Notes under the pieces: generated by a model | Told to the model about the DNA's origin: nothing | The model's database searches: none | Seen by the model: only the letters and a program-made list of their open reading frames with translations | In this document: in pieces, positions 1 through 43,864 of the stretch | Numbering within the stretch: position 1 is the stretch's first letter | Layout: the number at the start of each line of letters is the position of its first letter | Made by a program: the position numbers and the translations under genes | IMG/VR virus record: IMGVR_UViG_3300028840_001326 | Location: 1 to 43,864 of that record | Source of the DNA: a virus | Reading direction: 5' to 3' (one strand) | DNA length: 43,864 nucleotides

Positions 1-144
1 CGATCTGAGCGACTCAACGCAACCCGTGGACACGTCTCCAACGCTCCCGTTCTCGTACCCGCTGAACCTTCCGTCCTCTGGGCAGGAGACGGAATACTAC
101 GCGTTGACAGCCTACAGGAATCGCTTCGGGCTCCTTAGCTTCAA
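1..144. repeat. Terminal direct repeat, left copy (assembly overlap of a circle)
   Basis: Bases 1-144 are identical to 43721-43864, so the unique unit is 43,720 bp. A reading frame passes through the join without interruption, which is what a circular or circularly permuted genome gives on assembly. I infer an assembly overlap rather than a biological terminal repeat, because it lies inside a coding gene and has the size of an assembler k-mer overlap. Confidence 0.95.
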
Positions 145-568
145 CCAGCACCCGCGGCTGATCACGATCAACGACACAGGGGAGGAGGATCCTGGGGTTC
201 TATCTCCTCCCACGATCAGGCGCGTCTTGGACGACGCGGTGGGGACCATCTCCGTCTATAGCCTTTACGCCTACGGAGTGGACAGGAATGAGGCGGACGC
301 GTGGGAGGTCTATGTCAAGGACGGGGCGGACCCGGTCCCTGGGGTGGATAGCCCTGTGGCATCGGGGACGCTCACGAGGTTGGGCGGGGACTACCAATGG
401 AAGGCCACGATCTCAGAGTCCTGGTTCTCTCCAGGGATGACGCTCCACGTCTTGTCCGTGGTCTATCGGACGGACTCCCTGGACGACACCCTGGGAGAGT
501 CTGAGGTGGTGGAACACGTTCTAGCGGATACGGTGGACCTGGATCCCCTCACGGCGGGGATCTACTGA
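1..568 (+). CDS. Distal tail protein, C-terminal part (gene starts at 43407)
   Basis: This is the 3' part of a 293-residue protein whose ATG is at 43407. The frame runs through the circular join into base 1 and stops at 566-568. The GTG at 26 is internal and should not be used as a start. The sequence is acidic and rich in beta-prone residues, with no catalytic motif that I recognise. It lies after a run of tail and appendage genes and just before the glycosyltransferase cassette. I infer a virion tail-tip or receptor-binding accessory protein from position alone; no family is recognised. Confidence 0.8.
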   Translation, partial: DLSDSTQPVDTSPTLPFSYPLNLPSSGQETEYYALTAYRNRFGLLSFNQHPRLITINDTGEEDPGVLSPPTIRRVLDDAVGTISVYSLYAYGVDRNEADAWEVYVKDGADPVPGVDSPVASGTLTRLGGDYQWKATISESWFSPGMTLHVLSVVYRTDSLDDTLGESEVVEHVLADTVDLDPLTAGIY

Positions 569-585
569 CGGAGGAATGAGGGAAG

Positions 586-1236
586 GTGATCGAGACCAGG
601 CAGGAGACGGATGGCGTTGGCGATCCAGCGCGGCCCCGCGTGGTGGCATACTTCACGATTGGGACGCCCTACGAGGAGGAGGCGGCCAAGCTCAAGGCGT
701 CCCTCGAGGAGTGGGGATACGCCTACACAATCGCGGGGATACACCATCGGGGAAGTTGGCAGGAGAACACCCAGGCCAAGGCGCCCTTCTGTCTCCAAAT
801 GCTGGAGGAGTACGAGGGAGAGCCCCTGCTCTATTTGGACGTGGACGCCCTGATGATGCGGCCTCCCGTCCTCCTGGACGGTGGACTGGACGCGGACCTC
901 GCGGCTGTCCGCTTCATTCACAGGGACGAGTTGCTCTCTGGGACTATCTGGTGGGGGAACACGGTCCAATGCAGGAGGGTAGTGAGGAAATGGATCTATC
1001 TGAACAAGGCCCATCCCAGGCGGCTCCCAGGCGGGAAGGCGGCATGGGATCAGCGGACCCTAGATATGGCAATCCAGAAGGTGGGGGGGCTACGGTTCTG
1101 CTCTCTCCCCCAGGAGTACACATACATCCAGGACCTGACACCCAGACACCTGGATCCGTGTCCCCCCCCTGTTATCCTTCATACGAGGGGCTCCCAGAGG
1201 TTCAAGAAGCAGATCGACAGGAGGAGGGCGCGGTGA
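586..1236 (+). CDS. GT-A glycosyltransferase-like protein (DxD type)
   Basis: This 216-residue protein looks like a nucleotide-diphospho-sugar transferase. Near residues 83-88 it has hydrophobic residues followed by DVDA, the place and form of the metal-binding DxD of GT-A enzymes. A later WDQRTLDMAI segment resembles the DQ motif of GT8/GT77-like families. It would move a sugar from a nucleotide donor to an unknown acceptor in the cytoplasm. The GTG start at 586 is chosen because this frame, not the overlapping one opened by ATG 576, carries the conserved motifs. It is the first of six overlapping genes and its stop overlaps the next start. The donor sugar cannot be told. Confidence 0.78.
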   Translation: MIETRQETDGVGDPARPRVVAYFTIGTPYEEEAAKLKASLEEWGYAYTIAGIHHRGSWQENTQAKAPFCLQMLEEYEGEPLLYLDVDALMMRPPVLLDGGLDADLAAVRFIHRDELLSGTIWWGNTVQCRRVVRKWIYLNKAHPRRLPGGKAAWDQRTLDMAIQKVGGLRFCSLPQEYTYIQDLTPRHLDPCPPPVILHTRGSQRFKKQIDRRRAR

Positions 1237-1883
1237 GCGTGGACGTATGGGCGGCATGGCCGACGATCTCCCCCATGCTGTCCAGGCCCCAGGTGGAGAA
1301 ATGGCGCGAACTGGGCTACAAGGTCGCGGTTCTGGTAAATCCTCCCTTCGGTCCTGAGGACTTCGAGAGGGCGGACATGGTGATTGTTCAGGAGGAATGG
1401 ACGGGCTTCCCTGTGGCGGCCAACGTGCTATGCCTGGAGGCCCCTGGGGATGTGGTGGTGATCGTAGGGACGGACATAGACCCAGACACAAGCAGGACAG
1501 CCCAGGAGCTTGGGGGCCGCTTCCTGGAGAGGTTCCCCGATCTCTGCGGCGTTATCCAGCCAACGGGGGACGAGTACGGGGAGGTCCAGAGTTGCGCGGT
1601 CTCTCCCTGGATCGGGCGCGGCTTCATTGAGAAGGCCTACGGCGGGCGCGGCCCGTATTGGCCCGGGTACTTCCACTATTTCTGTGATCGAGAACTCCAG
1701 GCGAAGGCCCAGGCCATGGGAGCCTTCGAGCAATGGCCCCAGGTGATCCAATACCATCGGCATTGGCAGAGGGAGGCGCAACCCAGGCGCCCCAGGCATT
1801 TGAGAACAGCCAAGCGGCTCCACTCCAGGGATCGGGCCATATTCGAGTCCAGACAGGCGGAAGGGTTCCCAGATGGTCGCTGA
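1233..1883 (+). CDS. GT-A glycosyltransferase-like protein
   Basis: This 216-residue protein starts at a GTG that overlaps the previous stop (GTGA). Its frame is open far upstream, to 576, but that part is only the shadow of the preceding gene. The order of features is that of a GT2-like fold: a Rossmann-like N-terminus, then VVIVGTDIDPD near residues 70-80 in place of a DxD, then a PWIGRGFIEKAYGGRGP segment and a late HRHW. The C-terminal 35 residues are strongly basic. I infer sugar transfer onto the same acceptor as its neighbours. Family assignment is by motif pattern only. Confidence 0.7.
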   Translation: MSVDVWAAWPTISPMLSRPQVEKWRELGYKVAVLVNPPFGPEDFERADMVIVQEEWTGFPVAANVLCLEAPGDVVVIVGTDIDPDTSRTAQELGGRFLERFPDLCGVIQPTGDEYGEVQSCAVSPWIGRGFIEKAYGGRGPYWPGYFHYFCDRELQAKAQAMGAFEQWPQVIQYHRHWQREAQPRRPRHLRTAKRLHSRDRAIFESRQAEGFPDGR

Positions 1884-2520
1884 TCTAAGGGAGAAGGAGA
1901 CAACGTGGGGCTCCCACTTGCCTGTCCTCACGGCGGTCCTCGAGGTTCTCAGGCCACAATCGGCCCTGGAATGTGGGTGCGGTATCTTCTCCACTCCTCT
2001 CTTACGTCGCGTTCCAAGGCTCCACTCCATCGAGCATAGTGCTGGATGGGCGCGGGCTGTTCGGGGGAGATACCCACCCACTCCAGGGCATTCTTGGACG
2101 GTGGAGCGAGTCCCCACCACTTGCTCCAAGCCCGCTCCAGAGGTGGATCCCAAGCGCGTGGAGACCATCCAGGCCTTCTATAGAGCGTTGGCCCTCGAGG
2201 AGGCTCCCGTGGATCTCCTATTCGTTGACACGTTCGCGGCTTGTCGCGTTCCTGCGGTCTTGGCCCTGGGACCCAAGGCTCAATGGATCGTTGTCCATGA
2301 CCTCGAGCCTCCAGGCCGCGAGCATTACGGATGGCCGCGGCTGGACGCCTTCTTCGAGGACTGGAAGCAGTACGTTTACAGGCCACCCCATGGAAGCGCG
2401 TGGACGGGGTTGGCATCGAGGGAGCCCCTGGACCTGGACAACCTGAGCCACGCGGCTCTCCATGAGGCGCGGCGGCTCTGGGGGCAGGATGTCCGCTTCG
2501 AGGAGGGGTGGTATGGTTGA
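1873..2520 (+). CDS. Class I SAM-dependent methyltransferase
   Basis: This 215-residue protein has the Rossmann layout of small-molecule or sugar O-methyltransferases. ALECGCGIFSTPLL near residue 31 is the glycine-rich SAM loop (motif I). An acidic HSIEHS follows as motif II, VDLLFVDTF near residue 114 is the post-II strand, and WIVVHDLEP is typical of Methyltransf_24-like enzymes. It overlaps both neighbours in the glycan cassette, so a sugar or glycoprotein substrate is the reasonable inference. DNA or RNA is less likely, because there is no target-recognition domain. Confidence 0.78.
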   Translation: MVADLREKETTWGSHLPVLTAVLEVLRPQSALECGCGIFSTPLLRRVPRLHSIEHSAGWARAVRGRYPPTPGHSWTVERVPTTCSKPAPEVDPKRVETIQAFYRALALEEAPVDLLFVDTFAACRVPAVLALGPKAQWIVVHDLEPPGREHYGWPRLDAFFEDWKQYVYRPPHGSAWTGLASREPLDLDNLSHAALHEARRLWGQDVRFEEGWYG

Positions 2521-3268
2521 CCTCGTGGCCGGGTATGCTCGCGGCTACCACGCCCGGAAGGTGCGGCCCTTCCTCAAGTCCCTGAGAATGACGGGCTACG
2601 AGGGGCGCATCTTATGGTTCGCGGACAGGGGGGCCGCGGAGGAGGGGGAGAGGTGGGGGGCCATGGTCCGCCCTCCGCCTCGTCCCGTGACCAAGGTCCA
2701 CCATGATAGATTCTTCCACCTCGCGGCGGCGGTCAAGGAGATAGCGTGCGAGGGCGTCCTGGTGGCCGATACGCGGGATGTAGTGTTCCAGAAGGACCCA
2801 AGCCAAGCTCTCCCCTCTGAGGGCTTCCACGCCTTCGAGGAGGACCTCTCCATGAGGGTGGGGAGTTGTCCCTGGAACTCCAAATGGATCCGTGAGGCGT
2901 TCGGAGAGGCGGTCCTGGAGGCCATGGCGGACCTCCCCATCTCCTGCGTTGGGGCTTCCTGCGGAGATCACAGGTCTATGAGCCTGTACCTGGATCAGAT
3001 CGCGGCGGGGATCCGCGTCCATTCCCAGGACACGGCCCACCATAACTCCATTGTTCGGCGCAGAGCCAACGAGGTCTTCCAGGGCTCCAGTCTGAGGGTC
3101 TGGGGCAACGAGGAGGGCGAGGTCTACACGGTGGGCTATGTCCCCAGGGAAACGGTGAAGATCGTCCACGGGAAGATCGTCAACAAGGCGGGGAGGGTCC
3201 CTGCCGTGGTCCACCAATGGGATCGACATGAGAACCTAAGCGCCTTTATCAAGGAGGTCTACAAATGA
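2513..3268 (+). CDS. Glycosyltransferase-like protein with DVVFQ motif
   Basis: The protein is 251 residues. ATG 2513 is chosen because an AGGAGGGG ribosome site lies at 2501-2508; the frame is open a little further upstream, without a site. The segment FFHLAA...VLVADTRDVVFQKDP around residues 70-98 matches GT-A enzymes in which D-x-R-D-V-V-F-Q carries the metal-binding acidic pair. Downstream come a Cys/Gly-rich strand, a DQI and a late VVHQWDRH, all usual in that group. It is the fourth gene of the cassette and overlaps genes on both sides by 4-8 bases. Confidence 0.72.
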   Translation: MVDLVAGYARGYHARKVRPFLKSLRMTGYEGRILWFADRGAAEEGERWGAMVRPPPRPVTKVHHDRFFHLAAAVKEIACEGVLVADTRDVVFQKDPSQALPSEGFHAFEEDLSMRVGSCPWNSKWIREAFGEAVLEAMADLPISCVGASCGDHRSMSLYLDQIAAGIRVHSQDTAHHNSIVRRRANEVFQGSSLRVWGNEEGEVYTVGYVPRETVKIVHGKIVNKAGRVPAVVHQWDRHENLSAFIKEVYK

Positions 3269-4059
3269 CGCGGAATTTTATCACCAACCAGCGGCTAGCG
3301 GAGCTCGCGGGCCTGAACTACGACGCGGAGGCTGTCCAGCCGGGGCCAATCGTTTACTCCAGGACCCAGAAGATCCATTCCCAGTTCCGACAGTTGGGGG
3401 CGTTCCCGCCCTGCGTGCTGATCACGAGCTACTCTGACGCGTGCGTAACGGACGGAATGCTCCGCGTCCTGCCTCCAAACGTCCGCCGCTGGTATTCCAA
3501 CAACGTGAGGACCAGGAGTCCGCTGGTGAGGGCGGTCCCCATTGGTATCAGGACTTCCGTGGAGGGGGAGGCCCTCCTGAGGGCGGCAATGGACCAGGGG
3601 CGTCCAGATCAGAAGGGGCTCCTGTACCTCTGCTTCTCCAAGAAGATCCCAGGAGGCCCCACGCCCAACCCAAGGCGCGGACTCTATGAGAAGTTCGAGG
3701 ACCTGGAGTGGGTCACGGCAGAGGGTGGAGGGGAGCCGGTCCCCATGGAGCAGTTCTACGAGGGGATAGCGTCCCACCCATACGTCCTCTCCCCTCCTGG
3801 GGCGGGTCCTGACTGCCATCGGCATTGGGAGAGCATTCTCCTGGGCTCGATCCCTGTGGTCCTGCGGAGCCCAGAGGTGGAGGCGGTCCTCGAGGGCTTT
3901 CCCTGCCTGATGGTGCGGAGGTGGGACGAGGTCACGGAGGAGCGGCTCCTCGAGGAGTTGCCTGGGCTCCAGGAGCGCTTCGCGTTGCCAATGGAGTCCC
4001 TGTGGTTCGAGTATTGGGAGAGCCTGATCCTGGAGGACGCGGGATGCCTCGACTCGTAG
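3265..4059 (+). CDS. Exostosin-like glycosyltransferase (GT47-type GT-B fold)
   Basis: This 264-residue protein carries the exostosin hallmark near residues 168-190: YVLSPPGAGPDCHRHWESILLG followed by SIPVVL. In the exostosin/GT47 family this segment contacts the nucleotide sugar and contains the conserved DxxRxWE. The N-terminal half is a plausible acceptor domain with less recognisable sequence. Eukaryotic exostosins build heparan-type polymers; short bacterial and viral members transfer single sugars, and their products are mostly unknown. The start overlaps the previous stop by four bases. Confidence 0.82.
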   Translation: MTRNFITNQRLAELAGLNYDAEAVQPGPIVYSRTQKIHSQFRQLGAFPPCVLITSYSDACVTDGMLRVLPPNVRRWYSNNVRTRSPLVRAVPIGIRTSVEGEALLRAAMDQGRPDQKGLLYLCFSKKIPGGPTPNPRRGLYEKFEDLEWVTAEGGGEPVPMEQFYEGIASHPYVLSPPGAGPDCHRHWESILLGSIPVVLRSPEVEAVLEGFPCLMVRRWDEVTEERLLEELPGLQERFALPMESLWFEYWESLILEDAGCLDS

Positions 4060-4667
4060 CGTGCGGGATACCCAGGAGCGGCTCAACGCTGATATGGCAA
4101 CTTCTCCAGGCCATATTCCCCCTCCAGGAGATCCAGAAGGTCCACCCGGATGTCTGGAAGCCTGAAGGGGCCACGGCGGTGATCTCGATCCGTGACCCTC
4201 GCGACGTGGTGGCCTCCCTCTACAGGATCAGGCTCGCCCGACGCCATCGGAGAGGGAAGGGGGCGGCCCGGGATCTCACGGCGGCGATCCAGCGGATGGA
4301 GGTGAGCTTCCGCGCCCTCCGCGAGGTGGTGAAGGGTCCCTCCTTGCTGCTCTGGTATGAGGACTTCTGGAACAATTACGGGGTGATATTCGACGCCCTG
4401 GAGGAGGAGTTCTCCGTGGCGATCCCCGCGGACTATCGGCGGATGCTGTCTGGAGAGTTCGGGGTCTCGAGGAACAGGGAGCGGGCGTCCAAGCTGGAGG
4501 ACTTCGGAGAGTGGGACGAGTTCCACATCCATGGGGACCACATCGGGAGCGTGAGGCCTGGGGCCTGGGCTTATGATCTGCCAGAATGGGCGAGGGCTCG
4601 CGTGGAGGAGGCCTGTTGTGGGGTAGGGGAGGAATGGGGGTATGGATCCCGGAGGCTTACGCCCTAG
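4044..4667 (+). CDS. PAPS-dependent sulfotransferase
   Basis: This 207-residue protein shows both PAPS-binding signatures. GIPRSGSTLIWQLL at residues 8-21 is the 5'-phosphosulfate loop (PxSGxT type). SIRDPRDVVAS at 48-58 is the 3'-phosphate motif with the expected Arg and Ser. It should move sulfate from PAPS to a hydroxyl, here most likely on a sugar made by the five preceding genes. ATG 4044 has a GGAGG at 4032-4036 and the gene overlaps its neighbour by 16 bases. It is the last gene before a probable terminator. It is short for the family, so the acceptor-binding part is reduced. Confidence 0.85.
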   Translation: MPRLVACGIPRSGSTLIWQLLQAIFPLQEIQKVHPDVWKPEGATAVISIRDPRDVVASLYRIRLARRHRRGKGAARDLTAAIQRMEVSFRALREVVKGPSLLLWYEDFWNNYGVIFDALEEEFSVAIPADYRRMLSGEFGVSRNRERASKLEDFGEWDEFHIHGDHIGSVRPGAWAYDLPEWARARVEEACCGVGEEWGYGSRRLTP

Positions 4668-4726
4668 CGTGGCAGGGTTGGGGCGCCTTCCCTCAACCAA
4701 CAAAAGGCCCTAGCCCTGCCGCGTTT
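4668..4726 (+). terminator. Compound hairpin, probable end of late operon
   Basis: Bases 4668-4677 pair with 4714-4723 (10 bp including one G.U). Inside, 4676-4683 can pair with 4691-4698, partly in competition. It sits one base after the sulfotransferase stop and is followed by TTT and then pyrimidines rather than a full U run. I infer a terminator of the late/glycan operon, possibly factor-assisted. Confidence 0.5.
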
Positions 4727-4810
4727 CCCTCCCCTCGCGGACGCCCGCCCTGGGCGATCCCATAACCCAGAGATTCTTCATCCAAACGCCCGAAAACAGT
4801 CCGTTTTCCC

Positions 4811-4839
4811 TTGACTTCCCTTGTATAATCCACTATACT
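4811..4839 (+). promoter_or_regulatory. Sigma70-type early promoter
   Basis: TTGACT at 4811-4816 and TATACT at 4834-4839 are separated by exactly 17 bases. The surrounding region is unusually AT-rich for this genome. Transcription should begin near 4846. It lies between the end of the late operon and the first early gene and drives a roughly 100-base structured leader. Confidence 0.8.
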
Positions 4840-4847
4840 GTTCAACA

Positions 4848-4951
4848 TGAGATACCAAAACAACAGCCAACAAGCAGAGAAGGGGCTCCTGGGACCGTCT
4901 ATGGTATCTCACCCAGGAGTCCCTCCTGCGTTCTCAGGAGGTAGTGAGATG
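4848..4951 (+). ncRNA. Structured 5' leader with possible pseudoknot and SD-sequestering hairpin
   Basis: The leader of the early transcript can form three helices. P1 pairs 4848-4857 with 4902-4911 (10 bp, perfect). P2 pairs 4881-4893 with 4912-4924 (13 bp, one G.U). P3 pairs 4922-4928 with 4935-4941 (7 bp, 6-base loop) and buries the AGGAGG of the first gene. The strands run P1, P2, P1', P2' with P1' and P2' contiguous, which is pseudoknot order. P2 and P3 share 4922-4924, so a full P2 would weaken P3 and free the ribosome site. A CA/A-rich 23-base stretch joins P1 to P2. This is predicted from pairing only. The perfect repeats might instead be DNA operator half-sites. Confidence 0.6.
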
Positions 4952-5395
4952 ATGTGGTACAAGGGCAAGCCCGCGGGAACGTTCTACTGGGAAGACTGGG
5001 CGGACGAGGAGGCCCAGGAGGAAGCGGCAAAGAAGCACGCGGAGTCCTGCATCCAGGATGTGGAGGACATGAGCGAGAAGGCTATAGAGGCCATGGCGGA
5101 GCAACTGGAGGCCCGTGGAGGCATGGCCGCGGCGAAGGCCCGCTACAAGAAGGCCCTGGAGGAGGAAGGGGAGCGACTGAGCAAGGAGAACGCGAGTCTG
5201 GTGGAGTGGGCGGAGGAGACCCAAGCCAAGTTGAACCGGGTCAAGATGTTGGCGAAGTTGGGCTACAGCCCCAGGGTCTGCCGGTCTGCCCTCTCGGATC
5301 TGGAAGCGGCAATGTGGGCGTTCCGTTCCGCCCTGCCGGAGGAGGAGCGGGATCGGCTGGAGTGGTTGGAGGCGAACCAGGAGGTGGCGTCATGA
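4949..5395 (+). CDS. First early protein, helical/coiled-coil, unknown function
   Basis: This 148-residue, acidic, Lys/Glu/Ala-rich protein looks almost entirely helical. ATG 4949 follows AGGAGG at 4936-4941. The frame is open back to an ATG at 4847, but that start would be nearly leaderless and would translate the structured leader. I know no family. Its place directly behind the early promoter and leader suggests a protein needed early in infection, such as a host-takeover or replication accessory factor. It overlaps the next gene by 4 bases. Confidence 0.75.
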   Translation: MMWYKGKPAGTFYWEDWADEEAQEEAAKKHAESCIQDVEDMSEKAIEAMAEQLEARGGMAAAKARYKKALEEEGERLSKENASLVEWAEETQAKLNRVKMLAKLGYSPRVCRSALSDLEAAMWAFRSALPEEERDRLEWLEANQEVAS

Positions 5396-5688
5396 TGAGC
5401 GCAAGGGATCCCAACGCGTACCTCCCCGCGTGGGCGGAGGCGGAGATCGAGGACCTGGAGGGGACCTGTGAGAAGTTGGAGGTGAAGGTGGAGGAGTTGA
5501 CCGCGGAGCGCGACGATCTGAAGGAGGATGCGAAGGCGTTGGTATTGGAGCGAATGGACCTATGGGAACACGTTGACAATCTGGAGGCAGAGGTGGAGAG
5601 CCTCCGGAAGAAGATCAAGGGCCTGGAGTGGGAGAAGGTGGACTTGGCTCTCGCGGCCTGTGTCGAGATCCTGGGAGGTTCAGAATGA
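5392..5688 (+). CDS. Small coiled-coil protein
   Basis: The 98 residues start at ATG 5392 (or 5395) inside the previous stop. From about residue 15 to 85 there is a continuous heptad-like pattern of Leu/Val with Glu/Lys, typical of a parallel coiled coil. No catalytic motif is seen. It could be a scaffold or adaptor partner of the preceding helical protein, with which it is translationally coupled. Function unknown. Confidence 0.72.
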   Translation: MMSARDPNAYLPAWAEAEIEDLEGTCEKLEVKVEELTAERDDLKEDAKALVLERMDLWEHVDNLEAEVESLRKKIKGLEWEKVDLALAACVEILGGSE

Positions 5689-5939
5689 GCATCTGCTACG
5701 GTTGCCATTACTGGGGGATAGACTGTTCCGATCCTATTGATCCCGGTTGGCCCGGGGTTCCGGACTGCTTCGAGCCCTTCCGCCCTGAGCCGCTGGACTA
5801 CCCTGGAAAGGAGGAACTAGAGGAGGAGGGTTGCCGCGGTTGCGGTGGCCCTCTCACCAACATGGAGGGCGGGGACTACTGTCTGGAGTGCGTTGGGGTA
5901 CTCCAGGAGGAACACCTACCAGAGCCGTACCCGCAATAG
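5685..5939 (+). CDS. Small zinc-ribbon-like protein
   Basis: This 84-residue protein has two Cys pairs: CYGC near the N-terminus and CRGCG...CLEC at residues about 49-70, which would suit a zinc ribbon. The rest is acidic and Pro-rich. A GGGAGG at 5674-5679 precedes ATG 5685, which overlaps the previous stop. It is one of several Cys-rich mini-proteins in this genome. It may bind nucleic acid or a host protein; no family is recognised. Confidence 0.72.
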   Translation: MSICYGCHYWGIDCSDPIDPGWPGVPDCFEPFRPEPLDYPGKEELEEEGCRGCGGPLTNMEGGDYCLECVGVLQEEHLPEPYPQ

Positions 5940-5960
5940 AGACGAGGGAAGGAGGACAGC

Positions 5961-6329
5961 ATGGGCGCGAAGAAGGACGTGGTGATCATCGAGGTGGAGG
6001 GCGGCAAGGAGGCGAAGTTCACCTTGGGAGTCCCTGGGGTGGTGGAGATCGAGGGGGAATATGGGCCTTGGTCTCTGCGGACCATGAAGGTCAAGATGGC
6101 GGACGGATCCACCCATGAGGCCATTGGGGAGTTCTCGGACGTGGACTCTGGAGAACACGGGGGGACGGGGCTCCTGTCCAGGGACGGGCGTGAGTTCGTT
6201 TGGCAGGGGGACCCCGGGTTCCTGGAGGCATTGGGGAAAACTTCGGAGGAGGTCTTCCCGTACAGGTACAAGCCCTACATTCCATGTTCTCGAGATCACC
6301 ACATTGGAGAGGATGGCTGGAGCAGATAA
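5961..6329 (+). CDS. Early hypothetical protein, beta-rich
   Basis: The 122 residues start at an ATG eight bases after AGGAGG. The N-terminal 60 residues alternate hydrophobic and charged positions as in a small beta barrel. The middle is acidic and the C-terminal tail is basic/His-rich. No known motif is visible. It sits between the zinc protein and the Gp157 gene in the early operon. Confidence 0.68.
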   Translation: MGAKKDVVIIEVEGGKEAKFTLGVPGVVEIEGEYGPWSLRTMKVKMADGSTHEAIGEFSDVDSGEHGGTGLLSRDGREFVWQGDPGFLEALGKTSEEVFPYRYKPYIPCSRDHHIGEDGWSR

Positions 6330-6349
6330 CACCCAAGGAGGGAAGGAAG

Positions 6350-6844
6350 ATGAAGCTGTACGAATTGACGGACGACTACTTCGGCATACTGGAGAGGATC
6401 GGGGAGAGTGGGGAGGTGGACGAGGAGACCGCGGCCCTCCTTGAGGCCCTGGATGATGAGATCGAGGTCAAGGCGGAGAACGTGGCCAAGGTGATCAGGA
6501 CCCTGGAACTGGAGGCGGACGCGATCAACCAGGAGGCCAAGCGGCTAGCAGATCGGGCGCGGGCGAAGGCCAACAGCGCGGCCCACCTCAAGGACTACCT
6601 CCACAGGAACCTCGAGGCCCTGGGGAAGAAGAAGGTGGAGGGCGAGGTTCTGACGGTGAGCCTCCGCAAGAAGCCTCCATCCGTGGAGGTAGTGGACGCG
6701 TCTGTGATCCCTGACGCCTTCACGGAGGAGAGGGTGGAGACCCGGGTGGACAAGCGGGCCATTCTCCAGGAGTGGAAGGAGACAGGGGAGACGGTCCAGG
6801 GTTGCGTGATCCACAAGGACGGACACAGTCTACAGATCCGATAG
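6350..6844 (+). CDS. Siphovirus Gp157 family protein
   Basis: This 164-residue protein matches the Gp157 family in length and layout. An N-terminal helical part runs from YELTDDYFGILER through a charged coiled coil with ADRARAKANSAAHLKDYLHRNL. A beta-rich C-terminus follows, with the family's VSLRKKPPSVEVVD segment. In streptococcal phages Gp157 was linked to phage resistance when carried by the host; its molecular role is not settled. It commonly sits next to a recombinase, as here with ERF. ATG 6350 has GGAGGGAAGG just upstream. Confidence 0.88.
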   Translation: MKLYELTDDYFGILERIGESGEVDEETAALLEALDDEIEVKAENVAKVIRTLELEADAINQEAKRLADRARAKANSAAHLKDYLHRNLEALGKKKVEGEVLTVSLRKKPPSVEVVDASVIPDAFTEERVETRVDKRAILQEWKETGETVQGCVIHKDGHSLQIR

Positions 6845-6864
6845 ACCAACAAGGAGGACGTGAG

Positions 6865-7677
6865 ATGACGGACATAATCCAGCTACAGTCTGAGACGATA
6901 GGAGCCCTCGCCAAGGCGAAGGCCGCGGCCCAGGCGGAACTCCAGGATCCTGTCAAGACGCGGGAGGTCAAGGTCAAATCGGCCAAGGCTAACTTCTCCT
7001 ATAGCTTCGCGGACTTGAACGACTGCGCGGCCCTGATCCGTCCAGTCTTCTCGAAGCATGGGTTGGCCATTACCCAGAGGGTACTTACCACATGGGTGGC
7101 GGACGATCCCCTCCTCGTCATCAGTACCCAGATCACCCACGGGGAGAGTGGGGAGTGGGAGCGCGACTGGTACGCCCTACCGTTCGCCAAGGGCAGGACC
7201 CAGAACGGGACGGAGTACCTCCTGGGCCACCAGGAACAGGCCAAGTTGATCACGTTCAACAAGAGATACTCCCTCGTTACTATGTGCCTTTGTTGCCCCA
7301 AGGGGGATGATGACGACGGGAACAGCCTCCCCGACAGTTTGAGAGGAGAGGTCTCCCCCCCCAAGGAACAGCCGCGGCAGCCACGGCAACAGGGCTCCCA
7401 GGGCGGCGGTGGAGGCTCTGAGCAGAAGAAGCACGGCCCTCATGTTTGGCACGCGTGGGGCTTGGCGGGGAAGGTCTGGGAGGACTACGGTGAGCGAGGG
7501 AAGCAACTCACCTTCCAGGTTAAGACCCTAAGCACGGGAGAGGTTACGTCCTGGGAGGCCATGAAGGAGCGACCCGCAGAGGATCCCCTCTGGAGCCAAC
7601 TGGAGGAGAGGCTCCGCGGGTTCATAGGAGGAGAAGGCAATGGCCAAGAAGCAGAAGAAGATGATGCCCCATTCTAG
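6865..7677 (+). CDS. erf: ERF-family single-strand annealing protein
   Basis: This 270-residue protein belongs to the ERF recombinases, which anneal complementary single strands during phage recombination and genome circularisation. The core at about residues 40-150 contains FSYSFADLNDCAALIRPVFSKHGL and later VISTQITHGESGEWERDW, the usual ERF order. After residue 150 comes a Pro/Gln/Gly linker (about 165-190), then a C-terminal region with a Trp-rich segment and an acidic EEDDAPF-type end. Such acidic tips often recruit partners such as SSB. No SSB or exonuclease is obvious nearby. Confidence 0.88.
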   Translation: MTDIIQLQSETIGALAKAKAAAQAELQDPVKTREVKVKSAKANFSYSFADLNDCAALIRPVFSKHGLAITQRVLTTWVADDPLLVISTQITHGESGEWERDWYALPFAKGRTQNGTEYLLGHQEQAKLITFNKRYSLVTMCLCCPKGDDDDGNSLPDSLRGEVSPPKEQPRQPRQQGSQGGGGGSEQKKHGPHVWHAWGLAGKVWEDYGERGKQLTFQVKTLSTGEVTSWEAMKERPAEDPLWSQLEERLRGFIGGEGNGQEAEEDDAPF

Positions 7678-7948
7678 CGGACTGATCGACCACGGAGGAG
7701 GGCGGTACAGTGTCCCGAAAGGAACGACACAGAAGGAACTCCAGAGAATGCTCGAGGGTCTGGATCGGAACGGACGGAGTCCGTCATCCAATAGGAGGCG
7801 AACTTCACGGCGTCCTCCAGGCTACAGGTGGAAGAAGGGAGGCGGGATCGTCGAGTATGGAGAGGGCGAGGAGCCTTCTCCTCCCTCTCCTGGGCGCGTT
7901 GTTCGGATCAAGGGGAACCAGAAGGAGGAAGACGATGGCACAAGCTAG
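7640..7948 (+). CDS. Small basic protein, unknown
   Basis: This 102-residue protein begins 38 bases inside the ERF gene in another frame, with AGGAGGAGAAGG before ATG 7640. The N-terminus is Lys-rich (KKQKKMM), the middle is Arg/Ser/Pro-rich and the end is acidic. It has no recognised domain and could be a nucleic-acid binding accessory of the recombinase. Codon choice resembles its neighbours less clearly than most genes here, so it is less certain. Confidence 0.55.
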   Translation: MAKKQKKMMPHSSGLIDHGGGRYSVPKGTTQKELQRMLEGLDRNGRSPSSNRRRTSRRPPGYRWKKGGGIVEYGEGEEPSPPSPGRVVRIKGNQKEEDDGTS

Positions 7949-8333
7949 GTGGTATCACCAACTCCCAATGTCCTGGATCGAGGACGTTGCTTGTCCATGC
8001 TGCGGGGAGGTCAAGATCAAGACCAAGGTTCTCGCGGCCCTGCGGAAGGTTGGGCATAGGTACGGACAGATGATCTATATCACGTCCGCCTACAGATGCC
8101 CAAGCCACAACGCGAGCCTCCCAGGGTCCTCTCCTACCTCCAAGCACATGGCAGGGCTCGCCCTGGATATTGCTCCCCTAGCACAGGAGACGCGGGAGGC
8201 ATTCGTTGAGACCCTGGACAAGCTGGAGACCGCGTGCGTTGAAACCAGGGAGATAGTGTTCATAAAGCGATACCGGACCCACGTCCACATTGATCTTCGC
8301 CCAGGCCAACGGATCTGGAAGCGGGAGGTGTAA
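7935..8333 (+). CDS. M15-type zinc peptidase (D-Ala-D-Ala/endolysin-like)
   Basis: This 132-residue protein has the Peptidase_M15A/VanY-like zinc site. ITSAYRCPSHN is followed by SKHMAGLALDIAP (His and Asp ligands near residues 70-78) and the late THVHIDLR with the third His. A CPCCGE pair near residue 20 is extra. Enzymes of this group cut peptidoglycan stem peptides and often serve as phage endolysins. It sits in the early block rather than among late genes, next to a membrane protein, so it may be the endolysin or act on the wall early. The start overlaps the preceding gene. Confidence 0.85.
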   Translation: MAQARWYHQLPMSWIEDVACPCCGEVKIKTKVLAALRKVGHRYGQMIYITSAYRCPSHNASLPGSSPTSKHMAGLALDIAPLAQETREAFVETLDKLETACVETREIVFIKRYRTHVHIDLRPGQRIWKREV

Positions 8334-8335
8334 GC

Positions 8336-8653
8336 ATGAAGATGTCCAACCAAATAGCCCTATTGACTTGTCTCGTGGCGTTGCTGTCCCTGGTGGGCCA
8401 CTATTGGCTCCTGTGTTACTGGGGACAGCATCTGGAACTAGCACGGGCAGAGATCGCGGCGGGGATCGCCAACGCGGAAGGGCGCGTCCTCAACGAGGTG
8501 ATCTCCCAGGAGTTCCGGCTGGAGATCAAGGACCTGAGTCCAGAGGAGCGGCTGGAATATGTCGCGTTGCTTGCCTGTCAGGGCGAGGAGGGCGAGGAGA
8601 TCCGTGGCGTGGAGGCCGTGGCCATGGTGGAGGAGGTGGCTCCGAATGAGTAG
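8336..8653 (+). CDS. Membrane protein next to peptidase; holin or spanin candidate
   Basis: This 105-residue protein has a single hydrophobic segment at about residues 6-28 followed by a long charged helical tail. A type II or N-terminally anchored topology fits an inner-membrane spanin or an accessory holin. It starts two bases after the M15 peptidase stop, which supports a lysis role by neighbourhood only. No family match is claimed. Confidence 0.68.
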   Translation: MKMSNQIALLTCLVALLSLVGHYWLLCYWGQHLELARAEIAAGIANAEGRVLNEVISQEFRLEIKDLSPEERLEYVALLACQGEEGEEIRGVEAVAMVEEVAPNE

Positions 8654-8912
8654 GGAGGAAATGCTGGAGACCATACAACAGGTGATGGATTGGCTCCACT
8701 ATTCGGGCCACCACAAGCAGGAGGCCAAGCTATGCATAGCGCGGGACGCTGTCCTGGAGGTCCTTGGCGTGGCGGTAGATCGGAGGAGGCGGATCGAGGA
8801 GCTGTTGGATGCGATAGACGCCATTGTGATATCTCCGTCGGGTACTTTAGGCGTGTATCGGGCTAGAGAAATAGAGAGACGCATCCGCCAAGAAGTCGGA
8901 GGTGAGGGGTGA
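8646..8912 (+). CDS. Small hypothetical protein
   Basis: This 88-residue, mostly helical protein is rich in Arg and Glu. ATG 8646 overlaps the previous stop and its own TGA overlaps the next GTG. Nothing in it points to a function. It belongs to a run of short translationally coupled early genes. Confidence 0.65.
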   Translation: MSREEMLETIQQVMDWLHYSGHHKQEAKLCIARDAVLEVLGVAVDRRRRIEELLDAIDAIVISPSGTLGVYRAREIERRIRQEVGGEG

Positions 8913-9175
8913 ATTGGACAGGAGAAACCTGTGAGCATGGAGGGTATTGCTGTAATCCAGAGGAATGCGAGGCCGTGGCGAGGGGGAAGACCCTCCTGGA
9001 GGTTTTCGGAGAGGAGGAGAGGAAGAAGCGGAGACGCGTGGAGTCCCTGGTGGATGCTGCGCGGGCGGTATCGGAGGAAGCTTGTATCCTGAACGACAAC
9101 GAACAAAGCGTGGAGACCAAGCTCCTCGAGGCCATGGACGCGGCCCTGGAGGAGATAGAGAAGGGAGGTCTGTGA
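8909..9175 (+). CDS. Small Cys-rich N-terminus protein
   Basis: The 88 residues start at a GTG overlapping the previous stop (GTGA). The first 20 residues contain four Cys and a His (CEHGGYCCNPEEC), which could hold a metal. The rest is a charged helix. No family is recognised. Confidence 0.65.
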   Translation: MNWTGETCEHGGYCCNPEECEAVARGKTLLEVFGEEERKKRRRVESLVDAARAVSEEACILNDNEQSVETKLLEAMDAALEEIEKGGL

Positions 9176-9447
9176 TGGCGTACCAGAAGGAGCGACGGGA
9201 GCGGCTCAGGATCCTGGTCCAGGAGATCAAGGAGGAGAAGGGCTGCTCCAGGTGCGGGGATAACAGGTTCCGCCATCTCGCCTTCCACCACAGGAACAGG
9301 ACCCACAAGCGATTCTCTATCGCGGAGGCCCTCAGGTATCGGCTCTCCCAGAAGACCGTCCTGGAGGAACTCCGCCGTTGTGACATCCTCTGCCATTCCT
9401 GCCACGCCACGGTCCACCATGAGCGCAGAAGGAGGGCGGCGGCATGA
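9175..9447 (+). CDS. HNH-like zinc protein, possible nuclease
   Basis: This 90-residue protein has the metal frame of HNH endonucleases. GCSRCG comes near residue 24, HLAFHHRN near 35, and CDILCHSCHATVHHE near the C-terminus, giving two CxxC knuckles around a central HH. The central His pair and last His could form a beta-beta-alpha metal site. Short phage HNH proteins assist packaging or act as homing enzymes. This one lies in the early block, so repair or recombination is also possible. ATG 9175 overlaps the previous TGA. Confidence 0.72.
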   Translation: MAYQKERRERLRILVQEIKEEKGCSRCGDNRFRHLAFHHRNRTHKRFSIAEALRYRLSQKTVLEELRRCDILCHSCHATVHHERRRRAAA

Positions 9448-9737
9448 AGCGGAAGAAGGCGGCGGGATATGTGAACTTGGAACTGGTGGAGAAGTTGGCG
9501 GAGAAGGAGTGCGAGCCCGCGGAGATCCTGTATTACCTCGTATTACGGGAGATGATGGAGAAGGGAGAGGAGGCCTTGACCCCTGACACGGTGGGCTCGC
9601 GGATCAGGCGGACGCGGATGATGTCGTGGCTCTACCTGGAGACCCTGGAGACCAGGGGCGTCCTGAAACGCCCAGAGGTGGAGAAGGGCCGATCCAGGAG
9701 GAGGAACGTCCTCAGGGATACCGTGTTCAACGTGTAG
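9444..9737 (+). CDS. Hypothetical protein, possible winged helix
   Basis: This 97-residue basic protein has predicted helices and an ending KGRSRRRNVLRDTVFNV that could be the wing of a winged-helix domain. The fold suggestion is weak. It is the last gene before the second promoter, so a role in regulation is possible. It overlaps the HNH-like gene by four bases. Confidence 0.62.
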   Translation: MKRKKAAGYVNLELVEKLAEKECEPAEILYYLVLREMMEKGEEALTPDTVGSRIRRTRMMSWLYLETLETRGVLKRPEVEKGRSRRRNVLRDTVFNV

Positions 9738-9744
9738 ATTTGGA

Positions 9745-9773
9745 TTGTAATGTGGCTCCCTGCGTGGTATAAT
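9745..9773 (+). promoter_or_regulatory. Sigma70-type promoter for the replication block
   Basis: TTGTAA at 9745-9750 and a consensus TATAAT at 9768-9773 are separated by 17 bases. The start of transcription should be near 9780. A 12-bp inverted repeat brackets the -10 box, so the promoter is probably regulated. Confidence 0.78.
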
Positions 9774-9798
9774 ACGGCATACTATAGCAGGGAGCCAC
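9752..9798. promoter_or_regulatory. 12-bp inverted repeat, probable operator
   Basis: Bases 9752-9763 (GTGGCTCCCTGC) are the exact reverse complement of 9787-9798. The left arm is in the promoter spacer and the right arm lies at about +8 to +19. Since the left arm is upstream of transcription, this cannot be a hairpin in that transcript, which favours a DNA-binding site for a repressor bridging the promoter. The HTH protein encoded 16 bases downstream is the obvious candidate. Confidence 0.65.
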
Positions 9799-9813
9799 TA
9801 GGAAGGAGGCAGT

Positions 9814-10017
9814 ATGCCAGAAGCAACGGCAACATTCCCGGAAGGGCCGTTCCTCAGTTTCGAGGAGGCGGCGGCCATGCTCCAGGTGGACCGGACAACT
9901 CTGAGCCGGTGGATCAAGGAGGGCAGGGTCCCGGAGTCCTGCTACGTCCAGCCCTCGAAGAAGTACATATTCTCGAGGACCGCCCTGGAGCGTTGGGTGG
10001 GGGAGGGGGGTGAGTAA
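9814..10017 (+). CDS. Helix-turn-helix DNA-binding protein (excisionase/HTH_17-like)
   Basis: This 67-residue protein has the MerR/excisionase-type winged helix: LSFEEAAAMLQVDRTTLSRWIKEGRV at about residues 12-37, followed by a short wing and FSRTALERWV. AGGAGG at 9804-9809 precedes ATG 9814. It could repress its own promoter through the 12-bp inverted repeat just upstream, help at the replication origin, or act as a replication-block regulator. With no integrase in the genome, a true excisionase role is unlikely. Confidence 0.82.
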   Translation: MPEATATFPEGPFLSFEEAAAMLQVDRTTLSRWIKEGRVPESCYVQPSKKYIFSRTALERWVGEGGE

Positions 10018-10829
10018 TGGCCGGCAAGCCTTATCCGTGGATGCAGTTCTGGCCCACGGATTGGCTCAAGGACACGCGGATCCTATCCCTGGGCTGTAGA
10101 GGGTTCTGGATCGACCTCATAGCCTATATGCATCCGGATGGAGAGTGGACGGGGACCCTGGAGCATTTGGCGCGAATGGTGGGAGGAACAGCGGAGGAGG
10201 TGAGATCATACCTGGAGGAACTGAGAGACACAGGAACGGCGGACGTAACTTGTCACGAGGCGTCCCGCGGATGTCACGGTGAGACCTGGACCCTGGTGAG
10301 CCGCAGAATGAAGAAGGAGGCGAACGAGAGAACAGCCGCAACCAAGCGGAAACAGAGGCAGAGGGCCAAGGCTTCCAAGCCTCGTCCCGCCCATGTCCCA
10401 CCTCCTCGTCCCGCCAATGTCCCGCCCATGTCACAGACAGAGACAGAATCAGAGACAGAATCAGAAACAGAGATAGAGAAGAAGGCTCCCTCTCCTGTGG
10501 AGGAAGTTCTCCCTGAAACCTTCGAGGGCTATTGGAACCAGAAGGCCGACGCGGTCCAGGGGCTTGTCCCTCTGTTGGCCATGGACGAACCTCTCCGCCG
10601 GGAACTGAAGGCTCGATGCGAGGACCCGTGGTGGGTGGAGCATTGGCTGGAGGCCTTGGCCGCGGTCCCGTCCTGCCTTTGGCACGTCCAGAACGGGAAA
10701 GCAACGCCGGACTGGTTCCTCAAGGAGGGGACCGTGAGGAAGATCCTCCAGGGCAACTTCAAGGCTACAGAGAAGGAGAAGGCACAGGAGCGCAAGGGCA
10801 AGCACGCCATGTACAAGATGCTAAATTGA
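10017..10829 (+). CDS. Replication initiator / replisome organizer-like protein
   Basis: The protein is 270 residues. The N-terminal YPWMQFWPTDWLKDTRILSLGCRG is typical of DUF1376-like phage replication proteins. A winged-helix region follows to about residue 85, then a low-complexity linker rich in Pro, Thr, Ser and Glu (about residues 115-160), then a C-terminal domain with Trp motifs. This bipartite layout is that of lambda O-type initiators: the N-terminus binds origin repeats and the C-terminus meets the helicase loader or host helicase. The linker-coding DNA itself holds repeats (10380-10475), as in lambda. The start overlaps the HTH gene stop (TAATG). Confidence 0.78.
   Translation: MAGKPYPWMQFWPTDWLKDTRILSLGCRGFWIDLIAYMHPDGEWTGTLEHLARMVGGTAEEVRSYLEELRDTGTADVTCHEASRGCHGETWTLVSRRMKKEANERTAATKRKQRQRAKASKPRPAHVPPPRPANVPPMSQTETESETESETEIEKKAPSPVEEVLPETFEGYWNQKADAVQGLVPLLAMDEPLRRELKARCEDPWWVEHWLEALAAVPSCLWHVQNGKATPDWFLKEGTVRKILQGNFKATEKEKAQERKGKHAMYKMLN
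10380..10475. repeat. Iteron-like direct repeats, candidate origin of replication
   Basis: Two adjacent 24-base units (10380-10403 and 10404-10427) agree at 21 of 24 positions. They are followed by two perfect 12-base units GAGACAGAATCA (10440-10451, 10452-10463) and a diverged third to 10475. The second part is A-rich on an otherwise GC-rich background. The arrangement of iterons plus an A-rich stretch inside an initiator gene resembles the lambda origin; function is inferred. Confidence 0.5.
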
Positions 10830-10844
10830 GGGAAGGAGGGCAAT

Positions 10845-11195
10845 ATGCCCAGGAAGACGTTGGTGGAAGTTGTGACTACGAAGGCCTACAGGTGCGCGAA
10901 CTGCTCCACGGTCCACGAGAAGCGGGAGAGTGTCTTCCCCTGCCCGATCTGCGGGGAGGCTATCTGTGGGAGTTGTTCAGAACTCGTGGGGCTTGGGTAC
11001 TCCGTGGGGGAGGGCCTGGAGACGGAGTGGACGGACACGGGGAGCGTCCACGTCCATCCATCCTGCCTCGAGGATCGCGGTGGAATGCTGGAGAAGGCCC
11101 TCTCCGGTGAGCGGATCGCCAGAAGCTTGGCGCAGGGGCGGCGGCGGAAGTTCAAAACAACTTGCTTCCAGAAGAAGGGGGCCGCGGATGACTAA
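10845..11195 (+). CDS. Zinc-finger-like protein
   Basis: In this 116-residue protein residues 16-45 hold CANC, CPIC and CGSC pairs, enough for a treble-clef or RING-like double zinc site. HVHPSCL near residue 69 adds His and Cys. The C-terminus is basic. AGGAGGG precedes ATG 10845. It may bind nucleic acid or act as an adaptor in the replication block; no exact family is claimed. Confidence 0.72.
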   Translation: MPRKTLVEVVTTKAYRCANCSTVHEKRESVFPCPICGEAICGSCSELVGLGYSVGEGLETEWTDTGSVHVHPSCLEDRGGMLEKALSGERIARSLAQGRRRKFKTTCFQKKGAADD

Positions 11196-11493
11196 GCCCA
11201 CCCCAGGACCATGGCGGAGAGGGCGTGGGAAGTCCTCCATATCCGTTTTCGGACGTGGAGGGGTTCCCGTGGCCGTGGCGGATCCGCGGTGGGACAGGAA
11301 GGGAGACGCCTACAGGATCGCGAGGACCAACGCCCAGTTGATCTCCGCGGCTCCTGATCTCCTCAGGGCGGCGAAGAAGGCCCTGGAGTGTGACGGTGAG
11401 ATCCTGATGTATGACACGGGAGGCCTACCTACAGAGGCCACAGACGCCCTAGAGCGGGCGATCAAGAAGGCAGAGGAGGATGTGAGTGTCTGA
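11188..11493 (+). CDS. Small phage protein with PGPW and SAAPDLL motifs
   Basis: This 101-residue protein has TPGPW near the N-terminus, then a central NAQLISAAPDLLRAAKKAL and a late AIKKA helix. This pattern is common in uncharacterised small phage proteins. It overlaps the preceding gene by 8 bases. A related gene lies at 12776-13087, sharing the SAAP-L--A-(K)-AL and AI-KAE segments, so the two are probably ancient duplicates or two members of the same family. Function unknown. Confidence 0.75.
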   Translation: MTKPTPGPWRRGRGKSSISVFGRGGVPVAVADPRWDRKGDAYRIARTNAQLISAAPDLLRAAKKALECDGEILMYDTGGLPTEATDALERAIKKAEEDVSV

Positions 11494-11701
11494 TCTCCTG
11501 CGGCGTGGCATATCTGCGGACGTGGCCCAGGCCAAATCTCGCGAGATCGAGGAGAGGCCCAGGGCCGTGGTCTATGTGGACGAGGAGGGGCGGGCGTCCT
11601 GCGAACATTGCGGGCAGTTTTTCAACCCGTCCGCCCGCTCCTGGTTCCTGAACAAGGCGCGGGGCCGTTGGGAGCATCGTTGCCTTCTAGGAGGGAGGTG
11701 A
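11486..11701 (+). CDS. Small Cys/His protein
   Basis: The 71 residues start at a GTG overlapping the previous stop. A C-x2-C pair (CEHCG) near residue 39 and a later H-x-C (EHRC) may form a one-zinc finger. The sequence around it (PSARSWFLNKARGRWEHRC) is basic and aromatic, which fits nucleic-acid binding. No family is recognised. Confidence 0.65.
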   Translation: MSDLLRRGISADVAQAKSREIEERPRAVVYVDEEGRASCEHCGQFFNPSARSWFLNKARGRWEHRCLLGGR

Positions 11702-11704
11702 GGG

Positions 11705-11947
11705 GTGAGCAAGATCAGACCATTCTCCAACGGGAGCCAATACGCGGATTGGACGGAGAGGAACTGCGTGAGGTGCGGGAAATGGGACCCAGACAAGGCG
11801 GGGGACTGTGAGATAGACCTAGCCCTGGGCTTGGGCTACCTTGGGGACGGGCTCATTTCGGCAGAGATCGCGGACAGAATGGGCCTCCTTGAGAACCGCA
11901 GAAGCTACACTTGGGATTGTCCAGAGATCCAGAAGGGAGACGGGTGA
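11705..11947 (+). CDS. Small Cys-containing hypothetical protein
   Basis: The 80 residues start at GTG 11705, with GGAGGTGAGG just upstream. CVRCGKW near residue 21, with C34 and a C-terminal WDCPE, could give four metal ligands. It precedes the radical SAM gene and overlaps it (GTGA). A role as a partner or substrate carrier of that enzyme is conceivable but unsupported. Confidence 0.65.
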   Translation: MSKIRPFSNGSQYADWTERNCVRCGKWDPDKAGDCEIDLALGLGYLGDGLISAEIADRMGLLENRRSYTWDCPEIQKGDG

Positions 11948-12786
11948 GCGGACAGCATCTCCGCGTCTTCCCCAGGAAGACCTCGTACACGCCCACGGAT
12001 CCGGCTGTCCGCTTCGGGCCTCCAGGCCTATTTGACCGCCCGGAGTCCGTGGACGTGTCCGTAACCTTCACATGGGATATTCCTCGAGGGGAGTGGTTGC
12101 GCCACCAATGGGAGATGGTCTGTGATCGGGTGAGGATCGGCGGCCCCGCCTTCGGAGATCCAGGGGGGGCCTTCGTTCCTGGGCGGTACGTCCGCGAGGG
12201 CGTGACGATCACCTCCAGGGGCTGTCCGTGTCGCTGTTCATTCTGCTACGTTCCCAAGCGGGAGGGAAGGATCCGCGAGCTGGAGACAATCCACCCGGGG
12301 AACGTGGTCAACGACAACAACCTTCTAGCCTGTTCAAGCGATCACCTGGAGCGCGTTTGGGCCATGCTAAGAACCCAGGGGGACATCCGATTCCCTGGAG
12401 GCCTGGACGCCACGAGGCTGAAGACGGACCACATAATGGCCCTCCGCGGGCTGTCCGTGCGGGCTCTCTGGTTCGCCTTCGACTCCGGAGAGAAGTGGCC
12501 CCACGTCCAGAACGCGATCCAGCGTTGCCGCGAGTATTGGACCAGGGACCGCCTCCGCTGTTATGTCCTCATGGGCTACACGGGGGACACGATAGACGAG
12601 GCGGAGGGAAGGCTCCGTTGGGTATGGGACCAGGGGGCCATCCCGTTCGCTATGCTCTACTGTGACGACAACGGGAAGACGAGAGGAGGAGAGTGGAGGA
12701 GGCTCCAGAAGATATTTGCACGGCCCGCGATCTTGCGCGGGATCTGTAGGGACGGGAGAGATTGGAGGTCTGTTGGTGAGGCGTGA
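11944..12786 (+). CDS. Radical SAM enzyme
   Basis: This 280-residue protein contains the CxxxCxxC 4Fe-4S motif within SRGCPCRCSFCYVPKREG near residues 90-107. It should bind SAM and start radical chemistry. Downstream, FPGGLDATRL, LWFAFDS and CYVLMGYTGDTIDEAE form the partial TIM barrel strands seen in a group of phage Fe-S oxidoreductases. The substrate is unknown. In other phages such enzymes lie in replication or modification regions, as here between zinc proteins and a DNA methyltransferase, so a nucleotide or nucleic-acid substrate is possible. GTG 11944 overlaps the previous stop. Confidence 0.85.
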   Translation: MSGQHLRVFPRKTSYTPTDPAVRFGPPGLFDRPESVDVSVTFTWDIPRGEWLRHQWEMVCDRVRIGGPAFGDPGGAFVPGRYVREGVTITSRGCPCRCSFCYVPKREGRIRELETIHPGNVVNDNNLLACSSDHLERVWAMLRTQGDIRFPGGLDATRLKTDHIMALRGLSVRALWFAFDSGEKWPHVQNAIQRCREYWTRDRLRCYVLMGYTGDTIDEAEGRLRWVWDQGAIPFAMLYCDDNGKTRGGEWRRLQKIFARPAILRGICRDGRDWRSVGEA

Positions 12787-13087
12787 CTGGAACAGGAGAA
12801 TGGAAGACAGGAGGAAGCAAAAGGGCTTCCGCGGGTGGTACGTCCAGAGGAATCCCCTCCGGAGCCGCTGGTGTATCCTCTCCAAGGGCGATGTTATCGT
12901 CTGTGAAGCGTGGAACGAGTCCACGGCGCACCTCCTATCCGCGGCCCCTGAACTCTACGAGGCGGCGAAGGAGGCCCTGGGAGCCCTCGAGGACCTGGAC
13001 GGGACCCACCTCAGGATCCACGAGAAGGACCTCTACCCGCTCCAGGAGGCAATAGACAAAGCGGAAGGAGAAGGAGGTGGCGCGTGA
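12776..13087 (+). CDS. Second small protein of the SAAPELL type
   Basis: The 103 residues start at GTG 12776, with GGAGG seven bases before it. It has a basic N-terminus, GWYVQRNPLRSRW and then LLSAAPELYEAAKEAL and AIDKAE, resembling the product of 11188-11493. Its TGA at 13085-13087 overlaps both the methyltransferase start (13077) and, by the usual GTGA overlap, the start of the overprinting frame at 13084. Function unknown. Confidence 0.72.
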   Translation: MRRDWNRRMEDRRKQKGFRGWYVQRNPLRSRWCILSKGDVIVCEAWNESTAHLLSAAPELYEAAKEALGALEDLDGTHLRIHEKDLYPLQEAIDKAEGEGGGA

Positions 13088-14222
13088 GTTGGCATTATTT
13101 GGAGGGGCAGGAGGAGGCATTCTGGGAGGGATCCTCCTTGGATGGCGCACCGTCTGTGCTGTTGAACTTGATCCCTACTGTAGACGGGTTCTCCTCGCCC
13201 GACAGCGGGACGGAGTCCTCCCAAGGTTCCCGATCTGGGACGACATCCGCACCTTCGACGGGCGACCATGGCGCGGATCCGTGGACGTTGTCTCCGGAGG
13301 CTTCCCCTGTCAGGACATCAGCGCGGCAGGGAAGGGGGCAGGGATCAAGGGGGAGAGGTCTGGGCTCTGGACCCATATGGCACGGGTTATCCGTGAGGTG
13401 GGACCAGGAGGCGTATTTGTGGAGAACGTGCCAACTCTCACTTCTAGGGGACTGGGAACCGTTCTTGGGGACTTGGCCGAAATGGGGTACGATGCGGAAT
13501 GGGGAGTCCTGGGAGCGGACGACGCCGGAGCCCCTCACAGGCGGAAGCGGATCTGGATTGTGGCCTACGCCCAGGGCAGGGAAGACCACGGACGAGACGG
13601 AGGAGGCGTGGAAGGCGCGGCAGGAGGAGGGGAAGGTGGCCACGCCTCCCCTCTCCTTGGCTGTCAAGATGTGGCCGACGCCCAACGCTCCCAACGGGGG
13701 GCAGATGCTACCCAGGGACGCGGTCCAGAAGGGGGAGGCCTTCTACCACAAGGGCCGCAAGTGTCAAACCACGCTACAACAGGCGGTGAAGTTGTGGCCG
13801 ACGCCAACCCAGGACGCGATCTTCGAGAGGAAGAAGAAGTATGCCCAGGGCGGGACGCCCCTCTCCATGGCGGTCCAGAAGGAGGAGGCGGAGATTATGG
13901 CGGAGGTCAAGAACGAGGCGGCAATGTATTGGGAGGCTCAGACATGGCCGACGCCAACGGCGGGGGACGCGAAGGGTTTAGGCAATCGGAACCTGGAGAG
14001 GAGCAAGGCCCACGCGGGGACTTCCCTCACGGATGCGGTGAGAGGAGGACAGGCTCCCAGGCGCCAGGGGGTTGGTGGGAAGTTGAACCCGACGTGGGTA
14101 GAGTGGCTGATGGGGTGGCCTCTAGGGTGGACAGATTGCGAGCCCTTGGAAATGGACAAGTTCCACAGGTGGCTCGACTCGCACAAGTTCTCCTAACCTT
14201 GCGCTTCTACGATAGCCCGTGA
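13077..14222 (+). CDS. DNA (cytosine-5) methyltransferase
   Basis: This 381-residue protein has the C5-methyltransferase motifs in order: ALFGGAGGGILGG (SAM loop, I), FPCQDIS with the catalytic Cys (IV, about residue 78), VFVENVPTL (VI), APHRRKRIW (VIII) and RLRALGNGQVPQVA (X). The region between VIII and X is Gly-rich with repeated VADA, unusual for a recognition domain. It would modify phage or host DNA against restriction. GTG 13077 has AAGGAG six bases upstream. A second open frame (13084-14196) covers nearly all of it and looks coding as well. Confidence 0.85.
   Translation: MARELALFGGAGGGILGGILLGWRTVCAVELDPYCRRVLLARQRDGVLPRFPIWDDIRTFDGRPWRGSVDVVSGGFPCQDISAAGKGAGIKGERSGLWTHMARVIREVGPGGVFVENVPTLTSRGLGTVLGDLAEMGYDAEWGVLGADDAGAPHRRKRIWIVAYAQGREDHGRDGGGVEGAAGGGEGGHASPLLGCQDVADAQRSQRGADATQGRGPEGGGLLPQGPQVSNHATTGGEVVADANPGRDLREEEEVCPGRDAPLHGGPEGGGGDYGGGQERGGNVLGGSDMADANGGGREGFRQSEPGEEQGPRGDFPHGCGERRTGSQAPGGWWEVEPDVGRVADGVASRVDRLRALGNGQVPQVARLAQVLLTLRFYDSP
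13084..14196 (+). CDS. Overprinted phage protein (MSW...WPTPTA...EWLMGWPxGWTD type)
   Basis: This 370-codon frame lies inside the methyltransferase gene at +1. Its GTG has a perfect AGGAGG at 13072-13077 and forms a GTGA overlap with the preceding stop, the standard coupling in this genome. The product begins MSWHYLEGQEEA, has TWPKWGTMRNGE, four WPTP repeats (about residues 160-290) and ends with VEWLMGWPLGWTD and MDKFHRW. From memory, these features recur in many uncharacterised phage proteins. In its second half, codons are the genome's usual AAG/GAG/CAG/GCG set, whereas the methyltransferase frame there is Gly-rich. Each WPTP is the shadow of VADA. Function unknown. Confidence 0.65.
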   Translation: MSWHYLEGQEEAFWEGSSLDGAPSVLLNLIPTVDGFSSPDSGTESSQGSRSGTTSAPSTGDHGADPWTLSPEASPVRTSARQGRGQGSRGRGLGSGPIWHGLSVRWDQEAYLWRTCQLSLLGDWEPFLGTWPKWGTMRNGESWERTTPEPLTGGSGSGLWPTPRAGKTTDETEEAWKARQEEGKVATPPLSLAVKMWPTPNAPNGGQMLPRDAVQKGEAFYHKGRKCQTTLQQAVKLWPTPTQDAIFERKKKYAQGGTPLSMAVQKEEAEIMAEVKNEAAMYWEAQTWPTPTAGDAKGLGNRNLERSKAHAGTSLTDAVRGGQAPRRQGVGGKLNPTWVEWLMGWPLGWTDCEPLEMDKFHRWLDSHKFS

Positions 14223-14245
14223 TACCCTAGGGAGCATCTCACTAC

Positions 14246-14280
14246 GACAGGGGCCGGGTTAGACGGACTCGGTCCCTGTC
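14246..14280 (+). promoter_or_regulatory. 11-bp hairpin in the leader of the next gene
   Basis: Bases 14246-14256 pair with 14270-14280 (one G.U), closing a 13-base loop. No U run follows. It stands 20 bases before the ParB-methyltransferase start in the only gap of this block. It may be a processing or translation signal, or a weak terminator. Confidence 0.45.
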
Positions 14281-14300
14281 CCTCCAATCCCGGAGGTCCT

Positions 14301-15548
14301 ATGCCAAAGGCTCCCATACGAGTGGTCCAGAAGCAACTCTCCGACCTATCCCCAGACCCTGAGAATCCCCGCACCTTGTCTCCTGAAGCACGCCAAGGCC
14401 TCCAGGCCTCCCTCGAACGGTTCGGCATGGTCTCCCCTATCATCTGGAACGAGTCCACGGGAGAGGTGGTGGGCGGCCATCAGCGGCTGAAGGTCCTCCA
14501 GGACCTGGGCGTGGAGAAGGTCCGCGTGGTAGTCTGGAACGGGAGCAAGGAGGAACAGAGAGCCCTCAATGTGAGCCTGAATAATCCCGCGATCATGGGG
14601 GACTGGGACGATCAGGCCCTGGGGGACCGCCTCGAGGAGATCCGCGAGAGCATCGGGGACGAGGCCTTCCTCTCCCTCCGTCTCGAGCAACTACGGCAGG
14701 AGATAGAGGACGATCTCCCACTAGAGGGGAACACAGACCCAGACGATATTCCAGAAGACGCGGGCGAGGAGACCAAGACCAAGCCCGGGGACCTCTGGAT
14801 CCTGGGACCCCATAAGCTTCTATGTGCGGATGCCGGCGATCCGGCGGCGATCCAGCGGCTGATGGACGGACGCGTGGCCCGTCTGCTCGCGACGGATCCC
14901 CCCTACGGCGTGGACTTCGACGGGCTGAAGTACGAGACGGACGGATCCGTGGGGCGCAAGGACTGGGGGAAGATCGAGGGAGATGCCCTCGAGGGAGACG
15001 CCCTGCGGGAGTGGTTCGCGGGCGTCCTCGCCCTGTGGTTGCCCCACCTCGATCCCCAGGCCGCGGTCTATATCTGGTCTGCCCCTCTGGAGCCGGGGTA
15101 TGCTCTCCTTCAGGCTATCAGAGACGCGGGCCTCCATGTCCAGGCTCAGATCATCTGGGCCAAGAACTCCCTGATCCTGGGACAAGCGGACTATCACTGG
15201 AAACATGAGGTCTGTTGGTACGCCTTCCAGAAGGGGGAGAACCATCGATGGCTCGCGGGCAGGGACAAGACCACGGTATGGGAGGTTGACCGCGTTCCCG
15301 CTCAGAAGTACGCCCACCCAATGCAGAAGCCAACGGAACTCTACGCCCGCCCGATCCAGGCCCATACTCACCACGGGGAGACCATCCTGGACCTGTTCGC
15401 GGGCTCAGGGACCTCCCTGATCGCGGCGGAACAACTGGGACGGATCTGCTACGCGGTGGAGATAGATCCCAAGTTCTGCGATGTTGCGGTCCAGCGTTGG
15501 GAGGAGTTCACGGGCAAGGGAGCCCACAGAATGGGAGGGAAGGCATGA
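14301..15548 (+). CDS. ParB-domain fused to N6-adenine/N4-cytosine DNA methyltransferase
   Basis: In this 415-residue protein residues 8-75 form a ParB/sulfiredoxin-like domain (LSPDPENPRTLS..., VVGGHQRLKVL). Then comes an acidic linker, then a beta-class methyltransferase with DPPYGVDF (motif IV, about residue 197) before LDLFAGSGTSLIAAEQLGR (motif I, about residue 360). This order is typical of phage orphan methyltransferases. It methylates adenine or exocyclic N of cytosine in DNA; the site recognised cannot be read. GGAGG precedes ATG 14301. It overlaps the next small gene by 4 bases. Confidence 0.9.
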   Translation: MPKAPIRVVQKQLSDLSPDPENPRTLSPEARQGLQASLERFGMVSPIIWNESTGEVVGGHQRLKVLQDLGVEKVRVVVWNGSKEEQRALNVSLNNPAIMGDWDDQALGDRLEEIRESIGDEAFLSLRLEQLRQEIEDDLPLEGNTDPDDIPEDAGEETKTKPGDLWILGPHKLLCADAGDPAAIQRLMDGRVARLLATDPPYGVDFDGLKYETDGSVGRKDWGKIEGDALEGDALREWFAGVLALWLPHLDPQAAVYIWSAPLEPGYALLQAIRDAGLHVQAQIIWAKNSLILGQADYHWKHEVCWYAFQKGENHRWLAGRDKTTVWEVDRVPAQKYAHPMQKPTELYARPIQAHTHHGETILDLFAGSGTSLIAAEQLGRICYAVEIDPKFCDVAVQRWEEFTGKGAHRMGGKA

Positions 15549-15757
15549 ACAAGACCCACGTTCCCACGGTGATTATGGGAGCCCTCCTCCTGGTGGGACT
15601 CCTCCTCTGGTTGGGAGTCTCCTACCAGGCAGAGGCCCAGGCGCAACAGACGCGGGGCGGGATGACAATGTACTCCCCCTCGATCCTCGCGGAGTTGAAG
15701 AAGATCAACGGCAACCTAGAGCGGATCGCCAACGCCCTGGAGGAGGCGAATGAGTAA
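15545..15757 (+). CDS. Small single-pass membrane protein
   Basis: This 70-residue protein has a hydrophobic segment at residues 8-26 followed by a Gln/Ala stretch and a charged helix. The segment could be a signal anchor or, with cleavage near AEAQA, a secretion signal. It lies between the methyltransferase and the small terminase gene and overlaps both. Function unknown; a lysis accessory or superinfection factor is possible. Confidence 0.65.
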   Translation: MNKTHVPTVIMGALLLVGLLLWLGVSYQAEAQAQQTRGGMTMYSPSILAELKKINGNLERIANALEEANE

Positions 15758-16241
15758 AGTCACGGCCCACGCCCGCACCCAAAGGCACATGGCCCTAATC
15801 TCCAAGTCCAAACGGGGAGCCCTCACGCCCTCAGAATTGGAGGAGCTGGAGGAGTTCGAGGCCAAGTATGATGGGGGGGGAGGGGTAGGGGAGGGGGGGG
15901 AGGCTCTCAACATTGCCCTCGAGGACTTTGTGGAGGAGGCCACCCAACTCCTGATGAGAGGCGTCTTGGCGGCCCTCGCCTCCTGGGAGCGGAACTGCTC
16001 CGGGAACGTAATGAGGAAGGCCAAGCAAGCCTCCACCACGGCCCTGGACGCCTTCCGAATGCTGGAGATGCTGAACGAGGGAGGCCAAGGGGTGGGGCGG
16101 CTCCACAGAGTTGTCCTCCAGGTCCCCAAGGAGGTCCTCGAGGAGCCCCTGGAGCATCGGCGCCAACTGTTGGCCACTATGCGGGCCATGGAGAAGGAGA
16201 TCGAGGAGGAGGAGAGTGGCGGCGATAATGGCAGAGGCTGA
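15750..16241 (+). CDS. Probable terminase small subunit
   Basis: This 163-residue, mostly helical protein sits directly before the large terminase and overlaps it. The assignment as the DNA-recognising small subunit rests on position, size and helical character; no clear helix-turn-helix is seen. The N-terminus is basic (HARTQRHMALISKSKRG). A Gly-rich stretch (DGGGGVGEGGE, about residues 41-51) is encoded by a remarkable run of G bases (15873-15900). The C-terminal coiled coil may give a ring oligomer. Confidence 0.6.
   Translation: MSKVTAHARTQRHMALISKSKRGALTPSELEELEEFEAKYDGGGGVGEGGEALNIALEDFVEEATQLLMRGVLAALASWERNCSGNVMRKAKQASTTALDAFRMLEMLNEGGQGVGRLHRVVLQVPKEVLEEPLEHRRQLLATMRAMEKEIEEEESGGDNGRG
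15873..15900 (+). repeat. G-run array (potential quadruplex) inside small terminase gene
   Basis: The coding strand reads G8, A, G4, TA, G4, A, G8. Four runs of at least four G with one- or two-base loops satisfy the usual quadruplex pattern. The protein encoded is only a Gly/Glu linker. The two 8-G tracts are also places where replication or sequencing could slip and shift the frame. Confidence 0.75.
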
Positions 16242-17661
16242 ACTGGTCACGGCGGACGATCTGGAACGGTCCATTTGCCAGGACTCCTTCCACGCGTTCC
16301 TTCAGACCTTTTGGCCCGTGACGGTCCCTGAGGATCCCGTCTGGAACTGGCATATAGAGGTCATTTGCGGGGAGATGCAGGAGTTGGCGGAACGCGTCTT
16401 CCGCGGTGAGCCCAAGACTCACGATCTCCTGATCAATGTCCCCCCAGGCTCCACCAAGTCCACCATCTGCTCGATCATGTTCCCCGCGTGGGTCTGGACG
16501 AGGTTCCCAACGGCGAGGACGATCTGTGGGTCCTACAGCTACCCTCTCGCCCTGGAACTCTCCCGCAGGAGCCGCGACGTGGTGAGCTCGGAGCGATACG
16601 TGGAACTCTGGGGGATGCGACTCCGGCAGGACCAGAGGACCAAGGGCCACTTCGAGAACCAGCACGGCGGCTATCGCTTCTCAACGTCCACGGGCGGCTC
16701 CGTGACGGGCTTCCATGGGCATTTCATCCTAGTGGACGATCCCCTGGACCCGGAGCGGGCGGTCTCTGAGATAGAATTGAAGACCGCGAACGACTGGATG
16801 CGGAGGACCCTCTCCACCAGGAAGGTGGACAAGGCCATAACGCCCACAATCCTGATCATGCAAAGGCTCCACGAGGACGATCCCTCCGCGGATATGCTCT
16901 CCGGGGAGACCCCTGTCCGCCACGTTTGCCTTCCCGCGGAGGTGGACGAGAGGAACCTGGACCACGTCAGTCCCCCCTCCCTCCTCGAGAAGTACCAGGA
17001 CGGGCTCATGGACCCCAACAGAATGAGCCGGGAAGTCCTCAACGAGGCGAGAGACAAGCTTCTCGAGTACGGCTACGCGGGGCAGTTCCTCCAGAGCCCT
17101 GTCCCCCTGAGCGGCGGAATGTTCAAGGTTGCGCGGATGCGGATCGAGGCCCCTCCCTCTGGACCCGATTGGCTCCAACGCGTGAGGTTCTGGGACAAGG
17201 CGGCCACCCACGGAGGAGGAGCCTACACGGTGGGCCTTCTCATGGGAGAGGATCGCCATCACAGGTTCTGGATCCTGGACGTGAAGCGGGTCCAGGTGGA
17301 CTCCGGGGAGCGCGAGCAACTCACGAGGCAGACCGCGGAAGTTGACGGGGCGGATGTTGTCGTTGGAGTAGAGCAGGAGCCGGGATCTGGAGGCAAGGAG
17401 TCCGCGGAGACCACTGTCCGCAACCTCCGCGGCTTCATCGTGGAGGTGGTGAGGCCCACAGGGGACAAGGCTCTGAGGGCGGAGCCGTTCTCCACCCAGG
17501 TGAACTCCTCGAACGTGTACCTTGCCCCAGGCGAGTGGAACCGGGAATATATCAATGAGTTGGCGCTGTTCCCCAACAGCAAGTATAAGGATCAGGTGGA
17601 CGCCTCGAGTGGCGCGTTTACGGTCCTAGCGGCGCCACGGGGTAGAATAGGCGTCTGGTAG
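16228..17661 (+). CDS. terL: Terminase large subunit
   Basis: This 477-residue protein is the ATP-driven DNA packaging motor and nuclease. The ATPase half has Walker A NVPPGSTKST near residue 70 and Walker B HFILVDDP near 164. The RNase-H-like nuclease half begins at RFWDKAATHGGG (first Asp) and has VVGVEQEPGSGGKE and a late YKDQVDASSGAF (last Asp). ATG 16228 gives the expected N-terminus; the frame is open upstream, inside the small-subunit gene. Family features point to headful-type terminases, consistent with a circular assembly, but the packaging mode is not proven. Confidence 0.95.
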   Translation: MAEAELVTADDLERSICQDSFHAFLQTFWPVTVPEDPVWNWHIEVICGEMQELAERVFRGEPKTHDLLINVPPGSTKSTICSIMFPAWVWTRFPTARTICGSYSYPLALELSRRSRDVVSSERYVELWGMRLRQDQRTKGHFENQHGGYRFSTSTGGSVTGFHGHFILVDDPLDPERAVSEIELKTANDWMRRTLSTRKVDKAITPTILIMQRLHEDDPSADMLSGETPVRHVCLPAEVDERNLDHVSPPSLLEKYQDGLMDPNRMSREVLNEARDKLLEYGYAGQFLQSPVPLSGGMFKVARMRIEAPPSGPDWLQRVRFWDKAATHGGGAYTVGLLMGEDRHHRFWILDVKRVQVDSGEREQLTRQTAEVDGADVVVGVEQEPGSGGKESAETTVRNLRGFIVEVVRPTGDKALRAEPFSTQVNSSNVYLAPGEWNREYINELALFPNSKYKDQVDASSGAFTVLAAPRGRIGVW

Positions 17662-17677
17662 TAGACAGGAGAACCAA

Positions 17678-19111
17678 ATGAACGAGGCGGCAACGGCGAA
17701 CGAGGAGCAGATCATCCGGGAACTGGTGGACAACGCGAGCCTGTGGCGGGAGACCTTTATCAATCGTCTGATCGACCCCAGGCGGGACATTAACGCGGAG
17801 TGCGGCTATCCCACGGAGTTGAATACCCAGGACTACAAGCAGATGTATGATCGGGAGGGCGTGGCCACTCGAGTGGTCAACCTGTACCCGGAGGAATCCT
17901 GGTGTATGGATCCCTGCGTGGTGGAGGACGAGGACCCAAAGGACACCGACTTCGAGAAGGCGTGGAAGGCCCTGGAGATGGAGCGGCAACTCTACGGGTA
18001 TATGCTGAAGGCGGACAAGATCAGCGGCATCGGCTGCTTCGGGATCCTCCTCCTGGGCATGAACGACGGGAAGCCCCTGAGCCAACCCGTGGACGGGATC
18101 AACGAGGAGGGGGAGAAGGTTGGGAACGCCTCCCACGATCTCCTCTATGTGCGGGCCTTCGATGAATGCCAAGTCCGCGTAGACGCCACGGAGACCAATA
18201 TCAACAATCCCAGATTCGGGAAGCCCACGTCCTATACGGTAAGCTTCATAAACACAGGCAAGCCCAACGCCTCCCACGGACAGAGGCAGACCAAGGAGCG
18301 GCTGGATCAGAAGGTCCACTGGACCCGCGTGATCCACATTGCGGAGGACGCGGAGGTGTACGCGGTTCCGCGTATGCAGACCCTATTCAATCGCCTCTAC
18401 GATATACGCAAGATCGCGGGCGGCTCTGGGGAGATGTTCTGGAAGGGCGGGTTTCCGGGGCTCTCCTTCGAGATGGACCCCAACGCCAAGCCATTGGGTC
18501 CCACGGAACTCGAGGAACTGAGGACAACGGTGGCCGCCTACGCGGACGGGCTCCAGCGATACCTCACCCTTCAGGGAATCACGGCCAAGTCCCTGACGCC
18601 CCAGGTGGCGGACCCAGGGAGCCACATAGAGGTCCAGCTTGAACTCATCTCCATTGCCCTGGGCGTCCCCAAGCGCGTCTTCATGGGGAGCGAACAGGCC
18701 CAACTCTCCTCCTCCCAGGATACCCAGAGATGGCATGGGCGCGTTTCCAGGCGACAGAATAAGTATCTGACGCCCTACATTATCAGGCCCACTATCGACA
18801 GGCTACAGGCCTTCGGGACGCTCCCAGAGGCGGACTATCGGGTCATTTGGCCCGACCTGGACACGCCCTCCGAGAAGGACAAGGCGGAGGTGATGCGGAT
18901 CCAGGTAGAGGCCCTCTCCAAGTATGTGGCGGGCAACGTGGACCAGTTGATCCCGCCGGAGAACTTCCTCTCCATGTTCGCGGACATGGACCCGGACCAG
19001 GTGAAGGAGATCATGGACGCGGCCCTCGAGAGGGAGCGGGAACTGGAGGGGTTGGAAACGGGAGACTTCGAGGAGGACGAGACGGGCGGAGAGGCTGATG
19101 GCGAAGCGTAG
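17678..19111 (+). CDS. Portal protein (DUF1073 type)
   Basis: This 477-residue protein resembles DUF1073 portals, which form the dodecameric gate for DNA in the capsid. It contains GVATRVVNLYPEESW near residue 62, a central SGIGCFGILLLGMNDG strand and a helical stem region around residues 250-300. The IALGVPKRVFMGSEQAQLSSSQDTQRW segment is highly typical of portals. The C-terminus is acidic (EEDETGGEADGEA). It follows the terminase by 16 bases and overlaps the MuF gene by 14 bases, the classic order. Confidence 0.9.
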   Translation: MNEAATANEEQIIRELVDNASLWRETFINRLIDPRRDINAECGYPTELNTQDYKQMYDREGVATRVVNLYPEESWCMDPCVVEDEDPKDTDFEKAWKALEMERQLYGYMLKADKISGIGCFGILLLGMNDGKPLSQPVDGINEEGEKVGNASHDLLYVRAFDECQVRVDATETNINNPRFGKPTSYTVSFINTGKPNASHGQRQTKERLDQKVHWTRVIHIAEDAEVYAVPRMQTLFNRLYDIRKIAGGSGEMFWKGGFPGLSFEMDPNAKPLGPTELEELRTTVAAYADGLQRYLTLQGITAKSLTPQVADPGSHIEVQLELISIALGVPKRVFMGSEQAQLSSSQDTQRWHGRVSRRQNKYLTPYIIRPTIDRLQAFGTLPEADYRVIWPDLDTPSEKDKAEVMRIQVEALSKYVAGNVDQLIPPENFLSMFADMDPDQVKEIMDAALERERELEGLETGDFEEDETGGEADGEA

Positions 19112-22100
19112 ACTTGCGCTGGATCCCACGAGGACCACAACTCTGAGGGCTCGACACGTCGCGGACATAACGCGGCGCTTCAAGGCCGTTAAGAAGATGG
19201 TGGTGGAGGCCGTGGCCGTTCTGGACGTTTTCGGCCTGAAGCCACGGGAGCCCATGGTCCTCGAGGCGGCGATCCCTGTGGCCAATGAACTCCCAGACCC
19301 CAAGGCGTGGGCCTTCACAACGGACGCCCAGAAGGTGGAATCCTTCAACTCGTGGCTCCAGAACCAGATCAACGCGGAGATCCTCTCCGTGGACGTTCAG
19401 GGGGACCCCTGGACCGCCAAGTATGTGGAGGCGGCTTACAAGAAGGGGACCGTGAAGGCCTATGCTGATATGCATCCGGAGATCATGGCCAAGAGTCCGG
19501 ACTACTACAAGGGATCCAGAGAGCAGTTCCTGAAATCCGCCTTTGAGCAGCCAGAACGCCTCTCCAAGCTGAAGCTACTCTACACGCGATCCTATGACGA
19601 GTTGAAGGGGATCACGGCGGCCATGGGCCAACAGGTGAGCCGCTCCCTTGCGGGCGGCTTGGCGGCGGGACAGAATCCCAACGTGATCGCCCGCAACATG
19701 GCCAAGGATATAGACGGGATCACCAACAGGCGGGCCAAGGTTCTCGCCCGGACGGAGATCATACACGCCCACGCGGAGGGTCAACTGGACGCCTTCCAGG
19801 AGATGAAGGTGGAGAAGATCCAGGTACAGGCGGAATGGTCCACCGCGGGGGATGACCGCGTCTGCCCGATCTGCGAGCCCCTGGACGAGACTGTGTACAC
19901 GATAGACGAGGCCCGCGAGTTGATCCCCGCCCATCCTAACTGCCGTTGTGCGTGGATCCCTGCGGGGGTGGGCGAGAAGAAGAAGGGCGAGCCCTCCAAG
20001 GCGGCCCAGGAGGAAGCGGCGAAGGCTGAAGCAGAAGCCCAGGCCGCGGCCCAGGCCGCAGCATTGGCCGCGCAACAGGTCAAGATTGCGACGGAGAACC
20101 TCTACAAGACCTCCGCCAAGACCTACGTTCCAGTGGCGGCTCCCCAGTCTTATCCGGAATACCTCGCCACCATGCAAGCGGCGGACGAGGCCTACGATGC
20201 CGCGGTCAAGGCAGGGGTGGGACCCAATATCCTCCAGGCCGTTGGGCAGGAACTGGAGACCAAACAACAGATTTTCACGTCGCAACTCCAGGGCATGAAG
20301 GCCGCGGAACTCAAGGCGTTGGCCAAGGAGACCAAGCTATCTCATTGGCAGTTCGCTAACAAGCAGGACTTTGTAACGCTGATGAGCGACCCAGACCCCA
20401 AGGCGCGGGCCGCGGTTCAGGCCAAGATAGACGAGAAGTTCAACATCTGGAAGGCCAAGCACGCGGGGAAGAAGTACCCCAAGAAGAAGCCCGCCCCACC
20501 TCCTCCCACGCCACCTCCAGCGGCGGCTCCCGCTCCAGCGATACCCTCGCCTCCCCCCACGCCACCTCCTCCCACGCCCACGCCCGCGCTTCCCAGTTTC
20601 GCGGACGTAGACGCGGCGTGGAAGAAGAAGGCCAAGCCCGGGGAGTTCACGTTCCAGAGCCGCGCCCAGGTGGGTGGCGCCCACTCGAAGGAGTTCTGGA
20701 CGGACAGCGCGGGAGATCGTTGGCTATTCAAACCAGTCCACGAGACGTTCCGCGCCCACGGAGACGAGGCGGCCTACAAGATCCAGCGACTAGTTGACCC
20801 TGACGCCATAGAGGTCCGCTTCATTGAACTGGACGGACGGGCGGGCTCGATCCAGAGATGGCGGACGGATCTCAAGAGTAAGATAGACTTCACGGGCGTG
20901 GACGTTACCACGATAACCGCGGACGAGTTGGCACAGATCCAGCGGGAACACGTCCTGGACTGGATGATCTCCAACCATGACGGACACGCGGCCCAGTATG
21001 TGAGGGCCACGGATGGCCACGTCTATGGGATCGACAAGGGCCAACTCTACAAGCATTTGGGAGAGGACCGCCTCTCTATCAGCTACCACCCCAACTCCAA
21101 GTATGGAGCGGATGAGCCTCTCTATAATACGATCTTCCGCGCCGTGAAGAATGGGACCGTGGAGGTGGATCCGAATGAAGCCCTGAAGCACATCCAGGAG
21201 ATCGAGAAACTCACGGATGACGAGTTCCTAGAGATCATAGACGCCTACGCCCGGGGCCGCTTCAAACGGCAGACCACGGCAAGGAAGCAGTTCCTGGAGA
21301 TGGCCCTCGAGCGCAAGCGCAACCTTCGGAACGACTTCGAGGCCTTCTACGCGGACGTTCTGGATCAACCGGGCTTCAAGTTCGGGGACGCCCTCCCGAC
21401 GCACCCGGAGGCCGTTGGCGATCCGCGGCGGGCTCTCTATGGAAACTCTCCAGAGGTGGCCAAGCGTGCGGAGGTGGCCAAGAGTAACGGCGTCCCAATA
21501 GCAGGGGACCGCGAGGACATAGAGGACCTGAGCCTCCTCGTATGGGAGGAGATCGGAGAGACGGGGAATCCTCAGACAGCCCTCCAGTTCAAGGTCACAA
21601 GAAGCGGGAGCGACAAGATAGCCGCAACCCTGAGGGACGAGCTGGACAGCGCGAGGGCCGCGGCGCCCTCCACCGCGAACATCCACCCAGAGGACACATA
21701 CTGGGCCACGGTGGAGAAGGCCGCCAAGACGGTGGGAGCCCACGCGGAGGACGGGGAGTATAACGTGGTTACTCTCGAGGCTATGAACCAGGAATACACC
21801 AACATCCTGGAGAAGTTGAAGACCGCCAAGGGCGACACCAAGAAGATGCTGGAGCATTACGCGGACGCCATTGAGGAGATCGACAAGGCGCGGGCGGCGG
21901 GAACGGCTCCAGCGAAGAAGTTGACCCAGTACGTTGTCCCAACCAAGGCGAAACGGGCGCGGCGTAGAAGTTCGATGCACGCAAGGAGGGACAGTGGGAT
22001 AGAGTTCAAAACCGCAACCTTCAAGGACGGGACGGGCAAGATCAGGGCCTCCGATCCAAACAGGTTCTCAAGTAACGAGGCGTACACGATCAGCACGGAC

Positions 22101-23111
22101 GAGGGGATAGAGATCAAGTTCTTACCCACGGATGGCGGGCTCTCTGAGCAACAGGGGCGAGCAATGGCGGGAACCGTGCGGGTCACTGTCCCCCAGAAGG
22201 TTGGAGAAGACGCGGTCCAGAAGGCCCTCGACATGGTGGAGGAGTTGGGCGTCTCGACCAAGCCACCCTCCGCGGCCTTCGAGGAGGCCCTCTACCTCCA
22301 CAGGGGCGTCTATATCAACAAGAAGGCGGACATGGCGTCCTATAAGGCCATCTGGGAAGACGAGACGATAACGGATGAGGAGCGGGTTGTTAAGCTCAAG
22401 GCGTGGATCAAGAAGCACATGGGGATAGACGTGGACGAGGTCCCCTCGTATGATCCACTTGGCAAGACCAAGCACGCGGACGGGAGCGGGTTCAGGGTCT
22501 GGGAACGGTGGGACCTCACCGCGGACGATATTAGACGGGAGATGCCGGACTACACGATCCAGCACACAACGGGAGGCCTTGACCAGAGTCCACAGGGGGC
22601 CGTTGCGCGTATGCTGAACGGCGTCCTGGATAGTGGTGGAGAGTTCACGTCCACAACGGGACGGATCCGGAAGGGCGTGTCCGTCTATCAGACGGGAGGG
22701 GCCTCGAGTAGTTCTGATGTGTCCACGGGCGGGGCTAATTTCTTCTTCACCAGGGTCCGCAGGGTGAACCAGACCAAGCAGACCTATGGAGTCTTCTTCC
22801 GTCCGTCCACGTTGTCCAGGCAGGATCTCCTAGCCTACCAGGGGGACAAGTTTGGACGACTGTCCGCAATGGCTCAACGGAAAACCTCTATTGCTGACTT
22901 CAAGGGAATGACCTCGAACGTATATAATGAGGCAGGGTTCAAGGAGGGCCTGAGCCTCTCGGATATAGACTTCATCCGCGTCAGGGCCTCAGAGAAGAAG
23001 GACGTTCTGGACGCGTTTCTCAGTAGAGGGATCACGGAACTCCCAGACGGGCGCAAGATCGAGGACGTGGTGATAACAGGAGCCAAGACGCCAACCTCGA
23101 GGAGCATATAG
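19098..23111 (+). CDS. Giant MuF head protein with kinase-like and putative ADP-ribosyltransferase-like regions
   Basis: The protein is 1337 residues; plain MuF proteins have about 250-500. Residues 1-300 form the SPP1gp7/MuF morphogenesis domain, with ARTEIIHAHAEG at 217, CPIC at 256 and HPNCRC at 279. A Pro-rich linker lies at about 461-502. Residues 503-755 look like a HipA/PI3-kinase-type fold: WLFK (Lys 545), DEAAYK (Glu 557), HVLDWMISNHDGH (Asp 628) and GIDKG (Asp 646). The end (about 1100-1337) has GGASSSSDVSTGGANFFFTR and NEAGFKEGLSLSDIDFI, reminiscent of ART-like phage domains. MuF toxins can be injected with DNA; activity here is inferred. Confidence 0.8.
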   Translation: MAKRRLALDPTRTTTLRARHVADITRRFKAVKKMVVEAVAVLDVFGLKPREPMVLEAAIPVANELPDPKAWAFTTDAQKVESFNSWLQNQINAEILSVDVQGDPWTAKYVEAAYKKGTVKAYADMHPEIMAKSPDYYKGSREQFLKSAFEQPERLSKLKLLYTRSYDELKGITAAMGQQVSRSLAGGLAAGQNPNVIARNMAKDIDGITNRRAKVLARTEIIHAHAEGQLDAFQEMKVEKIQVQAEWSTAGDDRVCPICEPLDETVYTIDEARELIPAHPNCRCAWIPAGVGEKKKGEPSKAAQEEAAKAEAEAQAAAQAAALAAQQVKIATENLYKTSAKTYVPVAAPQSYPEYLATMQAADEAYDAAVKAGVGPNILQAVGQELETKQQIFTSQLQGMKAAELKALAKETKLSHWQFANKQDFVTLMSDPDPKARAAVQAKIDEKFNIWKAKHAGKKYPKKKPAPPPPTPPPAAAPAPAIPSPPPTPPPPTPTPALPSFADVDAAWKKKAKPGEFTFQSRAQVGGAHSKEFWTDSAGDRWLFKPVHETFRAHGDEAAYKIQRLVDPDAIEVRFIELDGRAGSIQRWRTDLKSKIDFTGVDVTTITADELAQIQREHVLDWMISNHDGHAAQYVRATDGHVYGIDKGQLYKHLGEDRLSISYHPNSKYGADEPLYNTIFRAVKNGTVEVDPNEALKHIQEIEKLTDDEFLEIIDAYARGRFKRQTTARKQFLEMALERKRNLRNDFEAFYADVLDQPGFKFGDALPTHPEAVGDPRRALYGNSPEVAKRAEVAKSNGVPIAGDREDIEDLSLLVWEEIGETGNPQTALQFKVTRSGSDKIAATLRDELDSARAAAPSTANIHPEDTYWATVEKAAKTVGAHAEDGEYNVVTLEAMNQEYTNILEKLKTAKGDTKKMLEHYADAIEEIDKARAAGTAPAKKLTQYVVPTKAKRARRRSSMHARRDSGIEFKTATFKDGTGKIRASDPNRFSSNEAYTISTDEGIEIKFLPTDGGLSEQQGRAMAGTVRVTVPQKVGEDAVQKALDMVEELGVSTKPPSAAFEEALYLHRGVYINKKADMASYKAIWEDETITDEERVVKLKAWIKKHMGIDVDEVPSYDPLGKTKHADGSGFRVWERWDLTADDIRREMPDYTIQHTTGGLDQSPQGAVARMLNGVLDSGGEFTSTTGRIRKGVSVYQTGGASSSSDVSTGGANFFFTRVRRVNQTKQTYGVFFRPSTLSRQDLLAYQGDKFGRLSAMAQRKTSIADFKGMTSNVYNEAGFKEGLSLSDIDFIRVRASEKKDVLDAFLSRGITELPDGRKIEDVVITGAKTPTSRSI

Positions 23112-23497
23112 TGGGCAAGGTAGAAGACCGCGTGGAGGAGTTGCTGGAGCGTGGGGCCGTGATCCAGTTACTATTCCCTGATGACCCCATGCTATCCTTC
23201 ACCTTGGCGGGGGTGATCTGGGGAGAGGATCGGGGCGGGCGGTATATGAGATGGTCCGCGATCTTCCCGGAACACCAGGGCCACGTTCACGGGCTCTACT
23301 TCGACAAGGCGGAACTATCCCCAAGCGGGCGGGATGTTCTGTTCTACAAGGAGGGGAAGCTGATAGGCTCCGTTGTTCCATACGAGGAGGGGCCGATCCC
23401 CATAGACGAGGTGGAGGAGGCGTTGGTGGAGTGGAAGGCTCTGATGGACTACCCAGGCAAGGCGGAGGAGTTCGCCTACTTCCTAAGGACGGCATGA
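23111..23497 (+). CDS. Small acidic protein, possible immunity or chaperone partner of MuF
   Basis: The 128 residues start at a GTG sharing one base with the MuF stop. The sequence is acidic, alpha/beta in character, with WGEDRGGRYMRWSAIF and GHVHGLYFDKAEL. No family is known to me. Its size, acidity and place directly behind a polymorphic-toxin-like C-terminus are those of immunity proteins, but nothing in the sequence proves it. Confidence 0.7.
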   Translation: MGKVEDRVEELLERGAVIQLLFPDDPMLSFTLAGVIWGEDRGGRYMRWSAIFPEHQGHVHGLYFDKAELSPSGRDVLFYKEGKLIGSVVPYEEGPIPIDEVEEALVEWKALMDYPGKAEEFAYFLRTA

Positions 23498-23836
23498 ATG
23501 AAGCTCAGGTATATGATCGAGTACACGCTGGAGAACGGCCAATACAAGCCCATCGGGGTCTGGATCCAAGGCCCAGGCCCAGGCCTGGACGTTGTCATCG
23601 AGTTTCTCCCAGGCAACCAGGCGGCGGCAGAGGACGCGGACTGGGTCCTCAATCGCCTCGTGGAGCAGGGCGCCACGTCGCTCCCGGAGGACTTCCTCGA
23701 GTACCACCTGGAGACCATGTCCCCATACATTGGGACGCGTGGGCCGATCCAGACCACGGAAGACTATGACACCGCGGAGGAAGCAGCCGCGGCAGTTCTC
23801 GAGAGGATCAGGAATGCCCAGGGTGCGGTTGCGTGA
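23498..23836 (+). CDS. Small acidic protein, second candidate partner
   Basis: This 112-residue protein starts directly at the base after the previous stop. The N-terminal 40 residues look beta-rich (YMIEYTLENGQY, GVWIQGPGPGLDVVIEFLPG); the C-terminal half is helical and acidic. Function unknown. It could be another immunity-type or head accessory protein. It overlaps the next small membrane protein gene. Confidence 0.68.
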   Translation: MKLRYMIEYTLENGQYKPIGVWIQGPGPGLDVVIEFLPGNQAAAEDADWVLNRLVEQGATSLPEDFLEYHLETMSPYIGTRGPIQTTEDYDTAEEAAAAVLERIRNAQGAVA

Positions 23837-23942
23837 TCTCGTCTATTATTTGACGCTCCTCGTGGTTGGCTACATCCTGGAGTTGTGGCGGAAGTTGCGA
23901 AGGAGGAGAGGTGGGACCCGTGGACTACAGCCACGAGTATGA
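23814..23942 (+). CDS. 42-residue membrane peptide
   Basis: MPRVRLRDL is followed by a hydrophobic stretch at about residues 10-22 and a strongly basic tail (RKLRRRRGG). It overlaps the previous gene by 23 bases and the next by 32, in a third frame. One membrane span with positive flanks is the pattern of pinholin-like or toxin-like peptides. Short length makes it less certain. Confidence 0.45.
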   Translation: MPRVRLRDLVYYLTLLVVGYILELWRKLRRRRGGTRGLQPRV

Positions 23943-24126
23943 GGAGGAGTGGCTCTACGATCTCCGCTGGTGGGAGGGCTTGGCCCTCGTGGTTGGGCTT
24001 GTGGTCCTCGCGGTAGTTTGCTTGTGTCTTGCGCCTTATGTCTTGTGGGTGGACTGGTGGAGGGAGAGTTCCGCGGGATGGTCCCGCGAGAAGAAGACCC
24101 TGGAGAGGGAAGGAGGCGGAGAATGA
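23911..24126 (+). CDS. Small single-pass membrane protein, possible holin
   Basis: This 71-residue protein starts at GTG 23911, four bases after AGGAGG; GTG 23920 is an alternative. A long hydrophobic span covers about residues 21-46, between a Trp/Glu-rich N-terminus and a charged C-terminus. It overlaps the lipoprotein gene by ATGA. A holin or spanin partner is a reasonable guess because a lipoprotein follows. Confidence 0.62.
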   Translation: MGPVDYSHEYEEEWLYDLRWWEGLALVVGLVVLAVVCLCLAPYVLWVDWWRESSAGWSREKKTLEREGGGE

Positions 24127-24524
24127 GGAAGGTCCTGTCCGTGCTGTTGGTGGTGGTGATCGCGTGGATGAGTGGAGGCTGTTCCACTGTCATGGGCCAC
24201 TATGCCCAGAAGAATCTCAACGCCACGGAGATCGCGAAGGCATACTATGATCAGGACAAGGTCTACAAGCCCATGGAGATCACTGGATTGGCCTCCGTGA
24301 CGCTCCAGGCGGCAGAAGGGAAGGAACTCACGATCACGCTATCCTCCCAACTCGAGCCGCTCCAGATCCTCCCGCGGCATCCATCTGCTCTCCAGGCCCT
24401 TGGCGATCTGCTCCTCAAGGCTGGAGGCGTGGCGGCGGCGGCCTACGTTGGCGGGGAACTCGTTGGGGCTGTCAATGATCCCGCTGTTGTAACGAAGGAA
24501 GTCCCTGTGATCATTCGCCCATAG
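24123..24524 (+). CDS. Lipoprotein with atypical lipobox
   Basis: In this 133-residue protein a basic start (MRK), a hydrophobic run and MSGGC at residues 16-20 make a lipoprotein signal, though Ser rather than Leu/Val stands at -3. The mature part is alpha/beta and ends in a strand-rich tail (VVTKEVPVIIRP). It has a Gly/Ala-rich hydrophobic stretch (about 104-119) that could embed in membrane. It may act at the envelope in lysis (outer spanin-like) or in superinfection exclusion. ATG 24123 is chosen over the longer open frame because of the ATGA overlap. Confidence 0.68.
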   Translation: MRKVLSVLLVVVIAWMSGGCSTVMGHYAQKNLNATEIAKAYYDQDKVYKPMEITGLASVTLQAAEGKELTITLSSQLEPLQILPRHPSALQALGDLLLKAGGVAAAAYVGGELVGAVNDPAVVTKEVPVIIRP

Positions 24525-24534
24525 GAGGGACCTT

Positions 24535-25302
24535 ATGAGGTACGTCATCAGCGATACCCACTACGCGGATCCGGACAGTTGGTGGGCGGGCCTGGACGAG
24601 TTCGCGAGCAAGCACGGCGGGGAGACGGTGGTGGCGGGGGACTTCGCTCATTGGAGTTTCCAGCCCCTCGCCTCCCTCCAGGACATATCCCCATTTGAGC
24701 GCGTGGTCCCTGGGAACCATGATGCCGCCCTGATCGGGTGCGAGCTCCTGAACTACCACGATGAGGAGGTCCTGATCCTGGACGAGGGGAAGCAACTCGT
24801 GACCCATGGCCACAACGCGGATCCAGTCTGGAACGGCGAGGGCGGGAAATGGCTCAACGCGAAGCGGCGGGTGGGGCGGTTCCTGCTCGCCATCGGCTAC
24901 CGTTGGGAGCGCCCAGGCCGCCCAGATCCGGACAAGCTTCTCCGGGCGGTCAAATGGACCCATGACAAGCTGATCCCTCGAGGTTGGCACGTTGACAAGC
25001 CCCACAGGTACATAGACCACGCGGAGGCCTTGGCCCGCGAGCATGGCGCGGACATCATCATAATGGGGCATACTCACCGCCCAGGCGTCTGGAAGCGTTG
25101 GTTGGCGGACGAGAATAGAGAACTCTATATCGTCAACGTGGGGGCTTGGGTCCCGCTCAACCAGTCCTGGAGAGTCCACTTGGGCTCCCAGGTTGGTCCG
25201 CTCATGAGGGTGGAGGACGTTCCGTGCTGCGTTTGGGACCTCGAGAAGCGGAAGCTTCTGAGGTGGGACGGTTACGACTTGCGAGAGATGGAGGGGAGGT
25301 AG
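24535..25302 (+). CDS. Calcineurin-like metallophosphoesterase
   Basis: This 255-residue protein shows all metal motifs of the family: SDTH (residues 6-9), GDFAHW (about 36), GNHDA (about 62), THGH (about 88) and GHTHRP (about 174). The spacing resembles small two-metal enzymes such as LpxH or cyclic-nucleotide phosphodiesterases. Substrate is unknown. In phages such enzymes may break host signalling nucleotides or process nucleic-acid ends. It is embedded between head genes, after the lipoprotein gene and 10 bases from it. The start has TAGGAGGGACC upstream. Confidence 0.85.
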   Translation: MRYVISDTHYADPDSWWAGLDEFASKHGGETVVAGDFAHWSFQPLASLQDISPFERVVPGNHDAALIGCELLNYHDEEVLILDEGKQLVTHGHNADPVWNGEGGKWLNAKRRVGRFLLAIGYRWERPGRPDPDKLLRAVKWTHDKLIPRGWHVDKPHRYIDHAEALAREHGADIIIMGHTHRPGVWKRWLADENRELYIVNVGAWVPLNQSWRVHLGSQVGPLMRVEDVPCCVWDLEKRKLLRWDGYDLREMEGR

Positions 25303-25303
25303 A

Positions 25304-25495
25304 ATGCCGCGATCCCCTGAGAGGCTGGAGCAACAGAAGGCGGAGAGGGAGTGGGTGGAGAGCATTCTGGCCTCCGCCCAGAGCCGCGAGTGGTTCGGGA
25401 CGATCACAATAGAGATGAAACGCGGGAGGATTCACCTCCTGGTAAACAGGGAGACCCTGAAGCCTCCGCCCTCATGTGCGGGCGTGGGGACTTGA
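25304..25495 (+). CDS. Small hypothetical protein
   Basis: This 63-residue protein follows the phosphoesterase by one base, with GGGGAGG upstream. The N-terminal half is a charged helix, and the second half has two short strands (FGTITIEM, RIHLLVN). No family is recognised. It is the last gene before a promoter-like sequence and a strong terminator. Confidence 0.6.
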   Translation: MPRSPERLEQQKAEREWVESILASAQSREWFGTITIEMKRGRIHLLVNRETLKPPPSCAGVGT

Positions 25496-25520
25496 CATGG
25501 GAAACGCTACAGGCTAGGCT
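25492..25520 (+). promoter_or_regulatory. Possible promoter upstream of the capsid operon
   Basis: A consensus TTGACA at 25492-25497 lies 17 bases before TAGGCT (25515-25520), a weak -10 that keeps the key T, A and final T. Any transcript would start near 25527 and meet a strong hairpin terminator within 60 bases. Confidence 0.35.
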
Positions 25521-25549
25521 AGACCCGCAGATGTAGGAGCCCCACCAGG

Positions 25550-25582
25550 AAGGGACCACGTCAGGAGGCGCGGTCCCTTTTT
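25550..25582 (+). terminator. Intrinsic terminator (or attenuator) before the capsid operon
   Basis: AAGGGACC at 25550-25557 pairs with GGTCCCTT at 25572-25579, enclosing a 14-base loop, and five U follow (25578-25582). It is the best canonical terminator in the window. It lies 16 bases before the protease/scaffold gene, so it separates portal/MuF transcription from the capsid genes unless read-through or antitermination occurs. Confidence 0.85.
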
Positions 25583-25597
25583 GCGTTGGAGGTCTTA

Positions 25598-27133
25598 ATG
25601 GCGGACGATCCCAGGCAGATCCTGATCAACGAGGGGGAGACGGACACCAGGGAGCAGTTCTCCTCGATCACCTTGAACCTCGAGGCGAACAAGGCGGCGA
25701 TCCGTCACGATAGAATGGAGGGGCGGGATCACCTCGTGGTCCCGTGCGTAATGATGACCACGGGAGTCCACAAGGGCTCCCAGGGGGCTCTCTACTACCC
25801 GGAGGAGGAACTCTCCAAGACGCCCGCGGTCTGGAACGGGAAGCCCGTTGTGGTCTACCATCCGCAACTGAACGGCGCGGCGGTCTCTGCGTGCGATCCG
25901 ACGATCTACGACAAGCAGAAAATAGGCGAACTCATGAACACCCACTGGGACGAGGACGGTGGGCGGCTCAGGACGGAATGCTGGATCGAGGAGGACAAGA
26001 CCAGGGAGGTGGATGATCGCGTCCTAGAGGCCCTCGAGGAAGGGCGAATGATGGAGGTCTCCACGGGGCTGTTCTCGGATAACGCCTACGGCGAGGGGGA
26101 GTGGAACGGGGAGGCCTATCAAGCCACGGCGAGGAACTACAGGCCCGATCACCTCGCGGTCCTGCCTGATCGCATTGGAGCCTGTTCCATTGAGGATGGC
26201 GCGGGACTCCTGCGGAACCAGGAGGGCGTTCAGGAGGTCAAGGACAAGCTGAAGGGGTGGGTGGAGGACGGTCTGGACATGGCCCTCCAGGAGGCCCTCG
26301 AGGAGGCGGTCCAGAACCAGGCAAGGAAGACGGATGATGGGCGGCTCTATCCTGCGGCGGCTTACGCCTACGTTCCGGACCCCAGGAAGCCCTCCACCTG
26401 GAAGCTCAGACTGTGGGAGACGCCCGACAAGAAGGAAACTCCAGCCCAGATTGGAAGGGCTGTTGCTGCGTTGGGGAAGGGGTTCAGGGGCCAACGGGTC
26501 CAACTGCCTACCAACGCGATAAACGCTGTTAAGGCCAAGATCAGGGCCGCTTGGCGGCGGGTCAACCCTGGGAAGGCGGCGGCAGATATGCCGCGGGTAT
26601 TGAGAAATGAGAAGGAGGATGGCATGGACTGGAAGGATCTCGTGGACGATCTGATCGCCAACGAGGAGAGCCCCTGGTCTGAAGATGACAGGGAGAAGCT
26701 CATGGCGTTGGAGGGAAGCTTGGGCAACCTCCAGGAGGAGGCGGCGGACGAGGAGAAGGAGGAGACGGGCGAAGGCGAAGGCGAGGAGACCACGCCCAAC
26801 CAGAACGAGGGGGAGCCCGTGACCTTGGCGGAGTTCCTCGTCAACGCGTCCCCAGAGGATCGGGACGCCTTCGAGGAGATGAAGAGAGCCCACGATCTCC
26901 AGAAGACCACGGTGATCGAGCAGATCACGGCCAACGAGAAGAATCCCTTCTCCAAGGAGCAACTCCAGGCCAAGAAGTTGGACGAGTTGCGGCAGTTGGC
27001 GGTCCTCGCGGAGGGATCGCCAAAGTCCGCGAGCAAGCCCAACTACAGCGGCCAAGGGCAGACAGCCCCAAGTACCAACCAGGGCGGAGAAGCGGCTCTG
27101 GTGGCTCCCACGCTGTCATTCGAGAAGGAATAG
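25598..27133 (+). CDS. Prohead protease (DUF2213) fused to scaffold
   Basis: In this 511-residue protein residues 20-200 match DUF2213-type prohead proteases: VPCVMMTTGVHKG, GKPVVVYHP, MEVSTGLFSDN and NYRPDHLAVLPDRIGACS, the last two holding the likely Ser and His of the active site. A DUF6582-like block follows (about 245-340: KTDDGRLYPAAAYAYVPDP..., TWKLRLWETPDKKETPAQIG). After residue 340 come acidic Glu/Gln-rich coiled-coil segments that fit a scaffold removed on maturation. ATG 25598 has GGAGG at 25587-25591; the upstream TTG at 25586 is not used. Confidence 0.82.
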   Translation: MADDPRQILINEGETDTREQFSSITLNLEANKAAIRHDRMEGRDHLVVPCVMMTTGVHKGSQGALYYPEEELSKTPAVWNGKPVVVYHPQLNGAAVSACDPTIYDKQKIGELMNTHWDEDGGRLRTECWIEEDKTREVDDRVLEALEEGRMMEVSTGLFSDNAYGEGEWNGEAYQATARNYRPDHLAVLPDRIGACSIEDGAGLLRNQEGVQEVKDKLKGWVEDGLDMALQEALEEAVQNQARKTDDGRLYPAAAYAYVPDPRKPSTWKLRLWETPDKKETPAQIGRAVAALGKGFRGQRVQLPTNAINAVKAKIRAAWRRVNPGKAAADMPRVLRNEKEDGMDWKDLVDDLIANEESPWSEDDREKLMALEGSLGNLQEEAADEEKEETGEGEGEETTPNQNEGEPVTLAEFLVNASPEDRDAFEEMKRAHDLQKTTVIEQITANEKNPFSKEQLQAKKLDELRQLAVLAEGSPKSASKPNYSGQGQTAPSTNQGGEAALVAPTLSFEKE

Positions 27134-27192
27134 CTGGACGTTGACCAAGGCAAATCCTCGAGCCCCAGGCTCCAGGACAGAAGGAGGAAGAC

Positions 27193-27639
27193 ATGAGTAC
27201 AGACAACAGGATCCACCTCGTGGGAGAGTGGAGGCGAGAAGAAGCAGCCGCCGCCGGGACCATTTCGCCCGGGATGCTGATCGAGGAGGACAGCAACGGG
27301 GAGTTCCAGGCCCACTCGACTGAGGGCGGGACCGCCATGAGACTCGTGGCCGTGGAGGACGCCCTCCAGGGGAACACCATCGATGACGACTACTCCGCGG
27401 ACGATCTCGTGAGCGCGAACGTGGAGCAGCCGGGGAACGAGGTCCAGATGTACCTCAAGGCGGGCGAGAATGTGGCCATTGGCGCCGATCTGATCAGCGC
27501 GGGTGATGGTACGCTGATCGCGGACGGGAGCGAGGACTCCCTGACGACGGTCCTCCAGAGGATCGGCAAGGCAAGGGAGGCCCTCGATCTGAGCGGCTCC
27601 TTGGCCGTGAACACCCTCATCCGGGTAATGCTCTACTAG
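27193..27639 (+). CDS. Capsid decoration/stabilising protein
   Basis: This 148-residue protein has the pattern of beta-tulip-like decoration proteins found between protease and capsid genes: AGTISPGMLIE, MRLVAVEDALQGNTIDDDYSADD, GENVAIGADLISAGDGTL and a final strand NTLIRVML. It should bind the outside of the shell at three-fold sites. AAGGAGG lies 9 bases before the ATG. Identification is by pattern and position. Confidence 0.75.
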   Translation: MSTDNRIHLVGEWRREEAAAAGTISPGMLIEEDSNGEFQAHSTEGGTAMRLVAVEDALQGNTIDDDYSADDLVSANVEQPGNEVQMYLKAGENVAIGADLISAGDGTLIADGSEDSLTTVLQRIGKAREALDLSGSLAVNTLIRVMLY

Positions 27640-27685
27640 GGAGATCCGTTGGGTCCACGGACCTGAACAAGGAAAGGAAGCAAAC

Positions 27686-28750
27686 ATGGAAAACGATTTC
27701 ATTCTGAACGGGCAGGCTAGCGGAGACGTAGCCTCGAGGCTGCTCAAGGCTGGAATGGATCCCCACGTTCTGCGGCCCTGGGAGGGCGAGGATGGGCGGT
27801 CCTATTTGGCCGTGAACGAGGGCGGGGAGCGCGTGGCGCGGCCCGTGAACAACGCAACGGCCACCCTCAGGAAGGACGACTGGATCCAGTTGGACTCCGC
27901 GGTGGTGAAGGTTGCCAAGGAGCGGCTGAAGGCCGTGGCAGACCTCCGCGGGATGGGCCTCACCTACAGCATTCCCAACGGAATGGGGAAGACGGTCCTA
28001 CAGACGGAGACCCAGTCCGACATTTCTGAGGCGATCATCAGCATGGACGGGATGAGGAAGTCCGCGGCGGATCGGCCCGTTTTCGAGCTGAACAACCTCC
28101 CCCTCCCGATCATTCACAAGGACTTCGACTTCTCTCTCCGTCAGGTCCAGACCTCAAGGAACAACGGGAGCCCAATCGACACCACCACGGCGGAGCTCGC
28201 AGGGCGCAGGGTGGCAGAGGAAGCGGAGAAGCTTCTCCTGGGGACCTCTGGGACCTACGCCTACGGCGGCGGGACGATCTATGGGTATGTGAACTTCCCG
28301 CAGAGGATCACCTACTCCATGGCGGATCCCACGGACTCGACATGGACGCCCGCGGACACCGTCCAGGATGTCCTCAACATGAGGCTCGACGCACAACAGG
28401 CCTTCCACTATGGGCCTTATCGACTGTACGCGAGCCTTCCCTGGGACGTGTACCTGGATGACGACTACAGCGACCAGAAGGGGGACAATACCCTGAGGGA
28501 TCGGCTGAAGATGATCCAGGGAATCCAGGACGTTGTCACGCTGGACTACCTCTCCACCACAGACTACGTCATGCTGTTGGTCCAGATGACCAGCGACGTG
28601 GTCCGCGAGGTGATCGGCATGGATATAACCACGGTTCAATGGGAGACCCATGGTGGGATGCAACTGAACTTCAAGGTTATGGCCATAATGGTCCCTCAGC
28701 TTCGAGCAGACCAGAACGGCAACTCCGGAATCGTACACGGCACCGTCTAG
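27686..28750 (+). CDS. Major capsid protein, encapsulin/linocin-like HK97 fold
   Basis: This 354-residue protein resembles the encapsulin (linocin M18-like) branch of HK97-fold shells. Features include VARPVNNATATLRKDDWIQLD near residue 50, a long spine helix region (AGRRVAEEAEKLLLGTSGTYAYGG) and a domain with VVTLDYLSTTDYVMLLV then the C-terminal QLNFKVMAIMVPQLRADQNGNSGIVHGTV. Such capsid proteins lack a long N-terminal delta domain, matching the presence of a separate scaffold. It is the main head gene and is followed by a GC-rich hairpin. Confidence 0.88.
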   Translation: MENDFILNGQASGDVASRLLKAGMDPHVLRPWEGEDGRSYLAVNEGGERVARPVNNATATLRKDDWIQLDSAVVKVAKERLKAVADLRGMGLTYSIPNGMGKTVLQTETQSDISEAIISMDGMRKSAADRPVFELNNLPLPIIHKDFDFSLRQVQTSRNNGSPIDTTTAELAGRRVAEEAEKLLLGTSGTYAYGGGTIYGYVNFPQRITYSMADPTDSTWTPADTVQDVLNMRLDAQQAFHYGPYRLYASLPWDVYLDDDYSDQKGDNTLRDRLKMIQGIQDVVTLDYLSTTDYVMLLVQMTSDVVREVIGMDITTVQWETHGGMQLNFKVMAIMVPQLRADQNGNSGIVHGTV

Positions 28751-28775
28751 CGCGTTGTCTGTGACCGGCACAGGT

Positions 28776-28806
28776 AGGGGGGGCAGGGCTCCAGGCCCTC
28801 CCCCCT
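28776..28806 (+). terminator. Strong GC hairpin after the capsid gene, no U run
   Basis: AGGGGGGG with an inner AGGGC (28776-28789) pairs with GCCCT plus CCCCCCT (28795-28806), with a small bulge and a 5-base loop. The next bases are not U-rich. It may be a partial terminator or an RNA-stabilising 3' hairpin that raises capsid mRNA relative to the downstream genes. Confidence 0.5.
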
Positions 28807-28836
28807 GCCCGTGACTCCCAGAGGGAAGGAGCGGCC

Positions 28837-29274
28837 ATGCTGCGATTCAGGTTACTCCCGGGGTCTGGGCGGCATTCTCAACGGGGACCCGACGGGAAGA
28901 CGCGGATCTATCTTGCGGACGAGGACGCGGTCATTGAGTCCGATCTGGACTTGGCGGCCAAGTTCCCCAACAAGTTCGAGAGACTGGATCCGATCCAGCC
29001 AGTTGGCGATCCAGATGGCGATCCCCAGGCGGAAGCCCCAGGCGAAGATCCACCCGTACGGATTGTCCTCGATCTTGGAGAGGAGCCCACGTCCGCCCTG
29101 GGGAGGGACATTACCCACAAGTTCCCCAAGGCCCAGGCGGAGAACTTCCTGGTTCTCTGCGATGGTGGCGCGTTCTACGTTGTGGAGCCGGAGGCTCCGG
29201 ACGTTCCGCTCAATTCGAGACGCCTCCACAAGGATCAGGTGGAGCCTTTCATCGAAGAATACCTTAGCACCTGA
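28837..29274 (+). CDS. Hypothetical head protein
   Basis: In this 145-residue protein the first 50 residues form a small beta region (MLRFRLLP, TRIYLADEDAVIESDLDLAAKF). A Pro/Asp linker and a C-terminal alpha/beta part (FLVLCDGGAFYVVEPEAP) follow. It lies between capsid and connector genes. It could be a capsid accessory or head-closure part; no family is claimed. A competing frame open at 28811 is the shadow start of the next gene. Confidence 0.7.
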   Translation: MLRFRLLPGSGRHSQRGPDGKTRIYLADEDAVIESDLDLAAKFPNKFERLDPIQPVGDPDGDPQAEAPGEDPPVRIVLDLGEEPTSALGRDITHKFPKAQAENFLVLCDGGAFYVVEPEAPDVPLNSRRLHKDQVEPFIEEYLST

Positions 29275-29284
29275 GGAGGGGCCA

Positions 29285-29935
29285 ATGCCCGACTGGTTCC
29301 CGGAGCCGATCTGGAAGGGGTGGCCCTGCTACATTATCGGCGGCGGCCCGTCCCTCGAGGGCTTCCCGTTCGAGCGGCTGGAGTTGCTTCCCGTCCTGGG
29401 CTGTAATGCCGCCTTCTATCTTGGGGTGGATGTTGTCCCCATAATGATCTTCGGGGACTCCGTCTTCCTGAAACAGCATGAGACGGGCATCAGAACCTAC
29501 GCGGCAGAGGGCGGGTGGGTTGTAACCTGTTCTGGACGGGTCAAGGGCTCCAAGCGTCCGGACTTCCTGCGGATCATGCCGCGGGAACTTCGAGGGCTCT
29601 CCCTCGAGGCCCTGGGGTGGAACGGGAACACGGGATCCGCGGCGATCAACTTGGCCCTTCTCCTGGGGGCGGACCCTATCTACCTCCTGGGCTATGATAT
29701 GCAGTTCGGGAAGGGTGGGAAGGCCAACTACCACAACGCCTATGGACGGGGACGGACGAGGACGCCCAAGCGGAAGACCTACGAGAGATTCATCAAGGGC
29801 ATGGGGCGGGTTGCCAGGGATCTGGATCGCCTATTCCCTGGGCGCCGCGTGATCAACCTTGAGGACGGGACCTCCGCCCTGGACGTATTCCCCAAGGAGA
29901 GTCTAGCGGCTCATTTCGAGGACAAGGAGGAATAG
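29285..29935 (+). CDS. Maf/DUF115-like (MptE-like) protein
   Basis: This 216-residue protein begins with WKGWPCYIIGGGPSLEGF, a nucleotide-binding Gly loop, and has GNTGSAAINLALLLGADPIYLLGYDMQFG near residue 117. Both are hallmarks of the DUF115/motility-accessory-factor family, some of whose members attach nonulosonic (sialic-type) acids to flagellin. A C-terminal VINLEDGTSALDVFPK also fits. In a phage it may transfer a sugar to a virion or host surface protein. Its place directly between head and connector genes, far from the glycan cassette, is odd. AGGAGGGG precedes ATG 29285. Confidence 0.75.
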   Translation: MPDWFPEPIWKGWPCYIIGGGPSLEGFPFERLELLPVLGCNAAFYLGVDVVPIMIFGDSVFLKQHETGIRTYAAEGGWVVTCSGRVKGSKRPDFLRIMPRELRGLSLEALGWNGNTGSAAINLALLLGADPIYLLGYDMQFGKGGKANYHNAYGRGRTRTPKRKTYERFIKGMGRVARDLDRLFPGRRVINLEDGTSALDVFPKESLAAHFEDKEE

Positions 29936-29939
29936 ACCA

Positions 29940-30347
29940 ATGGCGTCCAGTGTAACGGCGGACAAGGTGGAGGAGATCGTTGAGGTAGATCCGTCTATCT
30001 CGTTGGACATCTTCATAGAGGCGGCTCACTCCCTGGTAACGAGGGAATGCTCTGATAGCGGATATGATGACGAGACCCTGGAACTGATCGAGGCCTACCT
30101 CGCGGCCCACTTCTACAAGCTCAGGGACCAGTCCGTGGCCTCCGAGAAGGCGGGGAGCGTGGCCGTATCCTATCAGTACAAGATCGGGATGTTTCTTGCG
30201 GAGACCAAGGAAGGGCAGATGGCCATGATACTGGACACGGCGGGCAACCTCGCGGCCCTCTCCAAGCGGACGGAGGAGGGCGAGTCCGCAACGGTGAGCA
30301 TGGGGTGGCTTGGCACAGACTACGAGACGGAGGAGTATTACAGATGA
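29940..30347 (+). CDS. Head-tail connector/adaptor protein
   Basis: This 135-residue helical protein has the pattern of gp6-type adaptors that bind under the portal: LIEAYLAAHFYKLRD, EKAGSVAVSYQYKIG, EGQMAMILDTAGNLAALSKR and a final WLGTDYE. It follows the Maf-like gene by 4 bases and overlaps the next by ATGA. Confidence 0.78.
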   Translation: MASSVTADKVEEIVEVDPSISLDIFIEAAHSLVTRECSDSGYDDETLELIEAYLAAHFYKLRDQSVASEKAGSVAVSYQYKIGMFLAETKEGQMAMILDTAGNLAALSKRTEEGESATVSMGWLGTDYETEEYYR

Positions 30348-32851
30348 GGAAGGCTCTACTGTTCGGAATGCTGCTCTGGGCCTCGTGGATCACGGCCCAA
30401 CCAACGGACACGCCCACGCCCACGGCCACGCCCACGGCCCTCCCTGTATACCCAACCCAGACGCCCACCTATCCCACCTATATCGACTGGGGGCGGCGAT
30501 ACGTTACGGACTGGGAGAGCCAATTCACCACGGTGGTGGACGAGGCTCACAAGATCCCCGCGGGAACCGTGCGGGTTGGGCTGAATATGTACCCAAGCGA
30601 CGATGCCGCCTACAACTTCACCGTTCGGACTGCCCCTGGAGGGGGTGGGGACGAGTACCTGAGGATCTCGGAGGGAGCCCTCCAGACGGAGGAGTACGCG
30701 GTGGATTACGACTTCGCAACGGTCCAGTTCCACTCCTCCAACGTGGGGACAACGGTCTATATCAGCTATACAGGCCTGAAGTCTCCGATCTGGGCGGTTG
30801 ACATGAACAAGCTCACCCTGAATCAGCTAGGGCTCATGGACTACCTGGACAACTTGGGGGATCTGTACGTCCTGAAGGCGGGCGACACCATGACGGGGAC
30901 CCTCGTCATGGACGTACCACCGGGGAACGCCATCGAGATCGGGGACCCTGCTCTCCTCTGGTTGACCCATGACGGTGGCCTAACCTCCCTGGACGGTCCC
31001 ATAAGGCTCGAGGCTTCCACGGGGACTCCGCCACTCCTCTACCTGGATCCTCTGCGGGCCACGTTTGAGACCAAATGGGATGAGGACGATCTGAAGATCA
31101 TAGAGGTGGTGGAGTCTGGATTCCCTTGGATCGGGGACTACTATCTATATCTAGGGGATGACTTTACCGTGAGGTTCGACGGGACCACGGACATATCTGG
31201 AGACGTGTCCATAGGCGGGACCAACGGATTGGCCCCGGCTATTGACCTGGACATCCGGTATTCTAGCGCGGTCCTCTCCAATACGCTCTATCCCAACATC
31301 CGACTATTCAACGAGAACCCAACGGGAGCCTCCGTAGTTGGGCTGGAACTGATAGCGGATAATGGCGTCTTCTATTCTGGACTGTTCGCGGACGGGAATG
31401 GGAGCCTAACAGGAGGGACCCCTGGGCTATTCATGAGAACCTTTTCAGCACATTCCATATTCTTGGCCACTGGAGGGAACACGCGGAGGCTTGTGGTGGA
31501 CCCTGGTGGGAACGTGGGGATTGGACCTAGCCTCTCCCCCTCCAGCCTCCTCCACGTTCAGGGAACGGCCCGCTTCGACGGGGATGGCTCCAACTATGCG
31601 ACCCTGGACGGGAACGGTCTGGACTTCACTGGAGACGTAAGCGGCAACAACTACAACTTCCTAGACCTCTCCGCCATTACGGGCGGCGGCTCCCTGGATC
31701 GGATCCTATGGCTGAACAACGAGAACTACTGGGACTTCCTGGGCAAGCTCAACGCCACGGAGGTATGGACTGGGGATGTGAACTTCTCCAACTCCGCCAC
31801 GTCCTGGGCGGACTGGGACGATGGGGACCTCAGCCTGATCGACTTCACCAACGTCTCCGGGACAGCGGACGCCAATGATCATCTGATCGAGGCGGACACA
31901 TGGGAGGCGGACTCTGAGGGACTCCAGGACTGGACGGTGGACTTTTCCACCGGCTCCAAGCGCGTTTTCGACTTCACTGGTTGTACAGGTATCACTTCGG
32001 ACGATTGGCTAGTTTTCGGAGGAGACGGAGGCGGCCTCCTAGATAGGGACTTCGGAATGAGGGGAGACGGGTGGCTCCAGGTTGCGGCGGTCTATCCTGT
32101 GATCGATGGCGGTGGGGTCATTGGCGGAGACGTGGCGAGGTTCGACAAGGGAAGCTTCTCGAACTTCGAGATCAGCACGCGGCTCGAGGCGCCTCCGCTC
32201 ATTGTCCCGGATGGCTCTGGGGATAACATCCGGATCTCTGTGGAGAACGAGGCCACGGCCACGGTGGAGATCGGGAGCGACTCCCAGGCGGAATATGCCT
32301 CCTTCAGCCAACTGGGACTTCTCTCGTGGCCCACCCATGCCGCGGAGAATACCGTGGCGGTCCTGGACGTGGACGATCTCAGGATCATGGGGAGCGGACG
32401 ACTGGAGACGGACGATCTCACGGTCATCGAGTTCCGCAACTTCACGGGATGCGCCAAGGCGGTGGGCTATGAGTACACCATAGACGCGGACCAGGACGTA
32501 AGTACGGAACTCTCCAGCGTTCCCCTCACTGTCATGGGGTCCGCGATCCATATAGACAAGCTATACCTGGAGATCGTAACCTCCAGGGCGGCGGACTATG
32601 TGGATACCATCGAGATCCGCTCCAAGCAACTGGGAAGCCCTGGGTACATTGTCGAATGGGGACCAACCACGATCAATCTGGGATCAGGGAACACGGGGCT
32701 CCAGCAATGGCAGACCTCAGGTCTGGACATCGATCCAGCGGGCTATTGGTGGATCCATACGGAAAACGTATGTGGCTCCCCCACGGCCCAATCGATCCAG
32801 TACCACAGGGTAGCCGCGGCATACTTCACCCAAGACCTGGGAATACAATAG
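30344..32851 (+). CDS. Secreted fibre-like protein with Thr/Pro-rich N-terminus
   Basis: This 835-residue protein opens with an apparent Sec signal (MRK, hydrophobic to about residue 18, A-Q cleavage). It continues with a mucin-like stretch of TP repeats (about 20-45). The body has tail-fibre marks: VLKAGDTMTGTLVMD near residue 180, DVSIGGTNG, VDPGGNVGIGPSLSPSSLLHVQGTARF and repeated beta segments. The C-terminus looks like a beta-sandwich. A fibre with an export signal is unusual, because virion proteins are assembled in the cytoplasm. The TP region would suit O-glycosylation, and this phage carries sugar transferases. It may alternatively be a surface-displayed host-modifying protein. ATG 30344 overlaps the preceding stop. 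Confidence 0.75.
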   Translation: MRKALLFGMLLWASWITAQPTDTPTPTATPTALPVYPTQTPTYPTYIDWGRRYVTDWESQFTTVVDEAHKIPAGTVRVGLNMYPSDDAAYNFTVRTAPGGGGDEYLRISEGALQTEEYAVDYDFATVQFHSSNVGTTVYISYTGLKSPIWAVDMNKLTLNQLGLMDYLDNLGDLYVLKAGDTMTGTLVMDVPPGNAIEIGDPALLWLTHDGGLTSLDGPIRLEASTGTPPLLYLDPLRATFETKWDEDDLKIIEVVESGFPWIGDYYLYLGDDFTVRFDGTTDISGDVSIGGTNGLAPAIDLDIRYSSAVLSNTLYPNIRLFNENPTGASVVGLELIADNGVFYSGLFADGNGSLTGGTPGLFMRTFSAHSIFLATGGNTRRLVVDPGGNVGIGPSLSPSSLLHVQGTARFDGDGSNYATLDGNGLDFTGDVSGNNYNFLDLSAITGGGSLDRILWLNNENYWDFLGKLNATEVWTGDVNFSNSATSWADWDDGDLSLIDFTNVSGTADANDHLIEADTWEADSEGLQDWTVDFSTGSKRVFDFTGCTGITSDDWLVFGGDGGGLLDRDFGMRGDGWLQVAAVYPVIDGGGVIGGDVARFDKGSFSNFEISTRLEAPPLIVPDGSGDNIRISVENEATATVEIGSDSQAEYASFSQLGLLSWPTHAAENTVAVLDVDDLRIMGSGRLETDDLTVIEFRNFTGCAKAVGYEYTIDADQDVSTELSSVPLTVMGSAIHIDKLYLEIVTSRAADYVDTIEIRSKQLGSPGYIVEWGPTTINLGSGNTGLQQWQTSGLDIDPAGYWWIHTENVCGSPTAQSIQYHRVAAAYFTQDLGIQ

Positions 32852-32860
32852 GAGCAAGCC

Positions 32861-33190
32861 ATGGATGAGTGTGTCTTCTGTGGGCGGGAGGGTGATCCTC
32901 TCCCAGTCTGTGTCGACGATCCAACCCAATATATCTGCAAACGCCACCAACTCCACTACCGTGGCGAGCTCCTCTGTCCCGTACACCACGCGGAGAAGGT
33001 CAAGGGAGACTCGGAAGACGTGAGGCAGTATATGGAGGACTGTGTCTCCAATCCCCCACCCATGCACAACGTACCAGAGATCAGGGCGGCATTGGCGATC
33101 CTCTGGGAGCATCTGGAGGTTCTCTCCTCCGCGGTGGAAGCCCTCGAGGATGAGCAGGAACGGATAAAGAAGATCGGAGGAATCCTCTAG
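32861..33190 (+). CDS. Zinc-binding small protein with coiled-coil tail
   Basis: In this 109-residue protein the first 45 residues contain CVFCG, C17, CKRH and CPVHH, enough Cys and His for a B-box- or LIM-like double zinc site. The C-terminal half is a helix/coiled coil (LEVLSSAVEALEDEQERIKK). It lies between the fibre gene and membrane proteins. Role unknown. Confidence 0.7.
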   Translation: MDECVFCGREGDPLPVCVDDPTQYICKRHQLHYRGELLCPVHHAEKVKGDSEDVRQYMEDCVSNPPPMHNVPEIRAALAILWEHLEVLSSAVEALEDEQERIKKIGGIL

Positions 33191-33531
33191 TGGAAGACCT
33201 CCTATCCAACGAGCTCCTGATCCTCAAGATTGCGGTGGGCGGGTTGGTCTCTGGGGTTGGCTCAATGGGTGCTATCGCCTTGGCCTCGATCAAGTTGGTG
33301 GGACACCTGAAGCGCAACGGGACAGGGCATTCCAGCCCCTGCAAGAACTTGGAGACGCTCATGGATGACGTTCGGGAGGCCTTCCGCGATCTTGGCGATC
33401 TGAAGACTAAGAACGCGGTGGCAGAGAAGGCCATCGAGCTGATGGCCAAGGACGTGGAGGAGACCAAGCTGAACTCCAGGAGACTGGTGGAGAAGCTTCT
33501 CTCCGATCACAAGACGGATCCGGGTACATAG
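33190..33531 (+). CDS. Membrane-anchored coiled-coil protein, holin or spanin candidate
   Basis: The 113 residues start at a GTG sharing a base with the previous stop. One hydrophobic segment lies at about residues 9-37 (LKIAVGGLVSGVGSMGAIALASIKLVG). A long charged helical tail follows. This shape resembles XhlA-like haemolysin/holin helpers or an inner-membrane spanin. Its place after the fibre gene and before another tiny membrane peptide supports a lysis cassette, by inference. Confidence 0.65.
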   Translation: MEDLLSNELLILKIAVGGLVSGVGSMGAIALASIKLVGHLKRNGTGHSSPCKNLETLMDDVREAFRDLGDLKTKNAVAEKAIELMAKDVEETKLNSRRLVEKLLSDHKTDPGT

Positions 33532-33532
33532 T

Positions 33533-33616
33533 ATGTGGTGGCTTGTGGCGTTCATGCTTCTCCTCGCCATTGTCACGGGATACTTGATACAGAAGGAGGA
33601 GCAGGGAAGGAGATGA
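33533..33616 (+). CDS. 27-residue membrane peptide
   Basis: The peptide starts MWWLVAFMLLLAIVTGYLIQ and ends with seven mostly charged residues. One clean transmembrane span fills it. It begins one base after the previous stop and is followed by GGAAGG for the next gene. A pinholin- or holin-regulator-like peptide is plausible. It is short, so it could be chance, but the spacing is exact and hydrophobic runs this pure are rare here. Confidence 0.5.
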   Translation: MWWLVAFMLLLAIVTGYLIQKEEQGRR

Positions 33617-33620
33617 GGGT

Positions 33621-33908
33621 ATGCCGTTGATCGACTTTGGGGCCATGTTCAGAGGGATCCTGGGGCTAATCTTCAAGTTCTATACCCCTAAGGGGTTTTG
33701 GAATCCCAACGAGGAGCGCAGGGAGTGGGTCAAGGAGTTGGACATAGACCAGGAGGAGGACACTCTCCGCCTCGTGGTGGAATGCAAGGCGTCAGAGTTC
33801 GCTATGTGGATGCTTCTGAACGGACGCCCCGCCATGGACGAGTTCCTGGACCTCGAGGACGGACGGGATCTCCTCTATGAGGACAAGATCCCCGACGCCC
33901 CACAGTAG
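33621..33908 (+). CDS. Hypothetical protein with hydrophobic N-terminus
   Basis: This 95-residue protein has an amphipathic or membrane-facing N-terminal segment (residues 4-20, FGAMFRGILGLIFKFY) followed by an acidic alpha/beta part. The start is four bases after the previous stop. It may belong with the two membrane genes before it. No family is recognised. Confidence 0.62.
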   Translation: MPLIDFGAMFRGILGLIFKFYTPKGFWNPNEERREWVKELDIDQEEDTLRLVVECKASEFAMWMLLNGRPAMDEFLDLEDGRDLLYEDKIPDAPQ

Positions 33909-33918
33909 TGAGGGACGG

Positions 33919-33963
33919 GGCGTGGGGCGGAAGCAGTAATTAGCATCCCCGCCGCCCCGCGCC
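33919..33963 (+). promoter_or_regulatory. 12-bp GC hairpin between gene blocks
   Basis: Bases 33919-33930 pair with 33952-33963 (one G.U), with a 21-base AT-richer loop. No U run follows. It separates the membrane genes from the tail-completion genes and may be a weak terminator, an RNase processing site or an mRNA stabiliser. Confidence 0.5.
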
Positions 33964-33993
33964 GCCCTCATAATACTAGCACAGGAGGAGAAA

Positions 33994-34692
33994 ATGGCAG
34001 GAGTAGGAGGCCCGATCATCCAGCCCGGATGGGATCCCGCCGTTGACACGCCCCTCCGGATCAATGACGGACAAGTAGTGGTAAACTCCAGGGATACCAC
34101 GCTCTACTTCTTCTGTAAGTTCGCGGGCTGGATGCGGGTGATCAATGGAGAAGCCACAACGATCTCCGACTTCTCGAGCGCACAGAGGATCCCCTACGCG
34201 GAGAGCATGGCGTGGACGCTCCCGGACGAGGGAGACAAGGAGTATTGGATCTCCGTTGTTTTCGACGCCTACGAGGGGAACAACTCCCCGATTGCCACGG
34301 CCTCCGTCAACCTCGTGGAGCAGCCCACCCCGGGCGCGGCGGATGATAACTTCTTCCCGCCCTCGAGGGTCATGAAGCAGAAGGCGGTCTGGTGGGATGT
34401 GGACGGGATCGACGCGAACGGACAGCCCACCCACGCCCTACCCGTGGAGATAGACGTGAGGTGGGAGGAGGTGGCGGAGGAGTTTATCAACTCCGACGGA
34501 GACAGGGAACTCTCGCGGGCTCTCCTGGTGGTGGATCGGGATGTTCAGATCAAGGGAATGATCATGCTTGGAGAGTTGTCCAGCGTGACGGAGGCCAATC
34601 CCAAGGACATGGAGGGCGCGTGGGAGATCCGACAATGGAAGAAAACGCCCTCGTTCAACGGGAGGAAGTATCATAGGGAGGTCTTCCTGTAA
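33994..34692 (+). CDS. Head-closure/tail-adaptor-like structural protein
   Basis: In this 232-residue protein the N-terminal 110 residues look like an Ig-like beta sandwich (VVVNSRDTTLYFF, YWISVVFDAYEG). The C-terminal half (from MKQKAVWWDVDG) has VEIDVRWEEVAEEF and ALLVVDRDVQIKGMIMLGEL, a pattern common in phage head-closure proteins beside HK97 gp10-like genes. I infer a fusion of an exposed Ig-like domain with a connector domain. AGGAGGAG precedes the ATG. Confidence 0.7.
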   Translation: MAGVGGPIIQPGWDPAVDTPLRINDGQVVVNSRDTTLYFFCKFAGWMRVINGEATTISDFSSAQRIPYAESMAWTLPDEGDKEYWISVVFDAYEGNNSPIATASVNLVEQPTPGAADDNFFPPSRVMKQKAVWWDVDGIDANGQPTHALPVEIDVRWEEVAEEFINSDGDRELSRALLVVDRDVQIKGMIMLGELSSVTEANPKDMEGAWEIRQWKKTPSFNGRKYHREVFL

Positions 34693-35123
34693 TGGCTCGA
34701 GTGCTTCAAATTGAGGGGATGGAGGGGATCCTGGACTCCCTTCAGAAGGTGAACAAGGACCTGGGGAAGGACGTCCAGAGAGGCCTCACCCAGGGCGGTC
34801 TACTCATTCAGAGGGAGGCCCAGAAGATCACGCCCGTGGACACAGGGAACCTAAAGAACAGCGCGGGAACGCGGGTGTTCGGATCAGGGTGGGCCACGGA
34901 GGTGGTAGTCTTCTATACGGCGGAGTATGCTGTCTATGTCCACGAGAACACCCAGGCCGCCCACGGCGAAGCGTTCAACAAGAAGTACCGCAAGGAGATT
35001 GCCTCCAAAACCAACAGGACCAGAAACAGAGGGAGTAACCAAACGGCCAAGTTCCTGGAGATCGCGTTGAAGCGCAACTGGGAGACGGTTCTCCAGATGG
35101 TGGCGAAGAAGGCGGAACTATGA
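34692..35123 (+). CDS. HK97 gp10-like tail completion protein
   Basis: This 143-residue protein matches the HK97-gp10 family: QRGLTQGGLLIQREAQKITPVDTGNLKNSAGTRVF, then a strand pair with AEYAVYVHENT and a C-terminal helix FLEIALKRNWETVLQ. It joins head and tail late in assembly. It starts within the previous stop and overlaps the next gene by 4 bases. Confidence 0.9.
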   Translation: MARVLQIEGMEGILDSLQKVNKDLGKDVQRGLTQGGLLIQREAQKITPVDTGNLKNSAGTRVFGSGWATEVVVFYTAEYAVYVHENTQAAHGEAFNKKYRKEIASKTNRTRNRGSNQTAKFLEIALKRNWETVLQMVAKKAEL

Positions 35124-35557
35124 ACCATTCCCCGGCTGAAATAGTGGCCCAGTTCCTGATCTCGAAGGGCGCGGTGGTGGCTCCTGACGATAGCGGGTAT
35201 TGGCCCGTCTACGTTGGGATACTTCCAGACGCGGCGGGCGTCCGTGATGAGATCGTCTCGAGCATGGACACGGAGGGAGTCAAGGACGGGCGGCCCATGG
35301 GCGGGGATCCACTGTTCCACAAGGGGGTACAACTTATGCTTCGAGCCCAGGAGTATAACTCCGGCTATATCAAGGGGAGCGCGTTGGCTGCTACCATGGC
35401 CACGGCAAGAAGGAGCCGCGTCAGGATAGGAGATGACGCCTACAGGATCGACAGCGTAACCCAGACCACGGACGTGGTGGCAATCGGACAGGAGGAAGGG
35501 ACAAAGCGGCGCTGGCTGTTCTCTGTAAACTTCCTCGCGACACTACAGGAGGTGTAG
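35120..35557 (+). CDS. Tail terminator-like protein
   Basis: This 145-residue alpha/beta protein lies exactly between the gp10-like gene and the tail-tube gene. It contains YWPVYVGILPD, GVQLMLRAQEYNSGYIKG and a C-terminal RRWLFSVNFLATLQEV. The order and fold pattern are those of tail terminators (gpU/gp17-like) that cap the tube. Assignment is by position and pattern. Confidence 0.75.
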   Translation: MNHSPAEIVAQFLISKGAVVAPDDSGYWPVYVGILPDAAGVRDEIVSSMDTEGVKDGRPMGGDPLFHKGVQLMLRAQEYNSGYIKGSALAATMATARRSRVRIGDDAYRIDSVTQTTDVVAIGQEEGTKRRWLFSVNFLATLQEV

Positions 35558-35558
35558 C

Positions 35559-35978
35559 ATGGCAAGGATCGATGATGGTTTCGCAACCCTGATCAGCTTC
35601 GCGCTGGACTCCAGCGTGCTGATGTGGGAGAAGGAGGTCACGCCTCCAGGAGTGGACGGTGGCGGCGAGAACGACACCTCCACCATGAGGAACACCAACT
35701 GGAGAACTAGGGCTCCTAAGGGCCTGATCACCTTGACGGAGTCCTCCCTGGTGGTGGCCTACGATCCGGACGTATACACGGAGATCATTGCAATGGTCAA
35801 CCAGAACCAGGCAATAACGATCACGTTCCCGGATGCGTCCACGATCACGTTCTGGGGTTGGATCAATGAGTTCTCCCCGAATGCCAACGTGGAGGGCGAG
35901 CAGCCCACCGCGGAGGTAACGATCATCCCGTCCAACCAGGACGCGGCAGGGGACGAGATCGCTCCCGTGATCGCCTAA
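35559..35978 (+). CDS. Major tail tube protein
   Basis: This 139-residue protein resembles short siphovirus tube proteins: VTPPGVDGGGENDTSTMRNTNWRTRAPKGLI, then alternating strands (VVAYDPDVYTEIIAMVNQNQAITITFPDASTITFWGWINEF) and GEQPTAEVTIIPSN. It polymerises as hexamer rings around the tape measure. It starts two bases after the terminator gene. Confidence 0.85.
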   Translation: MARIDDGFATLISFALDSSVLMWEKEVTPPGVDGGGENDTSTMRNTNWRTRAPKGLITLTESSLVVAYDPDVYTEIIAMVNQNQAITITFPDASTITFWGWINEFSPNANVEGEQPTAEVTIIPSNQDAAGDEIAPVIA

Positions 35979-36002
35979 CCAACTAGAGGGAAGGAGAGGC
36001 AA

Positions 36003-36401
36003 ATGGAAGGGACCACAAACGAGGTCAAGGATGAGGGCGTCCTGAGGCTGTCCATGAGGCGCCGGGAGGTTCCTGTTGTCTTGTTCGACGGGGAAGGAGA
36101 AGATGCCGTGGAGCGGCGTTGGACTATCCGCGAGCTGGACGGGACTGGGCGCAACAAGTATCTGGACAAGGTCAAGGACCGGGTCAAGATCGGGAGAGAC
36201 GGGAGGACCCAGGGGATCAAGTCATTCGACGGGTTCCAGGCCGATCTCCTCAAGATGTGCTTGCGGGACGAGAACGGGGAGCGGATCTCCGTGGAGGAGA
36301 TCGAGGGTCTCCCCGCCTCAACTCAAGGGCGGCTTTTTGACTTGGCCCAGGAGGTCTCTGGACTGGACCGTGGAGACGAGGACCAGGAGGGAAACTCCTA
36401 G
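36003..36401 (+). CDS. Tail assembly chaperone, short form (gpG-like)
   Basis: This 132-residue protein contains RRWTIRELDGTGRNKYLDKVKD and SFDGFQADLLKMCLRDENGE, typical of gpG-like chaperones that coat the tape measure. The gene ends with G-GGA-AAC two codons before its stop, a slippery site that gives the longer gpGT form. AGGGAAGGAGAGG precedes the ATG. Confidence 0.85.
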   Translation: MEGTTNEVKDEGVLRLSMRRREVPVVLFDGEGEDAVERRWTIRELDGTGRNKYLDKVKDRVKIGRDGRTQGIKSFDGFQADLLKMCLRDENGERISVEEIEGLPASTQGRLFDLAQEVSGLDRGDEDQEGNS

Positions 36402-36766
36402 AGGGTGAGAGGCTCCTGTGGTATCGGGTAGCCTCTCACCTCAGGATGACAGTCCCCCAGGCTCAAGGCTCCATGACTTCCACAGAGTTCCTCGAGTGGG
36501 TCTGGTTCCTGAACTGGAGCGCAACGGAGGAGTTCAGAAGGGAGGACTTCTACCTCGCACAGATCGCGGCTCTGATAGAGCGGGCTCACTTCAAAGGATC
36601 GCGGGCCACGATTGCGGACAAGATCCTAGAGTTTAGACCTGAGCGCAGGGGCTCCGCCACAGATCAACGGGAAAGGATCGCCAAGTCTAAGGCCTTTTGG
36701 ATGGCCTTGACTGGAGCAGATAGGAAAGGCGTGAGGAAGGGGCGCGGAATGGAGGCAGACAAATGA
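36003..36766 (+). CDS. Tail assembly chaperone, long form by -1 frameshift (gpGT-like)
   Basis: A -1 shift at 36389-36395 joins the first 131 codons of the short form to a second frame (from CTC at 36395) ending at 36766, giving about 254 residues. The added part begins LLEGERLLWYRVASHLRM and has STEFLEWVWFLNWSATEEF and FYLAQIAALIERAH, the usual T-domain pattern, which recruits tube subunits. An ATG at 36446 in this frame lacks a ribosome site, which favours frameshifting over a separate gene. Confidence 0.85.
36389..36440 (+). promoter_or_regulatory. Programmed -1 ribosomal frameshift signal
   Basis: The heptamer G-GGA-AAC (36389-36395) is in the right phase of the short frame. After eight bases, a perfect 10-bp stem pairs 36404-36413 with 36431-36440 around a 17-base loop. 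Slippery site, spacer and stem all meet the usual requirements. The short-frame stop (36399-36401) lies in the spacer. Confidence 0.9.
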
Positions 36767-38958
36767 GAGGGCTCAACCTGGGGACCCTATGGGTCAACCT
36801 CACCGCAAGAACGGAGAAATGGTTCCGTGACTTGCGGAAGGCGGAATCGGGTCTCAAGACCTTCTCCAAGAATGCCGCGGCCATGGGTGCGAAGATGTCC
36901 ATGGCCGTTACTCTCCCGCTCACGATCATGGGGGGGACCGCGGTCAAGGCCTTCGGAGACTTCGACTCCGCGATGACACAGTCCACCGCGATCATGGGGA
37001 ACGTCTCCTCCGAAATGAGACGCCACATGGAGGACACGGCGCGGACGGTCTCCACGCAATCCATAACCTCCTCCACGGAGCTCGCGGAGTCCTACTTCTT
37101 CCTAGCCTCTGCGGGACTGGACGCGGCCCAGGCCACGGATGCCCTCGCGACGGTCAACCAGTTCGCGGTTGCCGGTATGTTCGACATGAGCCAAGCCACC
37201 ACGCTCCTCGCGGACGCCCAGGCCGCGCTTGGGCTGAAGACCGCGGACGCGGTCCAGAACACAGAGAATATGGTCCGGATCTCGGATGTCCTAGTCCGGG
37301 CTAATACCTTGGCGAATGCCTCCGTGGAGCAGTTCTCGAGGGCTCTCACAACTAAGTCCGCCGCGGCGATCCGTCTCCTGAACAAGGACGTGGAGGAGGG
37401 CGTGGCAGTCTTGGCCGCGTTCGCGGACCAGGGGATCAAGGGGGAGGCGGCAGGGGAGAAGCTTCACATTGTACTCCGTGACCTCCAGCGGGCCACCCTC
37501 AAAAGTTCCAAGGAGTGGGAGAGGCTTGGGCTCCAACTCTACGACGCGGAGGGAACAATGCTTCCCCTCGCGGACATCATTGGCCAACTGGAGCGCCACT
37601 TCATGAGCCTAACGGACAGGGAGAAGAAGGCAACGGCGGAACTCCTTGGTTTCCAGGATCGCTCCTTCTCCGCCCTCCAGACGCTATTTGGGACCTCGAA
37701 GAAGATCAAGGAGTTTGAGAAGGAGTTGAGGAGCGCGGGCGGCTTCACGGAGGACGTGGCGAACAAGCAACTGGCATCCTTCAACAGCCAGATGAAGATC
37801 ATGAGGAACAACATGAACCTTGCCTCCCAGGAGGTTGGGCGCATATTGGCTCCCGCGGTCCTCAAGTTGAGCGAATATGTGAAGGACGCCACGCAATGGT
37901 TCAGGGGTCTGGACGAGTCCTCCAAGCGTTGGATTGTTGGCCTTGGCGTAGCAGCCGCGGCCATCGGCCCACTCTTGACCGGGCTTGGGGCCATTACAGC
38001 GATGGCCTCCAAGCTGATCGCGGTCCTGACTGGAGCCGTATCCCTTGGGGCAGTTGCGGCGGTGGGTGCGTTTGTTCTCTGGGCGGCGGCGTGCTGGTTG
38101 GTGATCGAGGCCCTGGACGGAGTGGAGGGTGGCCTCCTTGACCTGATAAACAATGCGAGGGTTAGTGGCCTCAAAATAACGACATGGTTCCAGCTCGCCT
38201 CCCTCGAGATCCTGAAGGCGTGGAGTTGGATGGTAACGGCCACTATCCAGGCATGGGAAACTCTGAAGTTCTACGCCCTGAACATAGGGACGAGGATCTG
38301 GAGATTCTTCCTGGAGGTGGCCGCGGGGATCCAAATGGCATTCTGGGACGCGGTGAAGGGCGCGGCCAAGGCCTTCTCGAGCCTTGTGGCGGAGGTTCGC
38401 AAGAATCGCATTCTGAGGAAGCTCATGGACTTGGGGGATCAGCTATTCCAGCCCGCAGGGGGGAAGCAACTCACGATGTTCGAGAGACTGGAGAAGCGGG
38501 CGGCGGCGGCGGCTTCCAACAGCGCGGAGGCATTCTCCAAGGCCATGGAGAAGAGTCTGAACGACACGGAGGAGCGGGCGTCCTCGTATTACGACAAGAT
38601 GGCGGACTTGGATCGACAGCACGCGGACAACGTGGCCGCCTATGAGGACGCGAGGACCGCCGTGATCGACGCGGATGCAAGCGCGGCGAACGTGGCCAAG
38701 TCCATGGAGGACGCGGCCAAGGCTACGGAGAAAATGGCCGCAGAAGCAGAGGGAGAAATGGAGAAGGTTGGCGGGGGCTTCAAGACAGGAGGAGAGTTCC
38801 GGCAAATGTCCTCCCGTCAGTTCACCTTCGGGGGGACTGCCGCGACTCCAGCCAAGAAGACGGAGGAGGTGGAGGACAAGACGGTGGCGGGGAAGCTGGA
38901 TGAGGTGATATTCATCCTATCAGGCAGGGAAAGGGACCCTGCTCTACTTGGGAGATAA
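36763..38958 (+). CDS. Tail tape measure protein
   Basis: This 731-residue, Ala-rich helical protein has the TP901-type core: SAMTQSTAIMGNVSSEMRRHMEDTARTVS, LAESYFFLASAGLDAAQATDALATVNQFAVAGMFDM and later ALLGFQDRSFSALQTLF-like repeats. Hydrophobic segments lie at about residues 395-450 (VGLGVAAAAIGPLLTGLGAITAMASK, LGAVAAVGAFVLWAAACWLVI). At about 1.5 A per residue, the tail would be near 110 nm. It overlaps the chaperone by four bases. Confidence 0.92.
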   Translation: MRGLNLGTLWVNLTARTEKWFRDLRKAESGLKTFSKNAAAMGAKMSMAVTLPLTIMGGTAVKAFGDFDSAMTQSTAIMGNVSSEMRRHMEDTARTVSTQSITSSTELAESYFFLASAGLDAAQATDALATVNQFAVAGMFDMSQATTLLADAQAALGLKTADAVQNTENMVRISDVLVRANTLANASVEQFSRALTTKSAAAIRLLNKDVEEGVAVLAAFADQGIKGEAAGEKLHIVLRDLQRATLKSSKEWERLGLQLYDAEGTMLPLADIIGQLERHFMSLTDREKKATAELLGFQDRSFSALQTLFGTSKKIKEFEKELRSAGGFTEDVANKQLASFNSQMKIMRNNMNLASQEVGRILAPAVLKLSEYVKDATQWFRGLDESSKRWIVGLGVAAAAIGPLLTGLGAITAMASKLIAVLTGAVSLGAVAAVGAFVLWAAACWLVIEALDGVEGGLLDLINNARVSGLKITTWFQLASLEILKAWSWMVTATIQAWETLKFYALNIGTRIWRFFLEVAAGIQMAFWDAVKGAAKAFSSLVAEVRKNRILRKLMDLGDQLFQPAGGKQLTMFERLEKRAAAAASNSAEAFSKAMEKSLNDTEERASSYYDKMADLDRQHADNVAAYEDARTAVIDADASAANVAKSMEDAAKATEKMAAEAEGEMEKVGGGFKTGGEFRQMSSRQFTFGGTAATPAKKTEEVEDKTVAGKLDEVIFILSGRERDPALLGR

Positions 38959-38960
38959 CT

Positions 38961-39800
38961 ATGGCCAACGTGCTAGACGATAAGCTTCCGGTCCTCGAGG
39001 CGTCAGAGAGACATGGGTCTCTGCGGCGGATGGTGCGCCTATTCCAGGTGGAGGGCATTATCGCCAACGACTGGAGCGCCCTCATGGACGCCCTCACCCA
39101 TGCAGGGATGCCGGAGTATATGTCCACCCTCACGGAAAGCGGGAGCCCTCCTGGGGCCTTTGACCTCGTTCTAACGGAACGCAATCCCAAGGTGGTGGAC
39201 ACGGGAGGCGGGACTGTTCGCGTGGATGTTGAGCTAGTCTATGAGAGTTACGCGGACATCCCTGAGAACCTAACCGCCCCAAGGGACGGACTCGTGGGCG
39301 GCGAGGTGCGGACAAGCCTCCAACAGAAGCAGACCAACGAGGACGAGAACGGCGAACAGATCAAGCTATACTACACCTACCCAGGGGACACGGAGCCAAC
39401 AGAGGCGGGCGGTCAATACACCTACTTCGAGCCACAGAGGAGCATATACATACAGGGCCACAAGCAGACCGCCACGCCCTGGGACATTGCCAACGTCATA
39501 ACGGGATGTGTCAATGAGGTGGCATGGTCTGGAGGCGATCCGCGGCATTGGCTATGTACCGGATGCTCCTGGAGGTTCGCGGGAAATGACGCGAACCTCA
39601 ACAACTGGTACTTCATGAACTTCGAGTTTCAATATGATCCGGACTCCTGGGATCCCACGGTCTGGTTCATAGACAAGGAGACGGGACAGCCTCCTCCGGA
39701 TCTGGTGGAGGGTGGGGAGTTTCCTGGGAAGCTCACAATACCCAAGCTTCCAGCGTGTGACTTCGAGGCGGTTATGGGAGTGGTTCTACAGGGCGGATAA
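38961..39800 (+). CDS. Distal tail-like structural protein
   Basis: This 279-residue protein lies directly after the tape measure, where distal tail or baseplate hub proteins are found. Sequence is beta-rich with aromatic residues. A segment TVRVDVELVYESY suggests strands; a WLCTGCSWRF part holds two Cys near residue 200. No specific family is recognised. I infer a tail-tip component. Confidence 0.68.
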   Translation: MANVLDDKLPVLEASERHGSLRRMVRLFQVEGIIANDWSALMDALTHAGMPEYMSTLTESGSPPGAFDLVLTERNPKVVDTGGGTVRVDVELVYESYADIPENLTAPRDGLVGGEVRTSLQQKQTNEDENGEQIKLYYTYPGDTEPTEAGGQYTYFEPQRSIYIQGHKQTATPWDIANVITGCVNEVAWSGGDPRHWLCTGCSWRFAGNDANLNNWYFMNFEFQYDPDSWDPTVWFIDKETGQPPPDLVEGGEFPGKLTIPKLPACDFEAVMGVVLQGG

Positions 39801-39801
39801 C

Positions 39802-40320
39802 ATGGTCTATTGGAGCGCGGAGAAGTTGGCGGAGAATAGGTGGGTCTTCACCTGGACAAGTGGAAGCTCTCAGACCTGGGACCTCTATCTCATTGGGCGC
39901 AAGATCGCGACGGTGGAGGGAGGGGAGTATATCTACGACCAGGGCGGATATGAAGAAGATGCGCCGCCCCTGGAGATCGTTGAGGAGGGAGCCCAGGCTG
40001 ATAGCGTCAGATATACGCCCTTCGTATACCTCCAATGGAGGGAGGTGGACGGGGAGGCGGGCTATCTCATCGAGAAGCTTGTGGGGTCTACCTGGACCAA
40101 GGTGGGCAACCTCACGAGGACGGGCCGCGGCTTCCATGTGTTCAGGACCCAGGCTCTCGAGGACGACACGGAGACGGAGTTCCGGATCTTCGCCACCAAC
40201 TCCCAGGGGGAGGTTGGGGAGCCTTTGGAGTTCACGGCCCGCGTGGTCCGCAACCCTGCTCCTCCTGTGGTAGTCTATGAGATAGACAGTACAGGGGATC
40301 TCGTGGTTGGGGAGGCATAA
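39802..40320 (+). CDS. Fibronectin-III-like tail protein
   Basis: In this 172-residue protein residues 1-50 (RWVFTWTSGSSQTWDLYLIGRKIATVEGG) and 67-150 (YTPFVYLQWREVDGEAGYLIEKLVGSTW, FRIFATNSQGEVGEPLEFTARV) look like two FnIII-type beta sandwiches. Such domains occur on exposed tail proteins and help weak binding to cell surfaces. ATG 39802 is preferred over the open upstream frame, which shadows the previous gene. Confidence 0.72.
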   Translation: MVYWSAEKLAENRWVFTWTSGSSQTWDLYLIGRKIATVEGGEYIYDQGGYEEDAPPLEIVEEGAQADSVRYTPFVYLQWREVDGEAGYLIEKLVGSTWTKVGNLTRTGRGFHVFRTQALEDDTETEFRIFATNSQGEVGEPLEFTARVVRNPAPPVVVYEIDSTGDLVVGEA

Positions 40321-41081
40321 TGGAGGCATACAAGGGCCTAGACTCTGTGGGGATCTATCTCTCTGGGGGTCCTGAAAACATAGACCCTTCAGCCTCCCTT
40401 GGCGGGGAAATCTCTGGGCGTCTGGTAATGGGGATCAACGCGATCTACACGGACCCAGTACAGGGCCTAGTGATCGAGGAGGCGAGCCCAGAGAACGGAG
40501 AGGGGGACGCCTCCATTCTGATCTTCAACGACACGGCCACCTATACGCCTCCAGACGGACTTCCTGGGCTTGCTGTTCCCATAGCAGAGGGGGAGCGGAA
40601 GGTCCTCCAGGGCGCGGACAGCGCGAAATATGTCCGCGTCTATCGCGAACCAGGGCAGAGGTTCTCCGGTCCTGCGAGGTTCAGGCTCGAGAACTCCACC
40701 AACGGGGTCTTCTCCATGGACAACGTACCAGACGCGGAGCGAGTCTCTGGGAGCGTGGTCTATCGGGCGGTCTTCCTCAAGGGGCTCGAGGCAGTAACAG
40801 ATATAGAGGTATGGATCACCTCCTCCTTCGGGTTCGTTCCCTACGCGTTGGGGACAGAGGTCCCGGCCTCTGACGGAACCATACAGACGATCTCTGACGA
40901 GTACACGCTACCCGCGGGTGTAACATTCCAGATCGTGACGACAGAGGCGGCGGCGTTGGACGTTGGCGATCTGGACGCGGACGAGACTATAGGCCTTTGG
41001 GTGAGACGGATCATATTACCGTCTTTTGACGCGGAACCAAACGTGGATGTGAATGTCCACCTACGATGGAAGGGAGAATGA
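40320..41081 (+). CDS. Tail structural protein, unknown
   Basis: This 253-residue, beta-rich protein has NAIYTDPVQGLVIEEASPENGEGDASILIF and a C-terminal ETIGLWVRRIILPSFDAEPNVDVNVHLRWKGE, the last segment resembling an Ig/jelly-roll edge seen in phage appendage proteins. The ATG overlaps the previous stop (TAATG). Role inferred from position in the tail-tip run. Confidence 0.68.
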   Translation: MEAYKGLDSVGIYLSGGPENIDPSASLGGEISGRLVMGINAIYTDPVQGLVIEEASPENGEGDASILIFNDTATYTPPDGLPGLAVPIAEGERKVLQGADSAKYVRVYREPGQRFSGPARFRLENSTNGVFSMDNVPDAERVSGSVVYRAVFLKGLEAVTDIEVWITSSFGFVPYALGTEVPASDGTIQTISDEYTLPAGVTFQIVTTEAAALDVGDLDADETIGLWVRRIILPSFDAEPNVDVNVHLRWKGE

Positions 41082-41082
41082 C

Positions 41083-41535
41083 ATGGCGGGCGTGAGGGCT
41101 ACGGCACAGACGGGCGAGATCACGAGTGGGACTACTAAGTTGACCCTGCTCCAGATCATAGCGGCGGCCAATCATCGGGTAGTTGTGAGGGAGATCAGCG
41201 TGAGCTTCAAGGGAGTCTCCAGCACGGCCTCTCCTATCCTTGTCCAGGTGCTACGGCAGACGGACGCGGGAGCGGGAGGTACGGCGTTGACTCTCAAGAA
41301 GATGAACGAATCGGATGACGAGTCCCTCCAGACCACGGCCCAATACGAAACCAGCACAACAGAGCCCACGGGGACGGACGAGGTCCTGGGCGAGGAGGTC
41401 CACCCACAGGGCGGCTACACATGGCAAGCGCCTTTTGGTGGGGAGATCATTGTCCCGGGCGGGGATCGCTTGGGGATCGCTGTTACGGCGGCGGCTTCTG
41501 TTGCGGCCAAGGCGCGGATGATCATCGAGGAGTAA
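41083..41535 (+). CDS. Tail accessory protein, beta-sandwich-like
   Basis: This 150-residue protein has alternating strands (RVVVREISVSFKGVSSTASPILVQVLRQ, GGEIIVPGGDRLGIAVTAAASVAAKARMIIEE) that look like a jelly-roll, a shape common in head or tail decorations. AGGGAG lies just before the start. No specific family is claimed. Confidence 0.68.
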   Translation: MAGVRATAQTGEITSGTTKLTLLQIIAAANHRVVVREISVSFKGVSSTASPILVQVLRQTDAGAGGTALTLKKMNESDDESLQTTAQYETSTTEPTGTDEVLGEEVHPQGGYTWQAPFGGEIIVPGGDRLGIAVTAAASVAAKARMIIEE

Positions 41536-41538
41536 CCA

Positions 41539-41910
41539 ATGGCGTCTTCCAACCCTGGGAACCCTGCCGCGGAGGGGATCCCTCGAGGGTTCCGTCCTGG
41601 GACAGAGGTGAGCGCGGAGCAACTCAACCGGATAGCCGATATGCTGGTGAGACGGATCACAGGGGCCAACGGGGTCCGGGTCCGCGCCTTCACGGGCGGT
41701 CAGATCATCATCGAGCTGGACGAGGGGGATCCCGCGCCCCAGGCGGGCGGCATTGGTCCCCACGTCCACTCCGGAGAGACGGACGATACCCTAGAGTTAT
41801 CCTTCGAGCGGACCAAGGTGAAGAGAGACGCGGCTCCCAACGAGGAGGGGACCTTCGGGGTCCACTACAACGCCGGGAGATGGTACTCCAATAGAGCCCT
41901 GTATGGGTAG
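41539..41910 (+). CDS. Small tail-associated protein
   Basis: In this 123-residue protein the N-terminus (PRGFRPGTEVSAEQLNRIADMLVRRI) is helical and could attach to a base. A beta part follows, with GPHVHSGETDD that may hold a metal or serve as a loop, and a final FGVHYNAGRWYSNRALYG. A short fibre or fibre-attachment part is possible. Confidence 0.65.
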   Translation: MASSNPGNPAAEGIPRGFRPGTEVSAEQLNRIADMLVRRITGANGVRVRAFTGGQIIIELDEGDPAPQAGGIGPHVHSGETDDTLELSFERTKVKRDAAPNEEGTFGVHYNAGRWYSNRALYG

Positions 41911-41915
41911 GCTCC

Positions 41916-43397
41916 ATGTCCATATTCTACGCCATAGATCCATTCGAGAGATTCTATAGGGGATACAGCAATGGGAGCCTGAAGGTTCGCGGGATCAGCT
42001 ATGGGCGCCACTTCTTCCCGCAACCTCAGGACGAGGCCCAGGCCTTGGCGTTGGCGCAATATGTGGGCAGATCCACGGGCTTCCAGTTGCCGGATCACCT
42101 CACCTTCTGGGCGCGTCTCAACCAGAGATTCCAGAACTTCGGCGCGGGGCCGTTCCCAGTTTACGATCCGGAGGACTTCACCTATTGCGATGAAGTACAC
42201 GCGGAGTGGGAGACGTTCAGGGCCACCTACATAGAGGCAGTTCGGACAATAGAAAACTCCTACTTCTTCGAGAACGCCCAGTCCAACTTCCCATGGGATC
42301 AGGCCGCCTATGAGCGGCCCCTAACAGGACCCTATTATCCTGGAGCCAATCCCTCCTTCCGATACCCTCACGCCCGCCTCCCCATGGACATGAGGGCGGC
42401 CCTTGAATACTGGCAGTATAGACTACATTGGATCCTGGACGTTTACGGCTTCCCCATTCCAGACCTTTGGCACATGAGCAAGACCGCCAAGGTGGTAGAA
42501 CAGGTGTTCTGGGAGGGGCCATCAGATCCCAGATGTCCCGCGAAACCAGAGAACATTCTCGACTCTGGGGCCATGAGGGGGTGGGCTGGAGACCTCAATG
42601 GGCAATGCATAAACCTCCTGAAGACGGAGCCCGTGGGATATGAGGACGTAGGGGAGAGCCTGTGGTCCTGCCCGCGTCAGAAATGGTGGAAGTACGTCCT
42701 GACAACAGACGCCTATTCGGAGAAATGGTTGGGAAGCTACGCATACACAGGCTTCCTCGAGCTAGGCCACAAGCAGGGCTACCAGTGCGATGTTCGGCTA
42801 GGTATAAGCAGGGTCCTCTTCTCCGTGGTCTGTGATAATCAGATCCCTATCCTGAATCGCCAAGCTTGCCTCCATATTGGAATATTCCAGGACCTCGAGG
42901 ATGACCTGGGAACCTGGAACGTGGAACTTCTCCGCCTTCCTGACAACGCCCACCTTCTGAGCCCTGCGGATCAATTCGACGCCTTCAACGATTCGGGGAA
43001 CGTAGTTATTGCCACCTTCCCAGTAACGGACATGGTGAACAACATCCTGAAGTTCCCAGTAACGGAGCCGGAACTATTCGAGTACACCGCCACGGGGAGG
43101 GTCAACTACGGCTTCCGAATGGAGGGGGATACTCTGCAATGGACCGGGGGCGGTGGGAATCTCGTGGTTCCTGACAATATCCCCCTGGACGGGACGGACA
43201 ATCCGGCGTGCGACTGGGATGATGACGTTCAATGGAGGAACAGCGACCAGGGCGGCGCCTACGGGACCTGTACCGTTCGGGGGGTTAGCGGGCTGGACAA
43301 GAACGAGGACAACTGGGTAATGATAGATAACACCTTCGTGTTTATCAATGTAACTGCTTGGTATCCGGAACTCATGGGGATGGACTTCTGGCCGTAG
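41916..43397 (+). CDS. Large tail-tip/appendage protein, unknown
   Basis: This 493-residue protein is rich in aromatic residues (Trp, Tyr, Phe) and has a helical first third (DHLTFWARLNQRFQNFG..., AALEYWQYRLHWILDVYG). Four Cys in DPRCPAKPE, NGQC, WSCP and GYQC sit between residues 200 and 295. The last third is beta-rich. Aromatic-rich tail-tip proteins often bind sugars. No family is recognised; receptor binding is inferred by position. Confidence 0.65.
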   Translation: MSIFYAIDPFERFYRGYSNGSLKVRGISYGRHFFPQPQDEAQALALAQYVGRSTGFQLPDHLTFWARLNQRFQNFGAGPFPVYDPEDFTYCDEVHAEWETFRATYIEAVRTIENSYFFENAQSNFPWDQAAYERPLTGPYYPGANPSFRYPHARLPMDMRAALEYWQYRLHWILDVYGFPIPDLWHMSKTAKVVEQVFWEGPSDPRCPAKPENILDSGAMRGWAGDLNGQCINLLKTEPVGYEDVGESLWSCPRQKWWKYVLTTDAYSEKWLGSYAYTGFLELGHKQGYQCDVRLGISRVLFSVVCDNQIPILNRQACLHIGIFQDLEDDLGTWNVELLRLPDNAHLLSPADQFDAFNDSGNVVIATFPVTDMVNNILKFPVTEPELFEYTATGRVNYGFRMEGDTLQWTGGGGNLVVPDNIPLDGTDNPACDWDDDVQWRNSDQGGAYGTCTVRGVSGLDKNEDNWVMIDNTFVFINVTAWYPELMGMDFWP

Positions 43398-43406
43398 GAG
43401 GCAAGC

Positions 43407-43864
43407 ATGGCATGGTATAGATCCACTCCGCCCGTCCTGGGGCTCAGGCGCGAGGTCCAGAACTACAGGCGCGAGAACCTGGAGGAACTCGAGCGCGGCG
43501 GATCGACGCGGTGGATGCCTCTCCGACCGGATGAACCAGTCTTCCGGATCCGAATGGTCCGCGGTGGGCGGGACTTCTTCTTCCTGTTCGCGGCGGTGGG
43601 CTCCTCCTACCGCAGGGGGCCGCGGCGGATCACCAATCTCCGGGTCTATCGCGAGGAGTTCCGCGTGGCAGAGGACGCCCTGGAGAGGTATGAACTCTAT
43701 CTAGGCGAGGACGCCCCGCCCGATCTGAGCGACTCAACGCAACCCGTGGACACGTCTCCAACGCTCCCGTTCTCGTACCCGCTGAACCTTCCGTCCTCTG
43801 GGCAGGAGACGGAATACTACGCGTTGACAGCCTACAGGAATCGCTTCGGGCTCCTTAGCTTCAA
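43407..43864 (+). CDS. Distal tail protein, N-terminal part (continues at base 1)
   Basis: The ATG at 43407, after TAGGAGG at 43396-43402, opens a 293-residue protein. 43407-43720 joins base 1 and the stop is at 566-568; 43721-43864 is the duplicated overlap. The N-terminus is basic (YRSTPPVLGLRREVQNYRRENLEELERGG), followed by FRIRMVRGGRDFFFLFAAVG. It is the last tail gene before the glycan cassette. No family is recognised. Confidence 0.8.
   Translation, partial: MAWYRSTPPVLGLRREVQNYRRENLEELERGGSTRWMPLRPDEPVFRIRMVRGGRDFFFLFAAVGSSYRRGPRRITNLRVYREEFRVAEDALERYELYLGEDAPPDLSDSTQPVDTSPTLPFSYPLNLPSSGQETEYYALTAYRNRFGLLSF
43721..43864. repeat. Terminal direct repeat, right copy
   Basis: This is an exact copy of bases 1-144. 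It should be counted once when the genome is treated as a circle of 43,720 bp. Confidence 0.95.

Follow-up and report, generated by a model that had tools for sequence, protein, structure and literature searches.

Why would a tailed phage carry, directly behind its tail genes, a run of six genes for putative glycan-building and glycan-modifying enzymes, the last of them a predicted sulfotransferase? This question is raised by the IMG/VR record IMGVR_UViG_3300028840_001326, all 43,864 nucleotides of which were analyzed here (hereafter, the window). The cassette is present in a dozen other viral contigs as well, and several of these encode enzymes that make sugar or sulfate donors; it is therefore probable that this group of phages attaches a sulfated glycan to some structure, most likely to the phage particle itself.

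Layout of the cassette

A direct repeat of 144 bp at the two ends of the record shows that the 43.7-kb genome is complete and circular and that the gene upstream of the cassette is whole (Table 1). Behind this last tail gene, which has homologues in the relatives G008, G009, G013 and G014, six open reading frames occupy positions 586-4667 of the plus strand. Gene 1 starts 17 nt after the stop codon of the tail-region gene, and all five junctions between cassette genes overlap, by 4-16 bp, in agreement with the initial annotation, which described six overlapping genes at the end of the tail operon. None of the six genes has a match in PHROGs, and genes 1, 2, 3 and 4 have none in single-sequence Pfam searches. 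The genes appear to be real because their orthologues in other contigs (30-61% identity) keep the same order and strand; all six frames are intact, with third-position GC near that of the virion genes. The hydropathy peaks of genes 2 and 3 (KD 1.7) most likely represent buried core, and no convincing transmembrane segments were detected in the cassette proteins or in the tested extra genes of relatives. The only sigma-70-like site within positions 1-5000 lies where the next (early) gene block begins; this is a weak candidate because the mean in shuffled sequence is 0.9. Elsewhere in the genome, a candidate accessory glycan gene matches phrog_4603 (E=2e-19) and PF01973 (E=3e-4) and belongs to a family annotated as alpha-2,3-sialyltransferase; many relatives have a gene of this MptE/DUF115-like type adjacent to their capsid gene.

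Table 1 Features of the cassette and its surroundings
Feature	Position	Strand	Basis or remark
Tail-region gene directly upstream, 3' part	1..568	+	5' part at 43407-43720; join spans record ends
Gene 1, GT-A-like glycosyltransferase (putative)	586..1236	+	YLDVDA (DxD-type) motif, weak GT matches
Gene 2, GT-A-fold glycosyltransferase (GT2-like; predicted)	1233..1883	+	AlphaFold model
Gene 3, probable class I SAM methyltransferase	1873..2520	+	Mainly motifs
Gene 4, putative glycosyltransferase	2513..3268	+	D-x-R-D and HQWDRH motifs
Gene 5, predicted GT-B glycosyltransferase of the GT114/A075L kind	3265..4059	+	A075L homology, catalytic residues
Gene 6, predicted PAPS-dependent sulfotransferase	4044..4667	+	PAPS motifs, PDB profile matches, structure model
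Sigma-70-like promoter (candidate)	4811..4839	+	TTGACT-17-TATACT, 10/12 consensus matches; after cassette
Candidate accessory glycan gene	29285..29935	+	Adjoins major capsid gene; MptE/DUF115-like

Predicted enzymes

The last gene is the clearest case. Both PAPS motifs had been noted in it previously, and its assignment to the PAPS-type sulfotransferases, with sulfate transfer as the predicted activity, is firmly confirmed by the conserved motifs and the structural model. In the 5'-PAPS loop (GIPRSGST, residues 8-15), G8, P10, R11, G13, S14 and T15 are invariant among 10 sequences, as are all three residues of the 3'-phosphate motif, R50-x3-D54-x3-S58; in a larger alignment of 19 sequences, R11, G13, R50 and S58 are invariant, and D54 is present in at least 90%. 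In a single-sequence Pfam search, gene 6 matches Sulfotransfer_3 at E=1.1e-5 with 26.3 bits, 0.7 bit below the cut-off of 27, which is exceeded by a paralogue of gene 6 in a relative (29.5 bits); proteins of relatives exceed the Pfam cut-offs for two sulfotransferase families. The PDB matches of the gene 6 profile are sulfotransferases (best E=7e-7). The predicted structure (pLDDT 90.6) aligns with SULT1C3 over 193 residues (Z 16.3, rmsd 3.4, by VIA), and the best 50 VIA rows are all sulfotransferase-family chains. Neither a single-sequence search with gene 6 in viral contigs nor tblastn against 50,697 deposited phage records yielded a relative; relatives were instead sought with gene 5 and the capsid gene as bait.

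Gene 5 had been called an exostosin-type transferase. Its assignment to the glycosyltransferases is confirmed, as a GT114-like enzyme rather than a true exostosin. The single-sequence match to Exostosin_GT47 has E=0.002; the profile of gene 5 (residues 48-256) aligns with residues 66-279 of the chain of PBCV-1 A075L at E=5e-46. In A075L, Asp73 is the catalytic base, Arg158 and Arg208 bind phosphate, Glu211 binds ribose and Asn148 binds the donor (PMC11571054). The first four correspond to D58, R137, R186 and E189 of gene 5, all invariant among 9 sequences. The position of Asn148 is occupied by Cys123 in the window and by Asn in 6 of the 9 sequences; therefore, we term gene 5 GT114-like and claim no donor sugar.

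The three GT-A-like transferases that had been proposed fare differently. Gene 2 is supported as a GT-A-fold glycosyltransferase by its predicted fold: the AlphaFold model, with a middling mean pLDDT of 68.6, matches glycosyltransferases by VIA (WrtF, Z 11.0; ppGalNAc-T2, Z of about 10), and the top Foldseek match is the S-glycosyltransferase SunS. Structure prediction, which had been suggested as a check, agrees with the expected fold for gene 6 and, less firmly, for gene 2. Gene 1, which is fused to gene 2 in one relative (L146), is weakly supported as a putative glycosyltransferase: D85 and D87 are invariant in 7 relatives, three of the seven family members match Pfam Nucleotid_trans (best E=1e-4), and one matches Glyco_transf_34. 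Gene 4 is a putative transferase, mainly by its motifs. In this family, which has 145 confirmed loci among viral contigs, D86, R88, D89, Q93, H234, Q235 and R238 are invariant across 32 sequences, so that HQWDRH keeps its H, Q and R. Gene 4 has no match in Pfam or PDB, PDB profile searches with genes 1, 2 and 4 gave nothing useful, and hhalign of gene 4 against gene 1 was not significant.

The product of gene 3, previously annotated as a SAM methyltransferase, is a probable class I enzyme of this type. Its conserved motifs (ECGxGxxSTP, IEH, LFxDT and HD) fit, and its profile matches TRMT61A and PIMT weakly over the SAM-binding region (E=0.07 and 0.47); Pfam lends no support, and hhalign against the methyltransferases of relatives was not significant.

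Recurrence and donor supply in relatives

The survey of gene order that the initial annotation had called for was productive. Counting the window, 13 contigs carry at least three cassette genes in fixed order and strand, and gene 6 is present in nine of these. The 12 others, all from IMG/VR, encode up to four sulfotransferases apiece. Above Pfam cut-offs, relatives add radical SAM/SPASM enzymes and members of Sulfotransfer_2, FkbM and Methyltransf_12. No contigs other than those of IMG/VR were found to have the six-gene order, and a near-DNA search of the phage collection with the window gave no match. In L146, the cassette begins right where the major head (major capsid) gene ends; L144 has a capsid-MptE-GT11-FkbM-GT114 cluster. 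In G013, the slot behind the tail genes is occupied by a different glycan cassette. In many relatives with the same virion genes the cassette was not found, and some of these records are fragments. Capsid homologues in genomes gave no host assignment: the respective contigs, mostly short, are binned with Thermoplasmata, Bacteroidales, Balneolales, Marinimicrobia and Zixibacteria.

The window itself contains no genes for synthesis of PAPS or nucleotide sugars. Among the relatives that carry the cassette, G034 encodes a complete APS kinase (227.6 bits) in which every CysC motif is present, and G007 an APS-kinase-like domain (64 bits); Gmd and a GDP-fucose-synthase-like protein are encoded in both G007 and G003, and a UDP-glucuronate decarboxylase, which makes UDP-xylose, in G008. 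LR756500, a huge uncultured phage, combines a homologue of gene 1 with a Sulfotransfer_2 gene, an APS kinase and KdsA/KdsB-like KDO synthesis genes.

Target of the pathway and known systems

We consider it fairly probable that the cassette encodes a cytoplasmic pathway that attaches to a virion component a glycan that is sulfated and probably methylated. We infer the enzymatic activities, timing, methylation, sugars, acceptor and benefit as follows. Genes 1, 2 and probably 4, that is, two to three glycosyltransferases, would build a short glycan together with gene 5, which might be a xylosyltransferase acting on a fucose-containing acceptor; gene 3 would probably O-methylate the glycan, and gene 6 would move sulfate onto it from PAPS. 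The host would provide PAPS and nucleotide sugars to the window phage, and the relatives would have supply genes of their own. The cassette is likely expressed late, and the glycan would most likely be attached to a virion protein before lysis. The result would be a negatively charged, capped coat that could alter how the particles adsorb, how stable they are or how other organisms recognize them. The methylated, sulfated glycan of the initial annotation is thus well supported as regards building and sulfation, by the fold, the catalytic residues, the conserved cassette and the donor-supply genes of relatives; methylation is plausible, given the motif-level assignment of gene 3 and the bona fide methyltransferases in relatives.

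From synteny alone, we infer that the glycan is located on the virion. The tail protein that had been suggested as its target is not specifically supported, given that in L146 the cassette follows the major capsid gene. The tail gene just upstream was rejected as a general acceptor because it varies between relatives while the cassette stays: the window and G008 share one type of protein, and G001, G002 and G007 have a different one of about 200 amino acids. A comparison of conserved virion proteins between cassette-positive and cassette-negative relatives revealed no telling Ser/Thr-rich tails or sequons.

The other target envisaged initially was the host surface. Modification of this surface, for example, by a soluble side branch of capsule or LPS synthesis, might prevent superinfection or make phage-binding receptors inaccessible. 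O-antigen conversion classically relies on glycan-tailoring enzymes, bacteria are among the organisms with sulfated surface glycans, and the related cluster in LR756500, with its KDO synthesis genes and APS kinase, resembles surface polysaccharide metabolism. However, temperate gtr-type serotype conversion involves an integrase and a membrane-bound transferase or flippase. Neither the cassette nor the tested extra genes encode a polyprenyl-linked transferase, a flippase or a convincing transmembrane protein, and no integrase of the PF00589 type, the only type searched for, was found in the window or six relatives. The cassette, moreover, ends the virion operon and adjoins the capsid gene in L146 and L144. 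Because of the missing membrane proteins and integrase, this target is less likely, and we regard it as improbable overall.

It is distinctly unlikely that the decorated sugar hypermodifies bases of the phage DNA, in the manner of phage systems linked to TET/JBP. Phage systems that modify nucleotides by means of glycosyltransferases and sulfotransferases are mentioned in a passage of PMC10829341 that cites Iyer et al. 2013, and the window encodes a C5 DNA methylase (13077-14222) and a ParB-fused N6/N4 methylase. However, no base-entry enzyme of the thymidylate-synthase type was detected in the window or six relatives, with a positive control; the lack of a Tet_JBP match weighs little because the control was silent as well. 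The C5 methylase is present only in the window and G005 and was not found in four relatives with the cassette and the capsid gene, and the cassette adjoins capsid and tail genes rather than replication genes.

Modification of a secreted or small peptide, or of another small molecule, is highly improbable: the radical SAM/SPASM gene inside the L049 cassette, with like genes in L050 and L051, is reminiscent of peptide maturation, and SunS is the best Foldseek match of gene 2, but this match reflects general GT-A likeness, with WrtF and GalNAc-T highest by VIA, and the window cassette, like several others, lacks the radical SAM gene. That the cassette is passing cargo with no selected role in the window phage is scarcely credible, its patchy presence among relatives, some of them fragmentary records, being outweighed by intact frames of virion-like composition, invariant catalytic residues and an order kept across deep divergence.

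Returning to a virion-bound glycan, a broader scenario can be put forward tentatively, with somewhat less than even confidence: an uncultured phage lineage would coat its virions with its own sulfated, methylated, xylose- and fucose-containing glycan, several members would encode the supply of PAPS and nucleotide sugars, and the position that follows the tail or capsid genes would serve as an exchangeable glycan locus.

The closest precedent is chlorovirus PBCV-1, whose virus-encoded glycosyltransferases, mostly predicted to be soluble, glycosylate a virion protein. A075L, the xylosyltransferase of its capsid glycan, adds xylose to fucose (PMC11571054, PMC9614988); gene 5 ties a phage enzyme family to this enzyme, and relatives of the window phage encode enzymes that form UDP-xylose and GDP-fucose. 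In contrast to PBCV-1, here the virus is a tailed phage with one compact cassette that includes a sulfotransferase, with gene 5 alone compared directly with chlorovirus enzymes; a review of giant-virus glycans mentions neither sulfotransferases nor sulfated glycans. The mycobacteriophages Che8, Corndog and Myrna likewise use their own glycosyltransferases, on capsid and tail-tube proteins, according to passages of PMC12363180 and PMC12619734 that cite Freeman et al. 2023; the likeness is one of description, and one of these citing papers names no sulfotransferase. Gene 6 shares the fold, the 5'-PSB loop and the 3'-phosphate motif with cytosolic and Golgi PAPS sulfotransferases (SULT1C3, Sulfotransfer_1/2/3) but, at only about 200 residues and 8-18% identity, represents a compact phage subfamily that, unlike those enzymes, occurs in tandem copies in relatives. 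Metagenomic Caudovirales and huge phages (BFVD entries, LR756500) have sulfotransferase genes too, whereas gene 6 stands apart from the deposited phage records. In the literature on phages and viruses, we found only passing mentions of sulfotransferases or sulfated glycans and none of a conserved phage pathway with sulfation as its final step. If the proposed pathway is real, phage particles can be coated with charged, sulfated glycan, which would affect adsorption, recognition and phage ecology, and its small, probably soluble enzymes are open to immediate assay. Virus-encoded glycosylation of virions is known; what is new in this variant is the conserved sulfation step, with PAPS supply encoded by phages.

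Genome form and enzymes of the glycan cassette

The sequence of the whole record carries a 144-bp direct terminal repeat, so the assembly is complete and circular, with a map of about 43.7 kb, and the ORFs at the two ends of the record are a single gene, the last of the tail region. The cassette begins 17 nt past this gene on the same strand, and its six genes overlap their neighbours by 4 to 16 bp; the initial annotation had both the coordinates and the gene count right. The following block includes Gam-like, Erf-like, endolysin and replication genes.

Gene 6 belongs to the PAPS-type sulfotransferases, as initially proposed: the PAPS motifs are kept in the alignment of relatives, the above-noise matches of its profile in the PDB are sulfotransferase-family chains, and the best sulfotransferase match of the predicted structure (mean pLDDT 90.6) has a Z of 16.3. 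Gene 5 had been called exostosin-type; it stands as a glycosyltransferase, but its profile matches A075L of chlorovirus PBCV-1 (E=5e-46 across 209 positions), a GT-B beta-xylosyltransferase that takes part in building the glycan on the major capsid protein of chloroviruses (PMC11571054). Alignment with relatives shows four invariant residues, D58, R137, R186 and E189, the last equivalent to Glu211 of A075L and the others to Asp73, the base, and Arg158 and Arg208, which stabilise phosphates (PMC11571054). In the window, Cys123 replaces Asn148 of A075L, and hence we claim no donor sugar for gene 5.

Among the three GT-A-like transferases originally suggested, gene 2 adopts the GT-A fold in a predicted model of middling quality; gene 1 shows conservation of its DxD motif, and its counterparts in relatives match glycosyltransferases weakly; and gene 4, whose family has invariant acidic residues and 145 confirmed loci among viral contigs, showed no recognised fold in profile comparison. 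Gene 3 is a probable SAM methyltransferase, with methyltransferase-like motifs and two weak profile matches to SAM methyltransferases.

Conservation and expansion of the cassette

Profiles of all six families were run on loci collected from viral contigs. At least three cassette genes are present in 13 contigs, including the window, always on a single strand and in the order 1-2-3-4-5-6. The complete set is found in seven of these (the window counted); two others have gene 6 within a partial set, namely 3300033145_000723 (genes 3-6, cut by the contig end) and 3300013103_000031 (genes 1, 2, 5 and 6); the remaining four carry three or four genes, none of them gene 6, and one of these cassettes, in 3300009506_000334, stops past gene 4, close to the contig end. 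In the capsid tree, the window and three other cassette carriers (G002, G007 and G008) form one clade (95/95), with the contig G003 outside.

In several relatives gene 6 occurs as two or three copies in tandem, and four relatives additionally encode a Sulfotransfer_2-family protein with PAPS motifs of its own, so that a cassette can hold up to four sulfotransferases. Other insertions include an FkbM methyltransferase, a Methyltransf_12 protein, a radical SAM/SPASM enzyme and further conserved genes. The block closes in G002 and G007 with a nucleotide-sugar epimerase-family gene, directly after the preceding gene; at locus L146, genes 1 and 2 are fused into one 634-residue protein.

A conserved gene that bears a ParB-like DGxHR motif, with no Pfam match, lies within three extended cassettes and may encode an unrecognised modifying enzyme. 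Locus L047 has two similar homing-type endonuclease genes, one between genes 1 and 2 and one downstream of the sulfotransferases; the downstream copy is of a NUMOD3 plus TnsA-like kind, with a family match to NUMOD3.

Coordinates of the cassette and of other features in the window and related loci
Feature	Record	Position	Strand	Remark
Direct terminal repeat	window	1-144; 43721-43864		
Last tail-region gene	window	43407 across join to 568	+	
Six-gene cassette	window	586-4667	+	
Sigma-70-like promoter	window	4811-4839		ahead of next gene block; number of sites about that expected by chance
Radical SAM protein (phrog_9298)	window	11911-12786		early region; like gene on minus strand in contig G001
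C5 DNA methylase	window	13077-14222		repeated WPTP motifs; adjoins next feature
ParB-N6/N4 DNA methylase fusion	window	14301-15548		
Minor head protein	window	19098-23111		1337 residues
MptE/DUF115-like gene	window	29285-29935		right after major capsid gene
848-residue protein	window	30305-32851		between head and tail genes
DGxHR-motif gene	L049	6943-7404		
DGxHR-motif gene	L050	6945-7403		
DGxHR-motif gene	L051	3072-3572		
Homing-type endonuclease genes	L047	5157-5879; 10573-11280		
Canonical APS kinase (CysC)	L261	6863-7435		within replication cluster of a cassette phage
Sugar-donor genes interleaved with head genes	G007 (L084)	57549-61648		fusion, minor head, Gmd, GDP-fucose-synthase-like

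Probable target of the cassette and supply of donors

Gene placement favours a virion target. The cassette lies directly behind virion genes in the window. The L146 phage differs in its head genes (portal phrog_145, major head protein phrog_247), and there the cassette begins right where the capsid gene stops. At locus L144, the capsid gene and one small gene are followed by genes for an MptE-like protein, a GT11, an FkbM-like protein and a GT32-like protein that bears a GT sugar-binding domain, with a GT114-like match within the same region. What fills the slot downstream of the tail genes can be exchanged: contig G013 has there a GT2-like gene, a GT29 gene, a homologue of gene 1, methyltransferases (among them a Methyltransf_24) and an additional gene with sulfotransferase-like motifs and no Pfam match; G013 also carries an APS-kinase-like gene (86 bits). 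Counting against a virion target, the tail gene ahead of the cassette is swapped between relatives, and no acceptor signature was found in the virion proteins of the relatives compared.

Modification of the host surface appears unlikely, given that the cassette has no membrane components (the hydrophobic peaks of genes 2 and 3 most likely reflect buried core, and no protein of the six resembles a membrane protein) and that no integrase of family PF00589 was found in the window and six relatives. Also unlikely is hypermodification of phage DNA with sugars, which has a real precedent in phages, according to the passage of PMC10829341 that cites Iyer et al. 2013, and would accord with the C5 methylase of the window, but no such methylase was found in the four relatives that have the cassette together with the capsid gene, and a search of the window and six relatives revealed no enzyme of the thymidylate-synthase type. 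The Tet_JBP profile gave no match, but it was silent in its own controls too and proves little.

Several other virion-region genes of the window are of note. The MptE/DUF115-like gene (PHROG name alpha-2,3-sialyltransferase), for which the start of the ORF at 28811 probably lies too far upstream, is common to many relatives and has relatives in large Caulobacter and Brevundimonas phages. The 848-residue protein has a signal-peptide-like start (MRKALLFGMLLWASWITA), a Pro/Thr-rich stretch and fibre-like repeats; comparison with 13 records gave no homologue. The minor head protein has a long C-terminal extension with a Pro-rich linker, possibly holding a kinase-like segment; G014 shares this long form, and other relatives match far less.

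If the cassette makes a sulfated glycan, donor genes might be present in some of these phages, and such genes were found. In G034, whose cassette is complete, an APS kinase of full length (227.6 bits, canonical motifs) is encoded among phage replication genes. In G007, an APS-kinase-like domain (64 bits) is fused to a nucleotidyltransferase-like domain, in a gene placed between those for the portal and the minor head protein; Gmd (56% identity to annotated gmd) and one GDP-fucose-synthase-like gene lie downstream on the same strand. Judging by sequence, G003 likewise has Gmd-like and GDP-fucose-synthase-like genes. A protein of the UDP-glucuronate decarboxylase family, at about 60% identity, is encoded in G008; this enzyme produces UDP-xylose. 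Because A075L transfers xylose to fucose, these genes would fit gene 5, a suggestive match by analogy. Neither PAPS- nor nucleotide-sugar-supply genes were found in the whole window, and this phage would draw on host donors.

Relation to known viral glycan systems

Virion glycosylation encoded by viruses is known, and sulfotransferases are annotated in further viruses and uncultured phages. The 462-kb uncultured phage LR756500 has a related but larger glycan cluster, with an APS kinase elsewhere in the genome; this cluster includes a gene 1 homologue, Sulfotransfer_2, methyltransferases, and KdsA-like and KdsB-like proteins. Within the reach of our searches, the novelty lies in recognising a small, ordered cassette that joins an A075L-like enzyme to at least one sulfotransferase and is conserved in a phage lineage in which genes for PAPS and sugar donors also occur.

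Follow-up and report, generated by a model that had tools for sequence, protein, structure and literature searches.

The leader that precedes the first early gene of this phage is probably (at a chance of about 0.6, in our estimate) an instance of an RNA control element that acts in cis, as an attenuator, and recurs in the early and replication operons of phages. Its layout consists of a promoter, the first strand of a stem P1, a spacer, the first strand of a stem P2, a loop, and then the second strands, P1' and P2', contiguous with each other. As read from the genomes compared here, this layout recurs beyond chance, and some of its pairs are wobble pairs on the transcribed strand. Beyond this, we infer action as an attenuator whose output can be exchanged. 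A regulatory role for the leader is likely.

The window (the whole stretch of DNA that was analysed, 43,864 bases long) is an IMG/VR virus record that carries an exact 144-bp direct repeat at 1–144 and 43721–43864, and the phage genome is therefore probably complete and circularly permuted. Its genes lie on the + strand. The leader occupies part of a 281-nt gap, from an upstream hairpin to gene 1, and gene 1 heads a block of Gam-like, ERF-like, endolysin-like, HNH, replication, methyltransferase, terminase and portal genes. The features of this region are as follows.

4668–4723, + strand: strong hairpin (arms of 17 nt) that follows the preceding gene and stands ahead of the promoter; upstream transcription likely ends here
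4811–4839, + strand: promoter, TTGACT (4811–4816), 17 nt, TATACT (4834–4839), 10 of 12 consensus positions
About 4845–4847, + strand: predicted transcript start, from promoter spacing
4847–4849, + strand: AUG in the reading frame of gene 1, at the predicted 5' end or 1–2 bases from it
4848–4857, + strand: P1 5' strand, TGAGATACCA, 10 Watson–Crick pairs with 4902–4911
4858–4880, + strand: spacer L1, 23 nt, A/C-rich
4881–4893, + strand: P2 5' strand; the nested fold extends this hairpin to 4874–4929
4902–4911, + strand: P1' strand, TGGTATCTCA, inside the P2 loop; 4905–4912 has an alternative partner at 4944–4951
4912–4924, + strand: P2' strand, contiguous with P1', with no T-tract behind
4922–4941, + strand: hairpin P3, CCTCCTG/CAGGAGG, which would bury the Shine–Dalgarno (SD) sequence; ruled out when extended P2 forms
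4932–4949, + strand: alternative hairpin UCUCA/UGAGA, with the SD shown in its 8-nt loop; nested-ensemble probability 0.89
4936–4941, + strand: SD of gene 1, AGGAGG
4944–4951, + strand: GTGAGATG at the start of gene 1, a near-repeat of the P1 5' strand and the alternative partner of P1'
4949–5395, + strand: gene 1, 148 aa; the same frame is open from 4847 (182 aa)

The sequence-only reading from which this work departs had described three stems here, and each of them is exact: P1 with its 10 Watson–Crick pairs, P2 with 13 pairs (4881–4893 with 4912–4924), one of them G·U, and P3 with seven (4922–4928 with 4935–4941). It was right, too, about the interleaved order of the strands (P1, P2, P1', P2'), in which P1' directly abuts P2', and about CTCCTG and CAGGAG, which alternate twice. 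Two further helices compete with these, one of 9 bp (4886–4894 with 4932–4940) and one of 8 bp (4905–4912 with 4944–4951). The pairings are real, and well beyond chance. None of 6000 dinucleotide shuffles of 4843–4951 produced stems that were interleaved, contiguous and 8 bp or longer apiece, and one of the 6000 had a 13-bp stem of any kind. Interleaved stems of 10 and 12 bp occur once on the + strand of the genome and nowhere on the - strand; among 60 whole-genome shuffles, examined on one strand each, they occurred in one.

The promoter had also been noticed. Promoter-like sites within 1–14300 are no more frequent than in shuffled sequence (2 against 2.7 in a simple scan), and the promoter call at 4811–4839 consequently rests on position and quality. 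Nested equilibrium folding, a model that forbids pseudoknots, gives P1 a probability of 0.00, extended P2 (4874–4929) 0.96 and P3 0.0002. In this ensemble the SD of gene 1 is 81% open, among the most open of the 52 starts surveyed, and P3 costs some 7 kcal/mol relative to extended P2, although SD-open and SD-closed structures can both be drawn. Of the regulatory switch proposed from the sequence, a likely regulatory, promoter-proximal, interleaved leader is supported, and burial of the SD as its normal state is not; nor do the data point to a ligand or protein partner for a riboswitch-like role. P1 and the SD hairpin are possible states, not the ground state that the pseudoknot-free model predicts. 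For 4845–4960 the overall fold energy lies below that of shuffles by 3.2 standard deviations, and for 4874–4951 by 4.0; taken plainly, it is unexceptional for this GC-rich genome, in which start 4841 ranks 871 on the + strand. With the P1 strands blocked and P2 forced, the energy is -45.3 kcal/mol, and the P1 duplex contributes -13.9; with an assumed pseudoknot penalty near +9, the knot comes to about -50, near the -48.3 kcal/mol of the full nested fold. The knot is thus energetically possible rather than proven, and it is plausible that the leader forms a pseudoknot. P3 and extended P2 are mutually exclusive, as are P1 and the helix between P1' and the gene start; more than one state is thus genuinely open to the leader.

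One alternative is that P2 alone matters, as an ordinary leader hairpin near the SD that serves stability, processing or upstream insulation, while P1 is a chance match. The nested ensemble, with extended P2 at 0.96 and P1 at 0.00, favours this, as do the strong hairpins that occupy several other intergenic gaps of the genome. With P2 held fixed, however, a P1 of 10 Watson–Crick pairs arises in only five of 20,000 shuffles (and at 7 of 6238 overlapping positions when the same geometry is slid along the genome), and a P1 of 10–13 bp recurs at the same place in other phages in the strict scan described below. We consider the alternative unlikely. Among the other hairpins of the genome are a strong one within 14223–14300 and, behind it, a second with CCTCC/GGAGG arms, in which the SD of the methyltransferase (N6/N4) gene starting at 14301 is fully buried; at 25303–25585, amid the structural genes, a GC-rich hairpin followed by TTTTT forms a terminator-like site.

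The layout was sought on both strands of 100 sequences (1,787,131 bp), a set that is not unbiased, most of its records being portal relatives and the later ones relatives of the HNH gene of phage G001, and some of them near-duplicates; the thresholds were fixed after the window and the first hits had been seen. Five strict hits were obtained: the one in the window, one each in G001 and G008, and two in G010 (G010a and G010b), these three other phages being related to ours in their structural genes. A promoter matching at least 8 of 12 positions ends 5–8 nt before P1 in four of the five, and was present at 21 of 200 mock positions, a rate at which four of five has a probability of about 6e-4 (by hand). 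Twelve shuffles of the whole set yielded 10 strict hits, one of them promoter-linked. An initial scan of 11 related records (670,474 bp) gave two leaders of like build besides coding and low-complexity hits. The G001 and G008 elements are these.

G008, 30883–30981: promoter TTGCAA-17-TACAAT, A/C-rich spacer, ends in a T-tract
G001, 13288–13386: promoter TTGAAG-17-TATACT, A/C-rich spacer, ends in a T-tract

Ranked by energy, the top three promoter-linked matches are G001 (-52.7), the window (-47.9) and G008 (-45.7), against -40.5 for the best in eight whole-set shuffles. From a further 79 sequences (983,911 bp) came G010a, the promoter of which matches at 12 of 12 positions, and G010b, with no called promoter. 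In the strict promoter-linked elements, L1 is 23 nt long in the window and 24, 24 and 23 nt in the others. Relaxed stems, of which the best 30 of 8,250 matches were viewed and 11 examined closely, brought three weaker cases: G030 (26245–26322), G021 (reverse strand) and L179 (5871–5976, identical in L180), the last two with mismatches. Of the remaining relaxed matches, six were rejected by eye as coding-like (G033 42189, G032 61234, L068 3080, G018 67065, L183 6061 and L077 2796), G005 28247 has no SD-led gene behind it, and G008 32308 is the mirror, on the other strand, of the G008 element. L086 9710 and G009 14748 were also set aside by eye as non-leaders, and G005 66911 for low complexity.

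The same layout thus stands, in quite different letters, behind promoters in several distantly related phages, as far as these sequences go, which makes an RNA control element, of a little-known kind, likelier than a chance fold. When G·U pairs are tolerated there are four promoter-linked matches; when A·C, G·A, C·U or nothing is tolerated instead there is one, always G008. Three promoter-linked matches need G·U pairs on the transcribed strand, which points to stems of RNA rather than to operators or repeats in DNA. The notion that the inverted repeats are DNA operators, bound by a repressor at the promoter, draws on the other early promoter-like site (9745–9773), which is enclosed by an inverted repeat with perfect 12-bp arms, ahead of a small gene. 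It is very unlikely for the leader, because the recurring elements favour G·U on the transcribed strand, because all eight of them have either a T-tract behind P2' or pairing between P1' and the gene start, which are features of RNA, and because the P1 word finds 25 matches at two mismatches or fewer where 28.9 are expected, and none with one. As to the other site itself, TTGTAA-17-TATAAT lies inside the repeat 9752–9763/9787–9798 (region 9745–9813) ahead of an ORF at 9814–10013, the product of which resembles, by eye, a small HTH protein; the site may be an operator or a read-through hairpin.

In six of the eight elements (G001, G008, G010a, G010b, G030 and G021) P2' runs into a T-tract, and P2 therefore looks like a terminator stem there; in G010a the tract belongs to P2', whose paired end reads TTTTA. 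The window and L179 have no T-tract behind P2', and they are the only two in which P1' can pair with the gene start. These pairings are 7 bp (p 0.036) and 8 bp (p 0.0035) long, against shuffled start regions, post hoc and uncorrected; in the other five elements tested the best pairing is of 3 to 5 bp. That gene-start pairing occurs in exactly the two elements that lack a T-tract suggests one switch with two outputs, a terminator or pairing of P1' with the gene start. A T-tract is also what would be expected of a stand-alone small RNA, consisting of a promoter, a stable RNA knot whose 5' end is paired, and a terminator, to which the next gene is incidental. Six of eight elements agree with this, but the window and L179 lead into a gene without a T-tract, and a gene or gene-like ORF begins within about 25 nt of P2' in the seven promoter-linked elements; such an RNA is quite improbable.

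At the other end of the leader, an AUG lies 7–8 nt after the -10 sequence in four of the seven promoter-linked elements (the window, G008, G010a and G030) and opens frames of 182, 31, 33 and 57 codons, respectively, through the knot. Among the 3865 promoter matches that these sequences contain, 142 have an AUG so placed, and in 66 it opens at least 30 codons; the positions counted were picked after the cases had been seen, and this comparison is post hoc and uncorrected. In G001 the 5' AUG opens a frame of just three codons, and in L179 and G021 there is no AUG at this place. In the window, as had been anticipated, the AUG at 4847 is placed such that a ribosome could open the knot, and its frame continues into gene 1. 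An open frame, joined to gene 1 and begun at the predicted 5' end, could also signify that AUG 4847 simply begins a longer gene 1 protein, the pairings being side effects. Set against this are the strong SD that precedes 4949 and the composition of the extension, whose codon score ranks at the 7th percentile among real coding segments and at the 93rd among off-frame ones, with a GC3 of 0.50 versus 0.755. The extension does not look clearly coding, and we regard a longer protein as very improbable indeed.

Most of the elements lie in replication modules. G001, G008 and G030 share a locale, comprising a SNF2-type helicase, a Toprim primase, the element, an HNH or HTH gene and a DnaB-like helicase, according to Pfam run on part of the helicases and primases; the HNH assignment in G001 rests on relatives of the protein, for which Pfam gives just DUF7562, below the cut-off. 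In these three the element follows the primase gene by 48–103 nt, and the pairing is kept although the letters of the stems are completely different. Behind the L179 and G021 elements, too, come HNH/HTH and DnaB genes, and behind G010a a NUMOD3 gene. Most records lack the element: three of 15 post-primase positions have it, and 11 are without a clear one. In 15 stretches of named phages (59,441 bp) near rep, HNH and primase genes there was no promoter-linked element, and one promoter-less match of 11/10 bp (L190). From these counts, either the element is mobile or often lost, or the three form a local family. At the same post-primase place in G013, after 13636, there is a promoter followed by a different structured leader that ends in a T-run, and the SNF2-type helicase of G001 occurs with an intein-like insertion in L114:9823–12189.

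Searches by sequence returned little for this region. A DNA search of phages with the early region found no close homologue of the leader; searches with gene 1 (viral and genome contigs, the 34 records behind the loci, and phages) gave no usable homologue, and those with the replication and ERF proteins none of the early region. Gam gave only two distant relatives, L094 and L095, both of which were put into the layout scans. Early-region DNA against 36 records gave weak matches, none at E<0.006, and the two best lie upstream of the promoter in an apparently unrelated coding stretch. Words of the leader had no matches in one search and matched six contigs in another, all unrelated on inspection. 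L083 and L086 share an unrelated palindrome with arms TGAGATACCA/TGGTATCTCA, the left flank of which is the same in both; it may be a repeated element. For terminase and portal there are relatives at 60–70% identity, the portal relatives in named phages all being below 60%. With no sequence homologue of the leader found, there is no covariation to be read within one alignment. The product of gene 1 matches no Pfam family and no PHROG. The suggestion that the leader falls in no described RNA class agrees with Rfam (4227 families, at gathering score), which gives no match in the window, RF01695 included, and, at a lax threshold, only chance-like hits below threshold at 4800–5000, at the G001 element and in the stretch with both G010 elements.

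How such a leader might operate can be sketched as follows. The P1 5' strand would be laid down at about +1 to +3 after the promoter, followed by the spacer (23–24 nt in the four strict promoter-linked cases), the P2 5' strand and the loop, and then by P1' and P2' just before the gene. In the six elements with T-tracts, P2 would act as a terminator stem. In the window and L179, pairing of P1' with the 5' end of the transcript would leave the start free, the on state, and pairing of P1' with the gene start would be the off state. More weakly, we infer that the AUG at the 5' end is covered by P1 once P1' is made, and that a ribosome loading early opens the knot. A ribosome from this AUG reads, in the window, in frame into gene 1, and the leader would in this way couple early expression to quick translation.

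Known systems resemble the leader in part. The repY–repZ leader of IncI/IncB plasmids combines a pseudoknot with translation of a leader peptide ahead of a replication gene; its parts come in a different order from those of this leader, for which no antisense RNA was identified. The nearest phage precedents are the hairpins that bury the SD in T4 genes e, soc and I-TevI, and the T4-type gene 32 mRNA pseudoknot, an autogenous translational operator at which the gene's own product binds an A+U-rich site and coats it (PMC3014915). The latter resembles this leader in that a pseudoknot, here a possible one, stands in a phage leader ahead of the translation start (PMC3014915). It differs in that here P1' abuts P2' without intervening bases, the spacing is not the same, and relatives carry terminators. 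The SAM-II riboswitch, too, folds as a pseudoknot. SAM-II leaders of Sinorhizobium metA and metZ are small, have a terminator or SD output, and contain an in-frame second AUG (PMC9373788); unlike them, our leader has no Rfam match, and the elements have no letters in common. Escherichia coli mRNAs with a 5'-uAUG and a later SD-led gene are known (ptrB and others), and the 5' AUG of ptrB is needed for binding of 30S subunits at the gene start and can control the downstream start (PMC4965119). As in these, there is an AUG at the 5' end (predicted here from promoter spacing) and an SD-led gene; unlike in these, the AUG would be covered by P1, and the sections consulted report no pseudoknot (PMC4965119). 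The c4 antisense RNA of phages P1 and P7 presents short complementary segments around a ribosome-binding site (PMC12197685; family in PMC2864571), but is a separate RNA that acts on ant mRNA, whereas the pairing here is within one leader. On these descriptions we assign the leader to none of the gene 32, SAM-II and c4 types, and the portions of the literature consulted contained no described match to its layout. Pseudoknot leaders are already known in phages; what is added is that the present layout turns up again, promoter-linked, in further phages.

Sequence and covariance are the usual routes to new RNA regulators. We raise tentatively, and with more doubt than confidence, the prospect that the elements belong to a class of regulator conserved in geometry rather than sequence: a knot at the first transcribed bases, over a leaderless AUG, with a 23–24 nt bridge and exchangeable outputs, which would test, on a timed basis, whether ribosomes have loaded before replication or early genes are expressed. 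If so, searches by sequence and covariance would miss such regulators, and since the element shows up only through layout and promoter, similar ones could be common and unseen. Geometry that recurs without sequence would surprise RNA specialists, but the strict cases are few and the evidence is all computational. It would add pseudoknot-based control to phage replication operons, and provide a test bed for folding, leaderless ribosome loading and termination competing in the first moments of transcription.

Elsewhere in the window, an ORF among the structural genes (28811–29935) matches a PHROG annotated as alpha-2,3-sialyltransferase. The hairpin at 36404–36440 (GGCTCC...TGGTAT) was, by a small margin, the best non-self likeness to the leader, and was rejected as such, as it looks like a frameshift stimulator. 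It is strong, and follows a GGGAAAC heptamer that lies in the right frame (checked by hand) near the end of the ORF at 36003–36401; the -1 frame is open into the ORF at 36446–36766, just before the tape measure gene, and the region 36389–36440 is likely the site of a programmed -1 frameshift of the tail assembly chaperones.

Follow-up and report, generated by a model that had tools for sequence, protein, structure and literature searches.

The window analysed here, the whole of a 43,864-nt stretch of viral DNA (IMG/VR record IMGVR_UViG_3300028840_001326), contains a cytosine methyltransferase gene which, in all likelihood, specifies a C5-cytosine DNA methyltransferase of two subunits that share the same DNA, alpha being read in frame 0 and beta in frame +1 (Table 1). 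The evidence consists of the two open frames, the homology of beta to target-recognition domains (TRDs) that other enzymes carry in frame, the way in which the conserved motifs are partitioned, selection that is specific to each frame, and the conservation of the beta start. Alpha and beta probably join into one enzyme, and we infer that beta is translated, that the heterodimer forms and methylates DNA, and that phage DNA is protected from restriction.

Two open frames, their starts and their relatives

As the sequence-only reading had described, the +1 frame is open for 370 codons; it covers 97% of alpha and, with an overlap of about 1.1 kb, the locus would indeed be a very long dual-coding gene. 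The ribosome-binding site that had been assigned to this frame was also recovered: AAGGAGG lies 6 nt before the beta GTG, which is 7 nt past the alpha start and overlaps the TGA of the upstream ORF (13085-13087). The spacing of the alpha GTG to its own GGAAGGAG is about the same. Motifs I, PCQ, ENV, VIII and X could all be placed in frame 0, as had been claimed for the methyltransferase frame, and the four WPTP boxes together with GKLNPTWVEWLMGWPLGWT in frame +1.

Table 1. Features of the overlapping alpha and beta frames (positions in the window)
Feature	Position	Strand	Remarks
Alpha, C5-cytosine methyltransferase, 381 aa	13077..14222	+	Frame 0; motifs I-VIII and X, Gly-rich spacer between VIII and X, without motif IX
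Beta, 370 aa	13084..14196	+	Frame +1; N-terminal overprinted extension, putative TRD, motif IX
Shine-Dalgarno-like GGAAGGAG, alpha start GTG 13077	13063..13070	+	Sequence
Shine-Dalgarno AAGGAGG, beta start GTG 13084	13071..13077	+	Sequence; 6-nt spacing
Motif I, LALFGGAGGG	13089..13118	+	Frame 0
Motif IV, GGFPCQ, catalytic Cys	13296..13313	+	Frame 0
Motif VI, FVENV	13416..13430	+	Frame 0
Motif VIII, APHRRKRIWIVAYA	13530..13571	+	Frame 0
TRD block, four WPTP boxes (13561, 13672, 13795, 13945)	13561..14076	+	Frame +1
Motif IX, GKLNPTWVEWLMGWPLGWT	14077..14133	+	Frame +1; aligned with M.HhaI 272-290, same spacing KLxP..MGxP
Motif X, RLRALGNGQVP	14133..14165	+	Frame 0; in DNA order directly after motif IX
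Beta N-terminal extension, overprinted on motifs I-VIII	13084..13560	+	Weakly selected, predicted disordered

When the gene was shuffled synonymously 5000 times, with the alpha protein and its codon counts held fixed, 0.26% of the shuffled versions had a +1 frame as open as the real one (mean 4.35 stops). Taken alone this result is only suggestive for the +1 frame, and the homology and selection tests presented below are the decisive ones for beta. Judged by the codon usage of the phage's other genes, frame 0 was preferred for codons 1-180 (0.13-0.22) and frame +1 for positions 13617-13976, where the +1 frame scored 0.27 and 0.39 against -0.09 and 0.02 for frame 0 (mean of the other genes, 0.20). 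The codon usage of the window itself switches frame at the TRD and, since it favours +1 over 13617-13976, the claim that the second half of this frame shows codons typical of the genome holds.

Alpha matched PF00145 (E 4.7e-31, over residues 6-168 only) and PHROG_363 (E 8.6e-70). Beta matched PHROG_1008 (E 5.7e-32), and searches of Pfam and NCBIfam with it returned no family. Both PHROGs are called DNA methyltransferase; PHROG_1008 matches the +1-frame product, and their common label obscures the fact that a single piece of DNA can give rise to a member of each family. A search of IMG/VR with beta gave at least 598 confirmed related stretches among the 600 matches listed. Scanning bacteria and archaea, with each species represented by one genome, yielded 329 confirmed stretches spread over many phyla, and from each scan we looked at the 80 best loci. 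Of the 80 best bacterial and archaeal loci, 79 had the TRD in +1 with respect to the catalytic domain; the other (L277) had an interrupted catalytic ORF.

When relatives were checked for stops and frameshifts in the second frame, beta was open in 129 of 131 distinct loci and truncated in two; alpha was truncated in four, one locus was broken in both, and the two frames were open at the same offset in at least 126 of these divergent loci. This constancy, the +1 position of the TRD in 79 of the best 80 bacterial genome loci and the purifying selection on both proteins (see below) make it highly improbable that the gene is a decaying methyltransferase with frameshift mutations and no active enzyme. 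One copy does fit that description: in the E. coli prophage locus PCP07014 (L089, 1501-2262) both overlapping frames are interrupted by stops at nearly the same place, and the gene is annotated as a pseudogene with 'internal stop'. Among the other annotated relatives seen, public annotation mostly records alpha only. Pseudomonas phage phPA-G (L083, 1501-2229) is annotated with the beta frame only, as hypothetical, and Paenibacillus phage Shelly (L092, 1195-1899) with both frames and the remark 'g55 internal gene'.

An NTG at the beta start was kept in 129 of 131 relatives, against 58.1 expected when the codon usage of the flanking genes predicts the T. The alpha codon overlapping it was AAT, CGT or CAT in 129 of the 131, with T in third place throughout, which gives beta an ATG or GTG; the beta start is constant while the alpha residue at that place varies (Asn, Arg or His). 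In 108 of 131 loci the nearest alpha start preceded that of beta by 4 nt (the pattern NTG-A-ATG). In four loci (L006, L025, L063 and L064) a short segment (MSWLISKALM / MAWTISNAMMKAYENS) extends the beta frame upstream of its usual start; in L063 the usual start codon is lost (CGA gives GAG) and the upstream segment supplies a start. In a second lineage, of the EQLTLY/F type and found in Firmicutes and gut phages (L087, 2177-2920; L092, 1195-1899; L096), the +1 recognition protein starts inside the gene, near motif IV.

The TRD and motif IX in frame +1

Judged by its sequence, beta is a real protein, and its second half is the TRD plus motif IX that alpha lacks, belonging to the same enzyme family; the idea of a second protein unrelated to the methyltransferase does not survive this assignment. 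A profile of the +1-frame TRD matched single-chain actinophage C5 methyltransferases in frame, between their motifs VIII and X, in 41 loci (E down to 4e-20), Mycobacterium phage prophi104-2 gp17 and its relatives among them, as well as +1-frame regions in 30 other loci. Profile-profile comparison (hhalign) of the beta TRD with the in-frame TRDs gave a probability of 98.4% and E 6.8e-15, and PHROG_1008 joins the beta of the window with residues 209-412 of single chains. The end of beta, GKLNPTWVEWLMGWP, aligned without gaps to residues 272-286 of M.HhaI, RKLHPRECARVMGYP, which are C5 motif IX (shuffle P 2e-5). The motif IX box was present in 120 of 131 betas and in a single alpha, and motif X in 119 of 131 alphas and in five betas. 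In alpha, motifs I, IV (PCQ), VI (ENV), VIII and X stand together in one frame, which marks it as a C5-cytosine methyltransferase; the TRD and motif IX are outside this polypeptide.

The first PTP box is placed where motif VIII ends (median 1 nt), and 26 nt separate the motif IX box (+1) from the GNG of motif X (frame 0) in 108 of 109 loci. Seen at the DNA level, the gene is a normal C5 methyltransferase with its TRD-IX part one frame over. Such strict colinearity of VIII, TRD, IX and X, at the same distances, would also suit programmed frameshifting, by which ribosomes would make one chain, leaving frame 0 for +1 once past motif VIII and returning to it ahead of motif X, and single-chain versions are known (L085). 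However, two shifts would be required, a change from 0 to +1 differs from the common -1 slippage, and in Mycobacterium phage Wile (gp75/gp74) and the IMG/VR locus L042 the gene is split, beta having a start or ORF of its own. Under frameshifting neither a beta start nor an open N-terminus of beta would be needed, but 129 of 131 relatives keep the start, and the N-terminus is both open and weakly selected. We therefore consider frameshifting unlikely and two separately translated subunits the better account.

Very unlikely, too, is that beta is an unrelated overprinted phage protein (for example, an anti-restriction protein) that merely shares this DNA: its C-terminal half is homologous to in-frame C5 methyltransferase TRDs, it carries the motif IX absent from alpha, and alpha has no selected TRD of its own. 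The part that would agree with an unrelated protein is the N-terminal half lying on motifs I-VIII, which has no known homologue outside the overlap and shows weak independent selection. Lack of homologues outside the overlap, as in a gene overprinted de novo, is true only for beta residues 1 to ~160, and fails for the TRD/IX part. Asked whether they ever occur without the overlapping methyltransferase, the two parts gave different answers: the TRD/IX part does, in frame or as a separate gene, but the N-terminal 'MSW' part was never seen in this way.

Residues 1-100 of beta are without a clear role and are predicted to be disordered (pLDDT ~40, AlphaFold2), and the AlphaFold2 model of beta (pTM 0.27) was too uncertain for a fold search. 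For a single-chain relative the predicted fold was that of a C5 methyltransferase matching M.HhaI, with the LPTP region unstructured, which leaves the fold of the TRD unexplained. A PDB sequence search with beta found no relatives; its matches there to zyg-11 and fructose dehydrogenase were set aside as chance, and the TAL-effector matches of the A2 profile, with no stretch past the threshold alone, look like repeat bias.

Selection in each frame

We classed the substitutions of 48 disjoint close pairs by their effect in both frames, using DNA alignments with an identity filter; a codon-aligned version of this analysis misaligns the fast TRD, which blurs the values. The pairs are disjoint and phylogenetically not independent, the NN-based ratios are the safer ones because the SS class is small (31-127 sites), and the evidence for selection is that of the family, since the window is without close relatives. 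Over codons 1-160 (motifs I-VIII), omega_alpha was 0.17 (NN/SN) and 0.08 (NS/SS) and omega_beta 0.67 and 0.30, and the unused +2 control frame gave 1.12 and 0.91. Phylogenetic inertia as the source of the conservation of the beta N-terminus was ruled out by this control frame, with its omega of about 1. In the TRD, omega_beta was 0.11-0.14 and omega_alpha 1.14-1.49, and the rates at alpha codon positions 1, 2 and 3 were 0.24, 0.057 and 0.035; this pattern is the signature of a gene read in +1. Over the last 45 codons the omega of both frames was 0.21-0.25. Because the patterns differ between motifs I-VIII, the TRD and the tail, the selected frame changes along the gene. The suggestion that both frames may be under selection was right in that both are selected, but the selection is not uniform: alpha is dominant over motifs I-VIII, the TRD is under selection in beta only, and the tail in both. 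In the same way, the Gly-rich stretch that had been noticed in the methyltransferase frame between motifs VIII and X is present, but as an unconstrained spacer (omega_alpha 1.14) and not as a recognition domain.

With the alpha protein fixed and the codons shuffled, the profile score of the beta N half (first 160 codons) dropped from 203 to 137, with 23 of 24 cluster representatives above all shuffles, and that of the C half from 134.5 to 21.0 (24 of 24). Shuffling with the beta protein fixed lowered the alpha score from 290 to 102 over the first 160 codons and from 98 to 42 over the rest. These scores and the omegas of the 48 pairs reveal the excess constraint per frame for which the sequence-only reading had advised looking and, together with a frame open in 129 of 131 relatives, they uphold its view of the second frame as a conserved protein.

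The same tests bear on the possibility that the +1 frame is a by-product of a GC-rich gene, in which biased codons leave the frame open and the alpha motifs mimic conservation. Part of the N-half similarity is indeed forced when the alpha protein is fixed (a null score of 137 out of 203), and when one half of the window gene is shuffled the frame is sometimes still open; yet only 0.26% of the full-length shuffles were open, and the observed scores were above those of the shuffles. In the TRD it is the third positions of beta codons that take the substitutions, the +2 control has an omega of about 1 in the N region, and the TRD has homologues that are read in frame. The by-product explanation, refuted by the 48-pair omegas and the in-frame TRD matches, has next to no probability.

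Known two-polypeptide enzymes, arrangements among relatives and a proposed mechanism

M.EaeI is a two-polypeptide C5 methyltransferase like M.EcoHK31I, whose small polypeptide has its coding sequence in a different frame within that of the large one, both being needed for methylation; in the window, beta likewise lies in another frame within the alpha gene. The arrangement is already accounted for by a published kind of enzyme, M.EcoHK31I, with two polypeptides of which the small one has motif IX. The best reading of the locus is a heterodimeric C5 methyltransferase, a kind with a precedent, whose specificity subunit would be written over the catalytic gene. In the part of PMC3404938 that deals with M.EcoHK31I (citing Lee, Kam and Shaw 1995), the large polypeptide has motifs I-VIII and X and the small polypeptide motif IX, the same partition as that of the window, with alpha carrying I-VIII and X without IX and beta carrying IX; the enzyme has also been called 'naturally split' (PMC3439449). 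The window differs from M.EcoHK31I in that the beta start is 7 nt downstream of that of alpha (in most relatives 4 nt) and beta extends over 97% of alpha, in that some 160 beta residues are overprinted on motifs I-VIII, and in that the gene is a phage gene with no recognised restriction partner. The same part of PMC3404938 places the predicted TRD of M.EcoHK31I in the large subunit, whereas that of the window is assigned to beta by homology and selection.

A second natural two-subunit C5 methyltransferase, M.AquI (alpha/beta), is split in the variable region (PMC3404938), and Wile gp75/gp74 and L042 are split similarly, motifs I-VIII being followed by TRD-IX-X. A second subunit with the distal TRD, IX and X is found in L042 and Wile gp74 but not in the window, where alpha retains motif X and the second subunit, instead of following the first gene, is written over almost all of it. 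The single-chain C5 methyltransferases of actinophages and prophages (for example, prophi104-2 gp17) have a homologous LPTP-box TRD, motif IX and catalytic domain but, unlike the window, all in one frame and one polypeptide.

The relatives differ in layout, with ARRANGEMENTS seen. Form (A), overprinted and with motif X in alpha, is that of the window and most relatives, including Acinetobacter phage ABMM1, Pseudomonas phPA-G, Salmonella S9-5, Paenibacillus phage Shelly, Lacticaseibacillus R9.1 and Escherichia SHAK7693. In form (B) alpha ends after motif VIII and a +1 ORF has the TRD, IX and X (Mycobacterium Wile gp75/gp74, Gordonia Float294 62/61 and IMG/VR L042). Form (C) is the single chain (Mycobacterium phage prophi104-2 gp17), and form (D) has LPTP repeats in +1 with IX and X in frame 0 (Rhodococcus ReT1v). 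That the TRD is found in different frames relative to the same catalytic domain is enough to show that it is a real coding module. In a few relatives alpha breaks off after motif VIII, so alpha may sometimes do without motif X. Three actinophage genes (L101, 2505-4096; L108, 2475-4057; L139) have LPTP repeats in both frames, in +1 just past motif VIII and in frame 0 before IX/X, and may each offer two recognition modules from one gene.

We propose that both starts (GTG 13077 and GTG 13084) would be used on one mRNA and, being adjacent, would supply alpha and beta in a fixed ratio. Alpha would bind AdoMet and perform catalysis (motifs I-VIII), with motif X held on a flexible, unconstrained Gly-rich spacer; beta would contribute the target-recognition domain (WPTP-box repeats) and motif IX, and by associating with alpha would give it DNA specificity. 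The order I-VIII, TRD, IX, X in the DNA is that of an ordinary C5 methyltransferase, the TRD-IX block alone having moved to +1. The beta N-terminus may mainly place the beta start beside that of alpha, because it is predicted to be disordered, is weakly selected and starts elsewhere in other lineages.

To our knowledge, phages and bacteria rarely have same-strand overlaps of about 1.1 kb in which selection can be demonstrated for each frame. In this family the selected frame switches within one gene, and the switch can be read straight from the positions of the substitutions. In the searchable open-access literature we found precedents for split methyltransferases but nothing on an overprinted arrangement in phages, and no description of a near end-to-end overlap with twin starts, of its spread or of the single-chain/split/overprinted series. 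Many genes annotated as complete phage cytosine methyltransferases probably encode half the enzyme only, and cloning, specificity prediction and annotation based on the long frame alone would fail. The system is tractable for studying the origin of overlapping genes and the dosing of split enzymes, with natural variants that number in the hundreds and with forms that are single-chain, split or overprinted. More tentatively, and at a little under even confidence, we suggest that phages and bacteria hold a large, largely unrecognised class of C5 methyltransferases with the specificity domain in a separately translated, overprinted subunit, where twin starts would let specificity be changed or dosed apart from catalysis, the beta N-terminus would be a new protein born by overprinting on catalytic motifs, the gene order would record single-chain/split/overprinted transitions, and some genes would have TRD repeats in both frames.

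Of the neighbouring genes examined, none was recognised as a restriction gene, which makes an orphan, protective methyltransferase likely. Upstream (11911-12783, + strand) is an ORF with a weak radical-SAM match (PF04055, E 1.4e-4, CxxxCSFCY motif). Directly downstream (14301-15548, + strand) lies a second DNA methyltransferase gene (N6_N4_Mtase, E 4e-22; weak ParB_N match), and the phage thus carries two methyltransferases of different types side by side.
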